In this document: positions 1-64,000 of the stretch, in pieces
How the letters are laid out: every line of letters begins with the position of its first letter
How positions within the stretch are numbered: position 1 is the stretch's first letter
NCBI GenBank assembly: GCA_017303995.1
Contig: JAFLBE010000020.1
Span: 1-64,000 of the forward strand
Reading direction: 5' to 3'
Length of the DNA: 64,000 bases
From: Bacteroidota bacterium
Lineage (GTDB): Bacteria > Bacteroidota > JABWAT01
Program-made: the position numbers and the translations under genes
Notes under the pieces: generated by a model
Seen by the model: the letters and a program-made list of their open reading frames with translations, nothing else
Told to the model about the DNA's origin: nothing
Database searches by the model: none

Positions 1-1
1 A

Positions 2-61
2 GTTGATAAAGAAGATGAGGTCTCACATGATTGGGTTGCAAAAATCACCTTCAGTCGTTAA
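2..61 (+). CDS. 3' end of an unidentified protein (partial)
   Basis: An open frame enters from the left edge and runs 19 codons to a TAA at 59-61, ending in ...AKITFSR. The alternating polar/hydrophobic end would suit a last beta-strand, but the fragment is too short to identify. A start cannot be seen. It is in the same direction as all following genes. The 88 bp after it contain TTTATGC...GCATAAA, a possible hairpin, but no copy of the 120-bp repeat that follows the later genes. Confidence 0.4.
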   Translation, partial: VDKEDEVSHDWVAKITFSR

Positions 62-149
62 GAACTTCTTTATGCACCACAGAATTCGCTATGCAGCATA
101 AATTGTATTTATCCGCCGGAGTAATAGAAATTAAACCAATGGAGAAAAA

Positions 150-737
150 ATGAAAAGTATCGTAACATTTGTACTTTTGTCCCTCACAACTGCCCTTTCG
201 GCACTACCACAAGAAGTTATTCTCGGAATTTCAAACTCACCAAATTCTGGAAAATCGGTTGTACTCTCTTATAAACTTTTCGATTACTCTTTTGTAAATA
301 TCTCAGCATTGGCTCAGTACTCACATGATTATTACGTAAAGAATTTCATTTCACTTAAAGCCGGTGATGAAATCCGTAACACAAAGGAAAATAATTATAC
401 TGACCAATCTTTTGGTTTAGGTTTGTCAGCTAAATTTCTTGCAAAGCAATACATTCCTGGATTCTATATCAATTCAAATATTTTCCTAAATTCGCACAAA
501 ATATCATTCCATAGTGAAGAGACAGTTAGACCAAATTTTGTTGTGCTAAGGTTTTCTGAAGAAAAAAGAGGTTGGGATGGATATTTCAATTTAGAGACCG
601 GTTACCAAATTAATATCAGTAATTTTATTGTACAAGCTGGCTGGTTATATGGAAATGGAATTTATCTTGCAGATTACTTAAATGAAATTCCAAGTGAAAC
701 AAATAGCTTAAAACTGGGAATTGGTTATACTTTCTAA
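150..737 (+). CDS. Small outer-membrane beta-barrel protein
   Basis: This is a 195-aa protein of unknown function. An N-terminal signal peptide (about residues 1-20, hydrophobic core TFVLLSLTTALSA) is followed by amphipathic strands rich in aromatic residues. The last residues, LKLGIGYTF, end in phenylalanine as in BAM-assembled outer-membrane barrels. A purine-rich GGAG ribosome site lies 6 bp before the ATG. The TAA stop is part of the TTCTAAC start of the repeat behind it, as in integron cassettes where the attC site abuts the gene. I do not recognise the family; the barrel call rests on composition and the C-terminus. Confidence 0.75.
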   Translation: MKSIVTFVLLSLTTALSALPQEVILGISNSPNSGKSVVLSYKLFDYSFVNISALAQYSHDYYVKNFISLKAGDEIRNTKENNYTDQSFGLGLSAKFLAKQYIPGFYINSNIFLNSHKISFHSEETVRPNFVVLRFSEEKRGWDGYFNLETGYQINISNFIVQAGWLYGNGIYLADYLNEIPSETNSLKLGIGYTF

Positions 738-851
738 CAATCGCAACCAGCTTATTGTTGCACAGCTTGGTTTCTTTGGTTTTTAACACATTTTGGAATG
801 TTTTCAGCTTCGGTTGATTCACGCAATAACGGCTGAAGCCAGGCACTAGAA
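732..851 (+). repeat. attC-like cassette repeat, copy 1
   Basis: The site starts TTCTAACAATCGC at the stop of the upstream gene and ends GAAGCCAGGCACTAGAA just before the next start. The inner part has the shared AACACATTTTG block and GGCTTC...GAAGCC arms. The 3' GTT of the core has become ACT here, so this copy may be poorly recombinogenic. A TAACGG insertion breaks the inner hairpin. Confidence 0.7.
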
Positions 852-854
852 TTT

Positions 855-1856
855 ATGAAAATGAAAATTCTATTTATTTGCTTTCTTATAACTCAACTTA
901 ACTTTGCTTGTAGTCGCTATGAAGCAGAATATATTAGTTCAATGTACAATGGAAAAGTTGTTTTAAACAATGAAATACCAATGTATAACAAAATGGTTAA
1001 AGATGAATATCTACGGAAAGTTGATGCAGAGTTTATTGCTTCATCCAGGGAAATGTATGGAGGAATCCACAATGCCTGTATAGAGCATGTAAAATTTGGA
1101 TGGGGGTATTTATATCGGGATGATTACAAAACATCAATCAAACGATTTAACCAGGCTTGGCTATTGGATTCGACCCAAAGTGATGTTTATTTTGGGTTTG
1201 CTGCCTATTGTTATTTGACCGGGAATATGTCCGAATCTGAATTATACTATAATATCGGCAAAAACTATGACAGAGAAAATAAAGCCCTTAAAATTTACCA
1301 TACAAGTTTAATAATGTTCCTTACTGAAAAGAAAAGGAATAATGAAGTAATAAGTTTTTTAAAGAAATATGAATTAGGTGATTCTCTTTTTTCAAATGTA
1401 GAAGGATCAATTGGTTTTTATTACATGGAAGCAAATAACTATGATAGTTCATTCCATTATTTGAATTTAGCGATAACAAATAATCCATCAGATTCAATTT
1501 CCATGTTAAACCTTGGGTGGTTAAGTTATTTAAACAAAAAACCTGAATTAGCCATTGAATATTATACAAGAGCAATCAGTTTTGCTCCAAATTATATTGA
1601 TGCTTATTCAAACCGTGGGTTAACTTATTCTGAAATTAAAGATTATGAAAATGCTATTAAGGACAATCTTAGCTGTATTGCACTTTCAAAATATTCTGAA
1701 CAAGGTCAATATTTTCGAGTCATGGGTTATAATAAAATACTACTTGGCAGAATCCAGGAAGGTTGCAAAGATTTGAACAAATCACTTGAAATTGGTGATC
1801 CAACCTTTGATGAGGATCAAATTAAAGATTTAATAAAAAAAACATGCAAGGAATAA
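855..1856 (+). CDS. TPR-repeat lipoprotein
   Basis: 333 aa. The N-terminus (ICFLITQLNFAC) has a lipobox with Cys19, so it is probably a lipoprotein anchored in the inner or outer membrane. The rest holds tetratricopeptide repeats: IKRFNQAWLLDST near residue 100, a block around 200-260 (ANNYDSSFHYLNLAITNNP, then ELAIEYYTRAISFAPN) and AIKDNLSC after it. TPR proteins act as protein-protein scaffolds; no partner can be named. It shares the segments NEIPMYN and IKRFNQAWLLDST with the lipoprotein gene at 8127-8744, so the two are paralogues within the array. ATG at 861 is an equally good start. Confidence 0.8.
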   Translation: MKMKILFICFLITQLNFACSRYEAEYISSMYNGKVVLNNEIPMYNKMVKDEYLRKVDAEFIASSREMYGGIHNACIEHVKFGWGYLYRDDYKTSIKRFNQAWLLDSTQSDVYFGFAAYCYLTGNMSESELYYNIGKNYDRENKALKIYHTSLIMFLTEKKRNNEVISFLKKYELGDSLFSNVEGSIGFYYMEANNYDSSFHYLNLAITNNPSDSISMLNLGWLSYLNKKPELAIEYYTRAISFAPNYIDAYSNRGLTYSEIKDYENAIKDNLSCIALSKYSEQGQYFRVMGYNKILLGRIQEGCKDLNKSLEIGDPTFDEDQIKDLIKKTCKE

Positions 1857-1977
1857 GTTCTATGCTATTGCATCCTGCCTGACCGGTACACAGCTGGTTT
1901 TTTTTAGTTTTAACACGTTTTGAAAGGTTTTCGGCTTCGTGAAGTTCACGTGCAAACCACAGAAGCCAGGCGTTCGG
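1855..1977 (+). repeat. attC-like cassette repeat, copy 2
   Basis: The left end is diverged (TTCTATGC). The right half is a near-consensus copy: AACACGTTTTGAAAGG, then TCGGCTTC, the palindrome GTGAAGTTCAC, CAAACCACAGAAGCC and the end GGCGTTCGG. It follows directly on the stop codon at 1854-1856. Confidence 0.7.
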
Positions 1978-1999
1978 TTTTATTTATAAAGGTAGTAAC

Positions 2000-3082
2000 A
2001 TGACATTTTCAACCCTGAACAATTTGGCATTAATCGCGACGTTATTTGTTTTCAATCAAATTGTTTCTGCTCAATCAGATAAATATTTATCAAATGCGCA
2101 AATATTTAAGTTAATGAGCGATTCAAAAGTTGCTTATAATGTTACCCCACTATCTGAGTTGGATGATTCACTGAAAAAATCCAACTTTTCTGTGCTTATG
2201 TTTCCCCAATTAACGCCATTGGTTAAGTTTCCATTGGTTAAAAAGTCTGAAGATGACAAATCAACTCTAAGTAGTTTTGAGTTTCAGGAAGAAGCCTGGA
2301 CATTTCTTAATAAGGGAGAAGAGTACTTTGGAAAACGTGATTTCATAAACGCAAAGGAATTTTATTCAAAGGCAATTGAAAATGATCCTAGTTTTTATTT
2401 AGCTGCTTTGTATTTAGGAGATTGTTATCTCCAAGAGAAAGATTACAATACTGCACTAAGTTATTACCAAAAAGCAAACGCCATAAATCCAAACGATTAT
2501 TCCACCTGGTACTTTCAATCAACGGCATTAAGAAATCTTGGCGAATATGAGAAAGCAGTTGATTGTTACAGGGAAGCCCTGCTGAATAAGCCAAGACATC
2601 AGAACATTATGAAGGCATTAAATGGATCCCAGGAAATACTTGGAATAACAGTTGACAACAGCGAATTTGTGCCTAAATCATTAGCTCTGAAAAAGGGAGA
2701 TGATGTTTTTATTTATTTTTCAGAAGAAGGGGGAACAGAATGGTTGGCATATGCTAATGCAAAGGCAATTTGGCTTGGTGAGACAGCAATTCCGGGTTTA
2801 AAGGAACCAACCGTTAAAAGTTTGTGGTCAACTACTGAAGAAAAACAAGCAATAATTTCATTACTTGACGGGTATTATTCATCTAAGGAAAATGATAAAA
2901 ACAAAAATGATAAATACTTAGAGAAGCTCTACGCTATAACTCAAGATGGGTTACTTGATTCATTCATCATCTATGAAATCGGTTCAAGGATAAATCCAAA
3001 TATCACTCTCATTCTGCCAGATGAAATCAAAGAAGACATAAGAAAGTATATCCGTAAGTATGTTGTTGTTGATAAAAATTAA
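2000..3082 (+). CDS. Exported TPR-repeat protein
   Basis: 360 aa. A signal peptide (hydrophobic LALIATLFVFNQIVSAQ) is followed by a linker and about three tetratricopeptide repeats at residues ~95-205 (EYFGKRDFINAKEFYSKAI, DYNTALSYYQKANAINPND, EYEKAVDCYREALLNKP). The last ~140 residues form a separate domain of unknown role that begins LKKGDDVFIYFSEEGGTEW. The protein probably acts in the periplasm as a scaffold. It is the single gene between repeat copies 2 and 3. A weak AAAGG ribosome site precedes the ATG. Confidence 0.75.
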   Translation: MTFSTLNNLALIATLFVFNQIVSAQSDKYLSNAQIFKLMSDSKVAYNVTPLSELDDSLKKSNFSVLMFPQLTPLVKFPLVKKSEDDKSTLSSFEFQEEAWTFLNKGEEYFGKRDFINAKEFYSKAIENDPSFYLAALYLGDCYLQEKDYNTALSYYQKANAINPNDYSTWYFQSTALRNLGEYEKAVDCYREALLNKPRHQNIMKALNGSQEILGITVDNSEFVPKSLALKKGDDVFIYFSEEGGTEWLAYANAKAIWLGETAIPGLKEPTVKSLWSTTEEKQAIISLLDGYYSSKENDKNKNDKYLEKLYAITQDGLLDSFIIYEIGSRINPNITLILPDEIKEDIRKYIRKYVVVDKN

Positions 3083-3083
3083 C

Positions 3084-3202
3084 CACTAACCATCGATTCT
3101 TGCCATTTATTGCGCTGCTTTATTTTCGGTATTTCTACACATTTTGAAAGGTTTTTTGTATCGGCAAGTTCACATACGAACCACAGAAGCTAGCTGTTTG
3201 AT
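3084..3202 (+). repeat. attC-like cassette repeat, copy 3
   Basis: Runs from CACTAACCATCG to AGAAGCTAGCTGTTTGAT. The ACACATTTTGAAAGG block and GGCAAGTTCACATACGAACC are retained. The 3' core is TGTTTGAT in place of CGTTAGAA. Confidence 0.65.
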
Positions 3203-3219
3203 AATCATGGATAGGCATT

Positions 3220-3705
3220 ATGCGCAAACTTATTGTTCTTTTTGTTCTGATTTTTACATCTGCTGGTTTAAGATCTCAACCGACACCGTATGGAAACATT
3301 GGTTTATCATTGGAGTTCGGTTTTGATCGTTGTTTATACCTAACTCCCAAAATTTGCCTTGGCTATTTTTTTGACGAAATATCATTCGCAAATTTAACTG
3401 TTTCGTATTCCTATTCTACTTCTAATAAATTAAATTCATTTTGGAATTTTTATTCTGAATTAGGTTTCCCGGCCTTATTGCTCCCTCCCAACGATTCAAA
3501 TTCACAACCGTTTTCTTATGGAATTGGTGCTGGCATTTCAACTACCACATTTGACTCCATACGAGTTACGTCATTTCGAAGTAATTACTTTTTTGGTTTT
3601 GCTTTTGGCTATATGAATTATGTTCATCACACAAAAATGGAATTTCCAGATAATATTGGTGTGGAAGGAATATTTCCATTTTATGCTCCCTATCTTAAAG
3701 AATAA
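3220..3705 (+). CDS. Small exported protein, probable outer-membrane barrel
   Basis: 161 aa, family not recognised. The N-terminus MRKLIVLFVLIFTSAGLRSQ is a signal peptide. The body is rich in Tyr, Phe and Ser in alternating strands (ANLTVSYSYSTSNKLNSFW), and glycine-rich turns suggest a small beta-barrel. The C-terminus (FPFYAPYLKE) is not the usual aromatic end, so it may be shortened. ATG 3220 is chosen because it begins the signal peptide. Confidence 0.65.
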   Translation: MRKLIVLFVLIFTSAGLRSQPTPYGNIGLSLEFGFDRCLYLTPKICLGYFFDEISFANLTVSYSYSTSNKLNSFWNFYSELGFPALLLPPNDSNSQPFSYGIGAGISTTTFDSIRVTSFRSNYFFGFAFGYMNYVHHTKMEFPDNIGVEGIFPFYAPYLKE

Positions 3706-3742
3706 GAATTCCAAATGGTTCAATTATGTACACCTATTATTA

Positions 3743-3859
3743 TCTAACTATCGCTTCCCTCCGATTATGGCGCGGCTGGGTCTTCGAGAATCACCATATT
3801 TTGATAGGTTTTTCGTTTCGGTTAGTTCATGCGAAAACCAGAAAAGTTAGGCGTTAGAA
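3743..3859 (+). repeat. attC-like cassette repeat, copy 4 (best-matched ends)
   Basis: The outer ends pair almost perfectly: TCTAACTATCGC at 3743 and GGCGTTAGAAT at the right. This is the arrangement of the outer core boxes of attC. The centre is diverged (TTTTGATAGG), while GTTTCGGTTAGTTC is kept. A 37-bp gap separates it from the stop of the upstream gene. Confidence 0.75.
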
Positions 3860-3952
3860 TTATTAAATGCAGGACAAATTATGCATCATTTCATTTATTC
3901 TCATTTCTATCATAACATCGTAAAGTTTTCCCAACAAATTACACGGTCCAAA

Positions 3953-4468
3953 ATGCGAACACTACTTTTTATTTTTGTTATTTACTTTCCAAATCCTATT
4001 TATAGCCAAACATCAACAGTTTTGCCTTCTGAAACAGAAAAAACATATGGGGTTTCACTTTCTGTTCTCTTAAGAAACCATGTCGGTATTTCCTTTTTCA
4101 GAATAAAAGAAAAAATGTTCTTGCAATTTTCCTACAATAAGGTATTCCGGGATTTTGACTACCATGATGGTAATAGCCTGGTTCGACCAGTTAAAAAAAT
4201 AAGATTTTCATCTTTAGAATTTGATTATGGTTACATTTTTCGGAATGATAACGTAAAATGGTTTTCATTTATTCCATTTTTATCCTCCGGGGTTTTATTT
4301 CCAGTTATAAAAGATGACAAGACCAAATTATATTTACCAAGTTTTTCAATTGGTGTTTTGTCACAAGCCCAACTATTTCGCGATTTACAATTCGGAATAA
4401 AATTAAAGTCTTATTATTTTCAGTATGAATATACATTTGTTGGTTTTGATTTTGCATATTCATTTTAA
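3953..4468 (+). CDS. Small outer-membrane beta-barrel protein
   Basis: 171 aa from ATG 3953. That start gives a clean signal peptide (MRTLLFIFVIYFPNPIYSQ); an in-frame ATG at 3881 would add 24 polar residues and is less likely. The body alternates aromatic and polar residues, and the protein ends in FVGFDFAYSF, a phenylalanine-terminated last strand typical of outer-membrane barrels. Length fits an 8-strand barrel. Function unknown. It is the sole gene between repeat copies 4 and 5 and resembles the gene at 150-737 in kind, though I see no clear sequence match. Confidence 0.7.
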   Translation: MRTLLFIFVIYFPNPIYSQTSTVLPSETEKTYGVSLSVLLRNHVGISFFRIKEKMFLQFSYNKVFRDFDYHDGNSLVRPVKKIRFSSLEFDYGYIFRNDNVKWFSFIPFLSSGVLFPVIKDDKTKLYLPSFSIGVLSQAQLFRDLQFGIKLKSYYFQYEYTFVGFDFAYSF

Positions 4469-4473
4469 AATAA

Positions 4474-4596
4474 TTCGAACTATCGCTTTCCAGCCAATTT
4501 GGATGAGGTTTGGTTTCCGATAGTTTTAACACATTTTGAAAGATTTTTAGCTTCTTCAGTTTCATTTGCAAACCACATAGGGTAGGCAAAAGGTAA
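4474..4596 (+). repeat. attC-like cassette repeat, copy 5
   Basis: Begins TTCGAACTATCGCTTTCC and keeps CCGATAGTTTTAACACATTTTG and TTTGCAAACCACA. The 3' end is diverged (GGTAGGCAAAAGGTAAC), so the cleavage-side GTT is displaced or lost. Confidence 0.6.
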
Positions 4597-4631
4597 CAAT
4601 TGGAATTTCAAAGATTAAAGGAACAAACATC

Positions 4632-5831
4632 ATGAAAATTTTATTTTTGTTCATTATAATGCTTGTGGCTTCATTAAGCACAATTGCACAAGTTCATTTC
4701 GATGTAAACGGAAATCTTCTTCAAAAAAATGGCGTACTGCCAAAAGTCCCGGCAACTACTGGAGCTTCAGACTTTTACTTAGTGGATACTGTTCGTTTCC
4801 CATTGGATTTCAGACCAAATACCGGACAATTCTCAAAAGATGGCTTAGAATATTATTTGTCTGCCAGGTTCAATTCTAGTTCTTCACGTCTGTATATGTT
4901 AAAAAGAGTTGCATTAGGCCAACAATTTGGACCCCCAAAACTATTAATTGGCTCTATTAATGATACAACATTTGGAAATATTCAACCGAGTCTTACATCC
5001 GACAAGAAAACAATGGTCTTTGTTCGATCAACTGATGATCAATGGACGGGAAACGATTTGTACATTGCAACCCGCTCTGATTCATCCTTGTCATTTGAAA
5101 CAATAAGACCGCTCACTGAACTCAATACTCCCTTTTCTGCCGAGGCTTATCCTTGGATTTCGCCAGATGGCTTGAGGTTGTATTTTACTAAAGGGATTGG
5201 TTTTAAGGATGATTTATTTGTATCTAAACGCCAGTCCACAAGTGGAACTTTCGATTCCCCAACAATGCTCGATATTCCACTGAACACAAACAGAAAGTTC
5301 GCTGGCTGGCTAGGAAATGATGAACAGGAACTCTATTTCACTACCGGGAGCCGTGGTGACAGTATTATGTATGCAATTCGAACAAATCAATCAGACACAT
5401 CATTTTCTACACCAACATTTCTTCCAAGTTTAAGTCAATTTGGTTTTGTTTCAGGTGTAAGTCTTGCGGGAGAAGAACTTTATTTATTAAATATTAGATC
5501 TTTTCCAGTCATTTTAAAATTTCAACATACAACAACTTCTATAGAAGATGGTTTGACCAATTTGCCGCAAAATTTTGAGTTGGAGCAAAATTATCCTAAC
5601 CCCTTCAATCCATCTACGACTATTTCTTTCACAATTTCTATTAAATCGTTTGTATCACTTAAGGTATTTGATGCCTTAGGTAGAGAGGTATCGTCTTTAA
5701 TCTCCGAAAATTTGGCACCCGGGCAATATTCGCATCCATGGGTCGCTAATAACTTACCCAGTGGCGTTTATTTTTGTCGGTTAACGGTTGGGCTGTCTTC
5801 TAAAACCAAAAAACTTGTTTTACTCAAATGA
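4632..5831 (+). CDS. PD40/WD40-like beta-propeller protein with T9SS sorting domain
   Basis: 399 aa. Signal peptide (residues 1-19), then TolB/PD40-type propeller blades: FSKDGLEYYLSARF near residue 68, LTSDKKTMVFVRS near 120 and ISPDGLRLYFTKG near 180. The last ~80 residues are a type A T9SS sorting domain (NYPNPFNPSTTI, then GREV, then SGVYFCRLTVG, ending KLVLLK). Such a protein is exported by type IX secretion and attached to the cell surface. It has its own ribosome site (AAAGGA) and is bounded by repeat copies 5 and 6. Finding a T9SS cargo inside a cassette-like unit is notable. Confidence 0.85.
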   Translation: MKILFLFIIMLVASLSTIAQVHFDVNGNLLQKNGVLPKVPATTGASDFYLVDTVRFPLDFRPNTGQFSKDGLEYYLSARFNSSSSRLYMLKRVALGQQFGPPKLLIGSINDTTFGNIQPSLTSDKKTMVFVRSTDDQWTGNDLYIATRSDSSLSFETIRPLTELNTPFSAEAYPWISPDGLRLYFTKGIGFKDDLFVSKRQSTSGTFDSPTMLDIPLNTNRKFAGWLGNDEQELYFTTGSRGDSIMYAIRTNQSDTSFSTPTFLPSLSQFGFVSGVSLAGEELYLLNIRSFPVILKFQHTTTSIEDGLTNLPQNFELEQNYPNPFNPSTTISFTISIKSFVSLKVFDALGREVSSLISENLAPGQYSHPWVANNLPSGVYFCRLTVGLSSKTKKLVLLK

Positions 5832-5841
5832 AACAATTACA

Positions 5842-5963
5842 ACCTAACTATCGCTTCATAGCTGAGCAACATGCGGCTGGGATTCCAAAGTTTTAACGTT
5901 TGTTGAAAGGGTTTTCAGTTTCTGTTGGTTCAAATAAAAACGGCTGAAGTAAAGCGGTAGATT
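5842..5963 (+). repeat. attC-like cassette repeat, copy 6
   Basis: ACCTAACTATCGCTTC at the left; GCGGCTGGGATTCC and TTTTAACGTTTGTTGAAAGGG inside; CGGCTGAAG near the right end. The 3' core GCGTT is changed to GCGGTAG. Confidence 0.65.
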
Positions 5964-6211
5964 GGGTTTACTTTGTTTCTTTCGGTTTTGCAAAATGAAA
6001 GATTGGGCATTTTTCGCTTACTGTTTTCGGGATTTTAGATTTCTGGTTTCTTGTCAGTTTTCCTTCGTTACAAAAATTAAATTTCTTCCCAAACTGTCAG
6101 AATACTCTTTTGTTTCCCTTTTGTTTTTGGTTTAAAAATCTTAATTACCTACTTTCACTTCGTTTTAAAGCGTTTCAATTAGAAAACACGTTTTGGTTCA
6201 AGATCGTATAA
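5964..6211 (+). other. ORF-less unit between two cassette repeats
   Basis: About 250 bp bounded by repeat copies 6 and 7, without an ORF of useful length or a ribosome site on either strand. It is T-rich on the + strand with poly-pyrimidine runs. I see no tRNA-like or strong hairpin structure. ORF-less cassettes are known in chromosomal integrons; the unit could carry a promoter, a small RNA or a dead gene. Confidence 0.45.
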
Positions 6212-6331
6212 ATTGAACCGTCGTTTCCCGGCGGATCGGCACGAAACTGGTTTTTCGATAGTCAACACATTTTGAAAGGTTTTTGGCTTCGGCAAGTTTA
6301 TGTGCCTGCTCCAAAATCCAGGCGTTTGAAT
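6212..6331 (+). repeat. attC-like cassette repeat, copy 7
   Basis: Left end ATTGAACCGTCGTTTCCC, right end CCAGGCGTTTGAATT. The two ends are complementary (TTGAAC against GTTTGAA). The core CGATAGTCAACACATTTTG and TTTTTGGCTTCGGC is well conserved. The inner arms GGCA/TGCC replace CAAGT/ACTTG. Confidence 0.75.
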
Positions 6332-6339
6332 TAATTATC

Positions 6340-7266
6340 ATGAAATTATTATACCTTGTAACATTAACAATAGTGAGTATTTTCAAGTCCGTTTCGGCAG
6401 GCGATTTAACAGTTGCAAATCCCGAAAGGTTGAAGAACTCAGTGATATTTTTGTCAGATTCAATTGGATCCAGATCTTTTTCTGAAAATGTGAATATTGA
6501 GAAAACTCTTAAATTCATTCAATTGGAATTTGAAAAAATCGGGTTGACATGTTCAACACAAACTTTTATTGTGGATGGCAATGAATACAAAAACATTTAT
6601 GCAGTTATTCCAGGTCAGGTAGAAGAAACGTTTGTAGTTGGTGCACATTATGATACTTGTGACAAACTACCTGGAGCAGATGATAATGCCTCTGGCGTTG
6701 CTGGGGTAATTGAGGCTGCCAGATTGGTTAAAGATCATGGCAATCCATACTTCACTTTAATTTTTTCATTTTTTTCGCTTGAAGAACCTCCATTTTTCGG
6801 CACAAAAAACATGGGAAGTTATCGATTTGCGGAATTATTAAACCAACAAAATCGAAAAATACGGGGAATGGTAAGTGTCGAAATGATCGGATTTTTCACT
6901 GATGATAAAATCCAACAATACCCTCCCGGTATATTTGAATGGCTTTACCCGAAAGAGGCGAATTTTATTGCATCCGTTTCAAACATTAATTCAAGTAATC
7001 TTGCTGATGAGTACCAAGATAAAATTGACAATCTGAATGAAATTCATTGTGTCCAATTTTCTGGCCCGTCATCAGTACCGGGCATTGATTTAAGTGATCA
7101 CTCTGCCTTTTGGCATTTCGGTTATGAAGCATTTATGATAACAGATACGTCTTTTTTGAGAAACAGAAATTACCATACCCAATATGACCTATCCTCTACT
7201 CTTGATTATAAAAGAATGAGTTTTGTAGTAAATGGGTTAGTTTTAATGGTTACCAATAAATTCTAA
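6340..7266 (+). CDS. Secreted M28-family metallopeptidase
   Basis: 308 aa from ATG 6340, which begins the signal peptide (KLLYLVTLTIVSIFKSVSAG). This is a zinc aminopeptidase or carboxypeptidase of family M28. GAHYDT gives His103 and Asp105; GADDNASG gives the bridging Asp114; SLEE gives catalytic Glu148 and Glu149; SVEMIGF gives Glu181; SDHSAFW gives Asp253 and His254. These are the expected metal ligands and base in the expected order. It probably removes single residues from peptides in the periplasm or outside. An in-frame ATG at 6283 lies inside the preceding repeat and is not the start. The stop TAA forms part of TTCTAAC of the next repeat. Confidence 0.88.
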   Translation: MKLLYLVTLTIVSIFKSVSAGDLTVANPERLKNSVIFLSDSIGSRSFSENVNIEKTLKFIQLEFEKIGLTCSTQTFIVDGNEYKNIYAVIPGQVEETFVVGAHYDTCDKLPGADDNASGVAGVIEAARLVKDHGNPYFTLIFSFFSLEEPPFFGTKNMGSYRFAELLNQQNRKIRGMVSVEMIGFFTDDKIQQYPPGIFEWLYPKEANFIASVSNINSSNLADEYQDKIDNLNEIHCVQFSGPSSVPGIDLSDHSAFWHFGYEAFMITDTSFLRNRNYHTQYDLSSTLDYKRMSFVVNGLVLMVTNKF

Positions 7267-7381
7267 CGCTCTCGTTTGGGCAGAAAAACATGCTGCCTGG
7301 TTTTCGATAGATCAACATATTTTGAAAGGTTTTTGGCTTCGGTTAAGTTCACTTGCAAACCACAGAAGCCAGGCGTAAGAA
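7261..7381 (+). repeat. attC-like cassette repeat, copy 8 (near-consensus)
   Basis: The best-preserved full copy: TTCTAACGC at the left, containing the stop codon of the peptidase gene, and AGGCGTAAGAA at the right. The outer boxes pair with one mismatch. GCTGCCTGGTTTTCG can pair with GAAGCCAGGC, and GGTTAAGTTCACTTGCAAACC forms the inner arm. Confidence 0.8.
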
Positions 7382-7395
7382 ATAAAGGCGTTTCA

Positions 7396-8016
7396 ATGTT
7401 ACCTAAAACAATACTGGCTAGCCTCACTTCATTCTTATTTCTTTTAGGTTGTACTCCTTCAGTAATGAGTTTAAAACCAGAAGAAACCAAAAACATTGAG
7501 CCAATTGGTCTTTATATAATTGCATCTTCACAACTTGAAGATAACAACGATTATCTCCACAAAGATTTCACAATCTCAACTGCAAGTATTTTTATTCCTA
7601 AATTTTTTAAATTTAAAGGATATGAAATGAAGTTGCTAAACCCGGGACTTCCTACAGATAGAGTATTTGAAAAAAAGTTTGGGACGTTCAACATTGATGA
7701 GAAAATAATTGCTCAATTCGCAAGAAAAGAAAATTGTTCTACGTTTTTAATAGTATATTATGCTTATACAGGTGACCAACAAAGTTTGATTGACGGGCTC
7801 AATATGTACAGTAATTGTAGTCTTTACGGTTGGTTAATAAATTCAAAAGATGCTGGTTTAATATCATCAAGTCATTCAGTGTTAAGCTCAATCAACACAA
7901 ATTACGGAGGATTACCATTTGGAATCCCGCCTGGAATTAATAAAAAGGATTACCAGAATTTCCTTGAAAATATTGCAATGGAAATGTTCAAACCATTTCC
8001 TTCTAAGCCAAAATAG
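7396..8016 (+). CDS. Lipoprotein of unknown function
   Basis: 206 aa from ATG 7396. This start gives a textbook lipoprotein signal (TSFLFLLGC, Cys19); an in-frame ATG at 7276 lies inside the repeat and would encode repeat sequence. No domain is recognised. The mid-part (KFFKFKGYEMKLL, then FARKENCSTFLIVYYAYTG) has mixed alpha/beta character like GNA1162-type lipoproteins that pair with secretion or polysaccharide systems, but that is only a resemblance in shape. There is no repeat between this gene and the next, so they may form one two-gene cassette. Confidence 0.7.
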   Translation: MLPKTILASLTSFLFLLGCTPSVMSLKPEETKNIEPIGLYIIASSQLEDNNDYLHKDFTISTASIFIPKFFKFKGYEMKLLNPGLPTDRVFEKKFGTFNIDEKIIAQFARKENCSTFLIVYYAYTGDQQSLIDGLNMYSNCSLYGWLINSKDAGLISSSHSVLSSINTNYGGLPFGIPPGINKKDYQNFLENIAMEMFKPFPSKPK

Positions 8017-8126
8017 GGCTGTTCTATTTGCAATTAGAACAAATACTTTGGACTAAAAAAAACCAAAGTTGCTTACAAGACAATTTTTATTTTAAAGATC
8101 ACAACATTATTATTTTGGAGGTTCTC

Positions 8127-8744
8127 ATGAATTATAAAACCGTTTTATTTGCGATTATTTTCATTTCTGGTTGCGCAACGACTGAGCCAATTAATGAAAT
8201 TCCCATGTATGGAAACCTTCCAAAATCTCAAGAACTTATTGGGTATGATCAGAAATTTATTTATGATGTTGTAAAACAATTTGGAAGCAGAGATTCAGCA
8301 TGTAAAGTGCATATTCATTTAGGTAACTACTATCTCGGTCTAGGAGACCCAAATATTGCAATAAAAAGGTTTAACCAAGCTTGGTTATTGGATTCAACAA
8401 ATGCTGATGTGTATTGGGGTTTTGCCTATAGTTTAGAGAAAAAAGATCGCTACAAGGAAGCCATTCCCATGTTCGAAAAAGCAATTCATTATGCTCCGGA
8501 TAACTATAAAATTTGGATTGGTTATGCAGTCTGTTATAGTTTAATAGCTGATAAAGAAGGAAATAAATCAAAAAAGGAAGAGTTTTTCAAGAAATCAGAA
8601 TTACTATTTGAAAAAACAGAAAAAATGAACGATAAATCTGGTGATTTATATTTTGGATGGGCACAAAAATGGCATAAACAGGGAAACGAAGAAAAGGCAA
8701 ACGTCTACCTGCAAAAAGCAAAAGACCTTGGTTTTCAACGGTGA
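8127..8744 (+). CDS. TPR-repeat lipoprotein, paralogue of the 855-1856 product
   Basis: 205 aa from ATG 8127, preceded by a strong ribosome site TTTTGGAGG. The lipobox is FISGC (Cys16). Mature sequence begins with NEIPMYG and carries TPR units: PNIAIKRFNQAWLLDST near residue 80, DRYKEAIPMFEKAIHYAPD near 115, and a last unit near 170-200. The NEIPMY and IKRFNQAWLLDST segments match the protein encoded at 855-1856, with one fewer block, so this is a shorter relative. Its 110-bp leader shows no cassette repeat. Confidence 0.8.
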   Translation: MNYKTVLFAIIFISGCATTEPINEIPMYGNLPKSQELIGYDQKFIYDVVKQFGSRDSACKVHIHLGNYYLGLGDPNIAIKRFNQAWLLDSTNADVYWGFAYSLEKKDRYKEAIPMFEKAIHYAPDNYKIWIGYAVCYSLIADKEGNKSKKEEFFKKSELLFEKTEKMNDKSGDLYFGWAQKWHKQGNEEKANVYLQKAKDLGFQR

Positions 8745-8752
8745 CCTTTTAA

Positions 8753-8870
8753 TTCTAACTGTCGTTTTCAACTGATCTGAATGCGACAAGTTTTCTAATA
8801 GTTCAACAATTTTTGTACTGTTTTCGGGTTTGGGAAGGTCAGGTACAAACCACAAAAGCCAGGTTTTGAT
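8753..8870 (+). repeat. attC-like cassette repeat, copy 9
   Basis: TTCTAACTGTCGTTTTC at the left and AAAGCCAGGTTTTGAT at the right. TAATAGTTCAACAATTTTTG and TACAAACCACA are kept. The 3' core lacks CG (AGGTTTTGAT against AGGCGTTAGAA). Confidence 0.7.
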
Positions 8871-8889
8871 TAAAATTACAGGAGATTAA

Positions 8890-9204
8890 ATGCCAACCAG
8901 AATTTTCACACTTTTCATTTTTTTTGTTTTATTAATTGGTTGTGAATCAAGTGATATTGAGGATCCTTCTACCGCGGTTTCTTTCTATTTATCTGAAGAT
9001 TCGTATGTAGTAATGTATTTAGTAAACCATTATGATGTTAGGGTAATTGAATATTTTAAAAAAGAATTTTCAAAGGGTAGCCAACAGGTTATGATTAAAA
9101 TGGATGATTTAGCAGAGGGAGCATATACATTACACATGGAAGTAACTGGGAAATATAGCAAAACATTCACACAAAAAACGATACCAATTATTCTGGTAAA
9201 ATGA
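8890..9204 (+). CDS. Small lipoprotein
   Basis: 104 aa. The lipobox VLLIGC places the lipidated Cys at 18. The mature ~85 residues look like one beta-sandwich: VVMYLVNHYDVRVIEYF followed by LAEGAYTLHMEVTGKYSKT, which resembles the FlgD-like fold of sorting domains but lacks its YPNPFNP motif. Good ribosome site (CAGGAG) 6 bp before the ATG. Its stop overlaps the start of the next gene by 4 bp (ATGA), so the two are translationally coupled. Function unknown. Confidence 0.7.
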   Translation: MPTRIFTLFIFFVLLIGCESSDIEDPSTAVSFYLSEDSYVVMYLVNHYDVRVIEYFKKEFSKGSQQVMIKMDDLAEGAYTLHMEVTGKYSKTFTQKTIPIILVK

Positions 9205-9854
9205 TGAAAACCATATTAGTATTTCTTATAATCTTATTCTCTGACTTCTCTTTCTCTCAACACCTGGTTGGGGTGAATTCTTCAATTGGTTTTTTTCTTT
9301 ATAATTCAGAAAACGATCTTCAATTGCTTAAAAAACGAACACTTTATGAATACTATGCATTCGGTTTATCTTATGAAACTTCATTATTAAGCACATACAA
9401 CATTCAAATTGACTACTCATATAGCAAGAGTACCAGAAATGGAGTCATAAAACCAATCCGTACAGATGAAACTGGCAATCAACTTGAAGTTCTCGATATT
9501 GACTATTATTTGTTGAACCACAATATTGATTTGATTTTCTTATTTCAATTTGATGACTCAGAGGTCCAATGGGGTTTGGGTCCTTCAATGGTAATAACTA
9601 ATCGGAGTTTATATTTTCCCGGTTTTTTTAACGATATTCTGGCATCCTCGGGTATTGGCGTTTGTGCCACGATTGAATCATTCCCCATTTTCAGGACAAC
9701 TCAAGATTTGTATTCAGCCCGAATTTATGGTAAAATACGGTATACTAAGGCCATTTGGTTTGACACGGGGATTAGGAAATTAGATACCTACGAACAACAA
9801 TTTTTTGATTCTCTAATTGGAGTTCGTTTCTTATTTAATTTAAGTAAATTATAG
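9201..9854 (+). CDS. Exported protein, probable outer-membrane barrel
   Basis: 217 aa. Signal peptide KTILVFLIILFSDFSFSQ, then repeated amphipathic strands (YEYYAFGLSYETSL, YNIQIDYSYSKSTRNG, LIGVRFLFNLSKL at the end). It starts inside the stop of the upstream lipoprotein gene (ATGA overlap), so the lipoprotein and barrel are probably made in equal amounts and may work as a pair. I do not recognise the family. Confidence 0.7.
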   Translation: MMKTILVFLIILFSDFSFSQHLVGVNSSIGFFLYNSENDLQLLKKRTLYEYYAFGLSYETSLLSTYNIQIDYSYSKSTRNGVIKPIRTDETGNQLEVLDIDYYLLNHNIDLIFLFQFDDSEVQWGLGPSMVITNRSLYFPGFFNDILASSGIGVCATIESFPIFRTTQDLYSARIYGKIRYTKAIWFDTGIRKLDTYEQQFFDSLIGVRFLFNLSKL

Positions 9855-10105
9855 AACTTCTATAATTATCACTTTTTTTCCATATAATTGATGAGCTTCT
9901 CAGAACTTCTTTTGCCCATCCCCGAAAGTATTCGGGGCAAGCTAAGTAGAGGATGACTTTGTTGAAGTTTATAGAGGTGCCCTTGGATTCTATGTTTTTT
10001 ACTACCTTTCAAAAGGCTTTTCTGCTTTCCCAGGTTCCCACAAAAACATTATAATACGGGAATTAAGTTTGCTGCTTTTGAACCAATAAAAAAAGGTCAC
10101 AATTT
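9855..10105 (+). other. Intergenic stretch with a CCCCGAA hairpin; no clear cassette repeat
   Basis: A perfect 7-bp hairpin (CCCCGAA...TTCGGGG, 9920-9937) with flanking TGCC/GGCA lies in this gap. It is not followed by a T-run, so it is more like a REP-type element than a terminator. The expected attC-like repeat is absent or decayed: only CTACCTTTCAAAAGGC near 10001 faintly recalls its middle block. Confidence 0.4.
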
Positions 10106-11032
10106 ATGAAGCAACCTATTTTTTTCATTTTTCTTCTCCTGACCCTTTCAACTTCAAATTCGTTTGCCCAACCTCTTTCTGATTCAACACTTGCAGTCTC
10201 CCAATTGGTCCCCGATTCAGCAAACACAACACATTCAACGAGCCAGTTCACCTTAAGAAAACCGCTGTTATATTCAATACTTTTCGGATCAATTGGAGGT
10301 CTTGGTGGTTTTGTTGTCTCATTACCAATCATCAGCAACCAGGGCGATGGATTCGAACAGGCTATTACCCTTTCAGCGTTAACTGCAATCGGTGCCACGA
10401 CCGGGTTTATCTGGGGAGCGTACCATGGATATAATTTAGAACAAAGTGAACAGAAACACCAACTCAAATCTCAAACTGAACTATCTCATGTCAAAAACGC
10501 AACCATCTTCAGTTTTTTACTTGGTTCCGGGAGTTATTTCATAAATAATGATACCCAAAGATCATATAATATTGAATTCATTATTAGACCCAAAACCCGG
10601 AAAAACTATTTTCCAAATGAATATAGTGTAGTTGTCGAAACAGTTAATTGGTATGGTACAAATAATGATGGAAGTGAAACAAAACTGGGACTGAGAGTAA
10701 ACTATGATTTGAATTCCTTTGGATTTTTTCAATCTCATTTTCTTTATGGCTTTGAAGCAGGAATTTCATCTGGTTTCAGGAATGGCACATACATTAACCA
10801 AAACAACAGTGCCAACCCATTTATTTCATCAGAACAAAAAGATTACTTAAGTCTTCATGCCAGTATTTTTTGGGGAATGCAAATTTCCTTTTTTGAATTT
10901 TTAAATTGCAGGGTTACAACCAGTTTTGAACCTATTGGTGCACAGTCATTTATTCGTGGAAAGGAATATTCAGCAAGCGATAAATTTTCCATCGATGCTT
11001 CTATTGGTTTAAATTTGTTTTCATTAAACTAA
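10106..11032 (+). CDS. Exported membrane-associated protein of unknown function
   Basis: 308 aa. Signal peptide ending at SNSFAQ, then a Ser/Thr-rich stretch, then two hydrophobic glycine-rich segments (LLYSILFGSIGGLGGFVVSLP near residues 52-72 and ITLSALTAIGATTGFIWGAY near 88-107) that could be membrane spans. A C-terminal strand-rich half ends in ASIGLNLFSLN. This is the last gene of the + strand row before the - strand sugar locus, and a decayed repeat follows it. Confidence 0.65.
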   Translation: MKQPIFFIFLLLTLSTSNSFAQPLSDSTLAVSQLVPDSANTTHSTSQFTLRKPLLYSILFGSIGGLGGFVVSLPIISNQGDGFEQAITLSALTAIGATTGFIWGAYHGYNLEQSEQKHQLKSQTELSHVKNATIFSFLLGSGSYFINNDTQRSYNIEFIIRPKTRKNYFPNEYSVVVETVNWYGTNNDGSETKLGLRVNYDLNSFGFFQSHFLYGFEAGISSGFRNGTYINQNNSANPFISSEQKDYLSLHASIFWGMQISFFEFLNCRVTTSFEPIGAQSFIRGKEYSASDKFSIDASIGLNLFSLN

Positions 11033-11037
11033 AACCC

Positions 11038-11150
11038 GTTCAATTATAGTGAATGCAAATTGAACAAGGTTTGTAACTTTTTGTTTCAGACAATTTGAAA
11101 GGTAATTAGACTTGGGTGAGCTCACAGTGAAACAGACAAACCCAACTCAA
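11038..11150 (+). repeat. Decayed attC-like repeat at the end of the array
   Basis: CAATTTGAAAGGTAATTAGAC matches the AACACATTTTGAAAGGTTTTTGGC block only partly. The arms are rewritten but kept in pairing: TTGGGT against ACCCAA where other copies have GGCTTC against GAAGCC, with GTGAGCTCAC in the centre. The outer TTCTAAC and GTTAGAA boxes are not recognisable. Confidence 0.45.
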
Positions 11151-11306
11151 TTATCCACTTTTAAAGTAACTAAGCTTAAAAAACCAATTTCAGAAAATTC
11201 AAGTTTTCCAGCTCAAATTTCATGCAGTTTGTTTTTGATTTCTGTATGTTGAACCCAATTTTATTTTCAAATCCTGAAAAAGTAAGAACAAAAAGTAAAA
11301 TTGAAT

Positions 11307-12968
11307 TTAATCAATATGAATCGCCCGAAATGCTGGACTTCCCTTTTTAACAATCAACTTGATTTTATTAAAGCCAGGTAAGGCAGTAAAGTTTCCAATT
11401 GTAATCCACGTATTTTTTTGGGCTTTAATATTTCCTGATCCAATTTCAGCATTTCCAAATTCGGCAGCAACCTCAGCATCCGACTCTGATCTTGCCAAAA
11501 TCCTTAATTTAAATTGTCTTGATTCATTCTCATTTACAAAGGTATAACTCACCCATTCACCGGGTTTTGTATCCATGATTTCATAGGGAAATGCCGTGTC
11601 ATTGCTGAACCCAATGTCGACTCCATCATTTCTTAATTGCCGACCCGTATTGTAAAACTTTGGATCGGAACCAACTCCGTAGAACTGATAAGATGAGTCA
11701 TTGTAGGCAACACCTTGTCTTCCCAGATCGAACCATGTTGCGGGGAAAATAGCAGGAACCCGGTTAAACCTGTAAGCTTTTGATTTTTTACTGTAATCGG
11801 GTCGCATCATGGCATCTATGACATCCGGTTGTTTGATGAGTTTTTCGAAAGCAAGTCCGTTGGCCATGTCCATCAATCCGCGTTCAGATTCTTCTGGAGT
11901 GGGTTTTGGTCCATTTCCGGCCCAATAATCAGTCACTTTTTTATAGGATGCAGGCATTAAAAGTTGAAGCGGACCTGCAACCGTTTCAACCTTTTTCAAT
12001 GGCCACCATGCCCAGCCAATTCCCTGCTCTTCAACAAGCTGAATGCAATCGTGAAACCAGGTATTTGAATTTTCACCAGTTTCTCCAAGCCACAGGGGAA
12101 CATTAGTTTTTTCCTGAAGATCGAGATACGATTGAATTGATTCCTTTGTATTCGGATTCCAATACCGGTGGAAGGAATAAGCCATATTGGAATCCCAAAC
12201 AGGCGTTAAACCACGGAAGTCAGTTGCATAACGATTTCCTTCAATGAAAATGATGTGTTTTTGATCGACTTCACGAATGGATTTGGTTAGACGGATAAAA
12301 TACTCGCGAAGCATTGTATTTTCATTTCCTAGATCCCAGTGAGTTTCATTAATCAAATCATACCCGGCAATCACCGGTTCGTTGGCATATCGTTTCGCAA
12401 TTTTCGTCCAGATTTCAACACCAAGATTCTGGTTGGCTGGATCAGTCCATAATTCGGCCACACCATGAGCATCGGCAATTTGTTCACCAGACTGTCCGCC
12501 AGGCATAGCATGCATGTCTAAAATGATCCACATCTTATTTGCTTTGCACCAAGTAATCAGGGAATCAATCAGGGTAAATCCTTTGTCAGAAAAAGTACCT
12601 GGCTTATCCTTGGGTGCGAAAAATTCATAATGCATAGGAAGCCTGACAGAATTAAACTTCCATTTTGCCAACTGATCAATATCCACCTTCTGGCAATGAT
12701 TTCTTTCGTAAACTTCGTAGAATTTTTTTCGTTTTTCTGATCCAATCAGAGAATCAATAGCCTGCCTGATTTGTGTAGGCGACTGGTTTCTTCCGCCATG
12801 AATCATGTATCCTTCAGGAAGCCACCATCCACCAAGTCCCATTCCACGAAGCAAAATCGTATCCCCTTTCGAATCAACGATTGCTTTTCCGTTGGTTTTT
12901 AACCAATCCTGAGCATAAAGAATCGTTGATGTAAAGAAAATTAAAAATAAAACGAAAAGTTTTTTCAT
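11307..12968 (-). CDS. GH5-family glycoside hydrolase with C-terminal carbohydrate-binding module
   Basis: 553 aa from the ATG at 12968 (signal peptide MKKLFVLFLIFFTSTILYAQ). The GH5 (alpha/beta)8 barrel spans residues ~25-375. It opens LRGMGLGGWWLPEGY, has the acid/base in LINETHWD (Asn207-Glu208), conserved YSFHRYW and the nucleophile Glu296 in LGETGEN. The C-terminal ~130 residues (RNDGVDIGFSNDT, then WVSYTF) form a CBM6-like beta-sandwich. There is no T9SS tag, unlike its paralogue at 15194-17215, so it is likely periplasmic. A beta-glucan substrate is inferred from the neighbours. A start 11 codons upstream (13001) would spoil the signal peptide. Confidence 0.88.
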   Translation of the reverse strand: MKKLFVLFLIFFTSTILYAQDWLKTNGKAIVDSKGDTILLRGMGLGGWWLPEGYMIHGGRNQSPTQIRQAIDSLIGSEKRKKFYEVYERNHCQKVDIDQLAKWKFNSVRLPMHYEFFAPKDKPGTFSDKGFTLIDSLITWCKANKMWIILDMHAMPGGQSGEQIADAHGVAELWTDPANQNLGVEIWTKIAKRYANEPVIAGYDLINETHWDLGNENTMLREYFIRLTKSIREVDQKHIIFIEGNRYATDFRGLTPVWDSNMAYSFHRYWNPNTKESIQSYLDLQEKTNVPLWLGETGENSNTWFHDCIQLVEEQGIGWAWWPLKKVETVAGPLQLLMPASYKKVTDYWAGNGPKPTPEESERGLMDMANGLAFEKLIKQPDVIDAMMRPDYSKKSKAYRFNRVPAIFPATWFDLGRQGVAYNDSSYQFYGVGSDPKFYNTGRQLRNDGVDIGFSNDTAFPYEIMDTKPGEWVSYTFVNENESRQFKLRILARSESDAEVAAEFGNAEIGSGNIKAQKNTWITIGNFTALPGFNKIKLIVKKGSPAFRAIHID

Positions 12969-13117
12969 GGTGATTACCCAACTTTTTGGATTTGAGCTCA
13001 TTTCAAGGGTGCAAAAAATCTGTTGGAAAAATATTTATTTCATAAACAAATAAATAACAATTTCAGCCTTCGATGAGGGGCTTTTTTAGAAAAAATAATT
13101 GCTTTGGAAAAAGGTAT

Positions 13118-13142
13118 GGATCCCGGATCAAGTCCGGGATAA
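13118..13142. repeat. REP-like hairpin
   Basis: CCCGGATCAAGTCCGGG forms a 6-bp stem with a 5-nt loop, with flanking ATC/GAT adding pairs. It sits between two - strand glycosidase genes. No T-run follows on either strand, so it is probably a small dispersed palindrome and not a terminator. Confidence 0.45.
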
Positions 13143-13213
13143 CAACCTCCCCAAATAGAAAAACAACGGTATTTTCATTCCCGAAAAGGTTAGTTAACGA
13201 GGTTCCCGGTAAC

Positions 13214-15007
13214 TCACCAGGTAAGTCCATACCCATATGGGAATTGAACCGGCAGACCCGTTGAAAGTCCGTTGACCGGAATCTGACCCATGGTAGCCGG
13301 CCAGGTATGAGGCAATTTACCGGTTGGTTTGTAGTCACCAAATAGAATATCCGCTATTCCATCACCTTCAGTACCGGGAAGCCATGCGGCAACAATTGCA
13401 TCACAATCATCAATAATGTTGCTAATGATCATGGGTCTTCCCGACATTAAAATCAAAACTACGGGAATTCCGTTAGACTTAAAGGATTTAATCATCGCAA
13501 CATCTGACGATTTCAGAGACAAATCATTCCTGTCACCAGCACCTTCAGCATAGGGTTCTTCACCAATGACAACTATAGCCAAAGGGAATAAAGTCTCATC
13601 CAATCCATTTTCCATAAAAAAGACTGAGCCTTCTCCAACTGCATTCTGGATTGCCCGATAAACAGTTGTTCCTTTTGTAATGGGACCAGACCCACCCTGC
13701 CATTCCATCGTCCATCCGCCACATTGAAATCCGATATTATCACCATGACTTCCGGTAACTAAAATAGTTGAGATGGATTTTGAAAGCGGGAGCAAATTAC
13801 CTTCATTTTTCAGAACAACCAATGATTTTCTAACCGCCTCACGGGCAACCAGACGGTGTGAATCAGACCCAACGGCGCCGGTGAGAGATCTTTCAGTTTT
13901 TGTTTTTTCCCAAAGGCCAAGCCGGTATTTTACGGTCAGGATTCTGCGAACTGCATCATCAATCCTGGTAAGAGGTACTTTGTTGGTTTCAACCAGATTT
14001 TTCAAAGCCGATATAAATTCCTTGTAATTGTCTGGAAGCATGATGATATCAAGTCCTGCATTTATACTATTGGTTATCTGATCATCATTTGAACCCGGAA
14101 GCTGGCGGATGGCGGCCCAATCAGAGACAAGAAGGCCATCGAATTGCTTTTCATTTTTTAGAACGGATGTGAGCCAGTAAGCACTTCCGTGCATTTTTTG
14201 TCCGTTGATAGAACTGTAAGATGCCATGACAGTTTGAACGCCGGCACCAATAGCGCCATCATAAGGAGAAAGATGAATCGAACGAAGGGTTGCCTCATCA
14301 AGAATCACATTTCCCTGATCTTTTCCGTTTTGTGTACCGCCATCTGCAACGTAATGTTTTGCACAAGCCAGAACCGAAGTTTTTGCTGTCAGATCTGAAC
14401 CCTGAAGTCCTCTTACCGATGCAGCTCCTAATTCATTCACCAGATCAGGCATTTCAGCAAACCCTTCATAAGTTCTTCCCCACCTTTCATCCTGCGGAAC
14501 AGCAATACATGGAGCAAACGTCCAATGAATTCCAGCACCGGCAACTTCCTCTGCTGTTACTTTTGCAACTTTTTCAACCAATGCAGCATCCCGGGTTGCT
14601 CCAAGGCCGATATTGTGAGGAAAAATGACCGCATCCAACACATTATTGTTCCCATGAACGGCGTCAATTCCGTACAGAATCGGGATTTTGAGACGGGTTT
14701 GAAGCGCATATCCCTGAAAGCGATCCACCATGTCTGCCCAACCGCTAGCCCTACGGTTTGGAGGTGCAACTCCACCACCGCTTAGAATTGAGCCAAGGTA
14801 ATAATCTCTGATATCTGATTCTTTAAGTAGATTGCTTTTGTTCACTTGAGTCATCTGACCAATTTTTTCTTCGAGCGTCATTTGAGCCAGAAGTTTATTT
14901 ACTTTTTCGCTGATGGGAAGTCCGGCATCAGGATCACCGGAATCAGAGGTTTTGTCTTCACAGGAAAATATGGCAAGGGAAAGGAAAAGAAGAATAATTG
15001 GTTTCAT
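13214..15007 (-). CDS. GH3 beta-glucosidase / beta-glucan exohydrolase lipoprotein
   Basis: 597 aa from ATG 15007. The lipobox LAIFSC gives Cys16. Domain 1 (residues ~30-390) is the GH3 barrel with AKHYVADGG (Lys217-His218) and the nucleophile Asp296 in LLVSDW. Domain 2 (~400-590) carries GGWTMEWQGG and EEPYAEGAGD, the pattern of barley-type exo-beta-glucanases with the catalytic Glu in the second domain. The protein stops soon after that domain and has no fibronectin-III-like domain. It would release glucose from the non-reducing ends of beta-glucan oligomers at a membrane surface. A longer frame to 15121 reads through a heptamer repeat array and is rejected. Confidence 0.9.
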   Translation of the reverse strand: MKPIILLFLSLAIFSCEDKTSDSGDPDAGLPISEKVNKLLAQMTLEEKIGQMTQVNKSNLLKESDIRDYYLGSILSGGGVAPPNRRASGWADMVDRFQGYALQTRLKIPILYGIDAVHGNNNVLDAVIFPHNIGLGATRDAALVEKVAKVTAEEVAGAGIHWTFAPCIAVPQDERWGRTYEGFAEMPDLVNELGAASVRGLQGSDLTAKTSVLACAKHYVADGGTQNGKDQGNVILDEATLRSIHLSPYDGAIGAGVQTVMASYSSINGQKMHGSAYWLTSVLKNEKQFDGLLVSDWAAIRQLPGSNDDQITNSINAGLDIIMLPDNYKEFISALKNLVETNKVPLTRIDDAVRRILTVKYRLGLWEKTKTERSLTGAVGSDSHRLVAREAVRKSLVVLKNEGNLLPLSKSISTILVTGSHGDNIGFQCGGWTMEWQGGSGPITKGTTVYRAIQNAVGEGSVFFMENGLDETLFPLAIVVIGEEPYAEGAGDRNDLSLKSSDVAMIKSFKSNGIPVVLILMSGRPMIISNIIDDCDAIVAAWLPGTEGDGIADILFGDYKPTGKLPHTWPATMGQIPVNGLSTGLPVQFPYGYGLTW

Positions 15008-15016
15008 GGGGAAAAA

Positions 15017-15065
15017 GTAATAAGTGGTAAGTGATATGTGATATGTGGTAAGTTGTAAGTGGCAC
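15017..15065. repeat. 7-bp tandem array 1, in the leader of the GH3 gene
   Basis: Seven heptamers in register: GTAATAA, GTGGTAA, GTGATAT twice, GTGGTAA, GTTGTAA, GTGGCAC. The array ends 10 bp upstream of the ATG at 15007, so on the - strand it fills the place of the leader and ribosome site. Confidence 0.75.
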
Positions 15066-15138
15066 AAGTCATAAACCGGGCAATTTAATTTTCTAAAATT
15101 TGCATAGGGGGCGATATTCATTATCTCTAACCCACCCC

Positions 15139-15165
15139 CATTCCCCCTCCGTCGGAGGGGGAATG
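15139..15165. repeat. Perfect 13-bp inverted repeat
   Basis: CATTCCCCCTCCG and its exact complement are separated by one T. It lies 29 bp past the stop of the GH5-CBM6 gene on the - strand and has no T-run, so it may be a REP-like element that could still stop or stabilise the transcript. Confidence 0.6.
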
Positions 15166-15193
15166 GTCATTGACTTTGTGCGATTTCAGGTAT

Positions 15194-17215
15194 TTATTTC
15201 ACAAGTTGAACTGGAATGACTTTCATGCCAAAATTAGTTTCCAGGCGAATAAAGTAAGTTCCGGATGGCAATCCGGCAGCGTCGAAAGTGAGTTCATGGT
15301 TTCCTGCTGGGAAAACCTGACTTGCGAGTTTTTTTACCGGCTGACCCAACATATTAAAAACTGTAAGAACTGTCTGTCCTGCCTCAGGCAAACTGAATGA
15401 AACTTGAGTTGAAGGATTAAACGGATTTGGATAAGCCGGATTCAGTTTAAACTTTTCAGGCTGAGTTTTGTCGTCAACAGAAATGGGGGTCACCAACTGA
15501 AATTCCAAATAATTCAGATTGTACCCGGCGGTTGGAATTTCAATTTTCAAAACCTGAGATCCTGCCTGAAGAGTAATATCTGGAAACACAATGCTTTTCC
15601 AGGCTTGCCATCCACCTGTATTTGGTATTGTTTTGGTCGATAAGAGTGAGGATGAACCTGTATAAAGTGATATCGTTCCTACTGATCCGCCTGATGCATG
15701 CCTGATCACAAGATTGTAAACTCCTGCAGTTTTTACGTTAACCGTATATTTCAGCCATTCCCCATTATTTGTCCAACCGACATCATAACCGTTGGTATTT
15801 GCGGTGGCATCCGCACATTTTTCGATGTCAACACCATCATTCCGATATGTCCACCCTGCATTCCATGTTCCACCACCAGCACCTCCCGTATTCTGATAAT
15901 CCTTATCAAAATAAGCTTGATTCTGGTTTCCCATATCATAATCGACTGCATAAATCCGACCAGGAATTTCATGATTTTTGTATGGATACAACCCAGGTTT
16001 AAAAATTTGATTAAACATCGAGTTTATCACATCCAGATTTGGCCGGCAATTTGCGAGTTTTAAATTTTCAGCTTGATTATAAAGTGCAGTCATTGCAACC
16101 GATACGCTCGGTTTTGATCCGGTTCCCGACCAATACTTTAATAGCAAATCGAACCCAGGATCTTTTTTAACACTCCAGATACTTTGAGCGCCTTCTATTT
16201 TTTTGATCGTCCACCATGACCAGCCAATTTTGGCAACCTCAAGAGTCCGGATCATACTAGTGAACCAAGGATTCGAATTCTCACCCGATTCACCACACCA
16301 TAACGGAACTTGCTCTTGGTTACGAAGGGTAAGTAAATACTGAATCGAAGAAGAGCTTGTCTCGGCCCAATACCGGTGAAATGAATAAACCATATTGTCA
16401 TCCCACTTTGGAGTTAGACCTTTAAAGTCGGTGGCAAACCAGTTTCCTTCAATAAACAGAATGTGATTCTGATCGACTTCCCTGATTGAATTGGTGATAT
16501 TGATAAACAACTCCCTGAGTAAAGCATTTGTTGAACCAAGATCCCAGGCCGGTTCGTTGATCAGGTCGTAGCCACCAACAGTTGTTTCATCTTTGTACCT
16601 CTCAGCAATTTTCCGCCAGATTTCTACTGTTCGGATACGGAAAGATTCATCCTGCCACAACCGGGCCTGACCGTCACTGTCGCTGATCGGTTCACCACTT
16701 TGGGCACCGGGTGCACAATGCATATCAAGGATTACATACATGCCGTTTGTTTTGCACCAGGCAATGACCGAATCAAATTGGGCAAATCCGGGTTCAAGCC
16801 AAACGCCAGGTTGATCTGGCGGAGTCAATTTATCCCAATGAAAAACAAGGCGGACTGAATTAAATCCGAATTCTTTCAACTGGTCAATATCAGCTTTTGT
16901 GACAAAATTTTCTTCGTATTTCTGATAGAATAGTTTACGGTTTTCAGTGCCAACAAGTGCTTCAATTTTATTTCTGATCTGGGTTGGAGAATTTGCAAAT
17001 GCAGAAGTACCAAGCATGTATCCTTCAGGAACCAGCCAGCCACCGAGTCCCATTCCACGAAGCAAAACTTCACCGTTATCGTTAATGATTTTAGTGCCCT
17101 GGGTCCGGAGGAATCCCTGAGCGGAAACCACGGATGTGGAAAAAAGAATAATCAAAAGAATGGGTAATATTTCCCCGGTTCGATGTTTTAATAATTTCAT
17201 AGTAAACTTACTCAT
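15194..17215 (-). CDS. GH5 hydrolase with CBM6 and T9SS sorting domain
   Basis: 673 aa. Signal peptide ends at VVSAQ (residue ~33). The GH5 barrel (~35-410) opens LRGMGLGGWLVPEGYM, with acid/base Glu221 in DLINEPAWD and nucleophile Glu309 in CGESGENS. A CBM6 follows (~440-590: RNDGVDIEKCAD, then NNGEWLKYTV and GGWQAWKS). A type A sorting domain follows (YPNPFNPSTQVSFSLP, ending PVQLVK), so it is exported by T9SS and displayed on the cell surface. It is a paralogue of the GH5 at 11307. Its ATG overlaps the stop of the upstream GH3 remnant by 4 bp (ATGA), so translation was coupled to that gene. ATG 17200 is an alternative start. Confidence 0.9.
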   Translation of the reverse strand: MSKFTMKLLKHRTGEILPILLIILFSTSVVSAQGFLRTQGTKIINDNGEVLLRGMGLGGWLVPEGYMLGTSAFANSPTQIRNKIEALVGTENRKLFYQKYEENFVTKADIDQLKEFGFNSVRLVFHWDKLTPPDQPGVWLEPGFAQFDSVIAWCKTNGMYVILDMHCAPGAQSGEPISDSDGQARLWQDESFRIRTVEIWRKIAERYKDETTVGGYDLINEPAWDLGSTNALLRELFINITNSIREVDQNHILFIEGNWFATDFKGLTPKWDDNMVYSFHRYWAETSSSSIQYLLTLRNQEQVPLWCGESGENSNPWFTSMIRTLEVAKIGWSWWTIKKIEGAQSIWSVKKDPGFDLLLKYWSGTGSKPSVSVAMTALYNQAENLKLANCRPNLDVINSMFNQIFKPGLYPYKNHEIPGRIYAVDYDMGNQNQAYFDKDYQNTGGAGGGTWNAGWTYRNDGVDIEKCADATANTNGYDVGWTNNGEWLKYTVNVKTAGVYNLVIRHASGGSVGTISLYTGSSSLLSTKTIPNTGGWQAWKSIVFPDITLQAGSQVLKIEIPTAGYNLNYLEFQLVTPISVDDKTQPEKFKLNPAYPNPFNPSTQVSFSLPEAGQTVLTVFNMLGQPVKKLASQVFPAGNHELTFDAAGLPSGTYFIRLETNFGMKVIPVQLVK

Positions 17216-19661
17216 AATGTTAATGTTGCTTTCGAATGGATATTTCTGGATGAAGAACCTGTCAAGACTTCATAATTCCCTGGAGAAAGAACCCATGAAG
17301 CGGTTTTTTCATCATACCAGGAAAATGATCGTGAATTCAGTTCAATTGAAACTGTTTTGGTTTCACCGGGCATCAATGTGATTTTTGAGAACCCTTTTAA
17401 TTCTTTTTCAGGACGGTCGACTGGTGGATTAACAGGTTTCACATATAGCTGAACCACTTCAGATCCTTTACGTTTTCCTGTATTTGTCACTTCGAGCGTA
17501 ACCCGGTATTTGTTATTTCCAAGCGATTCGACTCTCGATTCTGAAAAACTGAAAGTGGTATAGGAAAGACCAAAACCAAAAGGAAACAGTGGTGTTTTTG
17601 CTTTGGTATCAAACCAGCGATAACCGACATAAATACCTTCTTCGTAACTCACACTACCTGTTCCGGGAAAATTTTCGTAAGCATTGCAATCTTCTCAGGA
17701 TTTAGGAAAAGTTGTTGTTAGCCTTCCTGAAGGATTATGATTTCCAAACAGAATATCGGTTATCGGGTGACCGGCATCCTGCCCAGGAAACCAACTTTCG
17801 AGAAGAACAGGAACTTCATCAATCCAGTCAGACATGAGAACAGCAGCACCCGAATTCAGAACAACGATCGTTTTTGGATTTATTTTTGCAACTTCCTTGA
17901 TCAGATTCACCTGATCTGCAGGTAAATTGAGATCCTTCCGGTCAAAACCTTCAGATTCAACATTGTAAGAACTTCCCACAAAAATCACTGCAATTTCAGA
18001 TTCTTTTGCAGCCTTCACAGCATCCGTAAGAAAATCAGAGCCAGGTAAAACCCAGCCCAATTTCAGAACTGCACCGCCACCATTTTCATAAAACTCAACT
18101 TTTACCGTGACTGTTTTCCCTGCTTCAAATTTATATTTTGCCGACCGGGTTTCGGGACCATGGTCCGACCAATAATCAGTTTGTCGTCAATCCAGACCCG
18201 AATACCATCATCGCTCAGACCATCAAGTTGATAGTCTCCGGAAACTTCCGGAACAAGTTCCCCGGTTAATCTTACCGAATAATTGTCTTTCCCGATTTCT
18301 GGTGCCGGAATAGCATCACCCCAATCAAAGTTGATTTGCGATTCTGCCCGTGATAGTGCCGGAGTTCCTTCCAACTTCTGGTTATTGAAATAATCAGCTT
18401 TCAGGTTTTTAAAATATTTTGCTTCTATGGGTTTTACATCCCCCGGGATAGTGGCACCCGGAGCATAAGTTACCTTGAATTTCCCAGTACCCACTTCATT
18501 AAAAGCATCGAGAGGACTTACAGAATAAAATGGAAGCACCATTGAACTTCCACCACCACCGGTTCTGGCAGATGCTGCATTGGGGCCAATAACGGCAACT
18601 GATTTGAGTTTGTTGATATCAAGCGGAAGTAAGCTCTTATCATTTTTAAGCAGAACGATAGATTCTGTTGCAGCCTGACGTGCAAGTTCCTGATGTTCTT
18701 TTGTATTCAGAGCTGTTGGTAATGAACCCGGAACCCGGTCAAACAGACCAGAAATCATCATCACTCTGATCAGGCGTGCAATTTTGTCATCAACAACAGA
18801 AACTGGTAATTTTCCTGAATCAACGAAGGGTTTCAGGTTTTTCACATTCATAAATTCCCCGGTCGGCATTTCGAGGTCAGTACCGCCAAGGGCAACATCA
18901 AGGTCACCATGAACAGCACCCCAATCAGAAACCACAAATCCGCGGAATCCCCATTCATTTTTCAACACTTCATTCAACAAATGATTGTTTGCTGTTGCGT
19001 AAGGTCCGTTTAGCCGGTTGTAGGACGCCATAATCGTCCAGGTGTCAGCTTCTTTGACGATTGTTTCAAACGCCGGCCAATAAATTTCACGCATGGCACG
19101 TTCTGAAACTTTCACATCAATTGTCATCCGCTCATGTTCCTGATTGTTCACCGCAAAGTGTTTCGTTGAAGTAAGAACACCCATCTGTTGAACGCCTTTA
19201 ACCCATGCCACACCGAGGCGGCCAGAGAGGAATGGATCTTCACCGTACGACTCAAAATTACGTCCGCCATGAGGAACCCGGTGAATATTGATGCAAGGAC
19301 CTAACAACATATCACGTTCTTTTGCGAGAGTTTCAAGCCCCATCGCCTGACCAACTTTTCTTGTAAGAACTGTATCCCAGGTTGCACCCATTGAAATGCC
19401 GGATGGAAATGCAGTTGCCTGTCCCCATCGAACACCAAGAGGTCCGTCTGTCATTCGAATAGCAGGAATGCCAAGCCGGATAACCGGTTTGCTATCAAAA
19501 CCAGTTCCGCCAAGGAGATCAAGTTTTTCTTCAATTGTGAGCCGGGAAACCAAATCCTTTATCCGTTCTTCAACAGGAAGATTTTTATTCTGGAACGGAA
19601 GGGTTTGTGCTGAAAGCAGAAAAGAAGTAATCAGGGTAAAAAACAGGAGTTTGAATTTCAT
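17212..19661 (-). pseudogene. GH3 beta-glucosidase with PA14 domain, broken by a frameshift and a nonsense codon
   Basis: Joined, the parts give a full exported GH3: signal peptide (to SAQ), barrel with nucleophile SDWGAVHGD, PA14 domain inserted in the second domain (DYFNNQKLEG to WSDHGPETRS), completion of domain 2 (DILFGNHNPSGRLTTTFP) and a fibronectin-III-like end. Two lesions break it. At about 18168-18175 the frame shifts by the equivalent of one lost base: LIIGRT... is read where the other frame gives WSDHGPETRSAKYKFEAG. At 17695-17697 a TGA stands where the family has Trp (PKS-stop-EDCNAYENFPGTG), in frame with the rest. TGA ends other genes here, so read-through is unlikely. Base-calling error at one site is possible, less so at both. 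Confidence 0.85.
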
Positions 19662-19670
19662 GGATAATCA

Positions 19671-19705
19671 GTGATATGTGATATGTGATATGTGGTCAGT
19701 GATAA
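19671..19705. repeat. 7-bp tandem array 2, in the leader of the broken GH3
   Basis: GTGATAT three times, then GTGGTCA and GTGATAA, all in register. As in array 1, it stands 9 bp upstream of the start codon of a GH3 gene in place of a normal ribosome site. Confidence 0.75.
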
Positions 19706-19906
19706 GTTAAACAGACAACCTGGCATTTCGACGATTCGACAGGCACTCCAAACCCGATTCTCGATAAACATTTTTTAGTTTCAGAGAAAATGATGAACCA
19801 CTTCGTACGAAATACGGTTACATTTGATTGCGATTTAGTAAAGATTGACAGGAATCATGCCAAAAGATAAAGTGGTGTGAAATGCCGGGTAATAGTGGAA
19901 CTTTAC

Positions 19907-19920
19907 TGGAAAGGCTTCCA
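19907..19920. promoter_or_regulatory. TGGAAAGGCTTCCA operator-like dyad (region A)
   Basis: Arms TGGAA and TTCCA around AGGC. It begins exactly 21 bp from the first TATCA-N3-TGATA palindrome, as does its twin at 56669-56682. The form is like LacI-family operators, but the binding protein is unknown. Confidence 0.6.
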
Positions 19921-19927
19921 TTATTAT

Positions 19928-19982
19928 TATCATTTTGATATGAATATCAAAATGATAATGGCGTTTTCTTATCAATTTGATA
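19928..19982. promoter_or_regulatory. Triple TATCA-N3-TGATA operator (region A)
   Basis: TATCATTTTGATA (19928-19940), TATCAAAATGATA (19945-19957) and TATCAATTTGATA (19970-19982). The start-to-start spacing is 17 and 25 bp, matching region B exactly. The first two together form a larger perfect palindrome, 19926-19959 with 16-bp arms. Confidence 0.75.
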
Positions 19983-20011
19983 TTTGATAGAAAATGGGAG
20001 GAAAAAGTTAA

Positions 20012-21592
20012 TTATTGGGATACTGCTGTCATGTTCACAACCTGCTTCCCTTTTTTAATCTGGAAAGTCTGAGGTTTAAATTGAAGGGAATTCTGTTCGT
20101 TCAGAAAAACAATTAATTCAAAGTTGGCATCAGTTTCTATTGAAATCTGAGTTCCGGAATTGATATCTTTTCTTTTTTGTGCGATAAGGGAGGCTGTTAT
20201 TGATCCGAAATTCAGTTTTTTTATTCCATGCTCATCAATGCGGTTCATGTACCAAACCAGTTTTTTATTTGCACCATCAGGACGAAAACCCAGAATATTC
20301 TCAATTAAAAGCTGAACGGGACCACATCCGCTCCAACCAACAAAATCTGGTTTTGACCAAAAGGCTCTGCTAACAGATTCAGAGGAATAGGTTTCCCAGA
20401 TCGTGCCTGTTTTCCTGTAAACCTCAACTAAGTTATCGAGATACCGTTCTGAAGCCAAAACGCCAAATTCAGTAGTATTATAGAGGCCTGCGTAACGGTC
20501 AAGACCTTTTATGATCATGACATTAGTCGGCGCCCAAACTCCACCCTGCCAGTACATTCCGTCACCACGAAAGTTTTCTTCATCTGCTGCAAGAGAAGGA
20601 AAAACATTTGTCCGCCAGAACGTATGCGGGTTTTTCAGATTATCCATGAGCTTTTGAACCTGAGACGGAGAACACAAACCAGCGATCATCGGCCAGAAAC
20701 AAGCTGCCGTTTTATGTTTGATCTGATGCCCATCATTATCGATGTCGTAATAAAGTCCGTCCTGCTCATTCCACATCCATTTGTTGATAGCAGCACCAAT
20801 ATCTTCCGCCCTTTTCCGATGAGAAACAGCCTCAGTTGACTTTCCAATCGCATCTGCGACAATAGCCAGACTGTTGTAAGCCAGAACCATTTGAGCAGAC
20901 ATATCCACCCAACCCGATCCGCCCCGTGGCGTATTATCCATACCCGAACCCAGGCCGGTATTCCAATACAAATGATGGAAAGACAGATCAGCTTTTCTGT
21001 TTTTTTCGAGCCATTCAAGGTTTTTGACCAGAGCCGGATACACGTTTTTAAACCGGGAATTATCACCTGATATTTTCCATGATTCGACTTCCGCCCATGC
21101 AAACAAAGGCGGATTTACAGCATGCTGAGGACCTTCAAACCAGAATTCCATGCCATCTTTTTCCTGAATCTCACGGTGAATAAACCCGTCATCCCATTGG
21201 CGGCAGTAAAAATTATCAAGGGATTGAATAGCCGGGAAAATAGAATGGGCGTAACGGGCAAATTCGATCATGAAAAAGGTATCCCACTGAAAAACAGCAG
21301 GAGAAAATGCTTCATCAATAAAATCTGAAACAAAGGGAGAACCTGCAGGAGGCTTTTTGAAGTGGGTAAAGGCAAGTTCCCAGGATTTCCAATATAATTC
21401 AACGTATCCCGGGTTATCAGTTAAAACAGGTTCAGGTAATTTTGATTTTGATTCAGCAAAAGCCGGAATCAGAGAATTTGTATATTTTTTCTTCGGAAAA
21501 TGGTTTCCACGACCACCCTGATAGGTCATATCCTGACTGAAAGCCATTACAGAAATGGACAATCCAGTCAAGATAAATACCCATTTTTTCAT
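20012..21592 (-). CDS. Trehalase-like (alpha/alpha)6-barrel glycoside hydrolase (GH37/GH63 type)
   Basis: 526 aa with a signal peptide (residues 1-19, SVMAFSQ), so exported. The barrel shows VFQWDTFFM near residue 110, GGSGWVDMSAQM near 220, WPMIAGLCS near 300, GMYWQGGVWAPTN near 350 and IWETYSSES near 395. This is the pattern of trehalase-family and GH63-type exo-glycosidases, inverting enzymes with acidic catalysts in such loops. I cannot name the substrate: a glucoside or mannoside is likely, and true trehalase is only one option. It starts inside the stop of the TonB-like gene (ATGA overlap), so the two are coupled. Confidence 0.75.
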   Translation of the reverse strand: MKKWVFILTGLSISVMAFSQDMTYQGGRGNHFPKKKYTNSLIPAFAESKSKLPEPVLTDNPGYVELYWKSWELAFTHFKKPPAGSPFVSDFIDEAFSPAVFQWDTFFMIEFARYAHSIFPAIQSLDNFYCRQWDDGFIHREIQEKDGMEFWFEGPQHAVNPPLFAWAEVESWKISGDNSRFKNVYPALVKNLEWLEKNRKADLSFHHLYWNTGLGSGMDNTPRGGSGWVDMSAQMVLAYNSLAIVADAIGKSTEAVSHRKRAEDIGAAINKWMWNEQDGLYYDIDNDGHQIKHKTAACFWPMIAGLCSPSQVQKLMDNLKNPHTFWRTNVFPSLAADEENFRGDGMYWQGGVWAPTNVMIIKGLDRYAGLYNTTEFGVLASERYLDNLVEVYRKTGTIWETYSSESVSRAFWSKPDFVGWSGCGPVQLLIENILGFRPDGANKKLVWYMNRIDEHGIKKLNFGSITASLIAQKRKDINSGTQISIETDANFELIVFLNEQNSLQFKPQTFQIKKGKQVVNMTAVSQ

Positions 21593-22449
21593 TTTCCGAT
21601 CCGGAATGCGACAGGAATAGTCAATATTGAAGCAACTGCATTACCAGCAATTTTTCCGGGTATAAACTTAGTATTATAGACCGCATCCTGGGCAGCAATA
21701 TCAAGCATCGGGATTGATTTTTGAACCTGAAGAATCTTCACTTCACCCTGCTCATTGATCCATGCTTTCAGATAAACGGTTCCCTGTATATTCATTTTAA
21801 AAGCATCCTGTGGGTAAACCACATTTTTCATCACAGCCTTCCAGCCTTCAATTGGCATTGACTGTTCTTCAACAGCTTCAAAGAACTCAAACTCTGTATT
21901 GTCTGTAATCTCTTCAGAGGGATATACAACAAAATCTTCAGTGTCTACCACAGGGGTTTGCAGATCTATTGTTTTATTTTGTTGTATGGGTAACGGTTCA
22001 GATTTGGTATTAGATGCCAATTGAACAGGAAGTTTGCCAGAGTCAGGGATGGATAATTCAGTCTCTTTTTTAACAATTACGCTTTGTTCAGAGACAGGAG
22101 AAGAAACCGGCTTTGAATCAGAATTAACCGGTTTAACAGAAATATCAATTTTTGTTGTAAAATTTGCATTTACCCTGATCTTCCGGGAAAAGGGTAAATA
22201 TCCATTTCTTTGAATTTTAAGGGAGTATTCACCCGGGTTTAGAGCAACAAAACTAAAATTTCCACTCTGATTGGTTCTTGAAGACATGGTCTGAATGTCA
22301 CCGTCATAAAGCAGCACAATTACCAACGGAACTGTTTTTCCGTTTATCTGATCGAAAACACGACCGCTGATTTTACCGTTTTGGTTTTGTGCGAGACAAA
22401 CACTGAAATAAAGGAATCCGTTTATCAGAATTGTGAAGAGTGCCTTCAT
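21589..22449 (-). CDS. TonB-like protein with a carboxypeptidase-regulatory domain
   Basis: 286 aa. After a hydrophobic N-terminus (ILINGFLYFSVCLAQ) comes a CarboxypepD_reg-type beta-sandwich (residues ~24-110: GKISGRVFDQINGKTVPLVIV, then NQSGNFSFVALNPGEYSLKI). A Ser/Pro-rich linker (~112-180) follows, then a TonB C-terminal domain (~195-286: VVYPQDAFKMNIQGTVYLKAW, then FIPGKIAGNAV). TonB energises outer-membrane receptors. This N-terminus looks cleavable, which would leave the protein unanchored; if not cleaved it is the usual single membrane anchor. A good ribosome site (GGGGAG) precedes the ATG. It may serve the receptor encoded at 49498-52134. Confidence 0.75.
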   Translation of the reverse strand: MKALFTILINGFLYFSVCLAQNQNGKISGRVFDQINGKTVPLVIVLLYDGDIQTMSSRTNQSGNFSFVALNPGEYSLKIQRNGYLPFSRKIRVNANFTTKIDISVKPVNSDSKPVSSPVSEQSVIVKKETELSIPDSGKLPVQLASNTKSEPLPIQQNKTIDLQTPVVDTEDFVVYPSEEITDNTEFEFFEAVEEQSMPIEGWKAVMKNVVYPQDAFKMNIQGTVYLKAWINEQGEVKILQVQKSIPMLDIAAQDAVYNTKFIPGKIAGNAVASILTIPVAFRIGK

Positions 22450-22614
22450 TTTATTCTCCCCGAAAAGACTTATTAACTTTTATACGACAATGCAAAGATT
22501 TAACAAAAAAGGATCTACTTTGACAAATACTTTTTTAAATTAATATGCAAAAAGCTTGCCATAAAAATCAGGGTCCCCTTTCAAAAAAGAACCCATTAAA
22601 AAATATAAGTCAAA

Positions 22615-23358
22615 TTACTTTTTACTGTCCATTTTTTTATGACTCAACAACCAGTCATAAACATCCGGATTGTTAAACGTCTCAGTCCAGGAATCATGAC
22701 CGAGTTCGGGGTATAAAGTCAGTTTGGCATCACCGCCAGCTTTTTGTAGCGCATCAACAAGGTCTTTTGACTCTTGCGGATTAACCACATTGTCTTTTTC
22801 ACCATGAAAAGCCCAAACCGGCGTTTTAACGGCAAAACGAACCATTCTTGGATCACCGCCGCCACAAACAGGAACTGCAGCAGCAAAAACACCGGGATAT
22901 TTTGAAATTAAATCCCAGGTTCCGTAACCACCCATACTTAAACCGGTAATATAAACCCTGTTTTCATCTACCCTATATTTGGATTGGATATCTTTAAGAA
23001 GTGCGATCACATCCTCCGAATTCCACCATTGGCCTTCGGGACATTGCGGAGAAACGAGGATGAAGGGAAATGATTTTCCTTCTTTTGCAAGGCGGGCAGG
23101 TCCGTGAACGGCTACTTTACTTAACTCGGTACCACGCTCACCGGAACCATGAAGAAAAATGACTAATGGCCACGGGGAAGGATCAGTTGTCACATAATTG
23201 TCAGGAATGTAAAGTTGATAACCCATATTTACATCACGGGTTACTTTACCTGTAAACTTTTGTTCAGTCTGCCCGGGTTTTACTGTTACAGTGGGTCTCA
23301 TAAGTGAACAACCTGAAATAATGGAAGTAACCAAAAGAAATACTGCAATTTTTTTCAT
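22615..23358 (-). CDS. Lipoprotein alpha/beta-hydrolase (esterase of the CE1/PHB-depolymerase type)
   Basis: 247 aa. Lipobox IISGC (Cys17). The fold shows LPLVIFLHGSGERG-like oxyanion strand (~65-76), nucleophile Ser141 in GLSMGGYGTW, Asp189 in HGEKDNVV and His221 in ELGHDSW, a complete Ser-Asp-His triad. Relatives remove acetyl or feruloyl groups from polysaccharides, which fits its place in a glycan locus, but a peptidase-like role is possible. Strong ribosome site (AAGGAG) 8 bp before the ATG. There are 165 bp without a gene between it and the TonB-like gene. Confidence 0.8.
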   Translation of the reverse strand: MKKIAVFLLVTSIISGCSLMRPTVTVKPGQTEQKFTGKVTRDVNMGYQLYIPDNYVTTDPSPWPLVIFLHGSGERGTELSKVAVHGPARLAKEGKSFPFILVSPQCPEGQWWNSEDVIALLKDIQSKYRVDENRVYITGLSMGGYGTWDLISKYPGVFAAAVPVCGGGDPRMVRFAVKTPVWAFHGEKDNVVNPQESKDLVDALQKAGGDAKLTLYPELGHDSWTETFNNPDVYDWLLSHKKMDSKK

Positions 23359-23391
23359 TATTAACTCCTTTTTGAATTCGTATCTTTTTTG

Positions 23392-26300
23392 CTATTTAAT
23401 CAAAATCATTTTCCCTGTTTGATTCTGTTCCTTCCAGGTCATCCTGTAAAAAAACAATCCGCTAGAAAATCCGCTTGCATTCCACACCCAATATTGCTTT
23501 CCGGAAACACTGAATTTTCTTTCCTCACTGAAAATTGATTTCCCGGTAAGATCAAAAACTTCAAGACGGACCAAACCTGATTCCGGCAGATTGAATTGCA
23601 GGGTAGTTGACGGATTGAAAGGATTCGGATAATTTCCTGTCAACTTAAATTCATCTGGCAAATTGGTTTTCTTGTTTTCGGCTAGTGCATCAACGATACT
23701 ATTAATTGAACCAGGAGTTCCGTTTGTTGACCCTGTTTTCCAGTTTTCTGCCACCCAGGAAAGCGCAAGCGGTTGTCTCTTCTCCAGTGTTTTTCCTGTA
23801 CCATCAGCCTCAACCGGCCATGGCAAACTATCAGAATATCTAACTGAATCCATTAATTCACCAGAGGGTTTGTAAAGCCTGAGCAATTCACCTGAACCGC
23901 TGAATCCGAAAGACAATGGAATGGAAATGACGGCTATACCGGGGAATCTTTTCAAAAGGGTATCAGGCTGTTCTGCAAGTACCAAAAACCCACCAGCTGG
24001 TAAAATCGTACCATTGGGAATGGTAAACAAATGACTATCATCTTCATCGTAAAACCTCCAACCTGAAATATCGGAATCTATTGTTTCAGGATTGACAAAT
24101 TCAACCCAATCACCTGTATTGGATCCTGATGCAGAGTTATAATTAATTTCATTGAATAGAACACGGGCATTTTCAGAAGTAACTGGTTCAAATTCAGCAG
24201 TTACTGAAAATGAGGAACCCGGCAGAACGTTTAAAACCGGATTTAATTCTGTTGAACTTCCCTTCCACCCAACAAATTTGAAACCAGGATTTGGAATTGC
24301 TGAAATCGTGATTGGAATCTCAGAGAAGTAAGTTCCTGCCCATTTTTCTTTCGTAACCAGAATTGAATTCAAGCGAATACTACCCATTGCAGAATCAGTA
24401 GAGAGTGTTACCAAAGAGGTTCCACCCTTTTTGATCAATTGGTACAAATGAAGAATCATTTTTTGATTTCTGTTGGTAAGAAAATTGCGGACAGAATTTA
24501 CCTGATCTGACCAGGATCCTTGCATATCAGATTGCCACCGTAACCGATGTGCCGGGATTTCAGCCGAAATTCCTGTGCTGATTCGGTTAAGCACTGATAA
24601 AGTATTTCCGGTTTTAAAAACAGTATTCATCAAATCCATAGATGTATTGATAAACATGCCTTTAAATTCTTCATTTTCAAGCAACTTTCTGAAAAGATAG
24701 GTTGAAATTGGTGGATTTGGCCAAAAGGGATCACCAAATTCTGTTGATGCAAATTCAATAAAATTCAACTGCCAGGCATTCGAATTGAACAAACCGTAGC
24801 CAAAATCGGTATCGTAAACCAACCATTTCCATTGCGTAACAGGCGAGGTCAATCGCCAGAATTTATAATTATTTCCCGGCCAGTCATTATTTGCAACAAA
24901 AATATTAATTGACTGATAGGTCATAAAATTCTGAACGTCCATCCTGTACTTAATTAAGGCTGAAACTGATGGGTCAGTCATATCCTTATTCTGCATCCAT
25001 TCAATAAAACTATTCCATGAATCAACTGAACCCAAAACAGAATGATACTCACCCCAACCAGAACCGAGTTCAATCATTTCAATTGCATCTTTATTAACCT
25101 GATGACGGTTTGCAATTAAATGTTCACTCGTTTTTTCCATTAGGAAATAAATACCCCAGTATTTACCGTTCAAGTAAACTACCACCGGTTTTGACTGCAG
25201 TCTGTCTACCTCAAGCGGGCCAATCAGTTCAGAAGTAAGGTGATCACGAATTCCTGAATAAGCCCAGTCATTTCCAGAATTTCTCAAAACAAGACTTTGG
25301 AAAGTGCGAACAGGATTATTATCAAAAAAAGGATATTTGAATTCTGATGCACCATAACCGGAACGTGCAAAAAGTGAAAACGAGCGTTGGTTTTGTGCAC
25401 GTGAATACATGCCAAATATTTTCAGTCCGGCAGGGTAAGAAGTAACCCGGGTTCCGGTTTTATCAAAATATTCCCACTGAACCGGTACCTCTTTATCCAA
25501 CCAGAAATTGGCACCAAAGTACGGAAATCCGCCTGAGGCATTGGGTCCCATCACGTAAATGCCGGTATCCGGCTGAAAAAACCAGTTTGAATCAACAGAA
25601 ATTGAAACGACCGGCAGGTTATGTACATCTGCAATAAAATAGGATTCTGTCGTCACAGGCCCTGGGAAATAGCCAGTTCTGAAAGTTCGGGTTTTTAAAA
25701 CAGCCGTCTTTTTGATTATTAGATCAGTCGGGAAAACAGGTGAAGTGATAACAGGAACGCTGCCATCAAGAGTATAACGGGTTACATAATCAGGATTTGG
25801 TGAGGTTACCTGAACTGCAAAGGGTGAGGAAAAAAATCCGCCAGCTACCGAAACAGTTGTTCCCGGGCCGATTCCAATAAATCCAGAAGAAGGATTTATT
25901 TCAGATGGCGTAGTCCTGCCCGCTAATCCCCAGGTTGAACTGCCATCAGGAATTCGTGCCCATGAAAAACCAGAAAACAATTCAGGAACTGTTACCTGGT
26001 CAACGATTGAACTGTCAGGTGCAGAAAGCAATACAGACTCACCACCAGCATTCAGGCTAAAGTTGGTATGATATTCAACCGGTGGCAATGTACAAACGGC
26101 CGGAACAGGCCGCAATCCGCTTTGGGGTGCAGAAAAGCCCAAAACCAAATAGGGAATAATGGTGAGATCTGATGAATTTGCATCAGAGTTGTGAATTTCA
26201 ATTGCCAGAACATTTTCGCCGGGTAAAAGTGCAGATTTAATTGCAGGATTTGTGAACACATCAGGTTTGCCGCCAGTATAAATAACTGCTTCACGAATTG

Positions 26301-26970
26301 ACGATGCCGGGGAATTCCATGCCGGAAGAGTACCAACTGCACCTGGCATATTTGCCCTTGTAATTTCCTTGCCGTTCAGCCAGGCAACAAAACCATCATC
26401 ATAATCAGCAAAAAACAAAGCTTCGTTCAATTCTGAGGTATCAGTAACTGTAAATTTGATTCGTAAAAAAACTGAAATACACTTGGCAACTGTAGTAGCA
26501 TCATCATTGTCACCAAAGCCAACTGAAGTCTTACCATTCAGCCAGGATGCATCTGAAAACGCTGGATTACGCCAGGTTTGAGAAATTGCTGCAGACCCAA
26601 TCACATACTTGCAATTATCCCCCCGAATAATAACAGGATTCCAGGCGGCAACAGCAGGAATACGATCTTTCCCTGAAGCATAAATCACTTTTCTTTCGCC
26701 AGGAATCAGACCGAAATCAGGAAATCTCCATTTTGACGGATTTTCGGGATCATCTGAAAGAAACCAGCCATTGAGGTTTATACTTTGCGAACCAGAATTT
26801 TTTAACTCGACCCAATCAGGTGAATTGCCATCACTATCAACAAGTTGTCCGGGATTATCTGAAACAACTTCATTGATCAGAACCGATTGGCCATTTACAG
26901 AAAATGAACCAACCAGACAAACTCCAATCAGGAGATAACGGTATGTTACTCTTAATACTTCATTTTTCAC
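23392..26970 (-). CDS. CotH-kinase-family protein with lamin-tail domains and T9SS tag (paralogue 1)
   Basis: 1192 aa, exported (signal peptide to SVNGQ). In order: lamin-tail domain (~30-100, LINEVVSDNPGQLVDSDGNS); a domain with NGKEI-type sugar-binding look (~120-250); chitobiase/FN3-like domain (~365-430, TRYTLDGSVP); CotH domain (~450-860, with VYLNGKYWGIYFLMEK and the metal motif YDTDFG at ~719); a beta-repeat (FKFVGWKGSS); a second lamin-tail domain (LFNEINYNS); type A sorting domain (NYPNPFNPSTTLQF). CotH domains are secreted protein kinases in spore coats and occur on cellulosome proteins. Here the role may be cell-surface phosphorylation or binding to glycan. Confidence 0.85.
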   Translation of the reverse strand: MKNEVLRVTYRYLLIGVCLVGSFSVNGQSVLINEVVSDNPGQLVDSDGNSPDWVELKNSGSQSINLNGWFLSDDPENPSKWRFPDFGLIPGERKVIYASGKDRIPAVAAWNPVIIRGDNCKYVIGSAAISQTWRNPAFSDASWLNGKTSVGFGDNDDATTVAKCISVFLRIKFTVTDTSELNEALFFADYDDGFVAWLNGKEITRANMPGAVGTLPAWNSPASSIREAVIYTGGKPDVFTNPAIKSALLPGENVLAIEIHNSDANSSDLTIIPYLVLGFSAPQSGLRPVPAVCTLPPVEYHTNFSLNAGGESVLLSAPDSSIVDQVTVPELFSGFSWARIPDGSSTWGLAGRTTPSEINPSSGFIGIGPGTTVSVAGGFFSSPFAVQVTSPNPDYVTRYTLDGSVPVITSPVFPTDLIIKKTAVLKTRTFRTGYFPGPVTTESYFIADVHNLPVVSISVDSNWFFQPDTGIYVMGPNASGGFPYFGANFWLDKEVPVQWEYFDKTGTRVTSYPAGLKIFGMYSRAQNQRSFSLFARSGYGASEFKYPFFDNNPVRTFQSLVLRNSGNDWAYSGIRDHLTSELIGPLEVDRLQSKPVVVYLNGKYWGIYFLMEKTSEHLIANRHQVNKDAIEMIELGSGWGEYHSVLGSVDSWNSFIEWMQNKDMTDPSVSALIKYRMDVQNFMTYQSINIFVANNDWPGNNYKFWRLTSPVTQWKWLVYDTDFGYGLFNSNAWQLNFIEFASTEFGDPFWPNPPISTYLFRKLLENEEFKGMFINTSMDLMNTVFKTGNTLSVLNRISTGISAEIPAHRLRWQSDMQGSWSDQVNSVRNFLTNRNQKMILHLYQLIKKGGTSLVTLSTDSAMGSIRLNSILVTKEKWAGTYFSEIPITISAIPNPGFKFVGWKGSSTELNPVLNVLPGSSFSVTAEFEPVTSENARVLFNEINYNSASGSNTGDWVEFVNPETIDSDISGWRFYDEDDSHLFTIPNGTILPAGGFLVLAEQPDTLLKRFPGIAVISIPLSFGFSGSGELLRLYKPSGELMDSVRYSDSLPWPVEADGTGKTLEKRQPLALSWVAENWKTGSTNGTPGSINSIVDALAENKKTNLPDEFKLTGNYPNPFNPSTTLQFNLPESGLVRLEVFDLTGKSIFSEERKFSVSGKQYWVWNASGFSSGLFFYRMTWKEQNQTGKMILIK

Positions 26971-26982
26971 GATATTTAAACC

Positions 26983-26997
26983 AGATTGCGATATTTG
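26983..26997 (-). promoter_or_regulatory. ATCGCAATC box upstream of the first CotH gene
   Basis: CAAATATCGCAATCT on the - strand, 13-27 bp before the ATG at 26970. The core ATCGCAATC recurs upstream of the genes at 19661, 54871 and 56565 and, with one extra C, 59787. It could be a start-site element or a leader signal. Confidence 0.45.
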
Positions 26998-27022
26998 AAG
27001 TCCCCGGTTTTTCCGGGAACTG

Positions 27023-30000
27023 TTACTTTAACAAGGTCAATTTGCTGACCCGGGCAGATGATCCGGCAGTTAACCGGATAAAATAAATTCCTGAAGGTAA
27101 GGTCACTCCATTTATTGAAACAGAATGAAACCCTTCCGGTTGAACAGATTGGCCAATCAGACTCTGAACTTCCCTTCCAAGAAGATCAAAAATCGAAATT
27201 GAGACAACAGAACGTTCTGGCAAATAATACTTCACAGTTGCTGAAGGATTAAACGGATTTGGATAAGCCGGAAATAGTGTAAGTCCGGATGGCTTTTCAA
27301 GACAAGAGACGACTGATACCAAAAATTCATTTGACCTTCCCGGAGACCCATGCCCCAGACTTGATGCCCAGTTTTCTGCAACTGAATTATCAAGTTTCGG
27401 ATCTTTCAGGGCAAGAGTTGCACCTTTTCCATCCGGTTCCGTTGGCCATGGCGCCTTTTGATTGTATGTCAAGGAGTCAACGATGCGGTTGTCGTTGCTG
27501 AACAACCGTATTTTTTCGCCATTTTTGTCAAGACCAAATGAAAGGATCCCAATCCGGTTCTGAACATCAGGAAAACCTGCATCAAATTTTACAGTATCTC
27601 TTACCAAAACAATGAAACCGCCGGGCGCCAAAATGGTTCCAGCGGGAAAAACTGCCTGATGGTCGTCTTCAGAATCTTTAAATATATATCCGGTAAGATC
27701 GGCAGATTCTGAACCACTGTTTGTGATTTCAACCCAATCTTCAACGGCAAAGGCCGCATCTGAATTGTAATTAATTTCATTGATCACAAGTTGAGGCAAT
27801 TCACCAGTCACTTTTTCAAAAATCGCAGTAAAAGTCATTCCCATTGCCGGATTAACAACCAGAACCGGATTTGACGAATTCAAACTTCCCTGCCATCCAA
27901 CAAATCTGTATCCAGTTTTAGGAATTGCAGTGATGGTAACGGGAACTTCAGGATAGTACAACCCTGACCAGTTTCTTGTTTTAACCTTTAAAATATTTAC
28001 CGTTATTTTACCTGCAACTGTATCAGGATTCTCAATTGAAATGCGAACCGTATCAGAGAGATTAAATCCTTCTTTTAAATACCTGAACATAAAACCTGGG
28101 CGGACATCAAGGAACTGCTCAATTTTTGCGAGATTCCCTTCCCATGATCCACTGATTTCACTCCACCGCTGAATGTGGCGGGGAATTTCAGCACGGATTT
28201 CATCAGCGGAGGCAGTAAGTTCTTTTTTGGAATTTGAAGGCAGATAAACCGAATTCATCCGGTCACAAAAAGTAGTAATAAACTCTTTTTTAAATGATTC
28301 ACTTTCGAGCATTTTTCTAAACAGCCAGGTTGACCACGCAGGGTTTGGACCTTCTTCAACATTATCAGCACGGGCAAAGGCAAGCGTATTGTGATCAGCC
28401 TGAACTTCAGAAAGTAAACTGAATCCGAAATCAGTTCCGTAAACCAACCAGCGCCATTTTGAGGTTGGATTCATTCGGCGCCAGTATTTCACATTATTTC
28501 CAGGCCAGTCCCAATTGGCAGCAAAAATTTCAGCAATATTGTAATCGATGAAATTGCCGACATCAATCTGATTGGTGATGACCTGATAATTTTGTTCAAT
28601 TGATAACGGATTCGCATCGATCCATTCCAGCATATCAGTGTACCCTGAAGAATCGCCAACCGTTGCCCATCCCATTTCTTCAAGAAGCTGAAGATCCTCT
28701 TCAACAACTTGAAAATTATCGAAGAAATAATCTTTATTCGATTTTTCACGAAGGTTATGAATTCCCCAATATTTACCATTGATATAAACAGCAACTTGTT
28801 TATGTGCCTGATAATCCACCCTGAAATCCTTGATCAACCGATTGTTGAATCCGTCACGAAGCATAGTTGATTCCACATCCTGACCAGAATTTCTGAGAAT
28901 CAGTGCTTCATAGGTGTCGGCTTTTTTATCAGAGAAAAAGGGGAAATTGAAAGATGAGTCACCATATCTCGATCGGGTGTAAAGGGCAATGGATTTCTGT
29001 GGAAACGTGCGGGAATACGATCCGTAAATGATAACACCGGTGTTGACACTAACCTGGCGGGTACCAGATTCATCAAAATATTCAAAATGAGCAGGGATTT
29101 CCTTATCCAGCCAGAAATTTGCTCCCCAATATGGAAATTCACCGGGATTGGGTCCGGGAACGTAAATTCCACTGTCAGCACTGAACAACCAGAGAGAATC
29201 TGTTACCAGTGAAACAACCGGGAGATTTCTGGGTTCATTGACAAAATAGGTTTGCGTACTGGTTTTACCTTCAAGGGCACCCGGGAAAAAGGATTTAAAA
29301 CGAAGTGTAGAATTTTGGGAAACCAAAATCGGACCAGAATAAATTTCTGAAGAGCCCGTTGGTATCGACCCATCTTTCGTTAGCCGGATTATTTCCTGGG
29401 GATTGGCTGATGAGACTGAAATGGTTTGGGGAGATGTAAAAAATCCGCCTTTAATATCAATTTTAGGCGTACTTAGCTGAAAGGAGGCTACTTCACCTGC
29501 ATTTTCAAGACCGGGTGTTGGGGTTTTGAAATATGCCCAGGTTCCGTTGCTTTGTTTACCCCAGGAAATATCGGTTGGAACTGTTTTAAAAACTTGCTGA
29601 TCAACCAAAGCCCCGGCCGCATCAAACAAATACACACCATCAGAATCAGAATTCAGTTTAAAATTGGTATGAAGTTCAAAACCAGGAAGGTTTAGATAAA
29701 GAGGTGCACCATTTCCCTCGGGCGGGAATTCTGAAAGGCCTAAAGTAAAATAAGGAATCAAAGTTAGATCATCCATACCATCTTCAGCATTATGAACTTC
29801 AATTGCCAATGTGTTTATGCCAATCTGAAGCCAGTCAGCCGGATTTCTGAAGATATATTTTTCTGGATAGCCATTCTGATACTCAACAGCCTCGACCGAT
29901 TGATCAGCGAACTGATTCCAGGTCACAACCGAACCGGATTCACCCAAATTTGAACGGCAAAGTTCTTTCCCGTTCAGGTAGGCAACAAAACCATCATCGG

Positions 30001-30544
30001 CATCAACATTTAAAACGAAAGAGTTTATTTCGTCCAAAGAACTGAGAATGAATGTTTTTCGGGCAAAAAGACTTACGGCAGGGTTAACGATAGTTGAATC
30101 ATCCCCATCGGCGTAGCCAAATCCCGATTTTCCTGTGTTCCAATTTAAATCAAAAAAATCTTTTGTTTTCCATGAATCAGAAATGAGGGACGATCCATAG
30201 ACCCACTTCAATTCATCACCTTTTGTAACGATGGTTTCCCATTGGGTAACCCACCAGGAAAGATTTTTGTCTGAAGCAAATACAGTAAAGTATGTTTTAG
30301 GATCTAAATAAACTTGCGGGATTATGAATTTGATCAGGGAGGGATCATCAGAAATCCCCATTCCTTTTAAGGAAATAAAGTCATCAGAATTATTGTAAAA
30401 CTCGATCCAATCAACAAAATCGCCATCCTGATCACTCAGAACCGAGGAATTAGCTGGAGAAATTTCATTAATAATGAGAGGTTGGGAAATTGAATTTCCG
30501 AAGCAAAATACCAAAACTAAAAAAAACGCGGTCAGGCTTTTCAT
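27023..30544 (-). CDS. CotH-kinase-family protein with lamin-tail domains and T9SS tag (paralogue 2)
   Basis: 1173 aa from ATG 30544, which begins the signal peptide (KSLTAFFLVLVFCFGNSISQ). Same domain order and near-equal length as the product of 23392-26970: lamin-tail (LIINEISPANSSVLSDQDGD), sugar-binding-like region, FN3-like (EIIRLTKDGSIP), CotH (VYINGKYWGIHNLREK), beta-repeat (YRFVGWQGSL), second lamin-tail (VINEINYNSD) and sorting domain (YPNPFNPSATVKYYLP). The metal motif reads YGTDFG where paralogue 1 has YDTDFG, so the first Asp is lost and kinase activity is doubtful. It lies 52 bp before paralogue 1, with a short hairpin (CCCGG/CCGGG, 27003-27017) in the gap. Tandem duplication followed by divergence is likely. 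Confidence 0.85.
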   Translation of the reverse strand: MKSLTAFFLVLVFCFGNSISQPLIINEISPANSSVLSDQDGDFVDWIEFYNNSDDFISLKGMGISDDPSLIKFIIPQVYLDPKTYFTVFASDKNLSWWVTQWETIVTKGDELKWVYGSSLISDSWKTKDFFDLNWNTGKSGFGYADGDDSTIVNPAVSLFARKTFILSSLDEINSFVLNVDADDGFVAYLNGKELCRSNLGESGSVVTWNQFADQSVEAVEYQNGYPEKYIFRNPADWLQIGINTLAIEVHNAEDGMDDLTLIPYFTLGLSEFPPEGNGAPLYLNLPGFELHTNFKLNSDSDGVYLFDAAGALVDQQVFKTVPTDISWGKQSNGTWAYFKTPTPGLENAGEVASFQLSTPKIDIKGGFFTSPQTISVSSANPQEIIRLTKDGSIPTGSSEIYSGPILVSQNSTLRFKSFFPGALEGKTSTQTYFVNEPRNLPVVSLVTDSLWLFSADSGIYVPGPNPGEFPYWGANFWLDKEIPAHFEYFDESGTRQVSVNTGVIIYGSYSRTFPQKSIALYTRSRYGDSSFNFPFFSDKKADTYEALILRNSGQDVESTMLRDGFNNRLIKDFRVDYQAHKQVAVYINGKYWGIHNLREKSNKDYFFDNFQVVEEDLQLLEEMGWATVGDSSGYTDMLEWIDANPLSIEQNYQVITNQIDVGNFIDYNIAEIFAANWDWPGNNVKYWRRMNPTSKWRWLVYGTDFGFSLLSEVQADHNTLAFARADNVEEGPNPAWSTWLFRKMLESESFKKEFITTFCDRMNSVYLPSNSKKELTASADEIRAEIPRHIQRWSEISGSWEGNLAKIEQFLDVRPGFMFRYLKEGFNLSDTVRISIENPDTVAGKITVNILKVKTRNWSGLYYPEVPVTITAIPKTGYRFVGWQGSLNSSNPVLVVNPAMGMTFTAIFEKVTGELPQLVINEINYNSDAAFAVEDWVEITNSGSESADLTGYIFKDSEDDHQAVFPAGTILAPGGFIVLVRDTVKFDAGFPDVQNRIGILSFGLDKNGEKIRLFSNDNRIVDSLTYNQKAPWPTEPDGKGATLALKDPKLDNSVAENWASSLGHGSPGRSNEFLVSVVSCLEKPSGLTLFPAYPNPFNPSATVKYYLPERSVVSISIFDLLGREVQSLIGQSVQPEGFHSVSINGVTLPSGIYFIRLTAGSSARVSKLTLLK

Positions 30545-30606
30545 AATCATCCATTTTTGTATTTGATTTATATAAGCCATAACCGCGCAAATTTCAATCC
30601 AAGAAC

Positions 30607-31581
30607 TTATTCAGAGATCAGGATTTCATGCCAGATCAGAGCAGCAGCTCCAAGAATGGCAATATTTCCATTTTTCAGTCCTGAAGGAAGCAACTTTACT
30701 TTACCCTTAAAAATATTAAGCGTATTGGCATCCATGGCTTCTTTCGTTGGTTTGAATAACAAATCACCCGCCTGAGCCAATCCACCAATCATGATAATTG
30801 CTTCAGGGCTGGTGTAATTGATCGCATCAGAAAGAGCAAGTCCAAGGGTTTTTCCGGTTTTTTGAAAAGCTTCCCAGGCAATCGGATCTCCTTTTTTTGC
30901 AGCATCAGCGATAACTTTTCCGTTCATTTCAGAAAACGAGATTGACCGCATTTCACTGGGTTCGGTTTTTTCAGCAAGCAGTTCCATCACGGTTCTTCTG
31001 ATTCCGGATGCAGAGGCATAGGTTTCAAGACAGCCTTTTCGGCCACAGCCACAGGCTCTTCCGTTTCTGATGGCCACTGTATGACCAATTTCACCGGCAA
31101 AACCGTCATGACCATAAACCATTTCACCATTTACAACGATTCCGCTCCCGAGACCGGTACCGAGTGTAATCACAATAAAATCTTTCATACCCTGAGCAGC
31201 ACCAAATTGCATTTCACCGAGTGCAGCAGCATTGGCATCATTAGTCAGTTTTATCGGGATTTCTTCATCGTAGAATTTCCTTAAAAGGTCTACAATATTT
31301 ACCACTCCCCATTTCAGGTTTGGCGGATTTTCAACGGTTCCCTTATAGAAATTGGCATTGGGCGCACCAATACCAATACCCACCAGTTGAAATTCTTCGT
31401 CAAGTGCATCCCATTGGGATTCTGCAGCCTGATGAAGTCGTTCAACCAAAAATTCAGCCGGTTCATCTGCCCTTGTGGGCAATGAAGTTTCATTGTAACA
31501 TTTGCCGTACATATCCACAAAACCAAATTTGGTTGTGGTTCCGCCAATATCAACTCCTAAAACTACCCATGATTTAGACAT
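30607..31581 (-). CDS. ROK-family sugar kinase (probable glucokinase)
   Basis: 324 aa, cytoplasmic. The phosphate loop GVDIGGTTTKFG is at residues 9-20, followed by NDANAAALGE, GTGLGSGIV and the ROK zinc motif GRACGCGRKGCLETYAS. It phosphorylates glucose (or mannose) with ATP and so traps the monomers released by the locus. Downstream of the FucP-type transporter gene by 41 bp and probably co-transcribed with it. ROK repressors have an added N-terminal helix-turn-helix, absent here, so it is a kinase and not a regulator. Start ATG has GGGGAT upstream. Confidence 0.9.
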   Translation of the reverse strand: MSKSWVVLGVDIGGTTTKFGFVDMYGKCYNETSLPTRADEPAEFLVERLHQAAESQWDALDEEFQLVGIGIGAPNANFYKGTVENPPNLKWGVVNIVDLLRKFYDEEIPIKLTNDANAAALGEMQFGAAQGMKDFIVITLGTGLGSGIVVNGEMVYGHDGFAGEIGHTVAIRNGRACGCGRKGCLETYASASGIRRTVMELLAEKTEPSEMRSISFSEMNGKVIADAAKKGDPIAWEAFQKTGKTLGLALSDAINYTSPEAIIMIGGLAQAGDLLFKPTKEAMDANTLNIFKGKVKLLPSGLKNGNIAILGAAALIWHEILISE

Positions 31582-31622
31582 AACATCCCCATATTAGTTA
31601 GAAAGCCGAGAGGATTGAAAAA

Positions 31623-32939
31623 TCAGGCGTGAGCCAGATCAGCTTTGTAGCCTTTCAATCCGTAATAAACTATAAAACCATAACAAAGAACGGGAAGGAT
31701 GAAGGCATGGTGAATACCGATCTGATCGGCAAGCATTCCCTGAAGAACCGGTACAATTGCACCACCAACAATGGCCATGCAAAGAATACCTGAACCTTGT
31801 CCGGTATGCTTACCCAATCCGTCAACGGCAAGGGTAAAGATGGTAGGAAACATAATGGAATTAAACAACCCGATAATAAGAACAGACCACATGGCAAACT
31901 GTCCGTCAGTCAGCATGGTAACAATAACTAAAATTGCAGCAATTGCGGCGTTCGCAGCGAGCACTTTTCCCGGATTGATACGGGTTAAAATGTAAGATCC
32001 TGCAAAGCGGCCAACCATTGCACCACCCCAATAAAAGGAGACGTATTTTCCGGCTTCGGATTCAGCCATATTTCCTATTTCAGGTAAACTGATATAATTC
32101 ACCAGAAAACTACCGATGGCAACTTCTGCTCCAACGTAAACAAAAATTGCGACAGCACCCAGAACCAGGTGACGGTATTTCCAGGCAGAATCATGAATGT
32201 GATCCAATGATGAGCCACCTGCAGCAGATTGCTGATCAGCAGCTTCGATTTTTGGTAATTTGAAAAGTGCAAAAACAATAGCAATTGCAAACAGGGCGGC
32301 AGCCAGACCAATATATGGGTTCTGAACTGCAGCAGCTTCAGCAGCCTGATAAAGTGATTTTGAAGTTGGATCCATCAAAGCCAGTTCTTCAGTTGTTTTA
32401 ACAGCTTGTGAAAGAATGAACATAGCACCCAGATAAGGTGCAATTGTGGTTCCCAAAGAATTGAATGCCTGGGTGAGATTCAACCGGGCAGAAGAGGTTT
32501 CAGGTTTGCCAAGAATTGCAACGTACGGATTTGCAGCAACCTGAAGCAGGGTAATCCCAGAAGCCAGCACAAAAAGAGCTGAAAGGAAAATCGGATAAGA
32601 ACGCTCGCCTGCAGCCGGGTAGAACATCAGACACCCGATTCCAGCGGTAGCAAGTCCGATAATAATACCGGTTTTATAACCCACTTTTTCAACCAGATAT
32701 CCGGAAGGCAAAGAAACAAGGAAGTAAGCAGTAAAAAAGGTGAACTGAATCATCATTGCCTGAGTAAAATTCAAATCAAAAACAGCTTTCAGGTGTGGAA
32801 TCAAAATATCATTTAAGCTGGTTATAAAACCCCACATGAAAAAAAGTGAGGTTAAAACAACAAGGGCACCCGTATAATTGGTACCATTATGATTATTGTA
32901 CGTTCCCTGATTTGCCGTTGCCGGAGCCGTGGAAGCCAT
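31623..32939 (-). CDS. FucP/GluP-type MFS sugar:H+ symporter
   Basis: 438 aa with about 12 membrane helices. Helix 1 region [24 protein letters not shown] and [19 protein letters not shown] are characteristic of the fucose/glucose/galactose permease family (FucP, GluP, GlcP). It imports monosaccharide across the inner membrane with protons. The neighbour ROK kinase supports glucose, galactose or mannose. A clear ribosome site (AGGAG) precedes the ATG. An Ala/Thr-rich 30-residue N-terminal tail is unusual but is seen in related transporters. Confidence 0.9.
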
Positions 32940-33036
32940 AAAATCTCCTGTAAGGAAAAAGTGTTATAATTGCAACTGATTTTATAAAGAAAAAACTGTG
33001 CCACATCAGGTTAAACAACCTAATGTATGCAGAATG

Positions 33037-35229
33037 TTAATCAAATGTTCTAACAACAATTCGATCATACATCTCATATTCAATCAGGGCTCCTTTAACA
33101 AGGGTCTGATGGTTAAGAAAATAGTCATTTACCTGTTTACCGTTCACAAATCGTTTTCCAACTGTGGTATTGATATCACTGTTGTTTTTTATCTTAATTT
33201 TAATGGTTTTACCTTTTTGATAAGGTTTTTCAAGTTTTATAGTAACTTCAGACCAAAGCGGACTGCTGATCTGGTAGTTTCCGGATCCGGGACAATCGGG
33301 ATAAAATCCCATTGAGGAAAAGACAAACCAACCTGAAAGTGTACCACAGTCATCATTTCCCGGTAAACCGTCAGGAGCGTTTTTGAAATTATCAATCATG
33401 AGATCACGACTGATTTCAATTCCCCTGAAAGGTTCGCTTGTGTAATTATAAACATAGGGCAAGGCCATACCAGGTTCATTACCCAAAGTAAAATGTCCCT
33501 TTTTAAAATTGGTATTCAACGATTTAAATACTTGCTTTTTGCCGTAAGTTTCGAGTAACCCAGTTAGATTGTGGGGCACGAAAAAAGAATAATTCCAGGC
33601 ATTTCCTTCAACATAACCCGGTCCACCTGACCCAGGCCAACCACCTGCAGTTTCGAGAGTATCAGGGTAAAATGGGGCAATAAAAGATCCGTCTGCATTT
33701 GTTGGTCGAATAAAACCGGATTCAGGATCAACCATTTTACGCCAACCTTCAGATCTTTGAAAGAATAAATCTGCTTCTTTCTTTTTCCCAAGGCTTTCTG
33801 CTAATTTCCCCAAATGCCAGTCGGCCAGGTTGTATTCAAGAGAAGTTGAAACCGAACCCCAAACCCATTCAGTCGTGTCATTCGAAGGAATAAAACCGCT
33901 ACTTCGTATGTAGGACTTCAATCCCGGACGAACCGGATTTTTCTGTGTCGTATCAGTTGCGCCTTTTTCAAGCCATTTCCATGCTTTTTCAACATCAAAC
34001 GACGTGATCCCCCTGAGCCAGGTATCAGCAATGACAATGGCTGCCGGATCACCAACCATGACCTGAGTTTCATTTGCAGCCAGTTCCCATTTCGGTAACC
34101 AGCCACCTTCATCCGCCATTGTTAACATTGAATTTACCATTTCAGATTGTTTTTGCGGAAAAACAAGTGAAAGAAACGGATGGACAGTACGATAAGTATC
34201 CCAAAGTGAAAAAACAGTATATTGCGGTGATTTTGAATTCCCGATACCATTCTGATTCATTTTCACATAATCACCATTCACATCAGAGCGAACTCCGGGG
34301 TGAATCAACATGTGATACATACCTGTATAAAACTGAACCTGCTGATCAGGTGTACCACCCTTTATATCAATCCGTGACAAAACTGAATTCCATTCCTTCA
34401 ACGCCTGCTTCCGTACTTTTTGAAACTGAAACCCTTTTTGTTCTTTATTCAGATTTTCCCGTGCATTTTTAACACTGACGTAAGAAATACCCACTTTAAC
34501 AAGTAGTGTATCACCCGGTTTTCCGTCAACCGACATCCAGGCACCCAATGATGAATCTGCTGATTCTGCAGAAGGATTTACAGAAACTGTCTGACCCAAC
34601 CAGGTTCCCATTCGTTTTGCTTTTTTACTTAATTTTGCGACAAAGAAAACCTTGTGTTGATTTTTTGAACCACAGAATCCGCCGGTGAGATTATACCCTT
34701 CAATTTCATCAGCAGAAACTACAGAAACTGAGCCACCCTTCCGCCAGGATAAACTGGTTCCGGCATCAACCAAAATATTGAACTTTCCTTTTTCTTTCGG
34801 AAATATAAACCGGCTGAGTCCTGAACGAATAGTTGCAGTCAGTTCAGCTTTAATTCCATATTTGTCCAATTGCACAGAATAAAAACCGGCTTCAGCCTTT
34901 TCATTTGAATATGATGACTTAAAATTCGCAGAAACAGGATCAATTTCACCTGTAGTTGGCATCAGAATTACACTTCCCTGATCAGGACAGCCCGTTCCAC
35001 TCAGATGAACATGACCAAAACCAGAAATTGCATTCTGACCAAAAAGATAACCGGAAGGCGAATTTGCATTGTGAGGACTAACCGAAACCATTCCCCAGGG
35101 CAAAACAGCACCCGGGAAAGTGTTTCCGCTATTTGCAGTTCCAATAAATGGGTTCACTTTTCCTGCCGGATTCTGAGCCAGGGCTAGTACAGGTAGAAAA
35201 AGTAAAGGTATCAGAAGTTTTTTCATCAT
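33037..35229 (-). CDS. GH92 alpha-mannosidase
   Basis: 730 aa. Signal peptide (MMKKLLIPLLFLPVLALAQ), no T9SS tag, so periplasmic or surface by another route. N-terminal beta-sandwich with GFGHVHLSGTG (~71-81) and the C-terminal (alpha/alpha)6 barrel with GNDDCGTLSGWFVFSSMGF (~640-658), both signatures of GH92 Ca-dependent exo-alpha-mannosidases. It would trim alpha-linked mannose, for example from yeast mannan or glycoprotein glycans. ATG 35226 is an alternative start. It stands out among the beta-active enzymes here. Confidence 0.9.
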   Translation of the reverse strand: MMKKLLIPLLFLPVLALAQNPAGKVNPFIGTANSGNTFPGAVLPWGMVSVSPHNANSPSGYLFGQNAISGFGHVHLSGTGCPDQGSVILMPTTGEIDPVSANFKSSYSNEKAEAGFYSVQLDKYGIKAELTATIRSGLSRFIFPKEKGKFNILVDAGTSLSWRKGGSVSVVSADEIEGYNLTGGFCGSKNQHKVFFVAKLSKKAKRMGTWLGQTVSVNPSAESADSSLGAWMSVDGKPGDTLLVKVGISYVSVKNARENLNKEQKGFQFQKVRKQALKEWNSVLSRIDIKGGTPDQQVQFYTGMYHMLIHPGVRSDVNGDYVKMNQNGIGNSKSPQYTVFSLWDTYRTVHPFLSLVFPQKQSEMVNSMLTMADEGGWLPKWELAANETQVMVGDPAAIVIADTWLRGITSFDVEKAWKWLEKGATDTTQKNPVRPGLKSYIRSSGFIPSNDTTEWVWGSVSTSLEYNLADWHLGKLAESLGKKKEADLFFQRSEGWRKMVDPESGFIRPTNADGSFIAPFYPDTLETAGGWPGSGGPGYVEGNAWNYSFFVPHNLTGLLETYGKKQVFKSLNTNFKKGHFTLGNEPGMALPYVYNYTSEPFRGIEISRDLMIDNFKNAPDGLPGNDDCGTLSGWFVFSSMGFYPDCPGSGNYQISSPLWSEVTIKLEKPYQKGKTIKIKIKNNSDINTTVGKRFVNGKQVNDYFLNHQTLVKGALIEYEMYDRIVVRTFD

Positions 35230-35349
35230 TTTTATTTAGTACTTATGGCTGGATTAAATTGAATTTTAAATTTTAAAAACAGCCTTAAAAATACCGTAAC
35301 AGCAAAGCCAAATCAGATTTATTCAGAAAAAAAACGAAAATATGCCAAA

Positions 35350-36639
35350 TTATTTCAGGTAGATAACCTTTTTAAGTTCAGTTTTATTTCCACTGGAAAT
35401 TCTAAATAAATAGACTCCAGAGGTCATATCACCTGAAGGTGACCAGTCAAGTGTGTAGGTTCCGGGTGAATATAACCGGTTAGAAAATTCACCTGCCTTT
35501 TGCCCATTCAGGTTATAAATTTCTGCTTTTATTGTCGATGTTTCAGTTACAGTCAAACTAAACGTTGTTTGTCCGTTGAACGGATTCGGGTAAGCATCAC
35601 CCATTGAAAAAGAACCCGGATTCAGGGTTTCATTGTTTTCAACGCTGGTCGCTACTGAATCAGCAGAAGAAATAAAATAATCATCTTCAACCGCAAGTTT
35701 CCAGGCGGCAAGACTGGTTGCAGATGAATTAATTCTCCAATCGGTTTCTTTGTTGATGTTAAACCAGGTGATACATTTAATCTGGGTGTGTGCATTTTTT
35801 AAATATAAAAATGCTTCTTTAATCCATTTCGCTTTATCGCCACCCAATTCTGTGGAAGAAAACTCCCCGATCATCAGTGGTTTTCCGTAGCCTTTGAATT
35901 TTTGGTAATGCGGGTTAAAAGTTATATAATAGGATGCCCAACCACCATTTACGACAGAAGTTCCCCAGTTATATCCATCAAAACCGATCCAATCCACATA
36001 AGAATCTCCCGGGTAATAGTTTTCAGGTTTGTTCCAGGTTTCATTGGGAACATCGCCAATATTCGGGCACCAGATCCAGGTTACATTTGTAACACCTTCT
36101 GCACGGAATAAATCGACAACATGACGGTAAGCATCTATATATCGTTCAACACCATCGGCTTTTGTTGGGTCACCATAACCATCAAGCTTGCCACCGCCAT
36201 TATTTGCGCCTCCCCAGGGATACCAGTTTCCATTCATTTCATGTCCCCACCTGATAAAAAGTGGCTTTCCCCAGGCTTTTATTGACTTGGCATATTTGCG
36301 GTAAAAGGTGTCCCAATCGCCATTGATGATTTTAGTATTATTGAAATTGGGTCCGGCCGGATTTCCGCTTGCCCACGGTTCCCAGGTCATGTGAGGAATT
36401 GCGCCACCGGCGACAATCGCATTAAAAGTTGCTACCGGAAAATCACCGGGAGTACCCAAGCCATAATAGTTCATTTCAACAGCAATGGGTTTTCCCTGTA
36501 AAGTTTCAAATCCGGCCTGACCGCCAATTTCAGAAGGAGTAAAAGCGCCCAGATAACACCCCTTTTCAGGAATTGGAACAGACTGGGAAAACGCCTGAAA
36601 AGAAAAAAAGAAAAAAAGCAGAAAGTTTAAGAGTTTCAC
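35350..36639 (-). CDS. GH26 endo-beta-mannanase-like enzyme with T9SS tag
   Basis: 429 aa starting at a GTG codon, chosen because it opens the signal peptide (KLLNFLLFFFFSFQAFSQ). GH26 barrel at ~25-330: acid/base Glu134 in IRWGHEMNGNWYPWGG, aromatic DGYNWG and nucleophile Glu259 in PLMIGEFSSTE. The last ~75 residues are a sorting domain (AYPNPFNGQTTFSL, ending VIYLK). GH26 members are mostly beta-1,4-mannanases; some cut mixed-linkage beta-glucan, which would fit the GH16 in this locus. Extracellular surface enzyme. Confidence 0.88.
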   Translation of the reverse strand: MKLLNFLLFFFFSFQAFSQSVPIPEKGCYLGAFTPSEIGGQAGFETLQGKPIAVEMNYYGLGTPGDFPVATFNAIVAGGAIPHMTWEPWASGNPAGPNFNNTKIINGDWDTFYRKYAKSIKAWGKPLFIRWGHEMNGNWYPWGGANNGGGKLDGYGDPTKADGVERYIDAYRHVVDLFRAEGVTNVTWIWCPNIGDVPNETWNKPENYYPGDSYVDWIGFDGYNWGTSVVNGGWASYYITFNPHYQKFKGYGKPLMIGEFSSTELGGDKAKWIKEAFLYLKNAHTQIKCITWFNINKETDWRINSSATSLAAWKLAVEDDYFISSADSVATSVENNETLNPGSFSMGDAYPNPFNGQTTFSLTVTETSTIKAEIYNLNGQKAGEFSNRLYSPGTYTLDWSPSGDMTSGVYLFRISSGNKTELKKVIYLK

Positions 36640-36671
36640 AATGGTATCCGTTCAGTCAATTAAAAAAGTAT

Positions 36672-38558
36672 TCAGGGCGTAGCCAGATTCAGTTTTTTCC
36701 AGTCTTTAACCCATTCTGTAAATTCAGATGTATAGGGAACTGCCATTATTTTGCCACCAAATCCCATTTCCTGAAATCCAACCATATTTACGGAAGTCAG
36801 TGGCAGACTATTTAATGCGTTTTCATTCATTTCCAAACCCCATTTTTGTGCTGATTGCACAGTCAGAGTGGACAAATTTTTTAAATATTTTCTTTCATAT
36901 ATTTCGGCTTTTACTTCAGTCCAGACCTGATCAATTGGTTTTTCAGTTTTATTCTTTGGTGCATTTATTTTCTTTTTTTCGATCATTTTGAATAAACTGA
37001 CAACACTTCCCCTTTGAACCGGGCCATAGACTTCACCGGGTTCAAGCAGAACAAGTTCATTACCAACTGACGGTCTTTGTGATGCAACGAAAAAACCAGT
37101 TTCATGTTTTTGGCTTCTGAGAACCACATTTTCATTAAATTGGTCAGCAAGGGCAAGAAATGAAGATCCTGATTGATAGTCGAGTAAAATTTGCTGTCCG
37201 GTCATCATTGACTCAACCTGGATTTCGTTCAGATTCATTACAACAGAATCTGCACTTTTTAACCATTTGGTTTGGTATTCTGTTCTGATTTCTTCATCAG
37301 TAACTTCAACATTGCTAAAAACACGGCCTTTAACTTTTTCTGACAGTGTCGAGAGTTTGTGAATTTCAAGAGACTGAATGACCTCTGGCAGGAGCTGATA
37401 ACCTCTTTTGTAACCTTCAGCATTTAGTGCGGCATCACGAACCATAAGCTCAACTGTTGAATAAAACGCACTTTTTATTTTAGCCGGTTTCCCCGAAGTA
37501 ACACCAAATCCTCTGAACTGCAAATCATATAAAAAGTCTCTTAGGGTAACCGGGTACGGACCATATTTAATAAAAATCATTTTGAGTGAATCTGGTCCGA
37601 ATTCATTTTCAATGAGTTGATATTCAGAGGCAGGCAATCCGATGGGTTTATCAATTTTTGGGGTTTCTAGCTTTGAAAACAAATAGCCAATACGGGTTGT
37701 TAATTTCGACTGCAGAGACTGATAAAGTTTACCGTCAGTTTTTAAATTTTTGCCGGCAAAAAACGATTTCATAAACTCAATATAATATCGGTCAGCTTCC
37801 CGGATGTGAACCATGTCTTTCAGTTTTTTTTCAAAAACTTTAAGTGCTTCATTAGTTTTGGGTGGATAGTCACCGGTTTCTCTGCATAAAAATATAAAAA
37901 AACCATTTTCACGTTTGACTGGTTTTGAAATTTCACCTTTGGTCAGAGTGTAAATTACATTTTCGACATCTTTCTCCATCATACCATAGGTGACCTCTAA
38001 ATATTCTGGCTGCTCAGCTTTTTCAGGTCGCCGGGCCAACAGACTATCAAACGGAGTACCAGCCATTGCCAGAACACGTAATGCACTAAGACTATCAGCA
38101 GAAACAGAATGCAAAAAACTGACCCTGACAAAAGATTCTGCCCTTTTTCGGGCTTCTAGCAACATTTGAGGTGTAATTTTTACTTTACTTTCAATTTCTG
38201 CCTTAAAAAGCTGATCCCGAATCAGAATTTCTTCCATACTTTTCATTTGTCTTTTGAAAACCCATGCGGTATCGAGACCATTTTCCAACGCATGGAGTGC
38301 AAGTAATTTTTCCGAAACAAGAGTATAAAGAAGTTTTTTTCTTGAATCAGTCATGGGTCCGCTTTGTTCACGGCCAACCTGCGGACTCAATTCCCACCGG
38401 TTTATAAACTCAGTTTCAGAAATTACTATATCGCCCGCCCTTGCCAGTATTTTATCAACCTGTGAATAAACAACGGTTGAACAGATAATAAAAGCGAAGG
38501 AAAGGAAACCACTTTTTCCAAATAAAAAAGAACTCAAAAAAAATCCTTTAAACTTCAT
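36672..38558 (-). CDS. PpiC/SurA-type peptidyl-prolyl isomerase (parvulin foldase)
   Basis: 628 aa from ATG 38558, ahead of a hydrophobic export signal (FLSFAFIICSTVVYSQ). The N-terminal SurA-like helical region has ISETEFINRW and KKLLYTLVSEKLLALHAL. A parvulin domain lies around residues 145-255 (VRVSFLHSV, then GEISKPVKRENGFFIFLC), and a second, degenerate parvulin-like segment around 440-560 (NEIQVESMMTGQQIL, then VYGPVQRGSVVSLFKM). Such proteins fold barrel and surface proteins in the periplasm. Its position inside a glycosidase run suggests service to the locus's own receptors or T9SS cargo. ATG 38579 is possible. Confidence 0.8.
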   Translation of the reverse strand: MKFKGFFLSSFLFGKSGFLSFAFIICSTVVYSQVDKILARAGDIVISETEFINRWELSPQVGREQSGPMTDSRKKLLYTLVSEKLLALHALENGLDTAWVFKRQMKSMEEILIRDQLFKAEIESKVKITPQMLLEARKRAESFVRVSFLHSVSADSLSALRVLAMAGTPFDSLLARRPEKAEQPEYLEVTYGMMEKDVENVIYTLTKGEISKPVKRENGFFIFLCRETGDYPPKTNEALKVFEKKLKDMVHIREADRYYIEFMKSFFAGKNLKTDGKLYQSLQSKLTTRIGYLFSKLETPKIDKPIGLPASEYQLIENEFGPDSLKMIFIKYGPYPVTLRDFLYDLQFRGFGVTSGKPAKIKSAFYSTVELMVRDAALNAEGYKRGYQLLPEVIQSLEIHKLSTLSEKVKGRVFSNVEVTDEEIRTEYQTKWLKSADSVVMNLNEIQVESMMTGQQILLDYQSGSSFLALADQFNENVVLRSQKHETGFFVASQRPSVGNELVLLEPGEVYGPVQRGSVVSLFKMIEKKKINAPKNKTEKPIDQVWTEVKAEIYERKYLKNLSTLTVQSAQKWGLEMNENALNSLPLTSVNMVGFQEMGFGGKIMAVPYTSEFTEWVKDWKKLNLATP

Positions 38559-38599
38559 AGATATAAAACCACGACCCATTAAATTATAAAAACCACTCG

Positions 38600-40816
38600 T
38601 CAGGGCAACAAAGTGAACGAATCTGACAGTGAACCAACCATTACTGTAAATTTACCTGGCTCAACAATGCGTTTGTTTTGCAAACCAATGTAAGAAAAAT
38701 CAGCATCAGTCAGTTTAAAAGTCAGTTCCTTAGATTCACCCGGATTCAACATAACTTTCTGGTAAGATTTCAATTGTTTTACCGGACGTGAAACCTGAGC
38801 AGCATTATCGTTCAAATAGACCAGAACGGCTTCTTTACCAGCAACTTTCCCGGTGTTTTTAACGCTAACTTTTACTTCAAGGCCTTCACCGGCTTTTATT
38901 TCCTTTTTGGAAAGTCTCAAACCAGAAGTTTCATAGGTTGTGTAACTGAGTCCGTGGCCAAAAGTATAAAGCGGATTAATCACCATTCCGTCATAAACTT
39001 CAAGTGGTTTATAATCGTAGGTTGTAAAACCGTTTGTATTTCTTGGATAGCTGAACGGCAATTTTGCATCCGGATTGTAATCACCAAAAAGGATTTCGGT
39101 TAGAGCAATTGCCCCTTCCATTCCCGGGCGCATGGCAACCACAACGGCATTTGATTTTTCAGCAATGGGAGTAACCACTCTTGGGCGTCCTTCAAGAAGA
39201 ACAAGAACAACCGGTTTCCCTGTTTTCAGCATTGCATTTGCCAGATCAAGCTGGGCCTGATCAAGAGTCAGGTTTTCAATATTACCTGGTGTTTCACAAT
39301 AGGCTTTTTCACCCAGACAAAGAACAATCACATCAGTTGAAGCTGCCTGTTTAACAGCTTCGTCTATATTGACGGGATTTGTAAAAGTTGTTCCTTCAAC
39401 GTAGGTCACTTTTCCTTTTGAACCGGCTTTCAAAGCTTCAAGAACAGTCAGTTTTTCCTGCGGATACAGATTTTCCTCATCGCCCTGCCAAGTAACCGTC
39501 CATCCGCCGTTTAAAACCTGAAGCAGGTTGGCAGTCGGGCCGGTAACCAGAATATTTGCTGATTTTGAAAGGGGAAGCAAGTTATTTGAATTTTTTGCAA
39601 GCACGATCGTTTCACGGGCAGCTGCAAGGTTTTTTGCAGTTGCATCTTCATTGGCGAAGAGTTTAATCAGTTCTTTTTTCGGATATGGATCAGCAAGAAG
39701 TCCGCTTTCAATTTTAACTTTCAGAATCCGGCTGACGGCTTCGTCAATTCTGGACATGGGAACTTCGCCATTTTTTACCAGCTTAACCAGGATATCATAG
39801 AAACTAAAATTGTAAGGAACCATGCTCATATCCACGCCGGCCATCACTGCCATTTTCACAGCTTGTTCAGGAGAATCTGCAACTTTATCACGGCTGTACA
39901 ATCTGACGATATCTTCCCAGTCAGAAACAGCAATTCCCTTAAACTGAAGTTCACCACGAAGAATTTCTGTGAGTAAATGGTAGTTGGCATGACCAGGAAC
40001 GCCATCAATTTCACCTGAATTGATCATAACGGTCGGAGAACCTGCTTTTACAGCAGCTTCAAATGACGGCAGGTAAATTTCACGAAGGATTTTTTCACCC
40101 ATCCAGGCTGGTGTACGGTCTTTTCCATTCAGCGGATACCCATAACCGGTATAGTGTTTCATACAAGTCGGGGCAAATTCAGCTTTTGAATAATCATCAC
40201 CCTGGTGTCCGTTGATATAAGCCACACCGTGGGTTGTTGCCACATGAACATCTTCACCATAAGTTTCCCAGAAACGGCTCCAGAGTGGCTGACGGCCGAT
40301 ATCAAGAACCGGATAAAAATTCCAGGTCATCCCGGAAGCTTTCATTTCGCGGGCAGTAATTGCGCCGGCAACTTTACTTAGTTCAGGATTGAATGAAGCC
40401 CCAATGTTAATTGCCTGAGGAAATAAGGTTCCGCCCTGTGTATACGTCGTTCCGTGAATGGCATCAATTCCATAAATGACAGGAATCTGAAGACGTGTTT
40501 TTTTGGAAACATCCTGAACTGCTGTTATAATTTTATTCCAGGTTTCAAGCGATTGCGCCTTGTTATATGGTGTGTTCAGAATCGAACCAACCTGATATTG
40601 AACAATTGCTGTTTCCAGCTTTTTCATATCAACCGGGAAACCGTCATTTTCTGCTTCCGGTTTGGCAATGACATCGAACGTAACCTGAGTCATCTGACCC
40701 ACTTTTTCTTCGAGAGTCATTTTACCGAGAAGAGTTTTTACTTTTTCATCAGAATTTTGTGCATGAACGTTCATTGCAGTTGCCATTAATAAAAGGGTCA
40801 GCGTTAGTTTTGTCAT
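38600..40816 (-). CDS. GH3 beta-glucosidase / exo-beta-glucanase with FN3-like domain
   Basis: 738 aa. Signal peptide to VHAQ (residue 20). GH3 barrel with MKHYTGYG (His221) and nucleophile Asp299 in IAVSDWED. The second domain carries GGWTVTWQGDEEN and LGEKAYCETPG. It ends with a fibronectin-III-like domain (VSVKNTGKVAGKEAVLVYL, residues ~650-738). No sorting tag, so probably periplasmic; it would cut imported beta-glucan oligomers to glucose. It differs from the lipoprotein GH3 at 13214 in having the third domain. AAGGAACC ribosome site before the ATG. Confidence 0.92.
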   Translation of the reverse strand: MTKLTLTLLLMATAMNVHAQNSDEKVKTLLGKMTLEEKVGQMTQVTFDVIAKPEAENDGFPVDMKKLETAIVQYQVGSILNTPYNKAQSLETWNKIITAVQDVSKKTRLQIPVIYGIDAIHGTTYTQGGTLFPQAINIGASFNPELSKVAGAITAREMKASGMTWNFYPVLDIGRQPLWSRFWETYGEDVHVATTHGVAYINGHQGDDYSKAEFAPTCMKHYTGYGYPLNGKDRTPAWMGEKILREIYLPSFEAAVKAGSPTVMINSGEIDGVPGHANYHLLTEILRGELQFKGIAVSDWEDIVRLYSRDKVADSPEQAVKMAVMAGVDMSMVPYNFSFYDILVKLVKNGEVPMSRIDEAVSRILKVKIESGLLADPYPKKELIKLFANEDATAKNLAAARETIVLAKNSNNLLPLSKSANILVTGPTANLLQVLNGGWTVTWQGDEENLYPQEKLTVLEALKAGSKGKVTYVEGTTFTNPVNIDEAVKQAASTDVIVLCLGEKAYCETPGNIENLTLDQAQLDLANAMLKTGKPVVLVLLEGRPRVVTPIAEKSNAVVVAMRPGMEGAIALTEILFGDYNPDAKLPFSYPRNTNGFTTYDYKPLEVYDGMVINPLYTFGHGLSYTTYETSGLRLSKKEIKAGEGLEVKVSVKNTGKVAGKEAVLVYLNDNAAQVSRPVKQLKSYQKVMLNPGESKELTFKLTDADFSYIGLQNKRIVEPGKFTVMVGSLSDSFTLLP

Positions 40817-40837
40817 TTAAGGTTCCTTGTAATGAGT

Positions 40838-43171
40838 TTATTTTATCAAGATCATTTTACCGGTTTTTGTAAATTCCGGTGTAGAAATCCGGTAGAAATA
40901 GAGTCCGGATCCAAGTGTATTTTCAGTCGATGAAGCGTTGAAATGAGCACGATGTGTTCCCCTGCCCTGAGTCTGGTTCACCAAAGTTGAGACTTCCCTG
41001 CCTGTCAGATCAAAAACCTGCAAAACAACATGAGAAGGTGACCCTAAGGTATATTCAATTGTCGTTTCAGGGTTGAACGGATTTGGGTAAGCGGGTTTCA
41101 AATTGAAATTCAAAAGGTTTTCATCACCTTCAACAGCAGTATTCCAGGGCTGAGTAAGTGAATAGGGATAATATCTTGTCTTCAGAGTGGATGCTACCAA
41201 TTTTGGCGTTGACCGGTTCATTTGATATAACCCCATGGTCTGGAATCCGGTGTTGCCCGCACCAGATCCGTGCCTGTACCAGTCAAACACACACCACCAG
41301 GTTGCAGCCATGACCGAAGTTGTATCTGGAATCTTACCTGATTTCACTCTGCCGGCGTAAGCTTCAAGTGCTCTGAAGGTATTATCAAAAATTTCATTTT
41401 GCTTGGCCTGTTCACTATGGCTTTCTGTATCCCAACGGCCATATTCGGTATTTAATATTGGTTTTGATGGATGGGATTTCTGTGCTGAAGAGATAAACGC
41501 TTTGGTATCGGTTTCGGCTTTTTTTCCATAGAAAACACCAAAATACATCGTCCAACCTGCCACATCAACAACATCCTGACTACTGTCATCAGAACCAGGA
41601 CGGTCAGCTGCTGCTGATTGGGTTACAAGACGGCCATCGGGGTAATTTGCATCGAGGTCGTTGTGAATAGTCTGAAGAAAAATTGTTCTGTTGGTTAATT
41701 CCAAACTTTCATTTTGTCCGCTCCACAGAAAGATTGACGGCCTGTTGAAATCTCTGAAAATCATTTCCCGCCACATTTGATGGGCAATTTTCCTTCTTTC
41801 ATTCTGAATGATAAAGTTTTCAGCCCTGTCGAATTGCCAAACCGGAATTTCTTCAACAATAGCCAACCCGATTCGGTCTGCAGCCTGATATACAAACGGA
41901 TGATTTGGGTAATGTGAAGTCCTCACCATTGTTATATTCATCGATTTGATCAGTTCAAAATCAGACCAGGTAATTGAGGGTGGAACTGACCGACCATAGC
42001 TGGGATGATCTTCATGGCGTGCAACTGCCGGGAAAAAAGTAACCACTCCGTTAAGAAGCAATTTATTGCCTGAAGTGACAACCTTCCGAATACCAAACTG
42101 AGTATAAAATTCATCGGCAACATTCCCATCCTGAGTGAGTGTCACCTTCAAAATGTAAAGGGAAGGTGATTTGGGAACCCATAGTTTTGGATTGGGTATC
42201 GTAAGTGTTTTTAAATCTGCCTGAAGGGAATCGCCGGCAGAAAAAGAAACCGGAAACGTGGTTTCGCCAAGAAGTGTAACCTGTTCACCGATGAGATCAC
42301 CTGCAAAAGCTGACAACCGGTTGGCAGTTGTTACTGAAGCAGAATAGGCGGTAACTGAAGCAGTGTAAGTCCCGCTTGCATGATCTTTCGAACCGGTCAC
42401 CAGTTTCAAAGAAAATGTTCCGTCAAGCGATTGCGGAACAACATCTGCCCTTATAATTCTGACTTTCGGAACAAATTCCAACTGTACATCGTGAATAATG
42501 CCCGTATAATTGAACCAGTCAACTTTACTGTAAGGTACAATATCATTTCGGGTTCCCCAGGCCGGATTATCAACCCGAACGGCAATTTTATTTTCAGAAC
42601 CCATTATCAGAAATTGGGAAATATCAAAAGCAAAAGGCGTATACCCACCTTCATGATATCCAACATAATTCCCGTTTATCCAGATATCACCAACATAATT
42701 GACTGCAAAAAATTTCAGAATTGCACTTCGGGTCTTCAAGGAATCATCTACAAAAAAGGACCGACGATACCAAACGCCGTCTTCATAATATTCAGGAACA
42801 ATTTCATTGCCATAAAGTGTATTTTCAACACCTGGAAGAACTTTTTCTTCCCAGGATGAATCGTCATATCCAGACTGAAAACGACCATCTGATTCTGATT
42901 CAAGTGCAGTAATGGCCTCTGGAGTTCTTTTTACCAAGGTTAGCACATCACTGGCTTTTACCCTTTGCTTTTTCCAGGCTCCGTTTAAGGATATTAGCGG
43001 CCGGTTTTGGGAATCAAAAGTTGGAACAGCAATTCCGTTCTGAACCGGAACGGTAAGGCCATTTACTGTTTGGAGTGAAAAGGTAGCCTGAAGGGTAGCT
43101 TCCTGCGCAAACGTTTGAAATGCGACTAGTGCAGACCCCAGCAAAAAGATGAGTTGTGCGAATCTATTCAT
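40838..43171 (-). CDS. GH2-family glycosidase with T9SS tag
   Basis: 777 aa from ATG 43171 (signal peptide MNRFAQLIFLLGSALVAFQTFAQ); a frame back to 43243 would overlap the upstream gene. Sugar-binding domain at ~100-235 (DGVWYRRSFFVDD, VNYVGDIWINGNYVGYHEGGY-type motif), immunoglobulin-like domain ~240-365, then the barrel with acid/base Glu488 in LWSGQNES and nucleophile Glu576 in LNTEYGRW. The C-terminus is a sorting domain (AYPNPFNPETTIEY, ending KMILIK). GH2 includes beta-galactosidase, beta-mannosidase and beta-glucuronidase; which activity applies cannot be read from the motifs. It lies 14 bp after the lichenase gene. Confidence 0.85.
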   Translation of the reverse strand: MNRFAQLIFLLGSALVAFQTFAQEATLQATFSLQTVNGLTVPVQNGIAVPTFDSQNRPLISLNGAWKKQRVKASDVLTLVKRTPEAITALESESDGRFQSGYDDSSWEEKVLPGVENTLYGNEIVPEYYEDGVWYRRSFFVDDSLKTRSAILKFFAVNYVGDIWINGNYVGYHEGGYTPFAFDISQFLIMGSENKIAVRVDNPAWGTRNDIVPYSKVDWFNYTGIIHDVQLEFVPKVRIIRADVVPQSLDGTFSLKLVTGSKDHASGTYTASVTAYSASVTTANRLSAFAGDLIGEQVTLLGETTFPVSFSAGDSLQADLKTLTIPNPKLWVPKSPSLYILKVTLTQDGNVADEFYTQFGIRKVVTSGNKLLLNGVVTFFPAVARHEDHPSYGRSVPPSITWSDFELIKSMNITMVRTSHYPNHPFVYQAADRIGLAIVEEIPVWQFDRAENFIIQNERRKIAHQMWREMIFRDFNRPSIFLWSGQNESLELTNRTIFLQTIHNDLDANYPDGRLVTQSAAADRPGSDDSSQDVVDVAGWTMYFGVFYGKKAETDTKAFISSAQKSHPSKPILNTEYGRWDTESHSEQAKQNEIFDNTFRALEAYAGRVKSGKIPDTTSVMAATWWCVFDWYRHGSGAGNTGFQTMGLYQMNRSTPKLVASTLKTRYYPYSLTQPWNTAVEGDENLLNFNLKPAYPNPFNPETTIEYTLGSPSHVVLQVFDLTGREVSTLVNQTQGRGTHRAHFNASSTENTLGSGLYFYRISTPEFTKTGKMILIK

Positions 43172-43185
43172 GGCAGATCCTGTTG

Positions 43186-45015
43186 TTATTTTAAATATAC
43201 GACGGGAATAACCAGCGACTGGTCTCCTGAAGAAATCCGGCAAAAGTAAGTTCCAGAAGCTACTTGGTTGCCTGTTTGATCAGTTCCAGACCAGATAATG
43301 GTATGTTCACTTCCAGACCCAAACGTCGAAAAACCTGAAGTAATCTGTTGACCAAGTGTATCATAAATATGATAAGCGGCGGAAGTAACCCGGGGGGAAA
43401 AAAACTGAAAGGTAGTTGAGCCATTAAATGGGTTTGGATAATTTCTGATCAGTTTCATCTGCCCGGGTTGTTCAATTGCACCGGTCTCAACATCAGTTAT
43501 ATCACCCAGATAATCCACCCGTATTCCAGATAAAATCGGGTTCCCTACTTGTGATGAAAAGTGAATATCAAGAATGCCATCGGTAACTTCAGCCGGACCA
43601 AAACTGACATCATAGGCGCTCCAGTCACCGGCTTTAGCGAATACATCAATGTCCTTTTTCTGTAGTGCGGAATGTTCAACAGTAATATCCATAACCCTTT
43701 TTCCGGCAACAGAATAATACTTTTCTGCAAACATAAGAATAACTCTGTACTTACCAGGTGGAACCCTGACCTGATACATTGCCACATAGTCGCGGTCAAA
43801 CAAATAAACAGAATCGAGATCTGTTCCTTTAATTGCACCTGAGAAGGTAAAAAACCTGCCATCAGATCCGCCATAATCGGAAGTAAATGTAAAAGTTTTA
43901 TCCGGCTGATACTGTAAGGTTTTCTTTGCCGAACCTGCGTTGATATACAAGGGGAAAACTGGTTTTTTAATAACGGTCACCGTCATTTGGGACGTTGGCA
44001 TCGTGTTGGGTGATGTAAAAAGGTCAACCTGACTTACGGCATAAATTTTATAGGTTTTTAACGGATCTGGTTTGGAAACTGACAACTGAAAAACCGCAGG
44101 GTCTTTGGTAGCCGAAACTGACTTAACTGTAAGACCTGGTATTTGGTAACCAGAGGTGGAAGTCGCTTTAAAATTTCCAACAGGTTCACTAAACCGAACG
44201 GTAAGGGTTGAATCCATCAGAATAGCCCCGGTAAGGGAGGGAGGCTGAACATCCCGATAACCAGTATTGGTTGCATCAGTAAGACAAAGAATTAACTTTC
44301 CGTTTTTAAAAACAGCATTGGCTGGTATAAAGTCACAGTTATTACCAATAAAGGTATGACTGGCCATTTCCCATCGGTTTGTGTCAAATTCGGTGAGAGA
44401 ATCAGTCCATTCTGGTGTAAAATTATTTCCGTCACCAAATGTTCCAGTTCCCGGGGTATAGGCAGAGTAACTTACCCAGTCATAATAAGTTAAAGCCGGA
44501 AGGCTTTTCAGTTCGAAATTACCAACCCAATCAACATAGTCCGGATTCCACGTATTCATCATTATTTTCTGTGGATGAATAAGAGTTTTTATATGATCAC
44601 CGGTTTGTTTTCTTATAAGAATGCCATCAATAAACCAGCTTACATAGTCGGGAGTCCATTCAAAGGCGTAGGTATGATAATCCTGGGAAGGATCAAAATC
44701 GGTCCAGACATGGCTCACATGGTTCGTCTGGTTCGGGGTAATGGTGTTGACCTGAACATCATTCCGGTACCGGCCTAAAATCTCAATGTCGATTTCATTC
44801 CATTTACCAGATGCCCATGGATTTTCAGGTGTTCCGTCAAAGTAGGTAAAAAACGTTGACAGAACACCTTCATTTGGGGTAGATTTCATTCTGACTTCAA
44901 AACGGCCGTACAGATAGGCCGCTTTTGTCCGGTACTCAGCACCTTTGTAGGGTTTTGCTGCGAAAACTGAATGAACAGCGAGGAACATAAGAATCACAGC
45001 AAAAACCCTGTGCAT
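43186..45015 (-). CDS. Circularly permuted GH16 lichenase with malectin-like module and T9SS tag
   Basis: 609 aa. After a signal peptide (to FAAK) the protein enters at once into the middle of the GH16 fold (GAEYRTKAAYLYGRFEVRM, 25-43). Catalytic EIDIE is at 74-78 (Glu74, Asp76, Glu78). The segment that begins ordinary lichenases (DTNRW, then NGKLILCLTDA) follows at ~200-250, after YYDWVSY. That order is the natural circular permutation known from the Fibrobacter succinogenes 1,3-1,4-beta-glucanase. Then come a beta-sandwich (~255-345), a malectin-like carbohydrate-binding domain (~350-500: YINAGSAKKTLQY, YRVILMFAEKYYS) and a sorting domain (NYPNPFNGSTTFQF). It probably cuts mixed-linkage beta-glucan outside the cell. 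Confidence 0.9.
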   Translation of the reverse strand: MHRVFAVILMFLAVHSVFAAKPYKGAEYRTKAAYLYGRFEVRMKSTPNEGVLSTFFTYFDGTPENPWASGKWNEIDIEILGRYRNDVQVNTITPNQTNHVSHVWTDFDPSQDYHTYAFEWTPDYVSWFIDGILIRKQTGDHIKTLIHPQKIMMNTWNPDYVDWVGNFELKSLPALTYYDWVSYSAYTPGTGTFGDGNNFTPEWTDSLTEFDTNRWEMASHTFIGNNCDFIPANAVFKNGKLILCLTDATNTGYRDVQPPSLTGAILMDSTLTVRFSEPVGNFKATSTSGYQIPGLTVKSVSATKDPAVFQLSVSKPDPLKTYKIYAVSQVDLFTSPNTMPTSQMTVTVIKKPVFPLYINAGSAKKTLQYQPDKTFTFTSDYGGSDGRFFTFSGAIKGTDLDSVYLFDRDYVAMYQVRVPPGKYRVILMFAEKYYSVAGKRVMDITVEHSALQKKDIDVFAKAGDWSAYDVSFGPAEVTDGILDIHFSSQVGNPILSGIRVDYLGDITDVETGAIEQPGQMKLIRNYPNPFNGSTTFQFFSPRVTSAAYHIYDTLGQQITSGFSTFGSGSEHTIIWSGTDQTGNQVASGTYFCRISSGDQSLVIPVVYLK

Positions 45016-45029
45016 AACATACCTTCTGA

Positions 45030-46055
45030 TCAGAAAATAAGACCTAATGAGAATTTCTGGGTGTTTTTCAACCGGCCGAAATCCATGTAGGAATAATCAA
45101 TTGACACATTAAACACACCATATATAGCTTGCTTAACACCACCACCAACAGTAAAACCTCTTTCAGAATCCTGCTGAAACATTTCATTGTATCCGGCACG
45201 GAAGCTAAGGAAATCACCATAAACATATTCACCACCCACATTCACACTTTCGTAATTATCTGAGGGGTGAGATGCTTCAGCAGAAACCAATAGTTTATTG
45301 AGATCATCCTTAATGGCAAGGTAAGACAAACCAACTTTGAAGTTAACAGGTAAATGAAACTTGTCCGTTTTATAGTAACCGGGAGCGTCACCTGTTGTTC
45401 CAGAATTTTTGGGATCCTGATCATGGGCAAGAAAAAGAGCATCGCCCGTTAACTGCATTTGTGTCCCAAGGTTAAAGATTCCGGCACCAAGCGTAATTCC
45501 CTCAAATGGAGTATCATACAAGACACCAAGATCAGCAGCAAACCCCATCGCACTGGTGTTATAGACTGATTGATAGACAACCTTTGGTGTTACGCCTATT
45601 GAAAAAGTGCTTGTAAGAGCAATTGCGTAAGTTAATGACACAGAGACATCTTTCACACTGAAAATTTCACCCGTTCCATTCGGTTCTGAAACAGTAGTTT
45701 TTTCCATATCCTCAATGTCAGAAGAGGTGTATGAAAGGGCAATACTTCCGTAATCACCCAAATTCTGTGTCACAACGAAAAAGTTGTAATTGATGTCAGC
45801 GATCCATTGTGTATGATCAAACATCATTTGAGTTCCCTTTAACCTTGTAATACCGGCTGGATTCCAATAAGTGGCAGAAGGATCATCTGCAATAGCTATG
45901 AAAGCTGATCCCATAGCAAGGGCTCTTGCACCCATGCCCAGATGAAGGAACTGCCCGGCGGTAGTTCCCTTTTTTGATACATTTGAAACATACTGCTGTG
46001 CCTGCAAGGAAAAACACAGAGCCAGCAGAATCGATAAAATGATAGTTTTTTTCAT
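45030..46055 (-). CDS. PorV/PorQ-type outer-membrane protein (UPF0164-like)
   Basis: 341 aa. Signal peptide to LQAQ. The N-terminal region GQFLHLGMGARALAMGSAFIAIADDPSATYWNPAGI is the signature of the PorV family; the rest is strand-rich to the end FSLGLIF, a phenylalanine-ending barrel. PorV carries cargo from the T9SS pore to the sortase in Bacteroidetes. A copy encoded between a large T9SS-type protein and tagged glycosidases may be dedicated to those cargoes. Ribosome site AAGGAG precedes the ATG; 13 bp separate it from the 1137-aa gene. Confidence 0.85.
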   Translation of the reverse strand: MKKTIILSILLALCFSLQAQQYVSNVSKKGTTAGQFLHLGMGARALAMGSAFIAIADDPSATYWNPAGITRLKGTQMMFDHTQWIADINYNFFVVTQNLGDYGSIALSYTSSDIEDMEKTTVSEPNGTGEIFSVKDVSVSLTYAIALTSTFSIGVTPKVVYQSVYNTSAMGFAADLGVLYDTPFEGITLGAGIFNLGTQMQLTGDALFLAHDQDPKNSGTTGDAPGYYKTDKFHLPVNFKVGLSYLAIKDDLNKLLVSAEASHPSDNYESVNVGGEYVYGDFLSFRAGYNEMFQQDSERGFTVGGGVKQAIYGVFNVSIDYSYMDFGRLKNTQKFSLGLIF

Positions 46056-46068
46056 TCTTTTAAACTCC

Positions 46069-49000
46069 TTACTTGATCAGGGCAAATTTGCCGATTTGTT
46101 CACCAACACCTGGTGCATCAACGTGATAGATATATAACCCATAAGCCACATCAATACCATCTTCACTTAGCAAATTCCAGGTAAGGGCACCAGTGGCCAG
46201 TGACTCAGATTTATACAGGGTTTTAACCAAAGCTCCTGAGAGCGAATAAATTCTAACCGTGCAAGTGCTTGGCAGGTTGATAAAATCAATTTTTCTTTCA
46301 CCCCGTCCTGTAACATTATATTGAGCAGGTTCCCAGGAGGCAGTAGAGATGTAAGGGTTAGGAACGACCCGAATTGAATTCATTTGTTTTTTTGCTGCCG
46401 CCTTGTTGAGCGATTCTGCCTTGGTTGTGAAAGTGAATGAATCGCCTTTCACAAACTTTTTCTCAACACGAATTCTGAATTTATCACCTGCCCTTGGCCT
46501 GGTTTTCGATCCATCACTGGGCAAACCATATTGAAGCATCACCGGCCATCTTTCAGAAGTTTCATCTGCTTCTACCGAGGTTGCCTTTTCAACAATAATA
46601 ATTTTGGTAGTTCCGTCAGGAATAAGATTTACAGAATCTCTGTATGCAGTTGGCAGCCAGATATTAAAATCAACATATTTTCCGCTGGTGATATTTTTTA
46701 TTTTAAAATTCACCGGTCGTTTCTGGAAGAAGTGATCAGTTTTATTTTCCTCTTTGAATGATGTGTCCACCATTGAGTCAAAGAATTCAATCTCATAATC
46801 TCCACCAAAATATTTGTAATAAGGGTTCGGTGTTGACTTTCCTTTAATATAATAATAGTAAAGCGGTCCGAACGAAACGGGCGGTACTGGTGTCTGATAG
46901 GGTTGAAGCGTAGGCAGTTTCGATGCATCGCCTGAAACCCATGTTGATTGTTCTTCAAGAACGGCCGTTTTTCGGGAATTCTTTAATTGAACAGACACGC
47001 CGTCAAAAACATCCGTGGCCTTTTCATTGATATCTGTCCCGATTTGATCAGACTTTATCGTTGTCAGCGTATCAGTATCATTTCTGATGACAATGGCACC
47101 TGACGTTTCATAGAACGGAAAGGTACCTGTTGTATCAAATACGACCGTGTATTTTACATCATCCCTTATTTTCCCAGGATCTACTGCAATAATATCCATT
47201 GTACCTGTGCCCTGATCGGGTTTGGCATCCAACGTAAAGGAAGCAGGGATATAACCCAACGAGGGTGCGTTAGGGGTAACAATTGCACAGTTCTGGTCAA
47301 CAAAGGTGATGACGCCCGAGTTTGCCCTTTTTATGGTCTTCGGGCTTTCAGTAGGTTGGATTCTGAATGCGGCAGTGTCAGAAGAAACCCCCTGATCATA
47401 AGAAACCAACGCGTAATAATAGGTGACTCCATTCGTTACATCTTCATCGATGTAGGCGTGACTCAAGCCGGTTTCATCTCCCCGGTAGTAGGATGCTCCA
47501 AGAATACCAACTGGGTCAGGCCCTTCGATGCCATCAACAATATCCCATTTTGCAATTGGCTTATAATATTGGCCAACGCCTTTTGAATTGGTAATCGTTT
47601 TAACATCGGCGAATTCTGGTTCGGTGCTTCTGTAAAGGGCATACCCTTCAAAGTCTTTTTTAGGTCCGTTGGCCGGGTTGTTGCCTTCATAACCAAGTAT
47701 CGGGTCTCTCGATTCTTCAGCCCTTCGATCCCAGCTCAGAAACACTTTTTTATCTCCTGCACGTGCTGTCAAAATTGGTGTAAGCGGCGGTTTGGTAAAA
47801 TTGTAACCGGCATTATAAATAATCTGAACCGTCTTCTTATTGAAGACAAGATCTTCCCTGTCTTCTCCGAATAAGAGAGCCATTGAGAAACGTTCACGTC
47901 CATATCCATCCGTATTGATGGCACCTCTGAGAAGAAATGGTCCAGACCCAAACAAAATCTGAATATTCTTTCTTTGAATAGAAGTATCAAATTTAGCAGA
48001 CTTCATCCGATCCCAAATGACCTCATCATTCCGTGGCCAGATATCCCGTACAGTTTTTCCTGTAAGTTCCTCGATGACTACAGAAGTAAGACCGATCTGG
48101 TCAGATTCATCTTTATCAAGCTTACCGTAGTTTGGTTCACCTTGATTCGGACGTCCATTTCCTTCACCGTTATCGGGCACGTGGGTTTTAAATGCTTTCG
48201 AGACCGAATCCCAGGGTTCATCGAATGCACCCACACCATCTTCTCCCACATCATCAAGAAGAGGTTCAGCACTAAAGGTTTCGGAACCTGGTGCAGAATA
48301 AATTGTCCATGCTCCGTCACTGTTCAAGTCAAGAAAGGGTTGCCAGTCAGCATCTTCATCTGCCTTGAAATGAGTTTTTCCATTGGTGACGGTTGTTTCG
48401 GTTGCTTCGTCCGGATCGTCACGTCTTTCATCTACAAATCCATCTTCGTCATTGTCTCTTCCATCATTTGAATTTCCTGGTGATTCCAGATAAGCGTATC
48501 CATATACACCAAGAACAACATCGGTCCGACCCGGAATCTGATTATCAAAATCATAACCCCAGGTTAGGTCAAGCTCAGAATCATACCCGGCATTATCATC
48601 TCCGTTATCTGTATCTCCACCTAATCCGGTATCAGTATAGAACCCAAAGAAAGTTGAATCGTAGTCATGATCTCCCAGATTTGAAATATCATAATGCCAG
48701 AAAATAATATCTTCAGCAAGGGGTTGTGACCATTGGAAGGCTCTGGTTTCAACACGAAGCCCAAGTCCTTTCCTGATTTCAGGGTTGTACCATTGGGTTC
48801 CGTTTGCATAATCATAGGTTCCGTCAGTTTTCTTCGGAGCATCCTGAATAATCGGAAAGAAAAAATTCGGAAATTTTGTCCACTCAGCATCCTTTGAGTC
48901 ATCCATGACAAAGAAGGTTTCAACATCAGCGTTAAAAATGCCACGACCAAAATACCCATACCAGTTTCCATTATAAGTTGATGGAAGATTTAAGGCTGCA

Positions 49001-49482
49001 GGCCAGACATCCGGCCAGCTTGTGCGCTCAATGCTTGAAGCAGGAAGGGTCGTCTGTATATTTGAATAGCCAGGAACCGGATTCCAACCCCAGGCCTCAT
49101 TGACAAGATTAGCTGGAACAGTTGTTGTAATATCCATTTCTTCCCTGTAAAAGGTTTCAACCGGATACATGTACCGTTCTCTGTCTGTACGAAGCGACTT
49201 GGCTCTGGCGGTAACAATCATACAAATGCCATCCACATAGTCAATACCACTTCCCTTTGGCCATTCACCTGAAGGCGAAAACGGCCATTGCGCAATTTCA
49301 CCCGTGTTGTAGAACAGGGTTTTAACCAGGTTTCCGTCCATTATACCCTCCTTACGGTGGATGTAACTTCCCATCTGGTCATTGCGGTACCGGGCCGCTT
49401 CCGGGTCGACAGCTTGCGAAAAAACTGCTTCAGTCTGGAAAGTAGTCAGAATGAAGACTATTATATAAATATATTTTAACAT
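46069..49482 (-). CDS. Large secreted protein of unknown function with T9SS-type C-terminus
   Basis: 1137 aa. Signal peptide to VFSQA. The N-terminal ~330 residues contain many Trp, Asp and Tyr residues and Asp/Asn-rich loops (DTGLGGDTDNGDDNAGYDSE, DGRDNDEDGFVDERRDDPDE) that look like calcium sites. A fibronectin-III-like module with PILTARAGDKKVFLSWDRRAEE is near residue 570. The C-terminus (VVPNPYISTASWEP, then GLYIYHVDAPG, ending KFALIK) is an FlgD-like sorting domain. I do not recognise the family. Its place directly behind the TonB-dependent receptor and before the PorV-like gene, 15 and 13 bp apart, suggests a shared surface complex. Confidence 0.75.
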   Translation of the reverse strand: MLKYIYIIVFILTTFQTEAVFSQAVDPEAARYRNDQMGSYIHRKEGIMDGNLVKTLFYNTGEIAQWPFSPSGEWPKGSGIDYVDGICMIVTARAKSLRTDRERYMYPVETFYREEMDITTTVPANLVNEAWGWNPVPGYSNIQTTLPASSIERTSWPDVWPAALNLPSTYNGNWYGYFGRGIFNADVETFFVMDDSKDAEWTKFPNFFFPIIQDAPKKTDGTYDYANGTQWYNPEIRKGLGLRVETRAFQWSQPLAEDIIFWHYDISNLGDHDYDSTFFGFYTDTGLGGDTDNGDDNAGYDSELDLTWGYDFDNQIPGRTDVVLGVYGYAYLESPGNSNDGRDNDEDGFVDERRDDPDEATETTVTNGKTHFKADEDADWQPFLDLNSDGAWTIYSAPGSETFSAEPLLDDVGEDGVGAFDEPWDSVSKAFKTHVPDNGEGNGRPNQGEPNYGKLDKDESDQIGLTSVVIEELTGKTVRDIWPRNDEVIWDRMKSAKFDTSIQRKNIQILFGSGPFLLRGAINTDGYGRERFSMALLFGEDREDLVFNKKTVQIIYNAGYNFTKPPLTPILTARAGDKKVFLSWDRRAEESRDPILGYEGNNPANGPKKDFEGYALYRSTEPEFADVKTITNSKGVGQYYKPIAKWDIVDGIEGPDPVGILGASYYRGDETGLSHAYIDEDVTNGVTYYYALVSYDQGVSSDTAAFRIQPTESPKTIKRANSGVITFVDQNCAIVTPNAPSLGYIPASFTLDAKPDQGTGTMDIIAVDPGKIRDDVKYTVVFDTTGTFPFYETSGAIVIRNDTDTLTTIKSDQIGTDINEKATDVFDGVSVQLKNSRKTAVLEEQSTWVSGDASKLPTLQPYQTPVPPVSFGPLYYYYIKGKSTPNPYYKYFGGDYEIEFFDSMVDTSFKEENKTDHFFQKRPVNFKIKNITSGKYVDFNIWLPTAYRDSVNLIPDGTTKIIIVEKATSVEADETSERWPVMLQYGLPSDGSKTRPRAGDKFRIRVEKKFVKGDSFTFTTKAESLNKAAAKKQMNSIRVVPNPYISTASWEPAQYNVTGRGERKIDFINLPSTCTVRIYSLSGALVKTLYKSESLATGALTWNLLSEDGIDVAYGLYIYHVDAPGVGEQIGKFALIK

Positions 49483-49497
49483 GTGTTTACTCCACGC

Positions 49498-52134
49498 TTA
49501 CAAGGAAAAATTCAAGCCAAGTTTAATGGTTCTGGGTCCGGAATACCGGGTTGGATCATTGATATAATCCTTAATAGTGTTATAGCCTGCAACAGTATAA
49601 TCGGTTGCTATTTGCCTATTTGCTTCAATATCTTCAGTCGCACGGCCTGTTGAAGCAAAAACTCCATATTCATTTTTGATATTAAACACATTGTACACAA
49701 GGGCAAATAAATTGACCCGATATCCCGAAATTTCGATTCCTTTATCATATCTGAAGTCGAAAGAATAGGTTGAAGGTTTTGTACCTCCGTTTGATACCGT
49801 CATACCACCTGTATGGCGAACGTCTTCGGTATAAGGGTTGCCTGAGCCATAGCCAAAAATGAATGACAACATGCCAAATGTTTCATCATTAACTATTGCA
49901 GATAAATTAAAGGTATGCCTTTGATCCCAGTTAAGAGGAGTCACGTGTTTTTCGATAAATCGCGCATTATCGCGTGCCGCCTGAAATACCTGATCAGGGT
50001 TTGATGAGTTACCTTCTGCAATCTGATAAGTATAATCTGATTTCAGTTTCAGCATTTTTGCCAACCGGTAATTTAATGACACAATTAATCCCTTAACATT
50101 TCCATAATCACGGTTGATGTATCTTGAGTAATATAGGCCATCATAAGTTCTGAGAATTTCACCACCAATCAGGTTTCTGATGTCCCTGTAGTAAATAGTT
50201 GTTTCAAAACCCGCATCATCACTAATCATTTGCTGAAGTCCAAATTCATAGCTTGTGGTGCTCTCTGGTTTCAGATTTGCATTCCCGACCTGAGTATTGA
50301 CACCGTTTCCTCCGTTAATGTTGTACTCATGGTTCAAATAAGTCTGTTGAAAGGACGGTGGTTGAAAGAAGTGTCCGTAAGAGAAGTGCAATACGCCTCT
50401 GTCAGAAATTGGAAAAGAAACACCCAAACGCGGTGAGAGCTGCGATGATGGTTTCGAATCAACCCAACCACCTGGATACAATGGGTTTATTTGTGGATTA
50501 TTAAGATCAGCCGGCATTCTGGATCGTGGGTCAAAGAATTCATACCGAAGACCTGCATTGATAATCATCATGTCATATTCCATTTTGTCCTGCAGATAGA
50601 TAGCAAACTCCATCGGATTTTCATGATACTGCTGGTTTCCACCAAAATGAAGGGGCGCATAATTGATAACAAAAGCACTATCACTACTAGAACTAGCCTG
50701 AATGGACTTACCATGATCGAATAATTCATGAAACCTGACTTCAGCACCCATGCCCAGTTTATGTTTATCAGTTAACTGGGAAGTCAATTGCCATTTTATG
50801 AGATATGAATTGGTATATCTTTCATATCTTGAACCGTCATTACCACCATATCTAAAGGCATAACTTCCAAAAGAAGCCCCCACATTCGGATCAATATACC
50901 GGGAGTCATATTCATCCTCATATAAATACCCTTTATATCGGTGTATATTGGCTCCCAGTGAAAGTTCATGGAAGGTAGAACTTGTTGGAAAATGGGTAAT
51001 CTTCAGCGTATTAACATAATTTGTTCGGTAATGGGTCAGACGACCATCGGGAGAGTATGACCAGTCATGGCTGTAATATTGATTTTCATTGTCATCGTAA
51101 AACAAGCTATATGAGACCTTAAATGACTGCCCAGACCAGGTTATTTTCGGGCTCAATGACAGTTTTTTTGATGTCTGCATCGGCATCCACTTTTTATCAC
51201 CCGAATTGGCCCTGAAGCTTTTAATTGAATCGGTATCAGCAATATTATAAATTCTGCGGCCCCAGAAGTATCCCTGATCATCATAATATCTTCCGGTAAT
51301 AAAGAAAGAAACATCACTGATAAAGGGAATTGGGCCTGAAACTGTGGCTGAATAGTCTTTTGTAGCGACATTAAAAGGCTTGTCAAGATTTCTAAAAATC
51401 TTTGTGTCTGATGAATAATAATTACCCAATGTTACAGAGTAATTTGACTCATAATTTTCAAGAGAACCGTCTTGCGTAACAATGTTCACCATGCCAGACA
51501 TTGCACGGCCATATTCGGCATTAAAAGCACCTGAAATTACTTCAAGTTGTCTGATGGAAGCATTTTCAACCCCAACAGCAACTGAGTTATTATAAACGTC
51601 ATTTACTGGCACACCATCTACCAGGTACCCAACTTCATTGCTTCGACCGCCGCGGAAGTGGCCGTCAACAACACCAGCCTGCATATTGACAACCTGCGAC
51701 AGGTTTTCAACCGGCATTGCTTTGATATCTGAGGCGGTTACGGTTACAGACGTACTTGTAAGATCCTTCTGTACCAATGGAGCTTCTGCTTCCACCACGA
51801 TTTCTTCTGAAAGGATATCTTCGGTCTGCATTTTTATATCCTGACGCGTAGTCAGGTTAATTTTAACAACAACTTTTGATACAGTAACTCTCTGATAACC
51901 AATTGAGCTGATTACCAGTTTGTACTCACCGGGGGGTACATTATAAATTGAATATTTTCCATCCAGATCTGTTGCAGCTCCGTAATGGGTTCCGAGAACA
52001 ATAACATTGGCACCAATAACAGCATCTCCGGTTTTACTGTCGGTGACAACTCCGGTAATTTTCCCTGTATTTGAGGCATTGACCAAACCTGCCAGGGCAA
52101 AAATGCAGGTAAACAGCAATAGGATTTTTTTCAT
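49498..52134 (-). CDS. TonB-dependent outer-membrane receptor with CarboxypepD_reg domain
   Basis: 878 aa. Signal peptide, then a carboxypeptidase-regulatory-like domain (~22-105: GKITGVVTDSKTGDAVIGANV, then GVPPGEYKLVISSIGYQ-type), TonB-box region, plug (~115-230: NLSQVVNMQAGVV, GYLVDGVPVNDVY, EVISGAFNAEYGRAMSGMVN) and a 22-strand-type barrel ending TIKLGLNFSL. It would import oligosaccharides into the periplasm with TonB energy. It is shorter than SusC proteins (usually ~1000 aa), and no SusD gene is next to it. The gene before it encodes a CBM9-type binding protein, which may take the SusD role. Confidence 0.9.
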   Translation of the reverse strand: MKKILLLFTCIFALAGLVNASNTGKITGVVTDSKTGDAVIGANVIVLGTHYGAATDLDGKYSIYNVPPGEYKLVISSIGYQRVTVSKVVVKINLTTRQDIKMQTEDILSEEIVVEAEAPLVQKDLTSTSVTVTASDIKAMPVENLSQVVNMQAGVVDGHFRGGRSNEVGYLVDGVPVNDVYNNSVAVGVENASIRQLEVISGAFNAEYGRAMSGMVNIVTQDGSLENYESNYSVTLGNYYSSDTKIFRNLDKPFNVATKDYSATVSGPIPFISDVSFFITGRYYDDQGYFWGRRIYNIADTDSIKSFRANSGDKKWMPMQTSKKLSLSPKITWSGQSFKVSYSLFYDDNENQYYSHDWSYSPDGRLTHYRTNYVNTLKITHFPTSSTFHELSLGANIHRYKGYLYEDEYDSRYIDPNVGASFGSYAFRYGGNDGSRYERYTNSYLIKWQLTSQLTDKHKLGMGAEVRFHELFDHGKSIQASSSSDSAFVINYAPLHFGGNQQYHENPMEFAIYLQDKMEYDMMIINAGLRYEFFDPRSRMPADLNNPQINPLYPGGWVDSKPSSQLSPRLGVSFPISDRGVLHFSYGHFFQPPSFQQTYLNHEYNINGGNGVNTQVGNANLKPESTTSYEFGLQQMISDDAGFETTIYYRDIRNLIGGEILRTYDGLYYSRYINRDYGNVKGLIVSLNYRLAKMLKLKSDYTYQIAEGNSSNPDQVFQAARDNARFIEKHVTPLNWDQRHTFNLSAIVNDETFGMLSFIFGYGSGNPYTEDVRHTGGMTVSNGGTKPSTYSFDFRYDKGIEISGYRVNLFALVYNVFNIKNEYGVFASTGRATEDIEANRQIATDYTVAGYNTIKDYINDPTRYSGPRTIKLGLNFSL

Positions 52135-52166
52135 GGTTACATCACAGGTTAGGTTTGAGGAACAAA

Positions 52167-52197
52167 GAGAACTGCCTGCAATCTGCAGGCAGTTCTC
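52167..52197 (-). terminator. Intercistronic hairpin between binding-protein and receptor genes
   Basis: GAGAACTGCCTGCA and its perfect complement (14-bp arms, 3-nt loop), followed on the - strand by CTCTTTGTTCC with only a short T-run. It lies 14 bp past the stop of the 52211-54871 gene and 33 bp before the receptor start. It may end part of the transcripts or protect the upstream message, raising the binding protein over the receptor. Confidence 0.6.
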
Positions 52198-52210
52198 AGA
52201 GGAGTCAGAA

Positions 52211-54871
52211 TTACTTCAGGTACATCATTTTAATGACAGAGGAGAATCCGCTGGCATTCATGCGTACAAAGTAAACACCGCTAGACAGGCTGGCAGCATT
52301 AAAGGATTGGGAATGGATACCTGCATCCTTGAAACCATCAAACAAGGTAGCAACTTCAGCACCTAAAACATTGTAAACTTTAAGGGTAACTTTACCGCTA
52401 ACTTTTACACTGAAAGGAACAGTAGTTGATGGATTGAATGGATTCGGATAGTTCTGGTTCAATGCGAACTCAATAGGTTGAGTACCATTGTTTTCAACAT
52501 TTGTATAAACAAATTTTGTACCAGCATTACCGACCCAGGTATAACCCCAGGAAGTTACATTGTTCCAACCATTGTCTTCATTGCTTGCAGCTGACCAGCG
52601 CAAAGCACCAACACGTTCGTTGGTTTCGTCGCCGTCATTCAATAGCCAGTCAATCGGAATCATGTCACCAACTTCATAAGTAGCAACGTCGCCAGCATAC
52701 AGACCGGTAAGGTCAGCAATGGCAATCTTCCACTCTAACTGGTAACCGGTATCTGTTTTTACCCATTTGTAGTTTTCACCAGGACGGGCAACAACTGAAC
52801 CATTCAAGTCATTGGAAACTTTATGGAAGTTAAAACGGAAGTGATAATCAGGTGTTTCACCTCTCTTATAACCAACATGGTTTTTACCTCTGAACTTGTA
52901 AAGACCGAAGAATAAGTCAGGAGCATCCTGATTGTAGGAATCTTTGGTTGAATCTACAAAATAAACATCGTCAGTAACTTTGATTGCAACATATAAGAAT
53001 CCGTCTGCAAGTGCAGCTTTGGCTTCCATTGAAGCATCATTGTCATCAGCGATATCCCAGGTTGCTGGGTTAATTTCAGTAGCAGAACCGTCTGAAATTT
53101 TCAAATTCCAACCAGAAATGGAAGCCCACTCAGAAAGATCACCATCAGCAACAAAGCCGGCAGGAGCGATATCAGAAACGAGTGGAGCCGCCTTTGACAT
53201 GCTGGCAACAGCATCTAAAGTTCCGCCGGGTTTTCCAATATTACCTGATTTGTCTGTACAGCTAACAGCATAGAAATGTTTGAAAGGTGCAGGAACAAGT
53301 GGGTTGTAGAACACGTGTGTTGCAGAACCGATACTTTCACTGACTCCAGAAGCCAATGCAAAAACACCTTCTTTAGTCAGATCAGTGTTTTCAGTGATGG
53401 GTTCGTAACTGTAATAAACATTATATTTTTCTTTTTCTTCACCCGTGTTATCAGCCCAAACGATAGAGTTTTTGCCTTCTTCGATTGAAAGGCCAAGAAC
53501 GTCTTGAACTGGATCAGGTGCTTGTGTATCGATATCCTTGAAACCTGTTGGTGTCCAGAGGTCAAACAAAACGGTACCATTGGCAATCACATCAGAACCA
53601 AACGGTTCACCGGCTCTGCGCAGAACGATGAAACCAATACGAACTTTTTTGATTTTGTCAGTATTGAAAACTCCGTCATTGTTACCTTCCCGTTTGGTAA
53701 ATCCGGTATAACCAGCTTTTAGATTGTACCATGCAGTATCAGTTAAGTCAAAAGGCATTTGAACATATTGCCAATCGGTAACGTTGTCAACATCGGCATT
53801 GATGACGGTAGTCCACATTTCCAATGCACCATCTTTTTCATCTGAAACATCGAGACGAAGCAATAAACGACCTTTTAGTTGGTTTGCAACAAGCGTTTTA
53901 ACATACATTGCAAAACCGGAATTTGTTGAAAGATCAACCGGTGTTTCAAAAATGTGTTCGAGCTCTGCATATCCGCCCCAGTCTTGTGTACCAACAACAG
54001 CATATTCTGCCTTCATTGCGCCGGTACCTTGAACAGTATCAACTGATTCGTTAGAAAGCATCATTTTGCGGGCTCCGGCAGCACCATCCCATGACATATC
54101 GTTTAGTGCCCAGGTTGCATCCTTGCGGGAACGGTTCGAGGTTGTGTCAGATTGGTTGTCAAAGCTCATGAGAGGGTTAAAGCGCTGTCCGAGAATTTGC
54201 ATATTATCAATAATAAATTCACCGGTTGCAGCTGTTGCAGGATCACCACCACCTGTGCCTGGGATATAAACTACAGCAAATTCCCAGCCATAGCATTTCC
54301 AAGGGGTAAATTCGCCATCTTCATTGCCTTCTTGCATAGTTGGCCAGTCTGCTGCCTCAAGAGGAACAATCAGCTGAACCCATTCGTTGGGTGAGGTTTG
54401 AAGAACAGTTCCAAAACTGTGAACAAAGCGGTCTTCACCGGCAGCATCAGCACTGGCTTTTTCTTTGAGTTTAAATTCAAAGTTTACATCACCAGGGTTA
54501 GTAATTGTAGGTGCAACTGTATTTTTAATCCAGAAACTCAGGTATTTTCCTGCCTGAAGGTCATAATTTCCAGCTTTTCCAAGTGTTGCAAGATCTCTTG
54601 AGTGAACCCGAACAACATAACCACCCCAGCCATCACCGGCTTCTACACGGTATTTAACTTTGAAGGCACCTTGGCCATCTTTTGATTCAGTTGTGTCAGA
54701 AATTATACAATAGGCTGTTGGCCCATTATCGTAATATCCAGCATTTTCAGCCGAAGGAACGTAAGTTTCATCACTTCCCTGACCAGTATTCAGTGGAGCC
54801 CAAGCCCATTGGGCGGAGGCCAGACTGGCTATTGCAGTAAGTGCGAATAGTGTCGTAAGCAGTCGTTTCAT
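52211..54871 (-). CDS. Surface glycan-binding protein with CBM9-like domain and T9SS tag (paralogue 1)
   Basis: 886 aa. Signal peptide to SAQW. Two related N-terminal beta-sandwich modules (~20-230 and ~235-470; each has GAFKV/GAMKA and WGGYV/WGGYA motifs), a fibronectin-III-like domain (~475-570), a CBM9-like domain (~580-795: DGDLSEWASISGW, DDVYFVDST, DYHFRFNFHKVS) and a sorting domain (NYPNPFNPSTTVPFSV). No catalytic motif is visible. It would hold glycan at the surface next to the TonB receptor, a job done by SusD/E/F in Bacteroidetes. Strong ribosome site (ATGGAGAAAAAAC) at the ATG. Paralogue of the 57118-59787 product. Confidence 0.88.
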   Translation of the reverse strand: MKRLLTTLFALTAIASLASAQWAWAPLNTGQGSDETYVPSAENAGYYDNGPTAYCIISDTTESKDGQGAFKVKYRVEAGDGWGGYVVRVHSRDLATLGKAGNYDLQAGKYLSFWIKNTVAPTITNPGDVNFEFKLKEKASADAAGEDRFVHSFGTVLQTSPNEWVQLIVPLEAADWPTMQEGNEDGEFTPWKCYGWEFAVVYIPGTGGGDPATAATGEFIIDNMQILGQRFNPLMSFDNQSDTTSNRSRKDATWALNDMSWDGAAGARKMMLSNESVDTVQGTGAMKAEYAVVGTQDWGGYAELEHIFETPVDLSTNSGFAMYVKTLVANQLKGRLLLRLDVSDEKDGALEMWTTVINADVDNVTDWQYVQMPFDLTDTAWYNLKAGYTGFTKREGNNDGVFNTDKIKKVRIGFIVLRRAGEPFGSDVIANGTVLFDLWTPTGFKDIDTQAPDPVQDVLGLSIEEGKNSIVWADNTGEEKEKYNVYYSYEPITENTDLTKEGVFALASGVSESIGSATHVFYNPLVPAPFKHFYAVSCTDKSGNIGKPGGTLDAVASMSKAAPLVSDIAPAGFVADGDLSEWASISGWNLKISDGSATEINPATWDIADDNDASMEAKAALADGFLYVAIKVTDDVYFVDSTKDSYNQDAPDLFFGLYKFRGKNHVGYKRGETPDYHFRFNFHKVSNDLNGSVVARPGENYKWVKTDTGYQLEWKIAIADLTGLYAGDVATYEVGDMIPIDWLLNDGDETNERVGALRWSAASNEDNGWNNVTSWGYTWVGNAGTKFVYTNVENNGTQPIEFALNQNYPNPFNPSTTVPFSVKVSGKVTLKVYNVLGAEVATLFDGFKDAGIHSQSFNAASLSSGVYFVRMNASGFSSVIKMMYLK

Positions 54872-54897
54872 GTTTTTTCTCCATGAGTTGTTTTGTG

Positions 54898-54910
54898 TTG
54901 ATTGCGATTT
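54898..54910 (-). promoter_or_regulatory. ATCGCAATC box upstream of the binding-protein gene
   Basis: AAATCGCAATCAA on the - strand, 27-39 bp before the ATG at 54871, with TTTTCA 21 bp further upstream. The same box occurs in regulatory regions A and B, so this may be an added promoter between the symporter and the binding-protein genes. Confidence 0.45.
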
Positions 54911-54936
54911 AAGGTGATCATTACTATCCTGAAAAC

Positions 54937-56565
54937 TCAGGCAAGTAACCCCATCAGACCGATGACTAGCACACAGATGAAGACTGATGTAAACACATTT
55001 TGCTTTGTCCAGATTCTTGCTTTCGGCGAAGAAACTGGCGCAAACGAAAGATCCGGAGTGTTAACCCCGGCGATCATCAGCCCGGATGCCTGCTGTGTGG
55101 TTTTGCTGTCAGACAAAAGGCTGACAACGACCAGGACACCCGTACATATAATAAACAAAAAAATTGCAAAGTGAAGAAAGTTAATCCGGGCAAAACTGAC
55201 AAGAATTGTGTCCGTCAGTAAACCGGAATTGACCATAAATTCAACAACCAGACGGGTGAGTCCTAAAACGCCACCCGTGATTAAACTCCAGAATGCCCCA
55301 GAGGCATTCATTCTTTTCCAGAAAATTCCGAACAAAAAAACAGCAACAATGGGAGGACTAATATATGACTGAACACTCTGCATATAAATGTAGATGTTAG
55401 TTGAGATCAATTTAGTTAAAGGTACCCATAAAATTGCAGTAATGGTGATAAATAATGTTGCGAGCCGTCCAACCAGAATTAATTTTCTCTCTGAAGTTTC
55501 AGGATGACGAGGTTGATAAAAATCGACAGTAAACAAAGTGGCGGCGCTGTTGAATACACTTGCGAGTGATGACATCAGTGCTGCAATTATAGCGGCAACA
55601 ACAAGTCCTCTCACTCCGGCGGGTAATAAGTCGCTTTCCAGCAGAGCCGGGTAAGCCTCATCACCAGAAATTTCCGGGAAGAGTGCAACTGCAATCAATC
55701 CCGGAACAACCAACATTAAAACAGGGAGGAGTTTTAAGAACGCTGCCAATATGGTTCCCTTCCGTGCATCGTCAATGGATTTTGCTGCTAAAACCCGCTG
55801 AACGATGTACTGGTCAGTACACCAATACCAAAAGCCCACAATCGGGGCTCCAAAAATGATACCGGTCCAGGGAAAATCAGGATCCGACATCGGTTTAAAT
55901 ATTGTGAAGTAATCTGCCGGAAGTTTTTCCTGCAGACCAGACCACCCGCCAACTTCATGCAAACCAATGAAAGTAACGGTAAGGGCACCGGCTACCAAAA
56001 TGATTGTTTGGAAGATCTGGGTGTAAATAACAGCTGCCAAACCTCCAACCACTGTATAAATTCCTGCGAGGAAGACAAGAATAATAGCGGTTGTGTACAC
56101 ATCCCAGCCAAGCATGTGATTTAAAAGGAAACCGGCCGCAAACAGCATCACGGAAATTTTGGTGACGATATAGGCAAACAAGGAGATTGAGGTTAGGTAG
56201 ACGCGGCTGCGGCGGTCATAACGGATTTCAAGATATTCAGGAACGGTGAACACTCCTAGCCGGAGGAAGACAGGGGCGACGAACCATCCCATTACAATAA
56301 GAATGAAAATGGCCATCCATTCGAAACTCCCGACTGCAAGACCCCTGTTAGCTCCCGATCCGGCCAGGCCGAGGAAGTGTTCACTTGAAATATTCGTAGC
56401 AAACAAAGAAAACCCAATGGCAACCCAGCCAACATTCCGACCGGCAAGGAAGTAGTCTACAGTTGTAGCATCCTTCCTGCGGGCAAAATAAAGTCCTATA
56501 CCCAGCGTTACCGCGAAGTAGAGTAGGATCACCGAAGAGTCTAAAAAGCCGAAATTGTCAAACAC
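54937..56565 (-). CDS. Sodium:solute (Na+/glucose-type) symporter
   Basis: 542 aa beginning at a GTG codon (FDNFGFLDSSVILLYFAVTL). About 14 membrane helices. The SGLT signature region LFATNISSEHFLGLAGSGANRG (~55-76), VFLRLGVFTVPEYLEIRYDRR and FGAPIVGFWYWCTDQYIVQR place it in the SSS family near vSGLT. It takes up a monosaccharide, probably glucose or galactose, with Na+. First gene after regulatory region B and so the likely head of the operon that runs on through the binding protein, receptor and glycosidases. The GTG start has no in-frame ATG upstream. Confidence 0.9.
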   Translation of the reverse strand: MFDNFGFLDSSVILLYFAVTLGIGLYFARRKDATTVDYFLAGRNVGWVAIGFSLFATNISSEHFLGLAGSGANRGLAVGSFEWMAIFILIVMGWFVAPVFLRLGVFTVPEYLEIRYDRRSRVYLTSISLFAYIVTKISVMLFAAGFLLNHMLGWDVYTTAIILVFLAGIYTVVGGLAAVIYTQIFQTIILVAGALTVTFIGLHEVGGWSGLQEKLPADYFTIFKPMSDPDFPWTGIIFGAPIVGFWYWCTDQYIVQRVLAAKSIDDARKGTILAAFLKLLPVLMLVVPGLIAVALFPEISGDEAYPALLESDLLPAGVRGLVVAAIIAALMSSLASVFNSAATLFTVDFYQPRHPETSERKLILVGRLATLFITITAILWVPLTKLISTNIYIYMQSVQSYISPPIVAVFLFGIFWKRMNASGAFWSLITGGVLGLTRLVVEFMVNSGLLTDTILVSFARINFLHFAIFLFIICTGVLVVVSLLSDSKTTQQASGLMIAGVNTPDLSFAPVSSPKARIWTKQNVFTSVFICVLVIGLMGLLA

Positions 56566-56668
56566 AGATTTCCACTTAATTGGTTTGATTGCGATACGCC
56601 TTCTTTTACACGAATCATGCCAAAATAATGGAAGCGGTTTTTCGTTTCAAAATTGATGGAAATCACAT

Positions 56669-56682
56669 TGGAAAGGCTTCCA
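56669..56682. promoter_or_regulatory. TGGAAAGGCTTCCA operator-like dyad (region B)
   Basis: Identical in all 14 bases to the dyad at 19907-19920, and 21 bp from the nearest TATCA-N3-TGATA palindrome as there. Confidence 0.6.
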
Positions 56683-56689
56683 TTCTACT

Positions 56690-56744
56690 TATCATTTTGA
56701 TAGGCATATCAATTTGATAAGTTTGAATCCATATCATTTTGATA
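56690..56744. promoter_or_regulatory. Triple TATCA-N3-TGATA operator (region B)
   Basis: TATCATTTTGATA (56690-56702), TATCAATTTGATA (56707-56719) and TATCATTTTGATA (56732-56744), start-to-start 17 and 25 bp. The sequence between the units differs from region A, so the spacing and not mere copying is conserved. Confidence 0.75.
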
Positions 56745-56806
56745 TGTTGTGACAATTCAGCGGTAGTTATGACGATAGATATAGTGTGGATATAAATAGC
56801 CAGAAA

Positions 56807-56843
56807 CAAAAAAGTGCCCAAATTTCAACAATTTGGGCACTTT
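56807..56843 (-). terminator. Rho-independent terminator of the second CBM9-type gene
   Basis: AAAGTGCCCAAATT and its exact complement around a 5-nt loop, followed on the - strand by TTTTTTG. It is ~275 bp past the stop of the 57118-59787 gene and ends that transcript before the symporter operon. Confidence 0.8.
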
Positions 56844-57073
56844 CTAAAGAAAAGAAATGATAAATACCGGTTTGGCTTTAATTATTTCGGGTAATTTTCT
56901 GTTTGGATGGTAAAAATTTGTTTTCGCCCTTCCAATGACTGGGCGGTTAGGGGTTGAGACCGGCATTTTACTATAATCTTTTCACCCCTCCGGGGTTGCA
57001 ATTTCTAATTTTGAATTTCATTAACCCCGTCAAAGGCCGTCCTTCGACTCCGCTCAGGATACCAGTTTGTAAT

Positions 57074-57115
57074 CATTTACCATTTACCATTTACCATTAA
57101 CCCTTGATCACTTGC
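57074..57115. repeat. 7-bp tandem array 3
   Basis: CATTTAC three times, then CATTAAC, CCTTGAT, CACTTGC. It touches the stop of the 57118-59787 gene. On the other strand the unit reads ATGGTAA, close to GTGGTAA of arrays 1 and 2. Confidence 0.7.
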
Positions 57116-57117
57116 CA

Positions 57118-59787
57118 TTATTTCAGAAGCATCATTTTCCTGAATTCACTTTTCCCGGCCTGAGTCAGCCTGAGAAAATAAAGTCCGGAAGCCAAGCCAG
57201 ATCCATTAAACTGAAACGACTTCTCCCCTGCTGGCTGAAAACCGTTTACCAGTTTTTTAATTTCCCTGCCGGTGATATCATAAAGCGAAAGTGAAACAAA
57301 ACCGGAAACGGGCAGATTGTACCTGATGGTTGTTTCTGGGTTAAATGGGTTTGGGTAGTTCGGGTGAAGTAGTAATTTCAAAGGAATTTCCTCATTTTCA
57401 ACACTCATCGGCGGAGGGGTAAATAAAAAAGAATAACTCCAGGATTGAACATTGTTCCAACCATTATCATCTGGACCAGGTGCCCATCTTAATCCACCTT
57501 CCCTTGAACCGGTTGCATCTGCATCATTAATAATCCAATCAATAGGTACTGAATAAATTGAATATGGCCAGTAATTATTTGTATCTCTGCCACCAAAGAC
57601 ATGGTCACCCGGATGTGTTGAAGCCAGATCTACCCATGATGTTTTCCATTCAATATGATAGCCACCAGTAACTTGTTTCCAATCGTAATCCGGAGAAGAC
57701 AACCATGCAACTGTATTTCCGGTAAGGTCATCTGAGACCCGGTTTGAGTTAAACCTGAAATGATAGTCAGGTTTTTCTCCCCTCCGATATTTGATGTGAT
57801 CCTTTCCTTCAAATTCATACGCTCCAAAAAAGAAATCAACTGCATCCTGGTTGAAGGAAGCAGCAGTTGAATCTGTGTGAATTATATCATCAGTAACCTG
57901 AATACCGATGAACAATGAATCAGCAGAGTGTGCAATTCCTATTTTTGCACTGAGATCCTGATCACCCTCAATTTGCCCCAAAAAGGTCATGATCGTTCCT
58001 GAACCATCTGATAGCTTCATTGTCCAGAATTCAATTCCTGACCATTCATCAAATGACCCATCTGCTTTAAAACCAAATGACGTAACGGGTTGCAGAATAG
58101 GTACTTTTTTAGCTTCTGTTTCGATCGGAATTTCGGTTGAGCCGAAATTTGAAGAATCAGTATTCCCATACTTGTCACTGCAAAGAACTGCATAATAGTA
58201 GTTTCGACTGTTTGTGCGTCCTGGATCCAATATGTAATGATCAGCAGAATTCCAATATTCATTGACATTTGAGATTAACAAATAAACATCATTGTCTTTA
58301 AGGTTGGTTATGGGAGAATTTGACCAGAATACCGAGTAAGTTTCCTTTTCTTCGTTTGGAACAGGCTCCCAATTGATAACATTATGACCATGGCTCATAT
58401 TAAGGGAAGTAACGTCAGGAGGCGCCGGCGGAACCCCTTTTTCATTTGAAAATCCGCTGCCGGTCATTAGATCAAGAATGAATTTCCCAGATGCAATCAC
58501 ATCCGGACCAAAAGGTTCTGGGGCGGTTCGAAGAACAGTGAGTGAAAGTCTTAGCTTTTTTATTCGATCAATGTTAAAGATACCGTCATTAGGCTCACCT
58601 TTTTGAGCCCATCCCCGATCACCGGGCCGAAGTTCCCACCATGTTTTTTTTGCAGATTCAAACGGAAGTTGGATGTATTGCCAACCGGTTACTGAATCAA
58701 ACTCGGCATCCGCAACCGAACTCCAACATTCCAGTTTTCCGTCGGTTTCATCAAAAAGCTCAACACGGAGCATAAACCGGTTTTTCAACTGATTTGCCTC
58801 TTGTGTTTTAAGGTAAAAAGCTAACCGGTCATAGCCGCCACGAGCATTTGAATAAAAACTGACGGGTTCCTTGAAAACGTGTTCCAGTTCTGCATATCCG
58901 CCCGAGTCCTGAGAACCAACCACAGCATAGTCAATTTTTAAAGCACCGGCTCCCTGAACCGTGTCAGAAATTTCATTGGTCAGAATCAAATGCCGTTTCC
59001 CTGCATCCGGATCGGAAGACATGTCATTGAGCAGCCAGGTAGCCTCTTTCCTGCTTAGATCGTAGGTTGTATCTGCCTGATTATCAAACGACATGAGCGG
59101 TTCATATCGTTGTCCCAGAATCTGGATTTTATCCATCAGGAAAGAACCGGTTGCAGTGGGTGGTTGTGTGGAATTCCCAGCCGAAATATACACAACTGCA
59201 ATTTCCCATCCGTAAATATTCCAGGGTTCCCATTCTCCGTTTTCATCCGTTGCCTGGGTAGAAAAGTGCCATTCATCCAGTGGGACGATAATTTGCTGCC
59301 AATCCCCTGGTAATGTGTCCAGAATCTGCCCTGCATCATAGAGCCACCTGTCTTCGCCTGTATCAGCACTACGTTTTTCCTTCAGTTTAAATTCAAATTT
59401 TACATCACCCGGCTGATCTTTTACCGGCAGACCGGTCACTTTGATCCAGAAGCTGATGTACTTCCCGTTTGAAAGATCATAATGTCCGGCTCGTCCTAAA
59501 ACTGCAAGATCACGGGTGTGGATTCTGTCCACATATCCACCCCAGAAGTCGTATGCTTCTACATGGTAATTGATATTGAAAGCTCCATTGCCATCAACAG
59601 ATTCGGATGTATCAGAAATGGAACAGTACGAATTTATTCCGTTTGCAAAAAATCCAACATTTTTTGTGGTTGGAAGGTAAGTTTCGTCAGCAGCCTGACC
59701 AGTGTTAAGGGGTGCCCAAACCCATTGGGCTGAGCTTTGAACTGTGGAAAATAAGAGCAAAAAAACGGGAAGGACCCACTTTTTCAT
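57118..59787 (-). CDS. Surface glycan-binding protein with CBM9-like domain and T9SS tag (paralogue 2)
   Basis: 889 aa from ATG 59787, which opens the signal peptide (KKWVLPVFLLLFSTVQSSAQ); a frame back to 59865 is rejected. The same modules as the 52211-54871 product in the same order: two N-terminal sandwiches (WVWAPLNTGQAADETYLP and WGGYV; then MSFDNQADTTYDLSRKEATW), fibronectin-III-like part, CBM9-like domain (DGSFDEWSGIEFW, DYHFRFNSNRVSDD) and sorting domain (NYPNPFNPETTIRYNLP). It forms its own transcription unit, closed by the terminator at 56807-56843. Monocistronic expression of a duplicate suggests different timing or ligand from paralogue 1. Confidence 0.87.
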   Translation of the reverse strand: MKKWVLPVFLLLFSTVQSSAQWVWAPLNTGQAADETYLPTTKNVGFFANGINSYCSISDTSESVDGNGAFNINYHVEAYDFWGGYVDRIHTRDLAVLGRAGHYDLSNGKYISFWIKVTGLPVKDQPGDVKFEFKLKEKRSADTGEDRWLYDAGQILDTLPGDWQQIIVPLDEWHFSTQATDENGEWEPWNIYGWEIAVVYISAGNSTQPPTATGSFLMDKIQILGQRYEPLMSFDNQADTTYDLSRKEATWLLNDMSSDPDAGKRHLILTNEISDTVQGAGALKIDYAVVGSQDSGGYAELEHVFKEPVSFYSNARGGYDRLAFYLKTQEANQLKNRFMLRVELFDETDGKLECWSSVADAEFDSVTGWQYIQLPFESAKKTWWELRPGDRGWAQKGEPNDGIFNIDRIKKLRLSLTVLRTAPEPFGPDVIASGKFILDLMTGSGFSNEKGVPPAPPDVTSLNMSHGHNVINWEPVPNEEKETYSVFWSNSPITNLKDNDVYLLISNVNEYWNSADHYILDPGRTNSRNYYYAVLCSDKYGNTDSSNFGSTEIPIETEAKKVPILQPVTSFGFKADGSFDEWSGIEFWTMKLSDGSGTIMTFLGQIEGDQDLSAKIGIAHSADSLFIGIQVTDDIIHTDSTAASFNQDAVDFFFGAYEFEGKDHIKYRRGEKPDYHFRFNSNRVSDDLTGNTVAWLSSPDYDWKQVTGGYHIEWKTSWVDLASTHPGDHVFGGRDTNNYWPYSIYSVPIDWIINDADATGSREGGLRWAPGPDDNGWNNVQSWSYSFLFTPPPMSVENEEIPLKLLLHPNYPNPFNPETTIRYNLPVSGFVSLSLYDITGREIKKLVNGFQPAGEKSFQFNGSGLASGLYFLRLTQAGKSEFRKMMLLK

Positions 59788-59862
59788 GAAAACCTCAGGA
59801 TGTGTTGGAAATGATTGCGGATGTAAGGATAAATGATCTTTTGGTTTTGGACCAACTGTGAT

Positions 59863-59876
59863 CATTTATATAAATG
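59863..59876. promoter_or_regulatory. Perfect 14-bp palindrome CATTTATATAAATG
   Basis: Lies 76 bp upstream of the ATG at 59787. It differs from the TATCA-N3-TGATA type, so this gene may answer to another regulator. An AT-rich chance palindrome is possible. Confidence 0.4.
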
Positions 59877-60183
59877 TAAACACATTTTTATCTTTTATCA
59901 ATTCATTTTATTAATATTTTATTATTAATAGAATTAATATTCCATCCTCTTTTCAAGTATGAATTTGATTTCTTTTTATTAACACCGTCAAAAGCTACCT
60001 TTCAACGGGTTTGGGTGTGGGAGAAATACCTGGTCCCGCAGATTGCGCTGAAGACGCAGATAAGGACAATTATTTATTTTCCTTCTGTGTAAATCCGTGT
60101 GATCTTTTAACCCGGCATGTAACCTTGCTTGGGTGCGGGAGAAACACATTTCCGCCAATGGTTACAAAATTCTGTTTGAATTT

Positions 60184-60218
60184 CATTAACCATTTACCAT
60201 TGATCATTAACCATTGAT
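60184..60218. repeat. 7-bp tandem array 4, upstream of the kinase genes
   Basis: CATTAAC, CATTTAC, CATTGAT, CATTAAC, CATTGAT in register. It is the same family as array 3. It ends 63 bp before the kinase start. Confidence 0.7.
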
Positions 60219-60281
60219 CCAAATTGGTATTTTAACTGATTCAGATTAACTTTGACTTTATATAATGATCAGTAATTCAAG

Positions 60282-61754
60282 ATGAAACCTCAAAAATCAG
60301 CCTCTGAAAGAAAATACCGGTTCGAATTCAAACATATCACGATCCTTTTTGTGATTCTGATAGCCTTTCAGCTCATTTTATCTTTCGTCCATAAAGCTTC
60401 CTTAAAAACATTCCTGACCGACTATTCAGAAAAGTCTGAGAAAGATTACGTCAATCAGATTGCCTCTCAAACCACAAGCACCCTTAATTTTCTTATCAAT
60501 AACGGAAAGCATCTCCCGCCTGAGCGGCAGAAAGATATCGTTGCCGCGATAAATCAGACCATGCAGCCCAATCGGTCAAATCCGGCTTTTAAAGAAATGT
60601 GCGTTCTGATTAAATCGGGGGAGTCTTATTCAATTATTGATCAGGCTGAAGTTTTGGTCGGATTCATCCAAAACCCCGATACTATTCTTCCTCCGCCCAG
60701 AATTGATCACCCCCGGGCGCTCAGGCTGATGAAAGAAAAAGGCAGCGAACTTCTTGAAACGAAACAAATGTATTCGCTTCTTGAACGTGACAAATACCTC
60801 CATATTTTGTTCCCCTTTCAGATAGAAAACCACCTGACCGGAATCATTTACTTTAAGATGCAGCCAGACTTTTCTGCATTTACCCGTGAAATAATCGCCA
60901 GTTACGACGAAACAACCATCATTTACCTTTCTATTATCCTCCTCGGTCTTCTGGCCATGTACTATATCGCAACTTACACGGCCGTAGAACGTGATGAAGC
61001 ACAGGAAGCGCTGATGGAAGAGCATGAACAGCACCTTCGTGAACAGATCATCCATGAAAAGGAATCATTGTTCACCAAACGGATTTATCACACCCATCAC
61101 AAAGCAGAAAAAGTAATGGGATTTATTAAAGAAGATTTGAGATCGCTAAACCCTGCAAATACAGAAGAAATTAAGTCAAGAGTTACCCGGTATTCAAATT
61201 TTATGTCAAGGGTGATTTATGACATGAAATGGTATGATCCGCCAATCCATACCATTCGCAGTATGATTTTCAACACTCAGGTTAACGATATCATCAGGTT
61301 TATTGTTGATAATATTTTCCTGCGAATCTCTGCAATCAATCATCAGGTTTCTTATCATCTCGATCTTGATCCGGCACTTCCGGTTGTTCACATCAATGAA
61401 TATGTGATCTGGGAAATTATCGAACCGGTCATACAGAATAGTATTGATCATGGTGGTGATTCTGAATTGCTTATCAAAATTCAATCCCGCTACTTCCCTG
61501 CCGAAAAAAAGGGAAAAATCACCATCGAAGATAATGGGATTGGAATTAGTCAGGATTTGCTTGATACAGATTCAGGCGGAGTTAAAAAACTTTTCCGTGA
61601 GAATATCACAACCAAAATTGTTGAAGGACAAAACTCAGGCTACGGATGCTATATTGCCTGGCAACTTGCAACCCAACGATGTGGTTGGACAATGGACGCA
61701 CAAAACATGGAAAATGGCGGATGCAAATTCACCTTTGAAATTCCTTTTTCCTGA
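60282..61754 (+). CDS. Membrane sensor histidine kinase
   Basis: 490 aa. First membrane helix at ~19-37 (ITILFVILIAFQLILSFVH), a ~165-residue periplasmic sensor region, a second helix at ~212-234 (TIIYLSIILLGLLAMYYIATY), coiled coil, an atypical phospho-acceptor region (RIYHTHHKAEKVMGFIKEDL) and a HATPase domain with N box VIQNSIDHGG, G1 IEDNGIGIS and G2 NSGYGCYIAWQLA. The sensor domain is family-unknown. It probably signals together with the kinase downstream (28 bp gap). Its divergence from the sugar locus suggests that it senses glycan or a product, but this is inference. Confidence 0.85.
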   Translation: MKPQKSASERKYRFEFKHITILFVILIAFQLILSFVHKASLKTFLTDYSEKSEKDYVNQIASQTTSTLNFLINNGKHLPPERQKDIVAAINQTMQPNRSNPAFKEMCVLIKSGESYSIIDQAEVLVGFIQNPDTILPPPRIDHPRALRLMKEKGSELLETKQMYSLLERDKYLHILFPFQIENHLTGIIYFKMQPDFSAFTREIIASYDETTIIYLSIILLGLLAMYYIATYTAVERDEAQEALMEEHEQHLREQIIHEKESLFTKRIYHTHHKAEKVMGFIKEDLRSLNPANTEEIKSRVTRYSNFMSRVIYDMKWYDPPIHTIRSMIFNTQVNDIIRFIVDNIFLRISAINHQVSYHLDLDPALPVVHINEYVIWEIIEPVIQNSIDHGGDSELLIKIQSRYFPAEKKGKITIEDNGIGISQDLLDTDSGGVKKLFRENITTKIVEGQNSGYGCYIAWQLATQRCGWTMDAQNMENGGCKFTFEIPFS

Positions 61755-61782
61755 TACCTTTTTAAAACACGAGCTTTTACTC

Positions 61783-64000
61783 ATGCACCCGTATCTGATC
61801 AAACAAATTGAACTTCTGAAACAAGCCGGTTCGGCGAGTCAGGATGATTTGCTGAAAATGATCAGTGACACCTATGATAAATTTGGAATTCCGGCACCCT
61901 TTCCCATTGAAAAACCTAAAATCCCTGTCATTCTAAAGAATGTGTTTAACCGGATTTCTGATGGAATTATGATTGTTTCTCAATCAGGGGATATCAGATA
62001 TCTGAACGAAGTTGCAGGTGCATTTTTGGGTATTGATTCTTCTGCAGATTCATTCCCGGTCGTAGAATCAGTTTTACCTGAGTTAAATGACAAATGGATC
62101 AGTTCAAATTTTGGATCTTTAAGGCCTGGATTTTCCCTCTTTTTCAAAAAATTGGTTGCTTCTGAGTCTCAAAACAAGATCCAGGCTGAAGTAAGAATCA
62201 GTAAAATTGAAATTGAAGGTGAACCGCTTCTTTTCCTTCTGATTCAGGATACAACCAGTAAAACCCTGAGTGAAGAAGCCATTAAAAGACTTACCCGGAT
62301 TCTCGATGAATCACCAGACATGATCATTTTTACAGATATTGATGGAAATGTTCTATATCAGAACCGGCAGATTTCAGAAATAACCGGGAAACGGATTAAG
62401 AATAGTCTTGCGCCTGAATATCACCCTGAATGGGTTCAAAAACTCCTGTTTGAGAAAATTCTCCCTGAAGTTCGTGAAAAAGGTTCATGGCAGGGCGAAT
62501 CGGCTATTTTGGCAAAGGATGGATCTGAAATAGTGGTTTCCCAAAACATCATCCTTCACCGTGATGATTCAGGAAAACCCCAGTTTTATTCGTCGATTAT
62601 CCGGAATATTTCTGAAAAAGTTAAAGTTGAGCGCGAGCTTGAAAGTCAGAGACGTGATTTGCTTGATGCACAGATTCTCGCAAAAATGGGTAACTGGATT
62701 TTTTTGCCTGAAACACGTAAGTGGAAATGGTCACCTGAATTACTTGAACTTTTTGAGCAGCCGGCTTCAATTCCAAATGACCAGTTCACAGAGATTCTGA
62801 ATAAAAACATGTTTCCTGAAGATCTTGCCAAACTGGAAACCATTCTTCTTACTTCCATTCAGAGAAAAGAACCATTCTCCAGTGAATTCAGATATAAAAT
62901 GCCGGATGGGTCAACCAAGTTTTTCATGACGCTTGGCAGACCGGTTTCCAATGAGGCCGGCGACGTCATTGCGGTCAGAGGCAGTACTCAGGATAACACC
63001 GACAGAAAAACTGATGAGTTGCGGCTAACAAAATCGTTTCGCCACCTTCAGGATTTACAAAATGCAATTAATGCCTCTGCTATTGTTTCGGTTACTGACC
63101 ATCGGGGAATTATCCTTGAAGCAAACGATATTTTCTGTAAAATTTCAGGCTATACCAAAAATGAACTTATTGGGAAATCTCACCGGATTGTAAATGCAAA
63201 TTACCATCCCCCCCAGTTTTTTAAAGAATTATGGGATACAATTAAATCTGGACATGTCTGGAAAGGTGAAATCAAAAACATTGATAAATCCGGTCAGCCG
63301 TACTGGGTTGATGCAACCATTTTTCCCATTCTTGATGATGCCGGGCATCCGTATCGCTTTATGGCAATTAGATATGATATATCAGAAAGAAAACGTGCCG
63401 AACATGAATTACTGAAAGCAAAAGATTCGGCAGAAGCAGCAGACCGTGCAAAAAGTGAATTTCTGGCAACCATGAGCCATGAAATCAGGACACCGATGAA
63501 TGGCGTTATCGGAATGACTTCCCTTCTGCTTGAAACGCATCTGAATCAGGAACAGCGTGATTTTGCCGAAACGATTAAAACAAGTGGTGAAAATCTGCTC
63601 GAAATCATTAACGATATTCTCGATTATTCGAAAATAGAAACGGGGAAACTTGAACTCGAATATCAGCCGCTTGTTCTTGATTTCTGCCTCGATGAAGTTA
63701 TTGATTTACTTTCCCCCAAAATTAACCAGAAAGAATTGGATCTGTGTTATACTATCGGACGTGATGTTCCTTCCGTCATTTCGGGTGATGCGTTTCGGTT
63801 AAGGCAAATTCTGGTTAATCTGGTCGGGAATGCAGTCAAATTTACAGAAACAGGTGGCATTGAAATCAGTGTTTCCCGTATCGGCCACTCGGATAGTTCT
63901 CTGGGTCTTCGGTTCGATATAAAAGATACCGGAATCGGGATTCCAGAGAATAAAATCGGCTATCTGTTTGAATCGTTTACTCAGGTCGATTCATCAACTT
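61783..64000 (+). CDS. Multi-PAS sensor histidine kinase, probably hybrid (partial, cut by window end)
   Basis: Open for 739 codons to the edge with no stop. No membrane helix, so cytoplasmic. PAS-like domains around residues 55-155 (RISDGIMIVSQSGDIRYLNE), 165-285 (ILDESPDMIIFTDIDGNVLY), 290-410 (KMGNWIFLPETRKWKWSPEL, PAS_3 type) and 425-540 (ASAIVSVTDHRGIILEANDIF, GYTKNELIGKSHRIVN). The HisKA follows with phospho-acceptor His566 in ATMSHEIRTPMNGVIGM, then HATPase N box LVNLVGNAVKFTETG and G1 IKDTGIGIP. In this type receiver domains usually follow, but they would lie outside the window. Probably co-transcribed with the upstream kinase. Confidence 0.9.
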   Translation, partial: MHPYLIKQIELLKQAGSASQDDLLKMISDTYDKFGIPAPFPIEKPKIPVILKNVFNRISDGIMIVSQSGDIRYLNEVAGAFLGIDSSADSFPVVESVLPELNDKWISSNFGSLRPGFSLFFKKLVASESQNKIQAEVRISKIEIEGEPLLFLLIQDTTSKTLSEEAIKRLTRILDESPDMIIFTDIDGNVLYQNRQISEITGKRIKNSLAPEYHPEWVQKLLFEKILPEVREKGSWQGESAILAKDGSEIVVSQNIILHRDDSGKPQFYSSIIRNISEKVKVERELESQRRDLLDAQILAKMGNWIFLPETRKWKWSPELLELFEQPASIPNDQFTEILNKNMFPEDLAKLETILLTSIQRKEPFSSEFRYKMPDGSTKFFMTLGRPVSNEAGDVIAVRGSTQDNTDRKTDELRLTKSFRHLQDLQNAINASAIVSVTDHRGIILEANDIFCKISGYTKNELIGKSHRIVNANYHPPQFFKELWDTIKSGHVWKGEIKNIDKSGQPYWVDATIFPILDDAGHPYRFMAIRYDISERKRAEHELLKAKDSAEAADRAKSEFLATMSHEIRTPMNGVIGMTSLLLETHLNQEQRDFAETIKTSGENLLEIINDILDYSKIETGKLELEYQPLVLDFCLDEVIDLLSPKINQKELDLCYTIGRDVPSVISGDAFRLRQILVNLVGNAVKFTETGGIEISVSRIGHSDSSLGLRFDIKDTGIGIPENKIGYLFESFTQVDSST

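What the first reader, a model, noticed from the sequence alone, without database searches (positions are those of the whole stretch)
21589..22449. TonB domain fused to a CarboxypepD_reg domain, coupled to a hydrolase
CarboxypepD_reg domains normally sit on the receptor, not on TonB. The hydrophobic N-terminus ends in CLAQ and could be a cleavable signal. The gene overlaps the trehalase-like gene by 4 bp. A locus-specific, perhaps unanchored TonB would be unusual.
Basis: partly seen in the sequence, partly recalled or inferred. Interest (0 to 1): 0.5.

Follow-up and report, generated by a model that had tools for sequence, protein, structure and literature searches.

The report
Exported TonB-like protein lacking its anchor
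This gene encodes a relative of TonB, the protein that normally links the inner-membrane motor to outer-membrane nutrient gates, but its membrane anchor appears to have been replaced by a cleavable export signal and a small domain usually found on the gates themselves, which raises the question of how, or whether, it can pass on energy.

Summary
Window 21589-22449 (-) encodes 286 aa: an export signal ending CLA|Q, a CarboxypepD_reg (transthyretin-like) domain, an ~85-aa largely disordered linker and a TonB_C domain; its stop overlaps the next hydrolase's start as ATGA, also in two congeners. It is one of five such paralogs in its genome; both-domain matches were listed in 16 of 394 sampled Bacteroidota genomes (4 families, a lower bound). 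So it is neither a one-off nor, as sampled, phylum-wide. 47 of 58 members carry a signal-peptidase-like site followed by Gln (the Bacteroidetes Q-rule); the genome's own TonB-dependent receptors, which must be cleaved, show 14 of 21; by inspection no anchored TonB has it at its anchor. One paralog is the fourth gene of an ExbB-ExbD-ExbD operon in all four genomes of family f1; in 26 of 26 loci of other families the matching ExbD is followed by something else. Outside f1, members have a receptor within two genes in 9 of 37 loci (about 1.2 expected). The window gene sits in a glycan cluster with a receptor 27 kb away. Best reading: an exported, probably unanchored, TonB-like periplasmic partner of receptors; how force would reach it, if at all, is unknown. 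A new variant of a known kind.

The parts
21589..22449 (-). Exported CarboxypepD_reg-TonB_C protein gene (286 aa)
22390..22449 (-). Predicted Sec/SPI signal peptide, residues 1-20 (MKALFTILINGFLYFSVCLA|Q)
   Evidence: sequence; family count; receptor control; +1 Gln kept in both congeners
22129..22377 (-). CarboxypepD_reg / transthyretin-like domain, about residues 25-107
   Evidence: AlphaFold pLDDT about 88-95 per block of ten; VIA Z 13.8 to 5aq0_B and 11.5 to the SusC NTE 9hfj
21871..22128 (-). Linker, about residues 108-193; pLDDT under 50 over most of 112-185
   Evidence: family linker median 84 aa versus 89 aa in the anchored TonB set
21592..21870 (-). TonB_C domain with preceding segment, residues 194-286, YP motif at 212-213
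   Evidence: VIA Z 10.5 to the TonB chain of 6i97
21589..21592 (-). ATGA stop/start overlap with the downstream hydrolase
   Evidence: same in L105 and L106
20012..21592 (-). MGH1-like / trehalase / GH63-like glycoside hydrolase with an export-signal-like N-terminus
   Evidence: N-terminus ending AFSQ by inspection
22571..22594 (-). Terminator-like hairpin between the esterase gene and the TonB-like gene
   Evidence: 1 found, mean 0.2 in shuffles
49498..52134 (-). TonB-dependent receptor with a CarboxypepD_reg-type N-terminal extension in the same glycan cluster; candidate client (inference)

Best explanation
The gene encodes an exported, most likely unanchored, TonB-like periplasmic protein. 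Sec export and signal-peptidase-I cleavage before Gln21 release a two-domain protein: an N-terminal transthyretin-like domain of the kind found as the N-terminal extension of Bacteroidetes receptors, and a C-terminal TonB domain on a long flexible linker. The reg domain sits where the membrane anchor of TonB would be. The TonB_C domain most likely binds TonB boxes, here of the receptor encoded in the same glycan cluster. The reg domain most likely docks it to another part of the Ton machinery (ExbD, an anchored TonB, or receptor extensions). Shown by computation: both domains, Q-rule-like N-termini in most of the family, the ExbB-ExbD-ExbD operon of a paralog, receptor adjacency of other members, the ATGA overlap in three species. 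Inferred: cleavage in the cell, TonB-box binding, docking by the reg domain, and any role in transport.
For: Domains. Export: 47 of 58 family members have a small-x-small|Gln site after a hydrophobic core, and two more that the script missed show it by eye. The genome's own receptors, which must be cleaved, show 14 of 21. The anchored TonB set has a median of 27 residues before the hydrophobic core (n=39, range 22-78), whereas with the starts chosen for the family the core mostly follows a short stretch (by inspection), and it ends a median of 6 residues before the reg domain. A profile of the family matches residues 1-125, signal region included, of a solved TonB-linked receptor, 9gbc_A (E 1.4e-9). 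Ton link: a paralog follows ExbB-ExbD-ExbD in 4 of 4 genomes of f1; in 26 of 26 loci of other families the matching ExbD is followed by another gene; outside f1 a receptor lies within two genes in 9 of 37 loci. Reg-domain hits in frames of 899-905 aa lie 24-30 kb from the gene in all three congeners; in the window this is the receptor.
Against: No experiment, and no trained signal-peptide predictor was available. Nine of 58 members lack the Gln site; three of them (the C91 type) have no basic n-region and no convincing site. Within f1 only 1 of 17 members has a receptor within two genes, and the window gene has no ExbB, ExbD or receptor next to it. A soluble TonB cannot pull unless something anchors it, and no anchor for the reg domain was identified. 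AlphaFold hinted at contact between the two domains only in the window protein (pTM 0.63), not in the ExbBD-linked paralog (pTM 0.43). Other exported-looking TonB_C proteins exist in the phylum, so the domain may serve purposes other than energy transfer. In the TonB_C tree the window gene and its two orthologs fall, with weak support (77/64), on the side of the non-reg TonBs. Receptor adjacency counts include orthologs and are not independent.
Confidence: 0.5

Rival explanations
1. It is an ordinary inner-membrane TonB whose hydrophobic N-terminus is an uncleaved signal anchor; the reg domain is merely an extra periplasmic domain next to the membrane.
For: ExbB-ExbD-ExbD operon position of a paralog. 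E. coli TonB itself is inserted by an uncleaved signal-like segment (recalled). The C91-type trio lacks a clear cleavage site. A linker of TonB-like length is kept.
Against: 47 of 58 members show the Gln signature, at least the receptor frequency of 14 of 21; by inspection anchored TonBs do not show it at the anchor and carry a charged segment first. The reg domain starts a median of 6 residues after the hydrophobic core.
Confidence: 0.2
2. It is an exported binding or regulatory protein: the TonB_C fold is used as a peptide-binding module (decoy, receptor-state sensor or scaffold) and transmits no force.
For: Other exported-looking TonB_C proteins without anchors occur in the phylum. In L168 a member sits between a receptor, a YfiR-like protein and a histidine kinase; L177, L169 and L185 show parts of this by inspection. 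No anchor is present.
Against: The ExbB-ExbD-ExbD operon link in f1 is hard to explain without the motor. The YP motif and core TonB_C positions are kept.
Confidence: 0.25
3. It is a periplasmic accessory of the hydrolase (delivery, folding or docking factor), unrelated to transport.
For: ATGA overlap with the hydrolase in three species; another paralog (C78 type) is also next to a glycoside hydrolase in L101 (by inspection also near one in L112 and L113).
Against: In the neighbourhoods printed (the last one cut) I saw such neighbours only for the C41 and C78 types; this was inspection, not a count.
Confidence: 0.05

Closest known systems
TonB energy transducer (Pfam PF03544; NCBIfam TIGR01352)
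   Same: C-terminal domain over the curated cut-offs, YP motif, TonB-like linker length, fold match to TonB chains solved with receptors.
   Different: No cytoplasmic segment followed by a transmembrane anchor; instead an SPI-like signal and a reg domain.
N-terminal extension (NTE) of SusC-like receptors (PF13715/PF13620)
   Same: Same fold (9hfj, Z 11.5, rmsd 3.0), directly behind a signal peptide; a solved receptor aligns from residue 1 including the signal (9gbc_A).
   Different: Followed by a linker and TonB_C rather than a TonB box, plug and barrel. NTE function is described as unknown, perhaps TonB specificity (PMC7782687, passages).
Other exported-looking TonB_C proteins of Bacteroidota (short signal-TonB_C, lipoprotein-like TonB_C) and M56/BlaR1-type TonB_C proteins
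   Same: TonB_C without a TonB-type N-terminal anchor.
   Different: No reg domain found by the profile. In the tree they mostly lie outside the family's main group, but the M56/BlaR1 rows group with the ExbBD-linked members (82/92) and the window trio lies nearer the non-reg rows (77/64).
PorE (T9SS lipoprotein with CpoB, TolB, carboxypeptidase-like and Pal subdomains)
   Same: Periplasmic protein that joins an Ig-like carboxypeptidase domain to Tol/Pal-type parts (PMC12204202, passages).
   Different: None of the listed subdomains is TonB_C; described as an outer-membrane lipoprotein.

Membership tests
TonB energy transducer | C-terminal TonB_C domain | tested here: met
   57.4 bits vs 24.6 cut-off; fold Z 10.5 to 6i97_D
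TonB energy transducer | N-terminal transmembrane anchor that binds ExbBD (SHLS-type motif) | tested here: not met
   N-termini are signal-peptide-like, with Q-rule sites in 47 of 58 members; anchored TonBs look different. Sequence test only; the SHLS motif was not scored separately
TonB energy transducer | Long flexible periplasmic linker | tested here: met
   Low confidence at 112-185; family median 84 aa vs 89 aa in the anchored set; proline fraction lower, 0.091 vs 0.167
TonB energy transducer | ExbB/ExbD partner | tested here: inconclusive
   Operon with ExbB-ExbD-ExbD for a paralog, not for this gene
TonB energy transducer | Binds receptor TonB boxes | not testable with these tools
   Only single-chain structure prediction was available
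Signal peptidase I substrate following the Q-rule | Small residues at -3/-1 and Gln at +1 after a hydrophobic core | tested here: met
   CLA|Q here, CFG|Q and AFS|Q in congeners; rule described in PMC5837995 and PMC10653852 (passages)
Signal peptidase I substrate following the Q-rule | Cleavage and pyroglutamate in the cell | not testable with these tools
   Needs mass spectrometry
SusC-type receptor | Plug and beta-barrel after the reg domain | tested here: not met
   286 aa; no Plug or barrel hit in Pfam at E 0.1

The most novel reading that the evidence does not exclude
A split, non-covalently anchored Ton system: the exported protein is a relay whose reg domain is docked on ExbD or on an anchored TonB, while its TonB_C pulls the receptor. 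The reg-type extensions on receptors themselves would then be docking sites in the same network, giving the NTE, whose role is open, a general function.
Probability: 0.12. Interest if true: 0.85.

Novelty: new variant of a known kind. Interest (0 to 1): 0.52.

Why it matters
TonB is defined by a covalent link from the inner-membrane motor to the receptor. A conserved, paralog-rich family that keeps the receptor-binding end but appears to be released into the periplasm, with one member in a motor operon itself, either shows a second way to couple the motor or shows TonB domains used for something else. It also joins in one protein the two elements, NTE-type domain and TonB_C, whose relation on separate proteins is an open question, so it offers a direct test.

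Tried and rejected
Lipoprotein: rejected for this protein by inspection, since the residue before Cys18 is Val and no lipobox is seen; the neighbouring esterase does have one (ISGC). Wrong start codon hiding an anchor: judged unlikely for the window gene by inspection, since it and both orthologs start with short basic n-regions; not settled for the C91 type, where the 60 bases upstream hold in-frame stops in two of three. 'The fusion is chance or an assembly artefact': rejected, both-domain matches in 16 genomes. Docking of reg and TonB_C domains: suggested by pTM 0.63 for the window protein (my own inference from pTM, no PAE seen) but not repeated for the ExbBD-linked paralog (pTM 0.43), so not used. 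'In f1 an anchored TonB was replaced in a shared ExbBD operon': not supported. The f5/f26 operons with anchored TonB have ExbB/ExbD that look different by inspection; f5 genome G007 gave no match to the f1 ExbD, and G078 and G086 are not among the 55 of 118 genomes with a match. In the 26 loci of other families with the matching ExbD, the next gene is not a TonB-like gene. PHROGs gave one weak unknown match. The cleavage caller was too crude and was replaced by the one; one search also listed 80 f1-locus and window proteins with and 107 without a Gln site, a mixed set with cytosolic and membrane proteins that I did not use. Literature: no description of an exported reg-TonB_C fusion was seen in searches of the open library; subscription papers are not covered, and Pollet et al. 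2023 on the B. thetaiotaomicron TonBs was not read (known through PMC12204202).

Limits of counts: only about the best 6 candidates per genome were scored and the row list was cut, so 16 of 394 is a lower bound. The 58 members are distinct in their last 100 residues but include close orthologs; one partial duplicate (L073) was dropped from 59. Of the 58, 54 could be placed in context loci (17 in f1, 37 elsewhere). The '9 of 37' count uses a profile built from this genome's receptors and an assumed 23 receptors per 2,900 genes; one of the 9 (L183) is a fragment at a contig end, and four (L122, L123, L170, L174) look like one inherited arrangement. The anchored set of 39 was chosen by script and holds a few rows that are not clear anchored TonBs (L062, L066). 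One search resolved only 18 of the 30 ExbD loci (4 f1, 14 others); one search resolved all 30 (4 and 26). One search's output was cut in the middle.

Full report
What is there. The window is part of contig C41 of a 4.31-Mb genome (127 contigs, 98% complete) placed in the phylum Bacteroidota. The one named relative found is a metagenome-assembled 'Bacteroidetes bacterium isolate BAC1' contig carrying an 88% identical protein; its length of 234,390 bases equals that of G001:C15, so it is probably the same genome as G001. The gene at 21589-22449 (-) encodes 286 aa. Pfam finds CarboxypepD_reg at 27-105 and TonB_C at 209-284, both over the curated cut-offs. AlphaFold gives block-mean pLDDT of about 87-96 over both domains and under 50 over most of 112-185. 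[quoted passage not shown] the second matches TonB solved with FoxA (6i97_D, Z 10.5, rmsd 2.0, 88 aligned) and with TbpA (9dc4_T, Z 10.3, rmsd 2.2, 82 aligned).

The overlap. The stop codon and the next start share ATGA. The same four bases occur in both congeners, although one ortholog is only 51% identical. The downstream gene is a hydrolase of the MGH1-like/trehalase/GH63 group with an export-signal-like N-terminus. A terminator-like hairpin lies upstream of the TonB-like gene, so the two may form one transcript; this was not tested.

Not a single oddity. In the same genome the nine strongest TonB_C matches (E below 1e-14) lie in eight proteins: five with signal, reg domain and TonB_C (contigs C41, C37, C91, C78, C38), two ordinary anchored TonBs (C76), and one M56/BlaR1-like protein with two TonB_C domains (C83); three weaker matches were not followed. 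A profile of 24 full-length sequences (A1) was run against 394 genomes of the phylum: 389 had some match at 1e-10, and matches over both domains were listed in 16 genomes of four families (f1, f5, f26, f49). That is a lower bound, because about six candidates per genome were scored and the list was cut. So the fusion is neither locus-specific nor, as sampled, common across the phylum. In a tree of TonB_C domains the 58 family rows need only three label changes against a shuffled mean of 37.9; a single origin is neither shown nor excluded. The window gene and its two orthologs fall with weak support (77/64) on the side of the non-reg TonBs, and the M56/BlaR1 rows group with the ExbBD-linked members (82/92), so the family may not be one clade in this domain.

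Is the N-terminus cleaved? In Bacteroidetes most signal-peptidase-I substrates expose Gln at +1 (about 71% averaged over species; 77% in Ignavibacterium album; PMC5837995 and PMC10653852, passages). I searched for a hydrophobic core followed by small-x-small|Gln. It is present in 47 of 58 family members; two more (L143, L196) were missed by the core filter but show the site by eye. Nine lack it: four of the C38 type and two from f5, which by eye have other possible sites or are unclear, and three of the C91 type, which have no convincing site. As a positive control, 14 of 21 TonB-dependent receptors of the window's genome, which must be cleaved, have the site. In TonB_C proteins without a reg domain the script reports 7 of 54; by inspection five of these are other exported-looking TonB_C proteins and two (L046, L146) lie about 20 residues past the start of the core of an anchored TonB, so no anchored TonB has the site at its anchor. 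The anchored set carries a median of 27 residues before the core (n=39, chosen by script). In the reg family the hydrophobic core ends a median of 6 residues before the reg domain. A profile search of solved structures aligns positions 1-127 of the family profile with residues 1-125 of a TonB-linked receptor, 9gbc_A: the first half looks like the start of a receptor, signal included. I put cleavage and release at about 0.75; this is inference, because no trained predictor or experiment was available.

Ton connections. The genome has two ExbB and four ExbD matches, all on contig C37. One set, ExbB-ExbD-ExbD, is followed, 37-57 bases on with the starts I chose, by a member of this family in all four genomes of f1. 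The C37 protein has the same domains and a Gln site (SFG|Q). For the matching ExbD, 30 loci were fetched: in 4 of 4 f1 loci the next gene is the TonB-like gene, in 26 of 26 loci from other families it is another gene. The ExbB-ExbD-ExbD operons looked at in f5 and f26 hold ordinary anchored TonBs. Outside f1, a receptor lies within two genes in 9 of 37 loci, with about 1.2 expected under a simple assumption; in f1 it is 1 of 17. In L168 a receptor, a YfiR-like protein, the family member and a histidine kinase follow each other; L169, L177 and L185 show parts of this by inspection.

The window locus. On the same strand, from about 60 to 11 kb, lie GH5, GH3, GH5-CBM6, the GH63-like hydrolase, GH92, GH26, GH3, GH2 and GH16 enzymes, several with Por_Secre (T9SS) tails, an MFS transporter, and a receptor with a reg-type extension at 49498-52134. 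A reg-domain hit in a frame of 899-905 aa lies 24-30 kb from the gene in all three congeners, consistent with the same receptor; only the window's copy was identified by Pfam. This makes the receptor the best candidate client, by inference only.

How it may work. The family keeps the receptor-binding half of TonB, with YP and core positions, and a linker of TonB-like length (median 84 vs 89 aa), but has a reg domain in place of the anchor. NTEs of SusC receptors have this fold; deleting the NTE of Bt1763 left no detectable growth on levan after 24 h, and TonB specificity was suggested as a possible role (PMC7782687, passages). In Myxococcus the N-terminal part of the receptor Oar interacts with the TonB1 C-terminal domain (PMC6434023, passages). 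I therefore favour a periplasmic partner of receptors whose reg domain docks on the Ton machinery. The docking partner is unknown. A pTM of 0.63 hinted that the reg and TonB_C domains of the window protein touch, but the ExbBD-linked paralog gave 0.43, so this is not established.

Membership. It has the TonB domain but fails the anchor test at sequence level, so I do not file it as a TonB energy transducer; it may still work with one. No description of such a fusion was seen in searches. It is a new variant of a known kind, of moderate interest, which would be higher if release and motor dependence were both shown.

Noticed in passing
L104:2107-3804; L124:7520-9535; L126:7997-10354: M56/BlaR1-like proteins (by inspection) carrying two, three and four TonB_C matches in three related genomes, next to a BlaI-like regulator (by inspection).
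   Followed up: partly
L144, L149, L156, L057 (also L145): Other exported-looking TonB_C proteins in the phylum: short signal-TonB_C proteins of 122-137 aa, some beside lipoprotein-like TonB_C proteins.
   Followed up: partly
L058:1060-1878; L062:895-1836: Exported-looking proteins with MORN-like repeats (by inspection) ending in a TonB_C domain.
   Followed up: no
window 17212-19661: A GH3 enzyme is broken into pieces of 519, 121 and 146 aa here, while the congener has one 818-aa ORF (L105:4679-7135).
   Followed up: no
L100:9617-10390; L111:6277-7050; L114:9865-10635: C91-type members have a hydrophobic N-terminus with no basic residues and no convincing cleavage site; start or topology unclear.
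   Followed up: partly
L168:5586-11146; L169; L177; L185: Receptor, YfiR-like protein, exported TonB-like protein and histidine kinase in a row (complete in L168; parts in the others by inspection), suggesting a sensing role.
   Followed up: partly
L099:7130-8761; L119; L182; L188; L194: An S41 (CtpA-like) protease gene is next to or near family members; identified by Pfam in L099 only, by inspection elsewhere.
   Followed up: no
window 46069-49482: A 1137-aa protein with an export-signal-like N-terminus next to the receptor has no Pfam match at 1e-5.
   Followed up: no

Follow-up and report, generated by a model that had tools for sequence, protein, structure and literature searches.

The gene at positions 43186..45015 (minus strand) of the window, that is, the 64,000-nucleotide stretch analysed here, most probably encodes a secreted, cell-surface licheninase-type (GH16_21-like) endo-beta-glucanase whose catalytic domain is naturally circularly permuted by a single event common with the lichenase of Fibrobacter; our estimate of the probability of this reading is about 0.8. 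The Fibrobacter lichenase, so far regarded as a single case, is a standard example of an enzyme with natural circular permutation. Computational analysis of the protein and its homologues shows that the permutation is old and widespread, and not an oddity of Fibrobacter.

Domain layout and evidence for the permutation

The ORF starts with ATG and encodes 609 amino acids followed by a stop codon; all features given below lie on the minus strand. A signal peptide (residues ~1-19, 44959..45015; hydrophobic helix 2-19 in the AlphaFold2 model) precedes a mature chain that opens with AKPYKGAEYRT. According to the alignment of 67 homologues, the catalytic domain begins shortly after the signal peptide, and the match to the Fibrobacter enzyme starts at residue 19, which bears out the earlier suggestion that the permuted domain stands directly at the mature N-terminus. 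The first segment (residues 20-186, 44458..44958; Pfam GH16 match at residues 18-162), colinear with the Fibrobacter lichenase, is the catalytic part, C-terminal in ordinary GH16 proteins; it carries WNEIDIE at residues 72-78, including the catalytic EIDIE of the ExDxE type (E74, D76, E78; 44782..44796). The junction linker (residues 187-198, TPGTGTFGDGNN, 44422..44457), with the YTPGxG pattern common with Fibrobacter, connects the former C- and N-termini of the GH16 domain and is followed by the second segment (residues 199-251, 44263..44421), delineated by sequence matches, AlphaFold2 and Foldseek. In ordinary GH16 proteins, this part stands at the N-terminus; here it is represented by FTPEWTDSLTEFDTNRW...NGKLILCLTD at residues 199-247, so that the EIDIE half indeed comes first and the usual N-terminal half last.

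Three domains follow the permuted one: an Ig-like (SbsA/Big_5-type) domain (residues ~256-352, 43960..44250), a beta-sandwich in the model, with PF13205 above threshold in five out of 67 homologues; a malectin domain (residues 358-498, 43522..43944; PF11721, E 1.5e-14); and a T9SS type A C-terminal sorting domain (residues 526-609, 43189..43440; PF18962, Pfam match at 526-600, and TIGR04183). The malectin module and the T9SS tag claimed by the sequence-only reading are therefore both present. As is characteristic of T9SS cargo, the C-terminal sorting domain is accompanied by PorU and SprA encoded in the genome.

In a phmmer search against the PDB, the Fibrobacter succinogenes lichenase is colinear with the protein over residues 19-251 (3axd, E 1.3e-46; 1mve, E 1.9e-45), whereas canonical lichenases align only over residues ~20-185. 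When the two halves of the domain were swapped in silico and the PDB search was repeated, the Fibrobacter match broke into two domains, the Clostridium (C. thermocellum) and Bacillus enzymes matched continuously over 9-225, and most canonical enzymes scored higher, e.g., 3wvj rose from 116.5 to 134.7 bits. This outcome is beyond chance and constitutes a clean test of permutation; the permuted order also accounts for the shortness of the Pfam GH16 match.

The AlphaFold2 model, built with 67 homologues, has a mean pLDDT of 92.8; residues 199-250 reach ~94-98 and form strands 199-205, 215-217, 227-229, 234-237, and 240-247, so that, as modelled, the two segments build a complete jelly roll. Superposition on known structures, given here by the Foldseek figures, places the Fibrobacter enzyme at the top (1zm1_B, with a TM of 0.94 by target and an rmsd of 1.8 over 238 columns); the engineered permutants of the Bacillus lichenase, 1cpm and 1cpn, also match (TM 0.90 and 0.89 over 229-230 columns), while for canonical lichenases only ~161 columns were structurally aligned. 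Taken together with the 1zm1 match, the confident strands in residues ~200-250, the region on whose place in the jelly roll the sequence-only reading had staked its claim, uphold a natural circular permutation of GH16 of the Fibrobacter kind.

The Fibrobacter succinogenes 1,3-1,4-beta-D-glucanase (1mve, 1zm1, 3axd) has the same permuted order, cut site, YTPG linker, and ExDxE motif, with 36-38% identity over the whole domain. It differs in having W203 in place of H220. In the present protein, the permuted domain is followed by the Ig-like, malectin, and T9SS domains; the C-terminal tail of the Fibrobacter enzyme comprises repeats and a basic region. The TonB/PorV-Q/GH3 operon around the present gene is a further difference. 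Canonical GH16_21 licheninases (Bacillus 1gbg/1mac, Clostridium 3wvj) share the fold, the catalytic residues, the Phe at -1, and the +1-loop Trp, but their order is unpermuted, and order-dependent structural alignment is limited accordingly. The 1cpm and 1cpn proteins are closely similar in order but are laboratory constructs.

Active site and putative substrate

GH16_21 enzymes are characterized by a Phe at subsite -1 and by a +1-loop Trp that is strictly conserved (PMC6827312). The present protein has the following residues of the subfamily: the ExDxE motif is formed by E74-I-D-I-E78 on a regular strand, the Phe platform at -1 (Phe-92) is matched by F56, and the +1-loop Trp and the aromatic residues Tyr-94 and Trp-103 are matched by W163, Y58, and W72. 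All 67 homologues retain E74, D76, E78, F56, Y58, W156, and W163, and 65 of them retain W72. The NCBIfam model BglS matches the permuted protein at E 7.6e-46, under the cut-off of the model. The two other GH16 genes in the genome carry the ExDxxE motif of laminarinases, and GH16 proteins adjoining several permuted homologues likewise are of the ExDxxE laminarinase type. Since the permuted protein has the ExDxE motif and the GH16_21 residues, and laminarinase-type GH16 proteins are separate, endohydrolysis of mixed-linkage beta-glucan appears to be the best-supported function.

The main reservation concerns H220, present in 65 out of 67 homologues, which aligns with W203 of Fibrobacter and lies at or next to Tyr-24 of the Bacillus enzyme, the alignment of the Bacillus loop being uncertain; the residue two positions further is Phe or Trp (F222 here). 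Due to this replacement, contacts in the minus subsites may differ. There is, hence, a minor but real chance that the same permuted fold acts on another substrate, such as laminarin, a bacterial exopolysaccharide, or another beta-glucan: besides the replacement, many hosts belong, judging by record titles, to subsurface and sediment lineages, for which a cereal-type glucan is not obvious, and malectin is named for binding of di-glucose, which implies no specificity for mixed-linkage glucan. The ExDxE motif with the GH16_21 aromatic platform, and the allocation of laminarinase-type GH16 domains to separate genes both in this genome and beside several homologues, argue against it.

If mixed-linkage beta-1,3-1,4-glucan is indeed the substrate, the following scheme may be suggested. 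The domain, its chain opened within the loop that precedes the GAE strand and rejoined via the short YTPGxG linker, would fold into an enzyme equivalent to an ordinary lichenase, and E74 as the nucleophile, D76 as the helper, and E78 as the acid/base would carry out retaining hydrolysis of the glucan. The malectin domain probably binds the glucan, the T9SS tag would export the enzyme and anchor it to the cell, the nearby GH3 glycosidase would complete the breakdown of the products, and transport proteins would import the sugars.

Distribution among homologues and origin of the permutation

Ten out of 60 genomes searched as relatives encode the full-length permuted domain, and 35 out of 394 genomes from an even sample of the phylum have a match over nearly the whole permuted model. 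Each of the four genomes from the class of the source organism has the permuted form, as do 34 out of 245 genomes of another class (that of genome G018) that is Ignavibacteria-like by its sequences, and four out of 150 genomes of a further family of Bacteroidota. A GTDB contig scan yielded at least 80 loci, all permuted among the matches listed, from Ignavibacteria, other records titled Bacteroidetes, Calditrichaeota, KSB1, Neomarinimicrobiota, and a few others; the listed loci are the closer relatives, and phyla outside the source phylum are unevenly sampled. In total, at least 101 distinct permuted proteins were extracted, and it is this number, about a hundred enzymes across several related phyla, that makes the permutation old and widespread. 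The view of the Fibrobacter lichenase as the lone natural parallel, taken by the sequence-only reading, was thus too narrow.

The combination of GH16 and malectin is seen in 67 out of 67 complete homologues, and the T9SS tail, in 66. Other architectures include forms in which a long N-terminal extension precedes the permuted domain, with a T9SS tail and without malectin (L145, L146, L149), a short form with the T9SS tail only (L140), and, in L141, a form carrying a CBM48-like domain. Two genomes (G266 and G360) have, in addition to the main form, second, diverged permuted GH16-malectin paralogues (L147, L148). At L145, permuted (5087-7024) and canonical lichenase-type (13448-14482) GH16 genes lie ~6 kb apart on one contig, which makes it a good place to seek the steps of the permutation. 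Segment orders in the ORFs of 193 loci were 147 AB, 21 BA, and 37 A-only, and the duplication intermediate in which the second segment flanks the first on both sides (BAB) was found in none of them. The search for viral carriage gave three distant partial matches only. Proteins with an N-terminal glycosyltransferase family 25 domain and a C-terminal canonical GH16 domain (L150, L151, L153; Pfam on L151) are encoded in three Bacteroidota genomes of different families, and GH16 genes related to this type reside on Rhizorhabdus and Aliarcobacter plasmids.

In a tree of the sequences un-permuted in silico, all permuted proteins, including the Fibrobacter enzyme, form one clade (100/98). The clade is recovered from the first segment, with the distant outgroup and the long-branch L141 left out (100/98), and again when the linker columns were removed and the relatives L223 and L224 added so as to split up that branch, also without the distant outgroup (98/92, 99% of bootstrap trees). 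One tree dissents: with the first segment and the distant outgroup (GH16_3 laminarinases), L141 joined the outgroup and the clade was broken, due to the attraction of this long branch, the program having warned of meeting long branches. The trees were rooted on canonical enzymes, under the assumption that, as elsewhere in GH16, the canonical order came first. In the 1mac row, residues 39 on were confirmed, and the first 38 are provisional. AU tests against placement of Fibrobacter and L140 with two canonical groups gave p 0.044 and 0.027, modest values that are indicative only, since the groups were chosen after the tree was seen, and that, like the trees, involve one Fibrobacter sequence. Within the permuted clade, the Fibrobacter enzyme pairs with L140, a protein from another family of Bacteroidota (100/99), and lies inside relative to the group of L141, L223, and L224, while the source protein clusters with sequences of its own class and of Ignavibacteria.

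As all permuted sequences form one clade, a single ancient permutation is favoured, and the Fibrobacter lichenase most likely stems from the same event, judging by these trees. Independent permutation in the two lineages, i.e., convergence at a favourable loop, seems quite unlikely: the site is permissive, as the engineered Bacillus permutants (1cpm), whose order is closely similar, fold well and agree with the model, and identity to the Fibrobacter enzyme is only 38%, but convergence would have to reproduce both the cut site ahead of the GAE strand and the YTPGxG linker common to Fibrobacter and the permuted homologues, and it disagrees with the clade seen without the linker columns and on the first segment alone, as well as with the AU tests. 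Still less credible is direct horizontal transfer between Fibrobacter and the source lineage, suggested by the presence of the permuted form in both, given that the closest relative of the Fibrobacter enzyme among the sequences compared is another Bacteroidota protein and the source protein stays with its own class and Ignavibacteria. Hence, of the hints in the sequence-only reading, shared ancestry is supported by the single clade and the linker, and a special link of Fibrobacter to the source lineage is not supported. Finally, a truncated GH16 domain joined to an unrelated C-terminal stretch that merely resembles the missing part, which the partial Pfam coverage might suggest, is refuted computationally by the un-permutation test, the model with Foldseek, and conservation in ~100 proteins, and its probability is negligible.

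Gene neighbourhood and significance

The neighbouring genes are encoded on the same strand. Directly upstream is a gene for a PorV/PorQ-family outer-membrane protein (45030..46055), whose homologue is found near the permuted GH16 gene in at least 55 out of 75 named loci, followed by a gene for a 1137-aa protein with a T9SS-like C-terminus and no Pfam family (46069..49482; homologue nearby in at least 46 loci), the structure prediction for which was too poor for use (pLDDT 55.8), and, by domain match, a TonB-dependent receptor with a CarboxypepD_reg domain (49498..52134). On the other side lie a GH2 glycosidase with a T9SS tag (40838..43174), for which the ATG at 43174 was used instead of the listed TTG start overlapping the GH16 gene, and a GH3 glycosidase of the beta-glucosidase type (38600..40816; homologue in at least 30 loci). 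The homologue of another GH3 gene of the window occurs near permuted GH16 genes in at least 19 of the 75 loci. All these counts are lower bounds, as the flanks were only ~4 kb. In most cases, the permuted gene is found in this operon with the large T9SS-type protein, the PorV/Q protein, and GH3, which is conserved across phyla.

The triad of a TonB receptor, a large protein of the 1137-aa family with a T9SS-like C-terminus, and a PorV/PorQ protein is found at least four times in the genome, at 45030-52134 and on contigs C62, C77, and C40 (L214, L216, L218), and could be a SusD-like alternative in the uptake of polysaccharides. Elsewhere in the window, two adjacent CotH-kinase proteins (1192 and 1185 aa; 23392-30580) with lamin-tail domains and T9SS tags are apparently tandem paralogues, and a 519-aa GH3 ORF with PA14 (18102-19661), covering only 1-57 of 200 positions of the GH3 C-terminal domain, may be truncated or frameshifted.

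A more far-reaching history, which we hold with somewhat better than even confidence, is that a single ancient permutation occurred in the Fibrobacterota-Chlorobi-Bacteroidota superphylum, gave the principal form of lichenase in Ignavibacteria-like Bacteroidota, Calditrichota, KSB1, and Neomarinimicrobiota, and was kept in an operon with the TonB receptor, the large T9SS-type protein, PorV-Q, and GH3, the Fibrobacter enzyme being a derived, probably transferred offshoot.

The paper on GH16 subfamilies makes no mention of permutation. No report of natural GH16 permutants beyond Fibrobacter was found in the literature searched, which covers the smaller part of subscription journals, and the wide distribution can thus be called new only provisionally. 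Some one hundred natural permutants, together with unpermuted relatives in the same phylum and, once, on the same contig, form a real data set that allows one to ask how and when the permutation was fixed, and whether stability or specificity changed. It is also due to the permutation that Pfam-type models recognize just two thirds of such enzymes.
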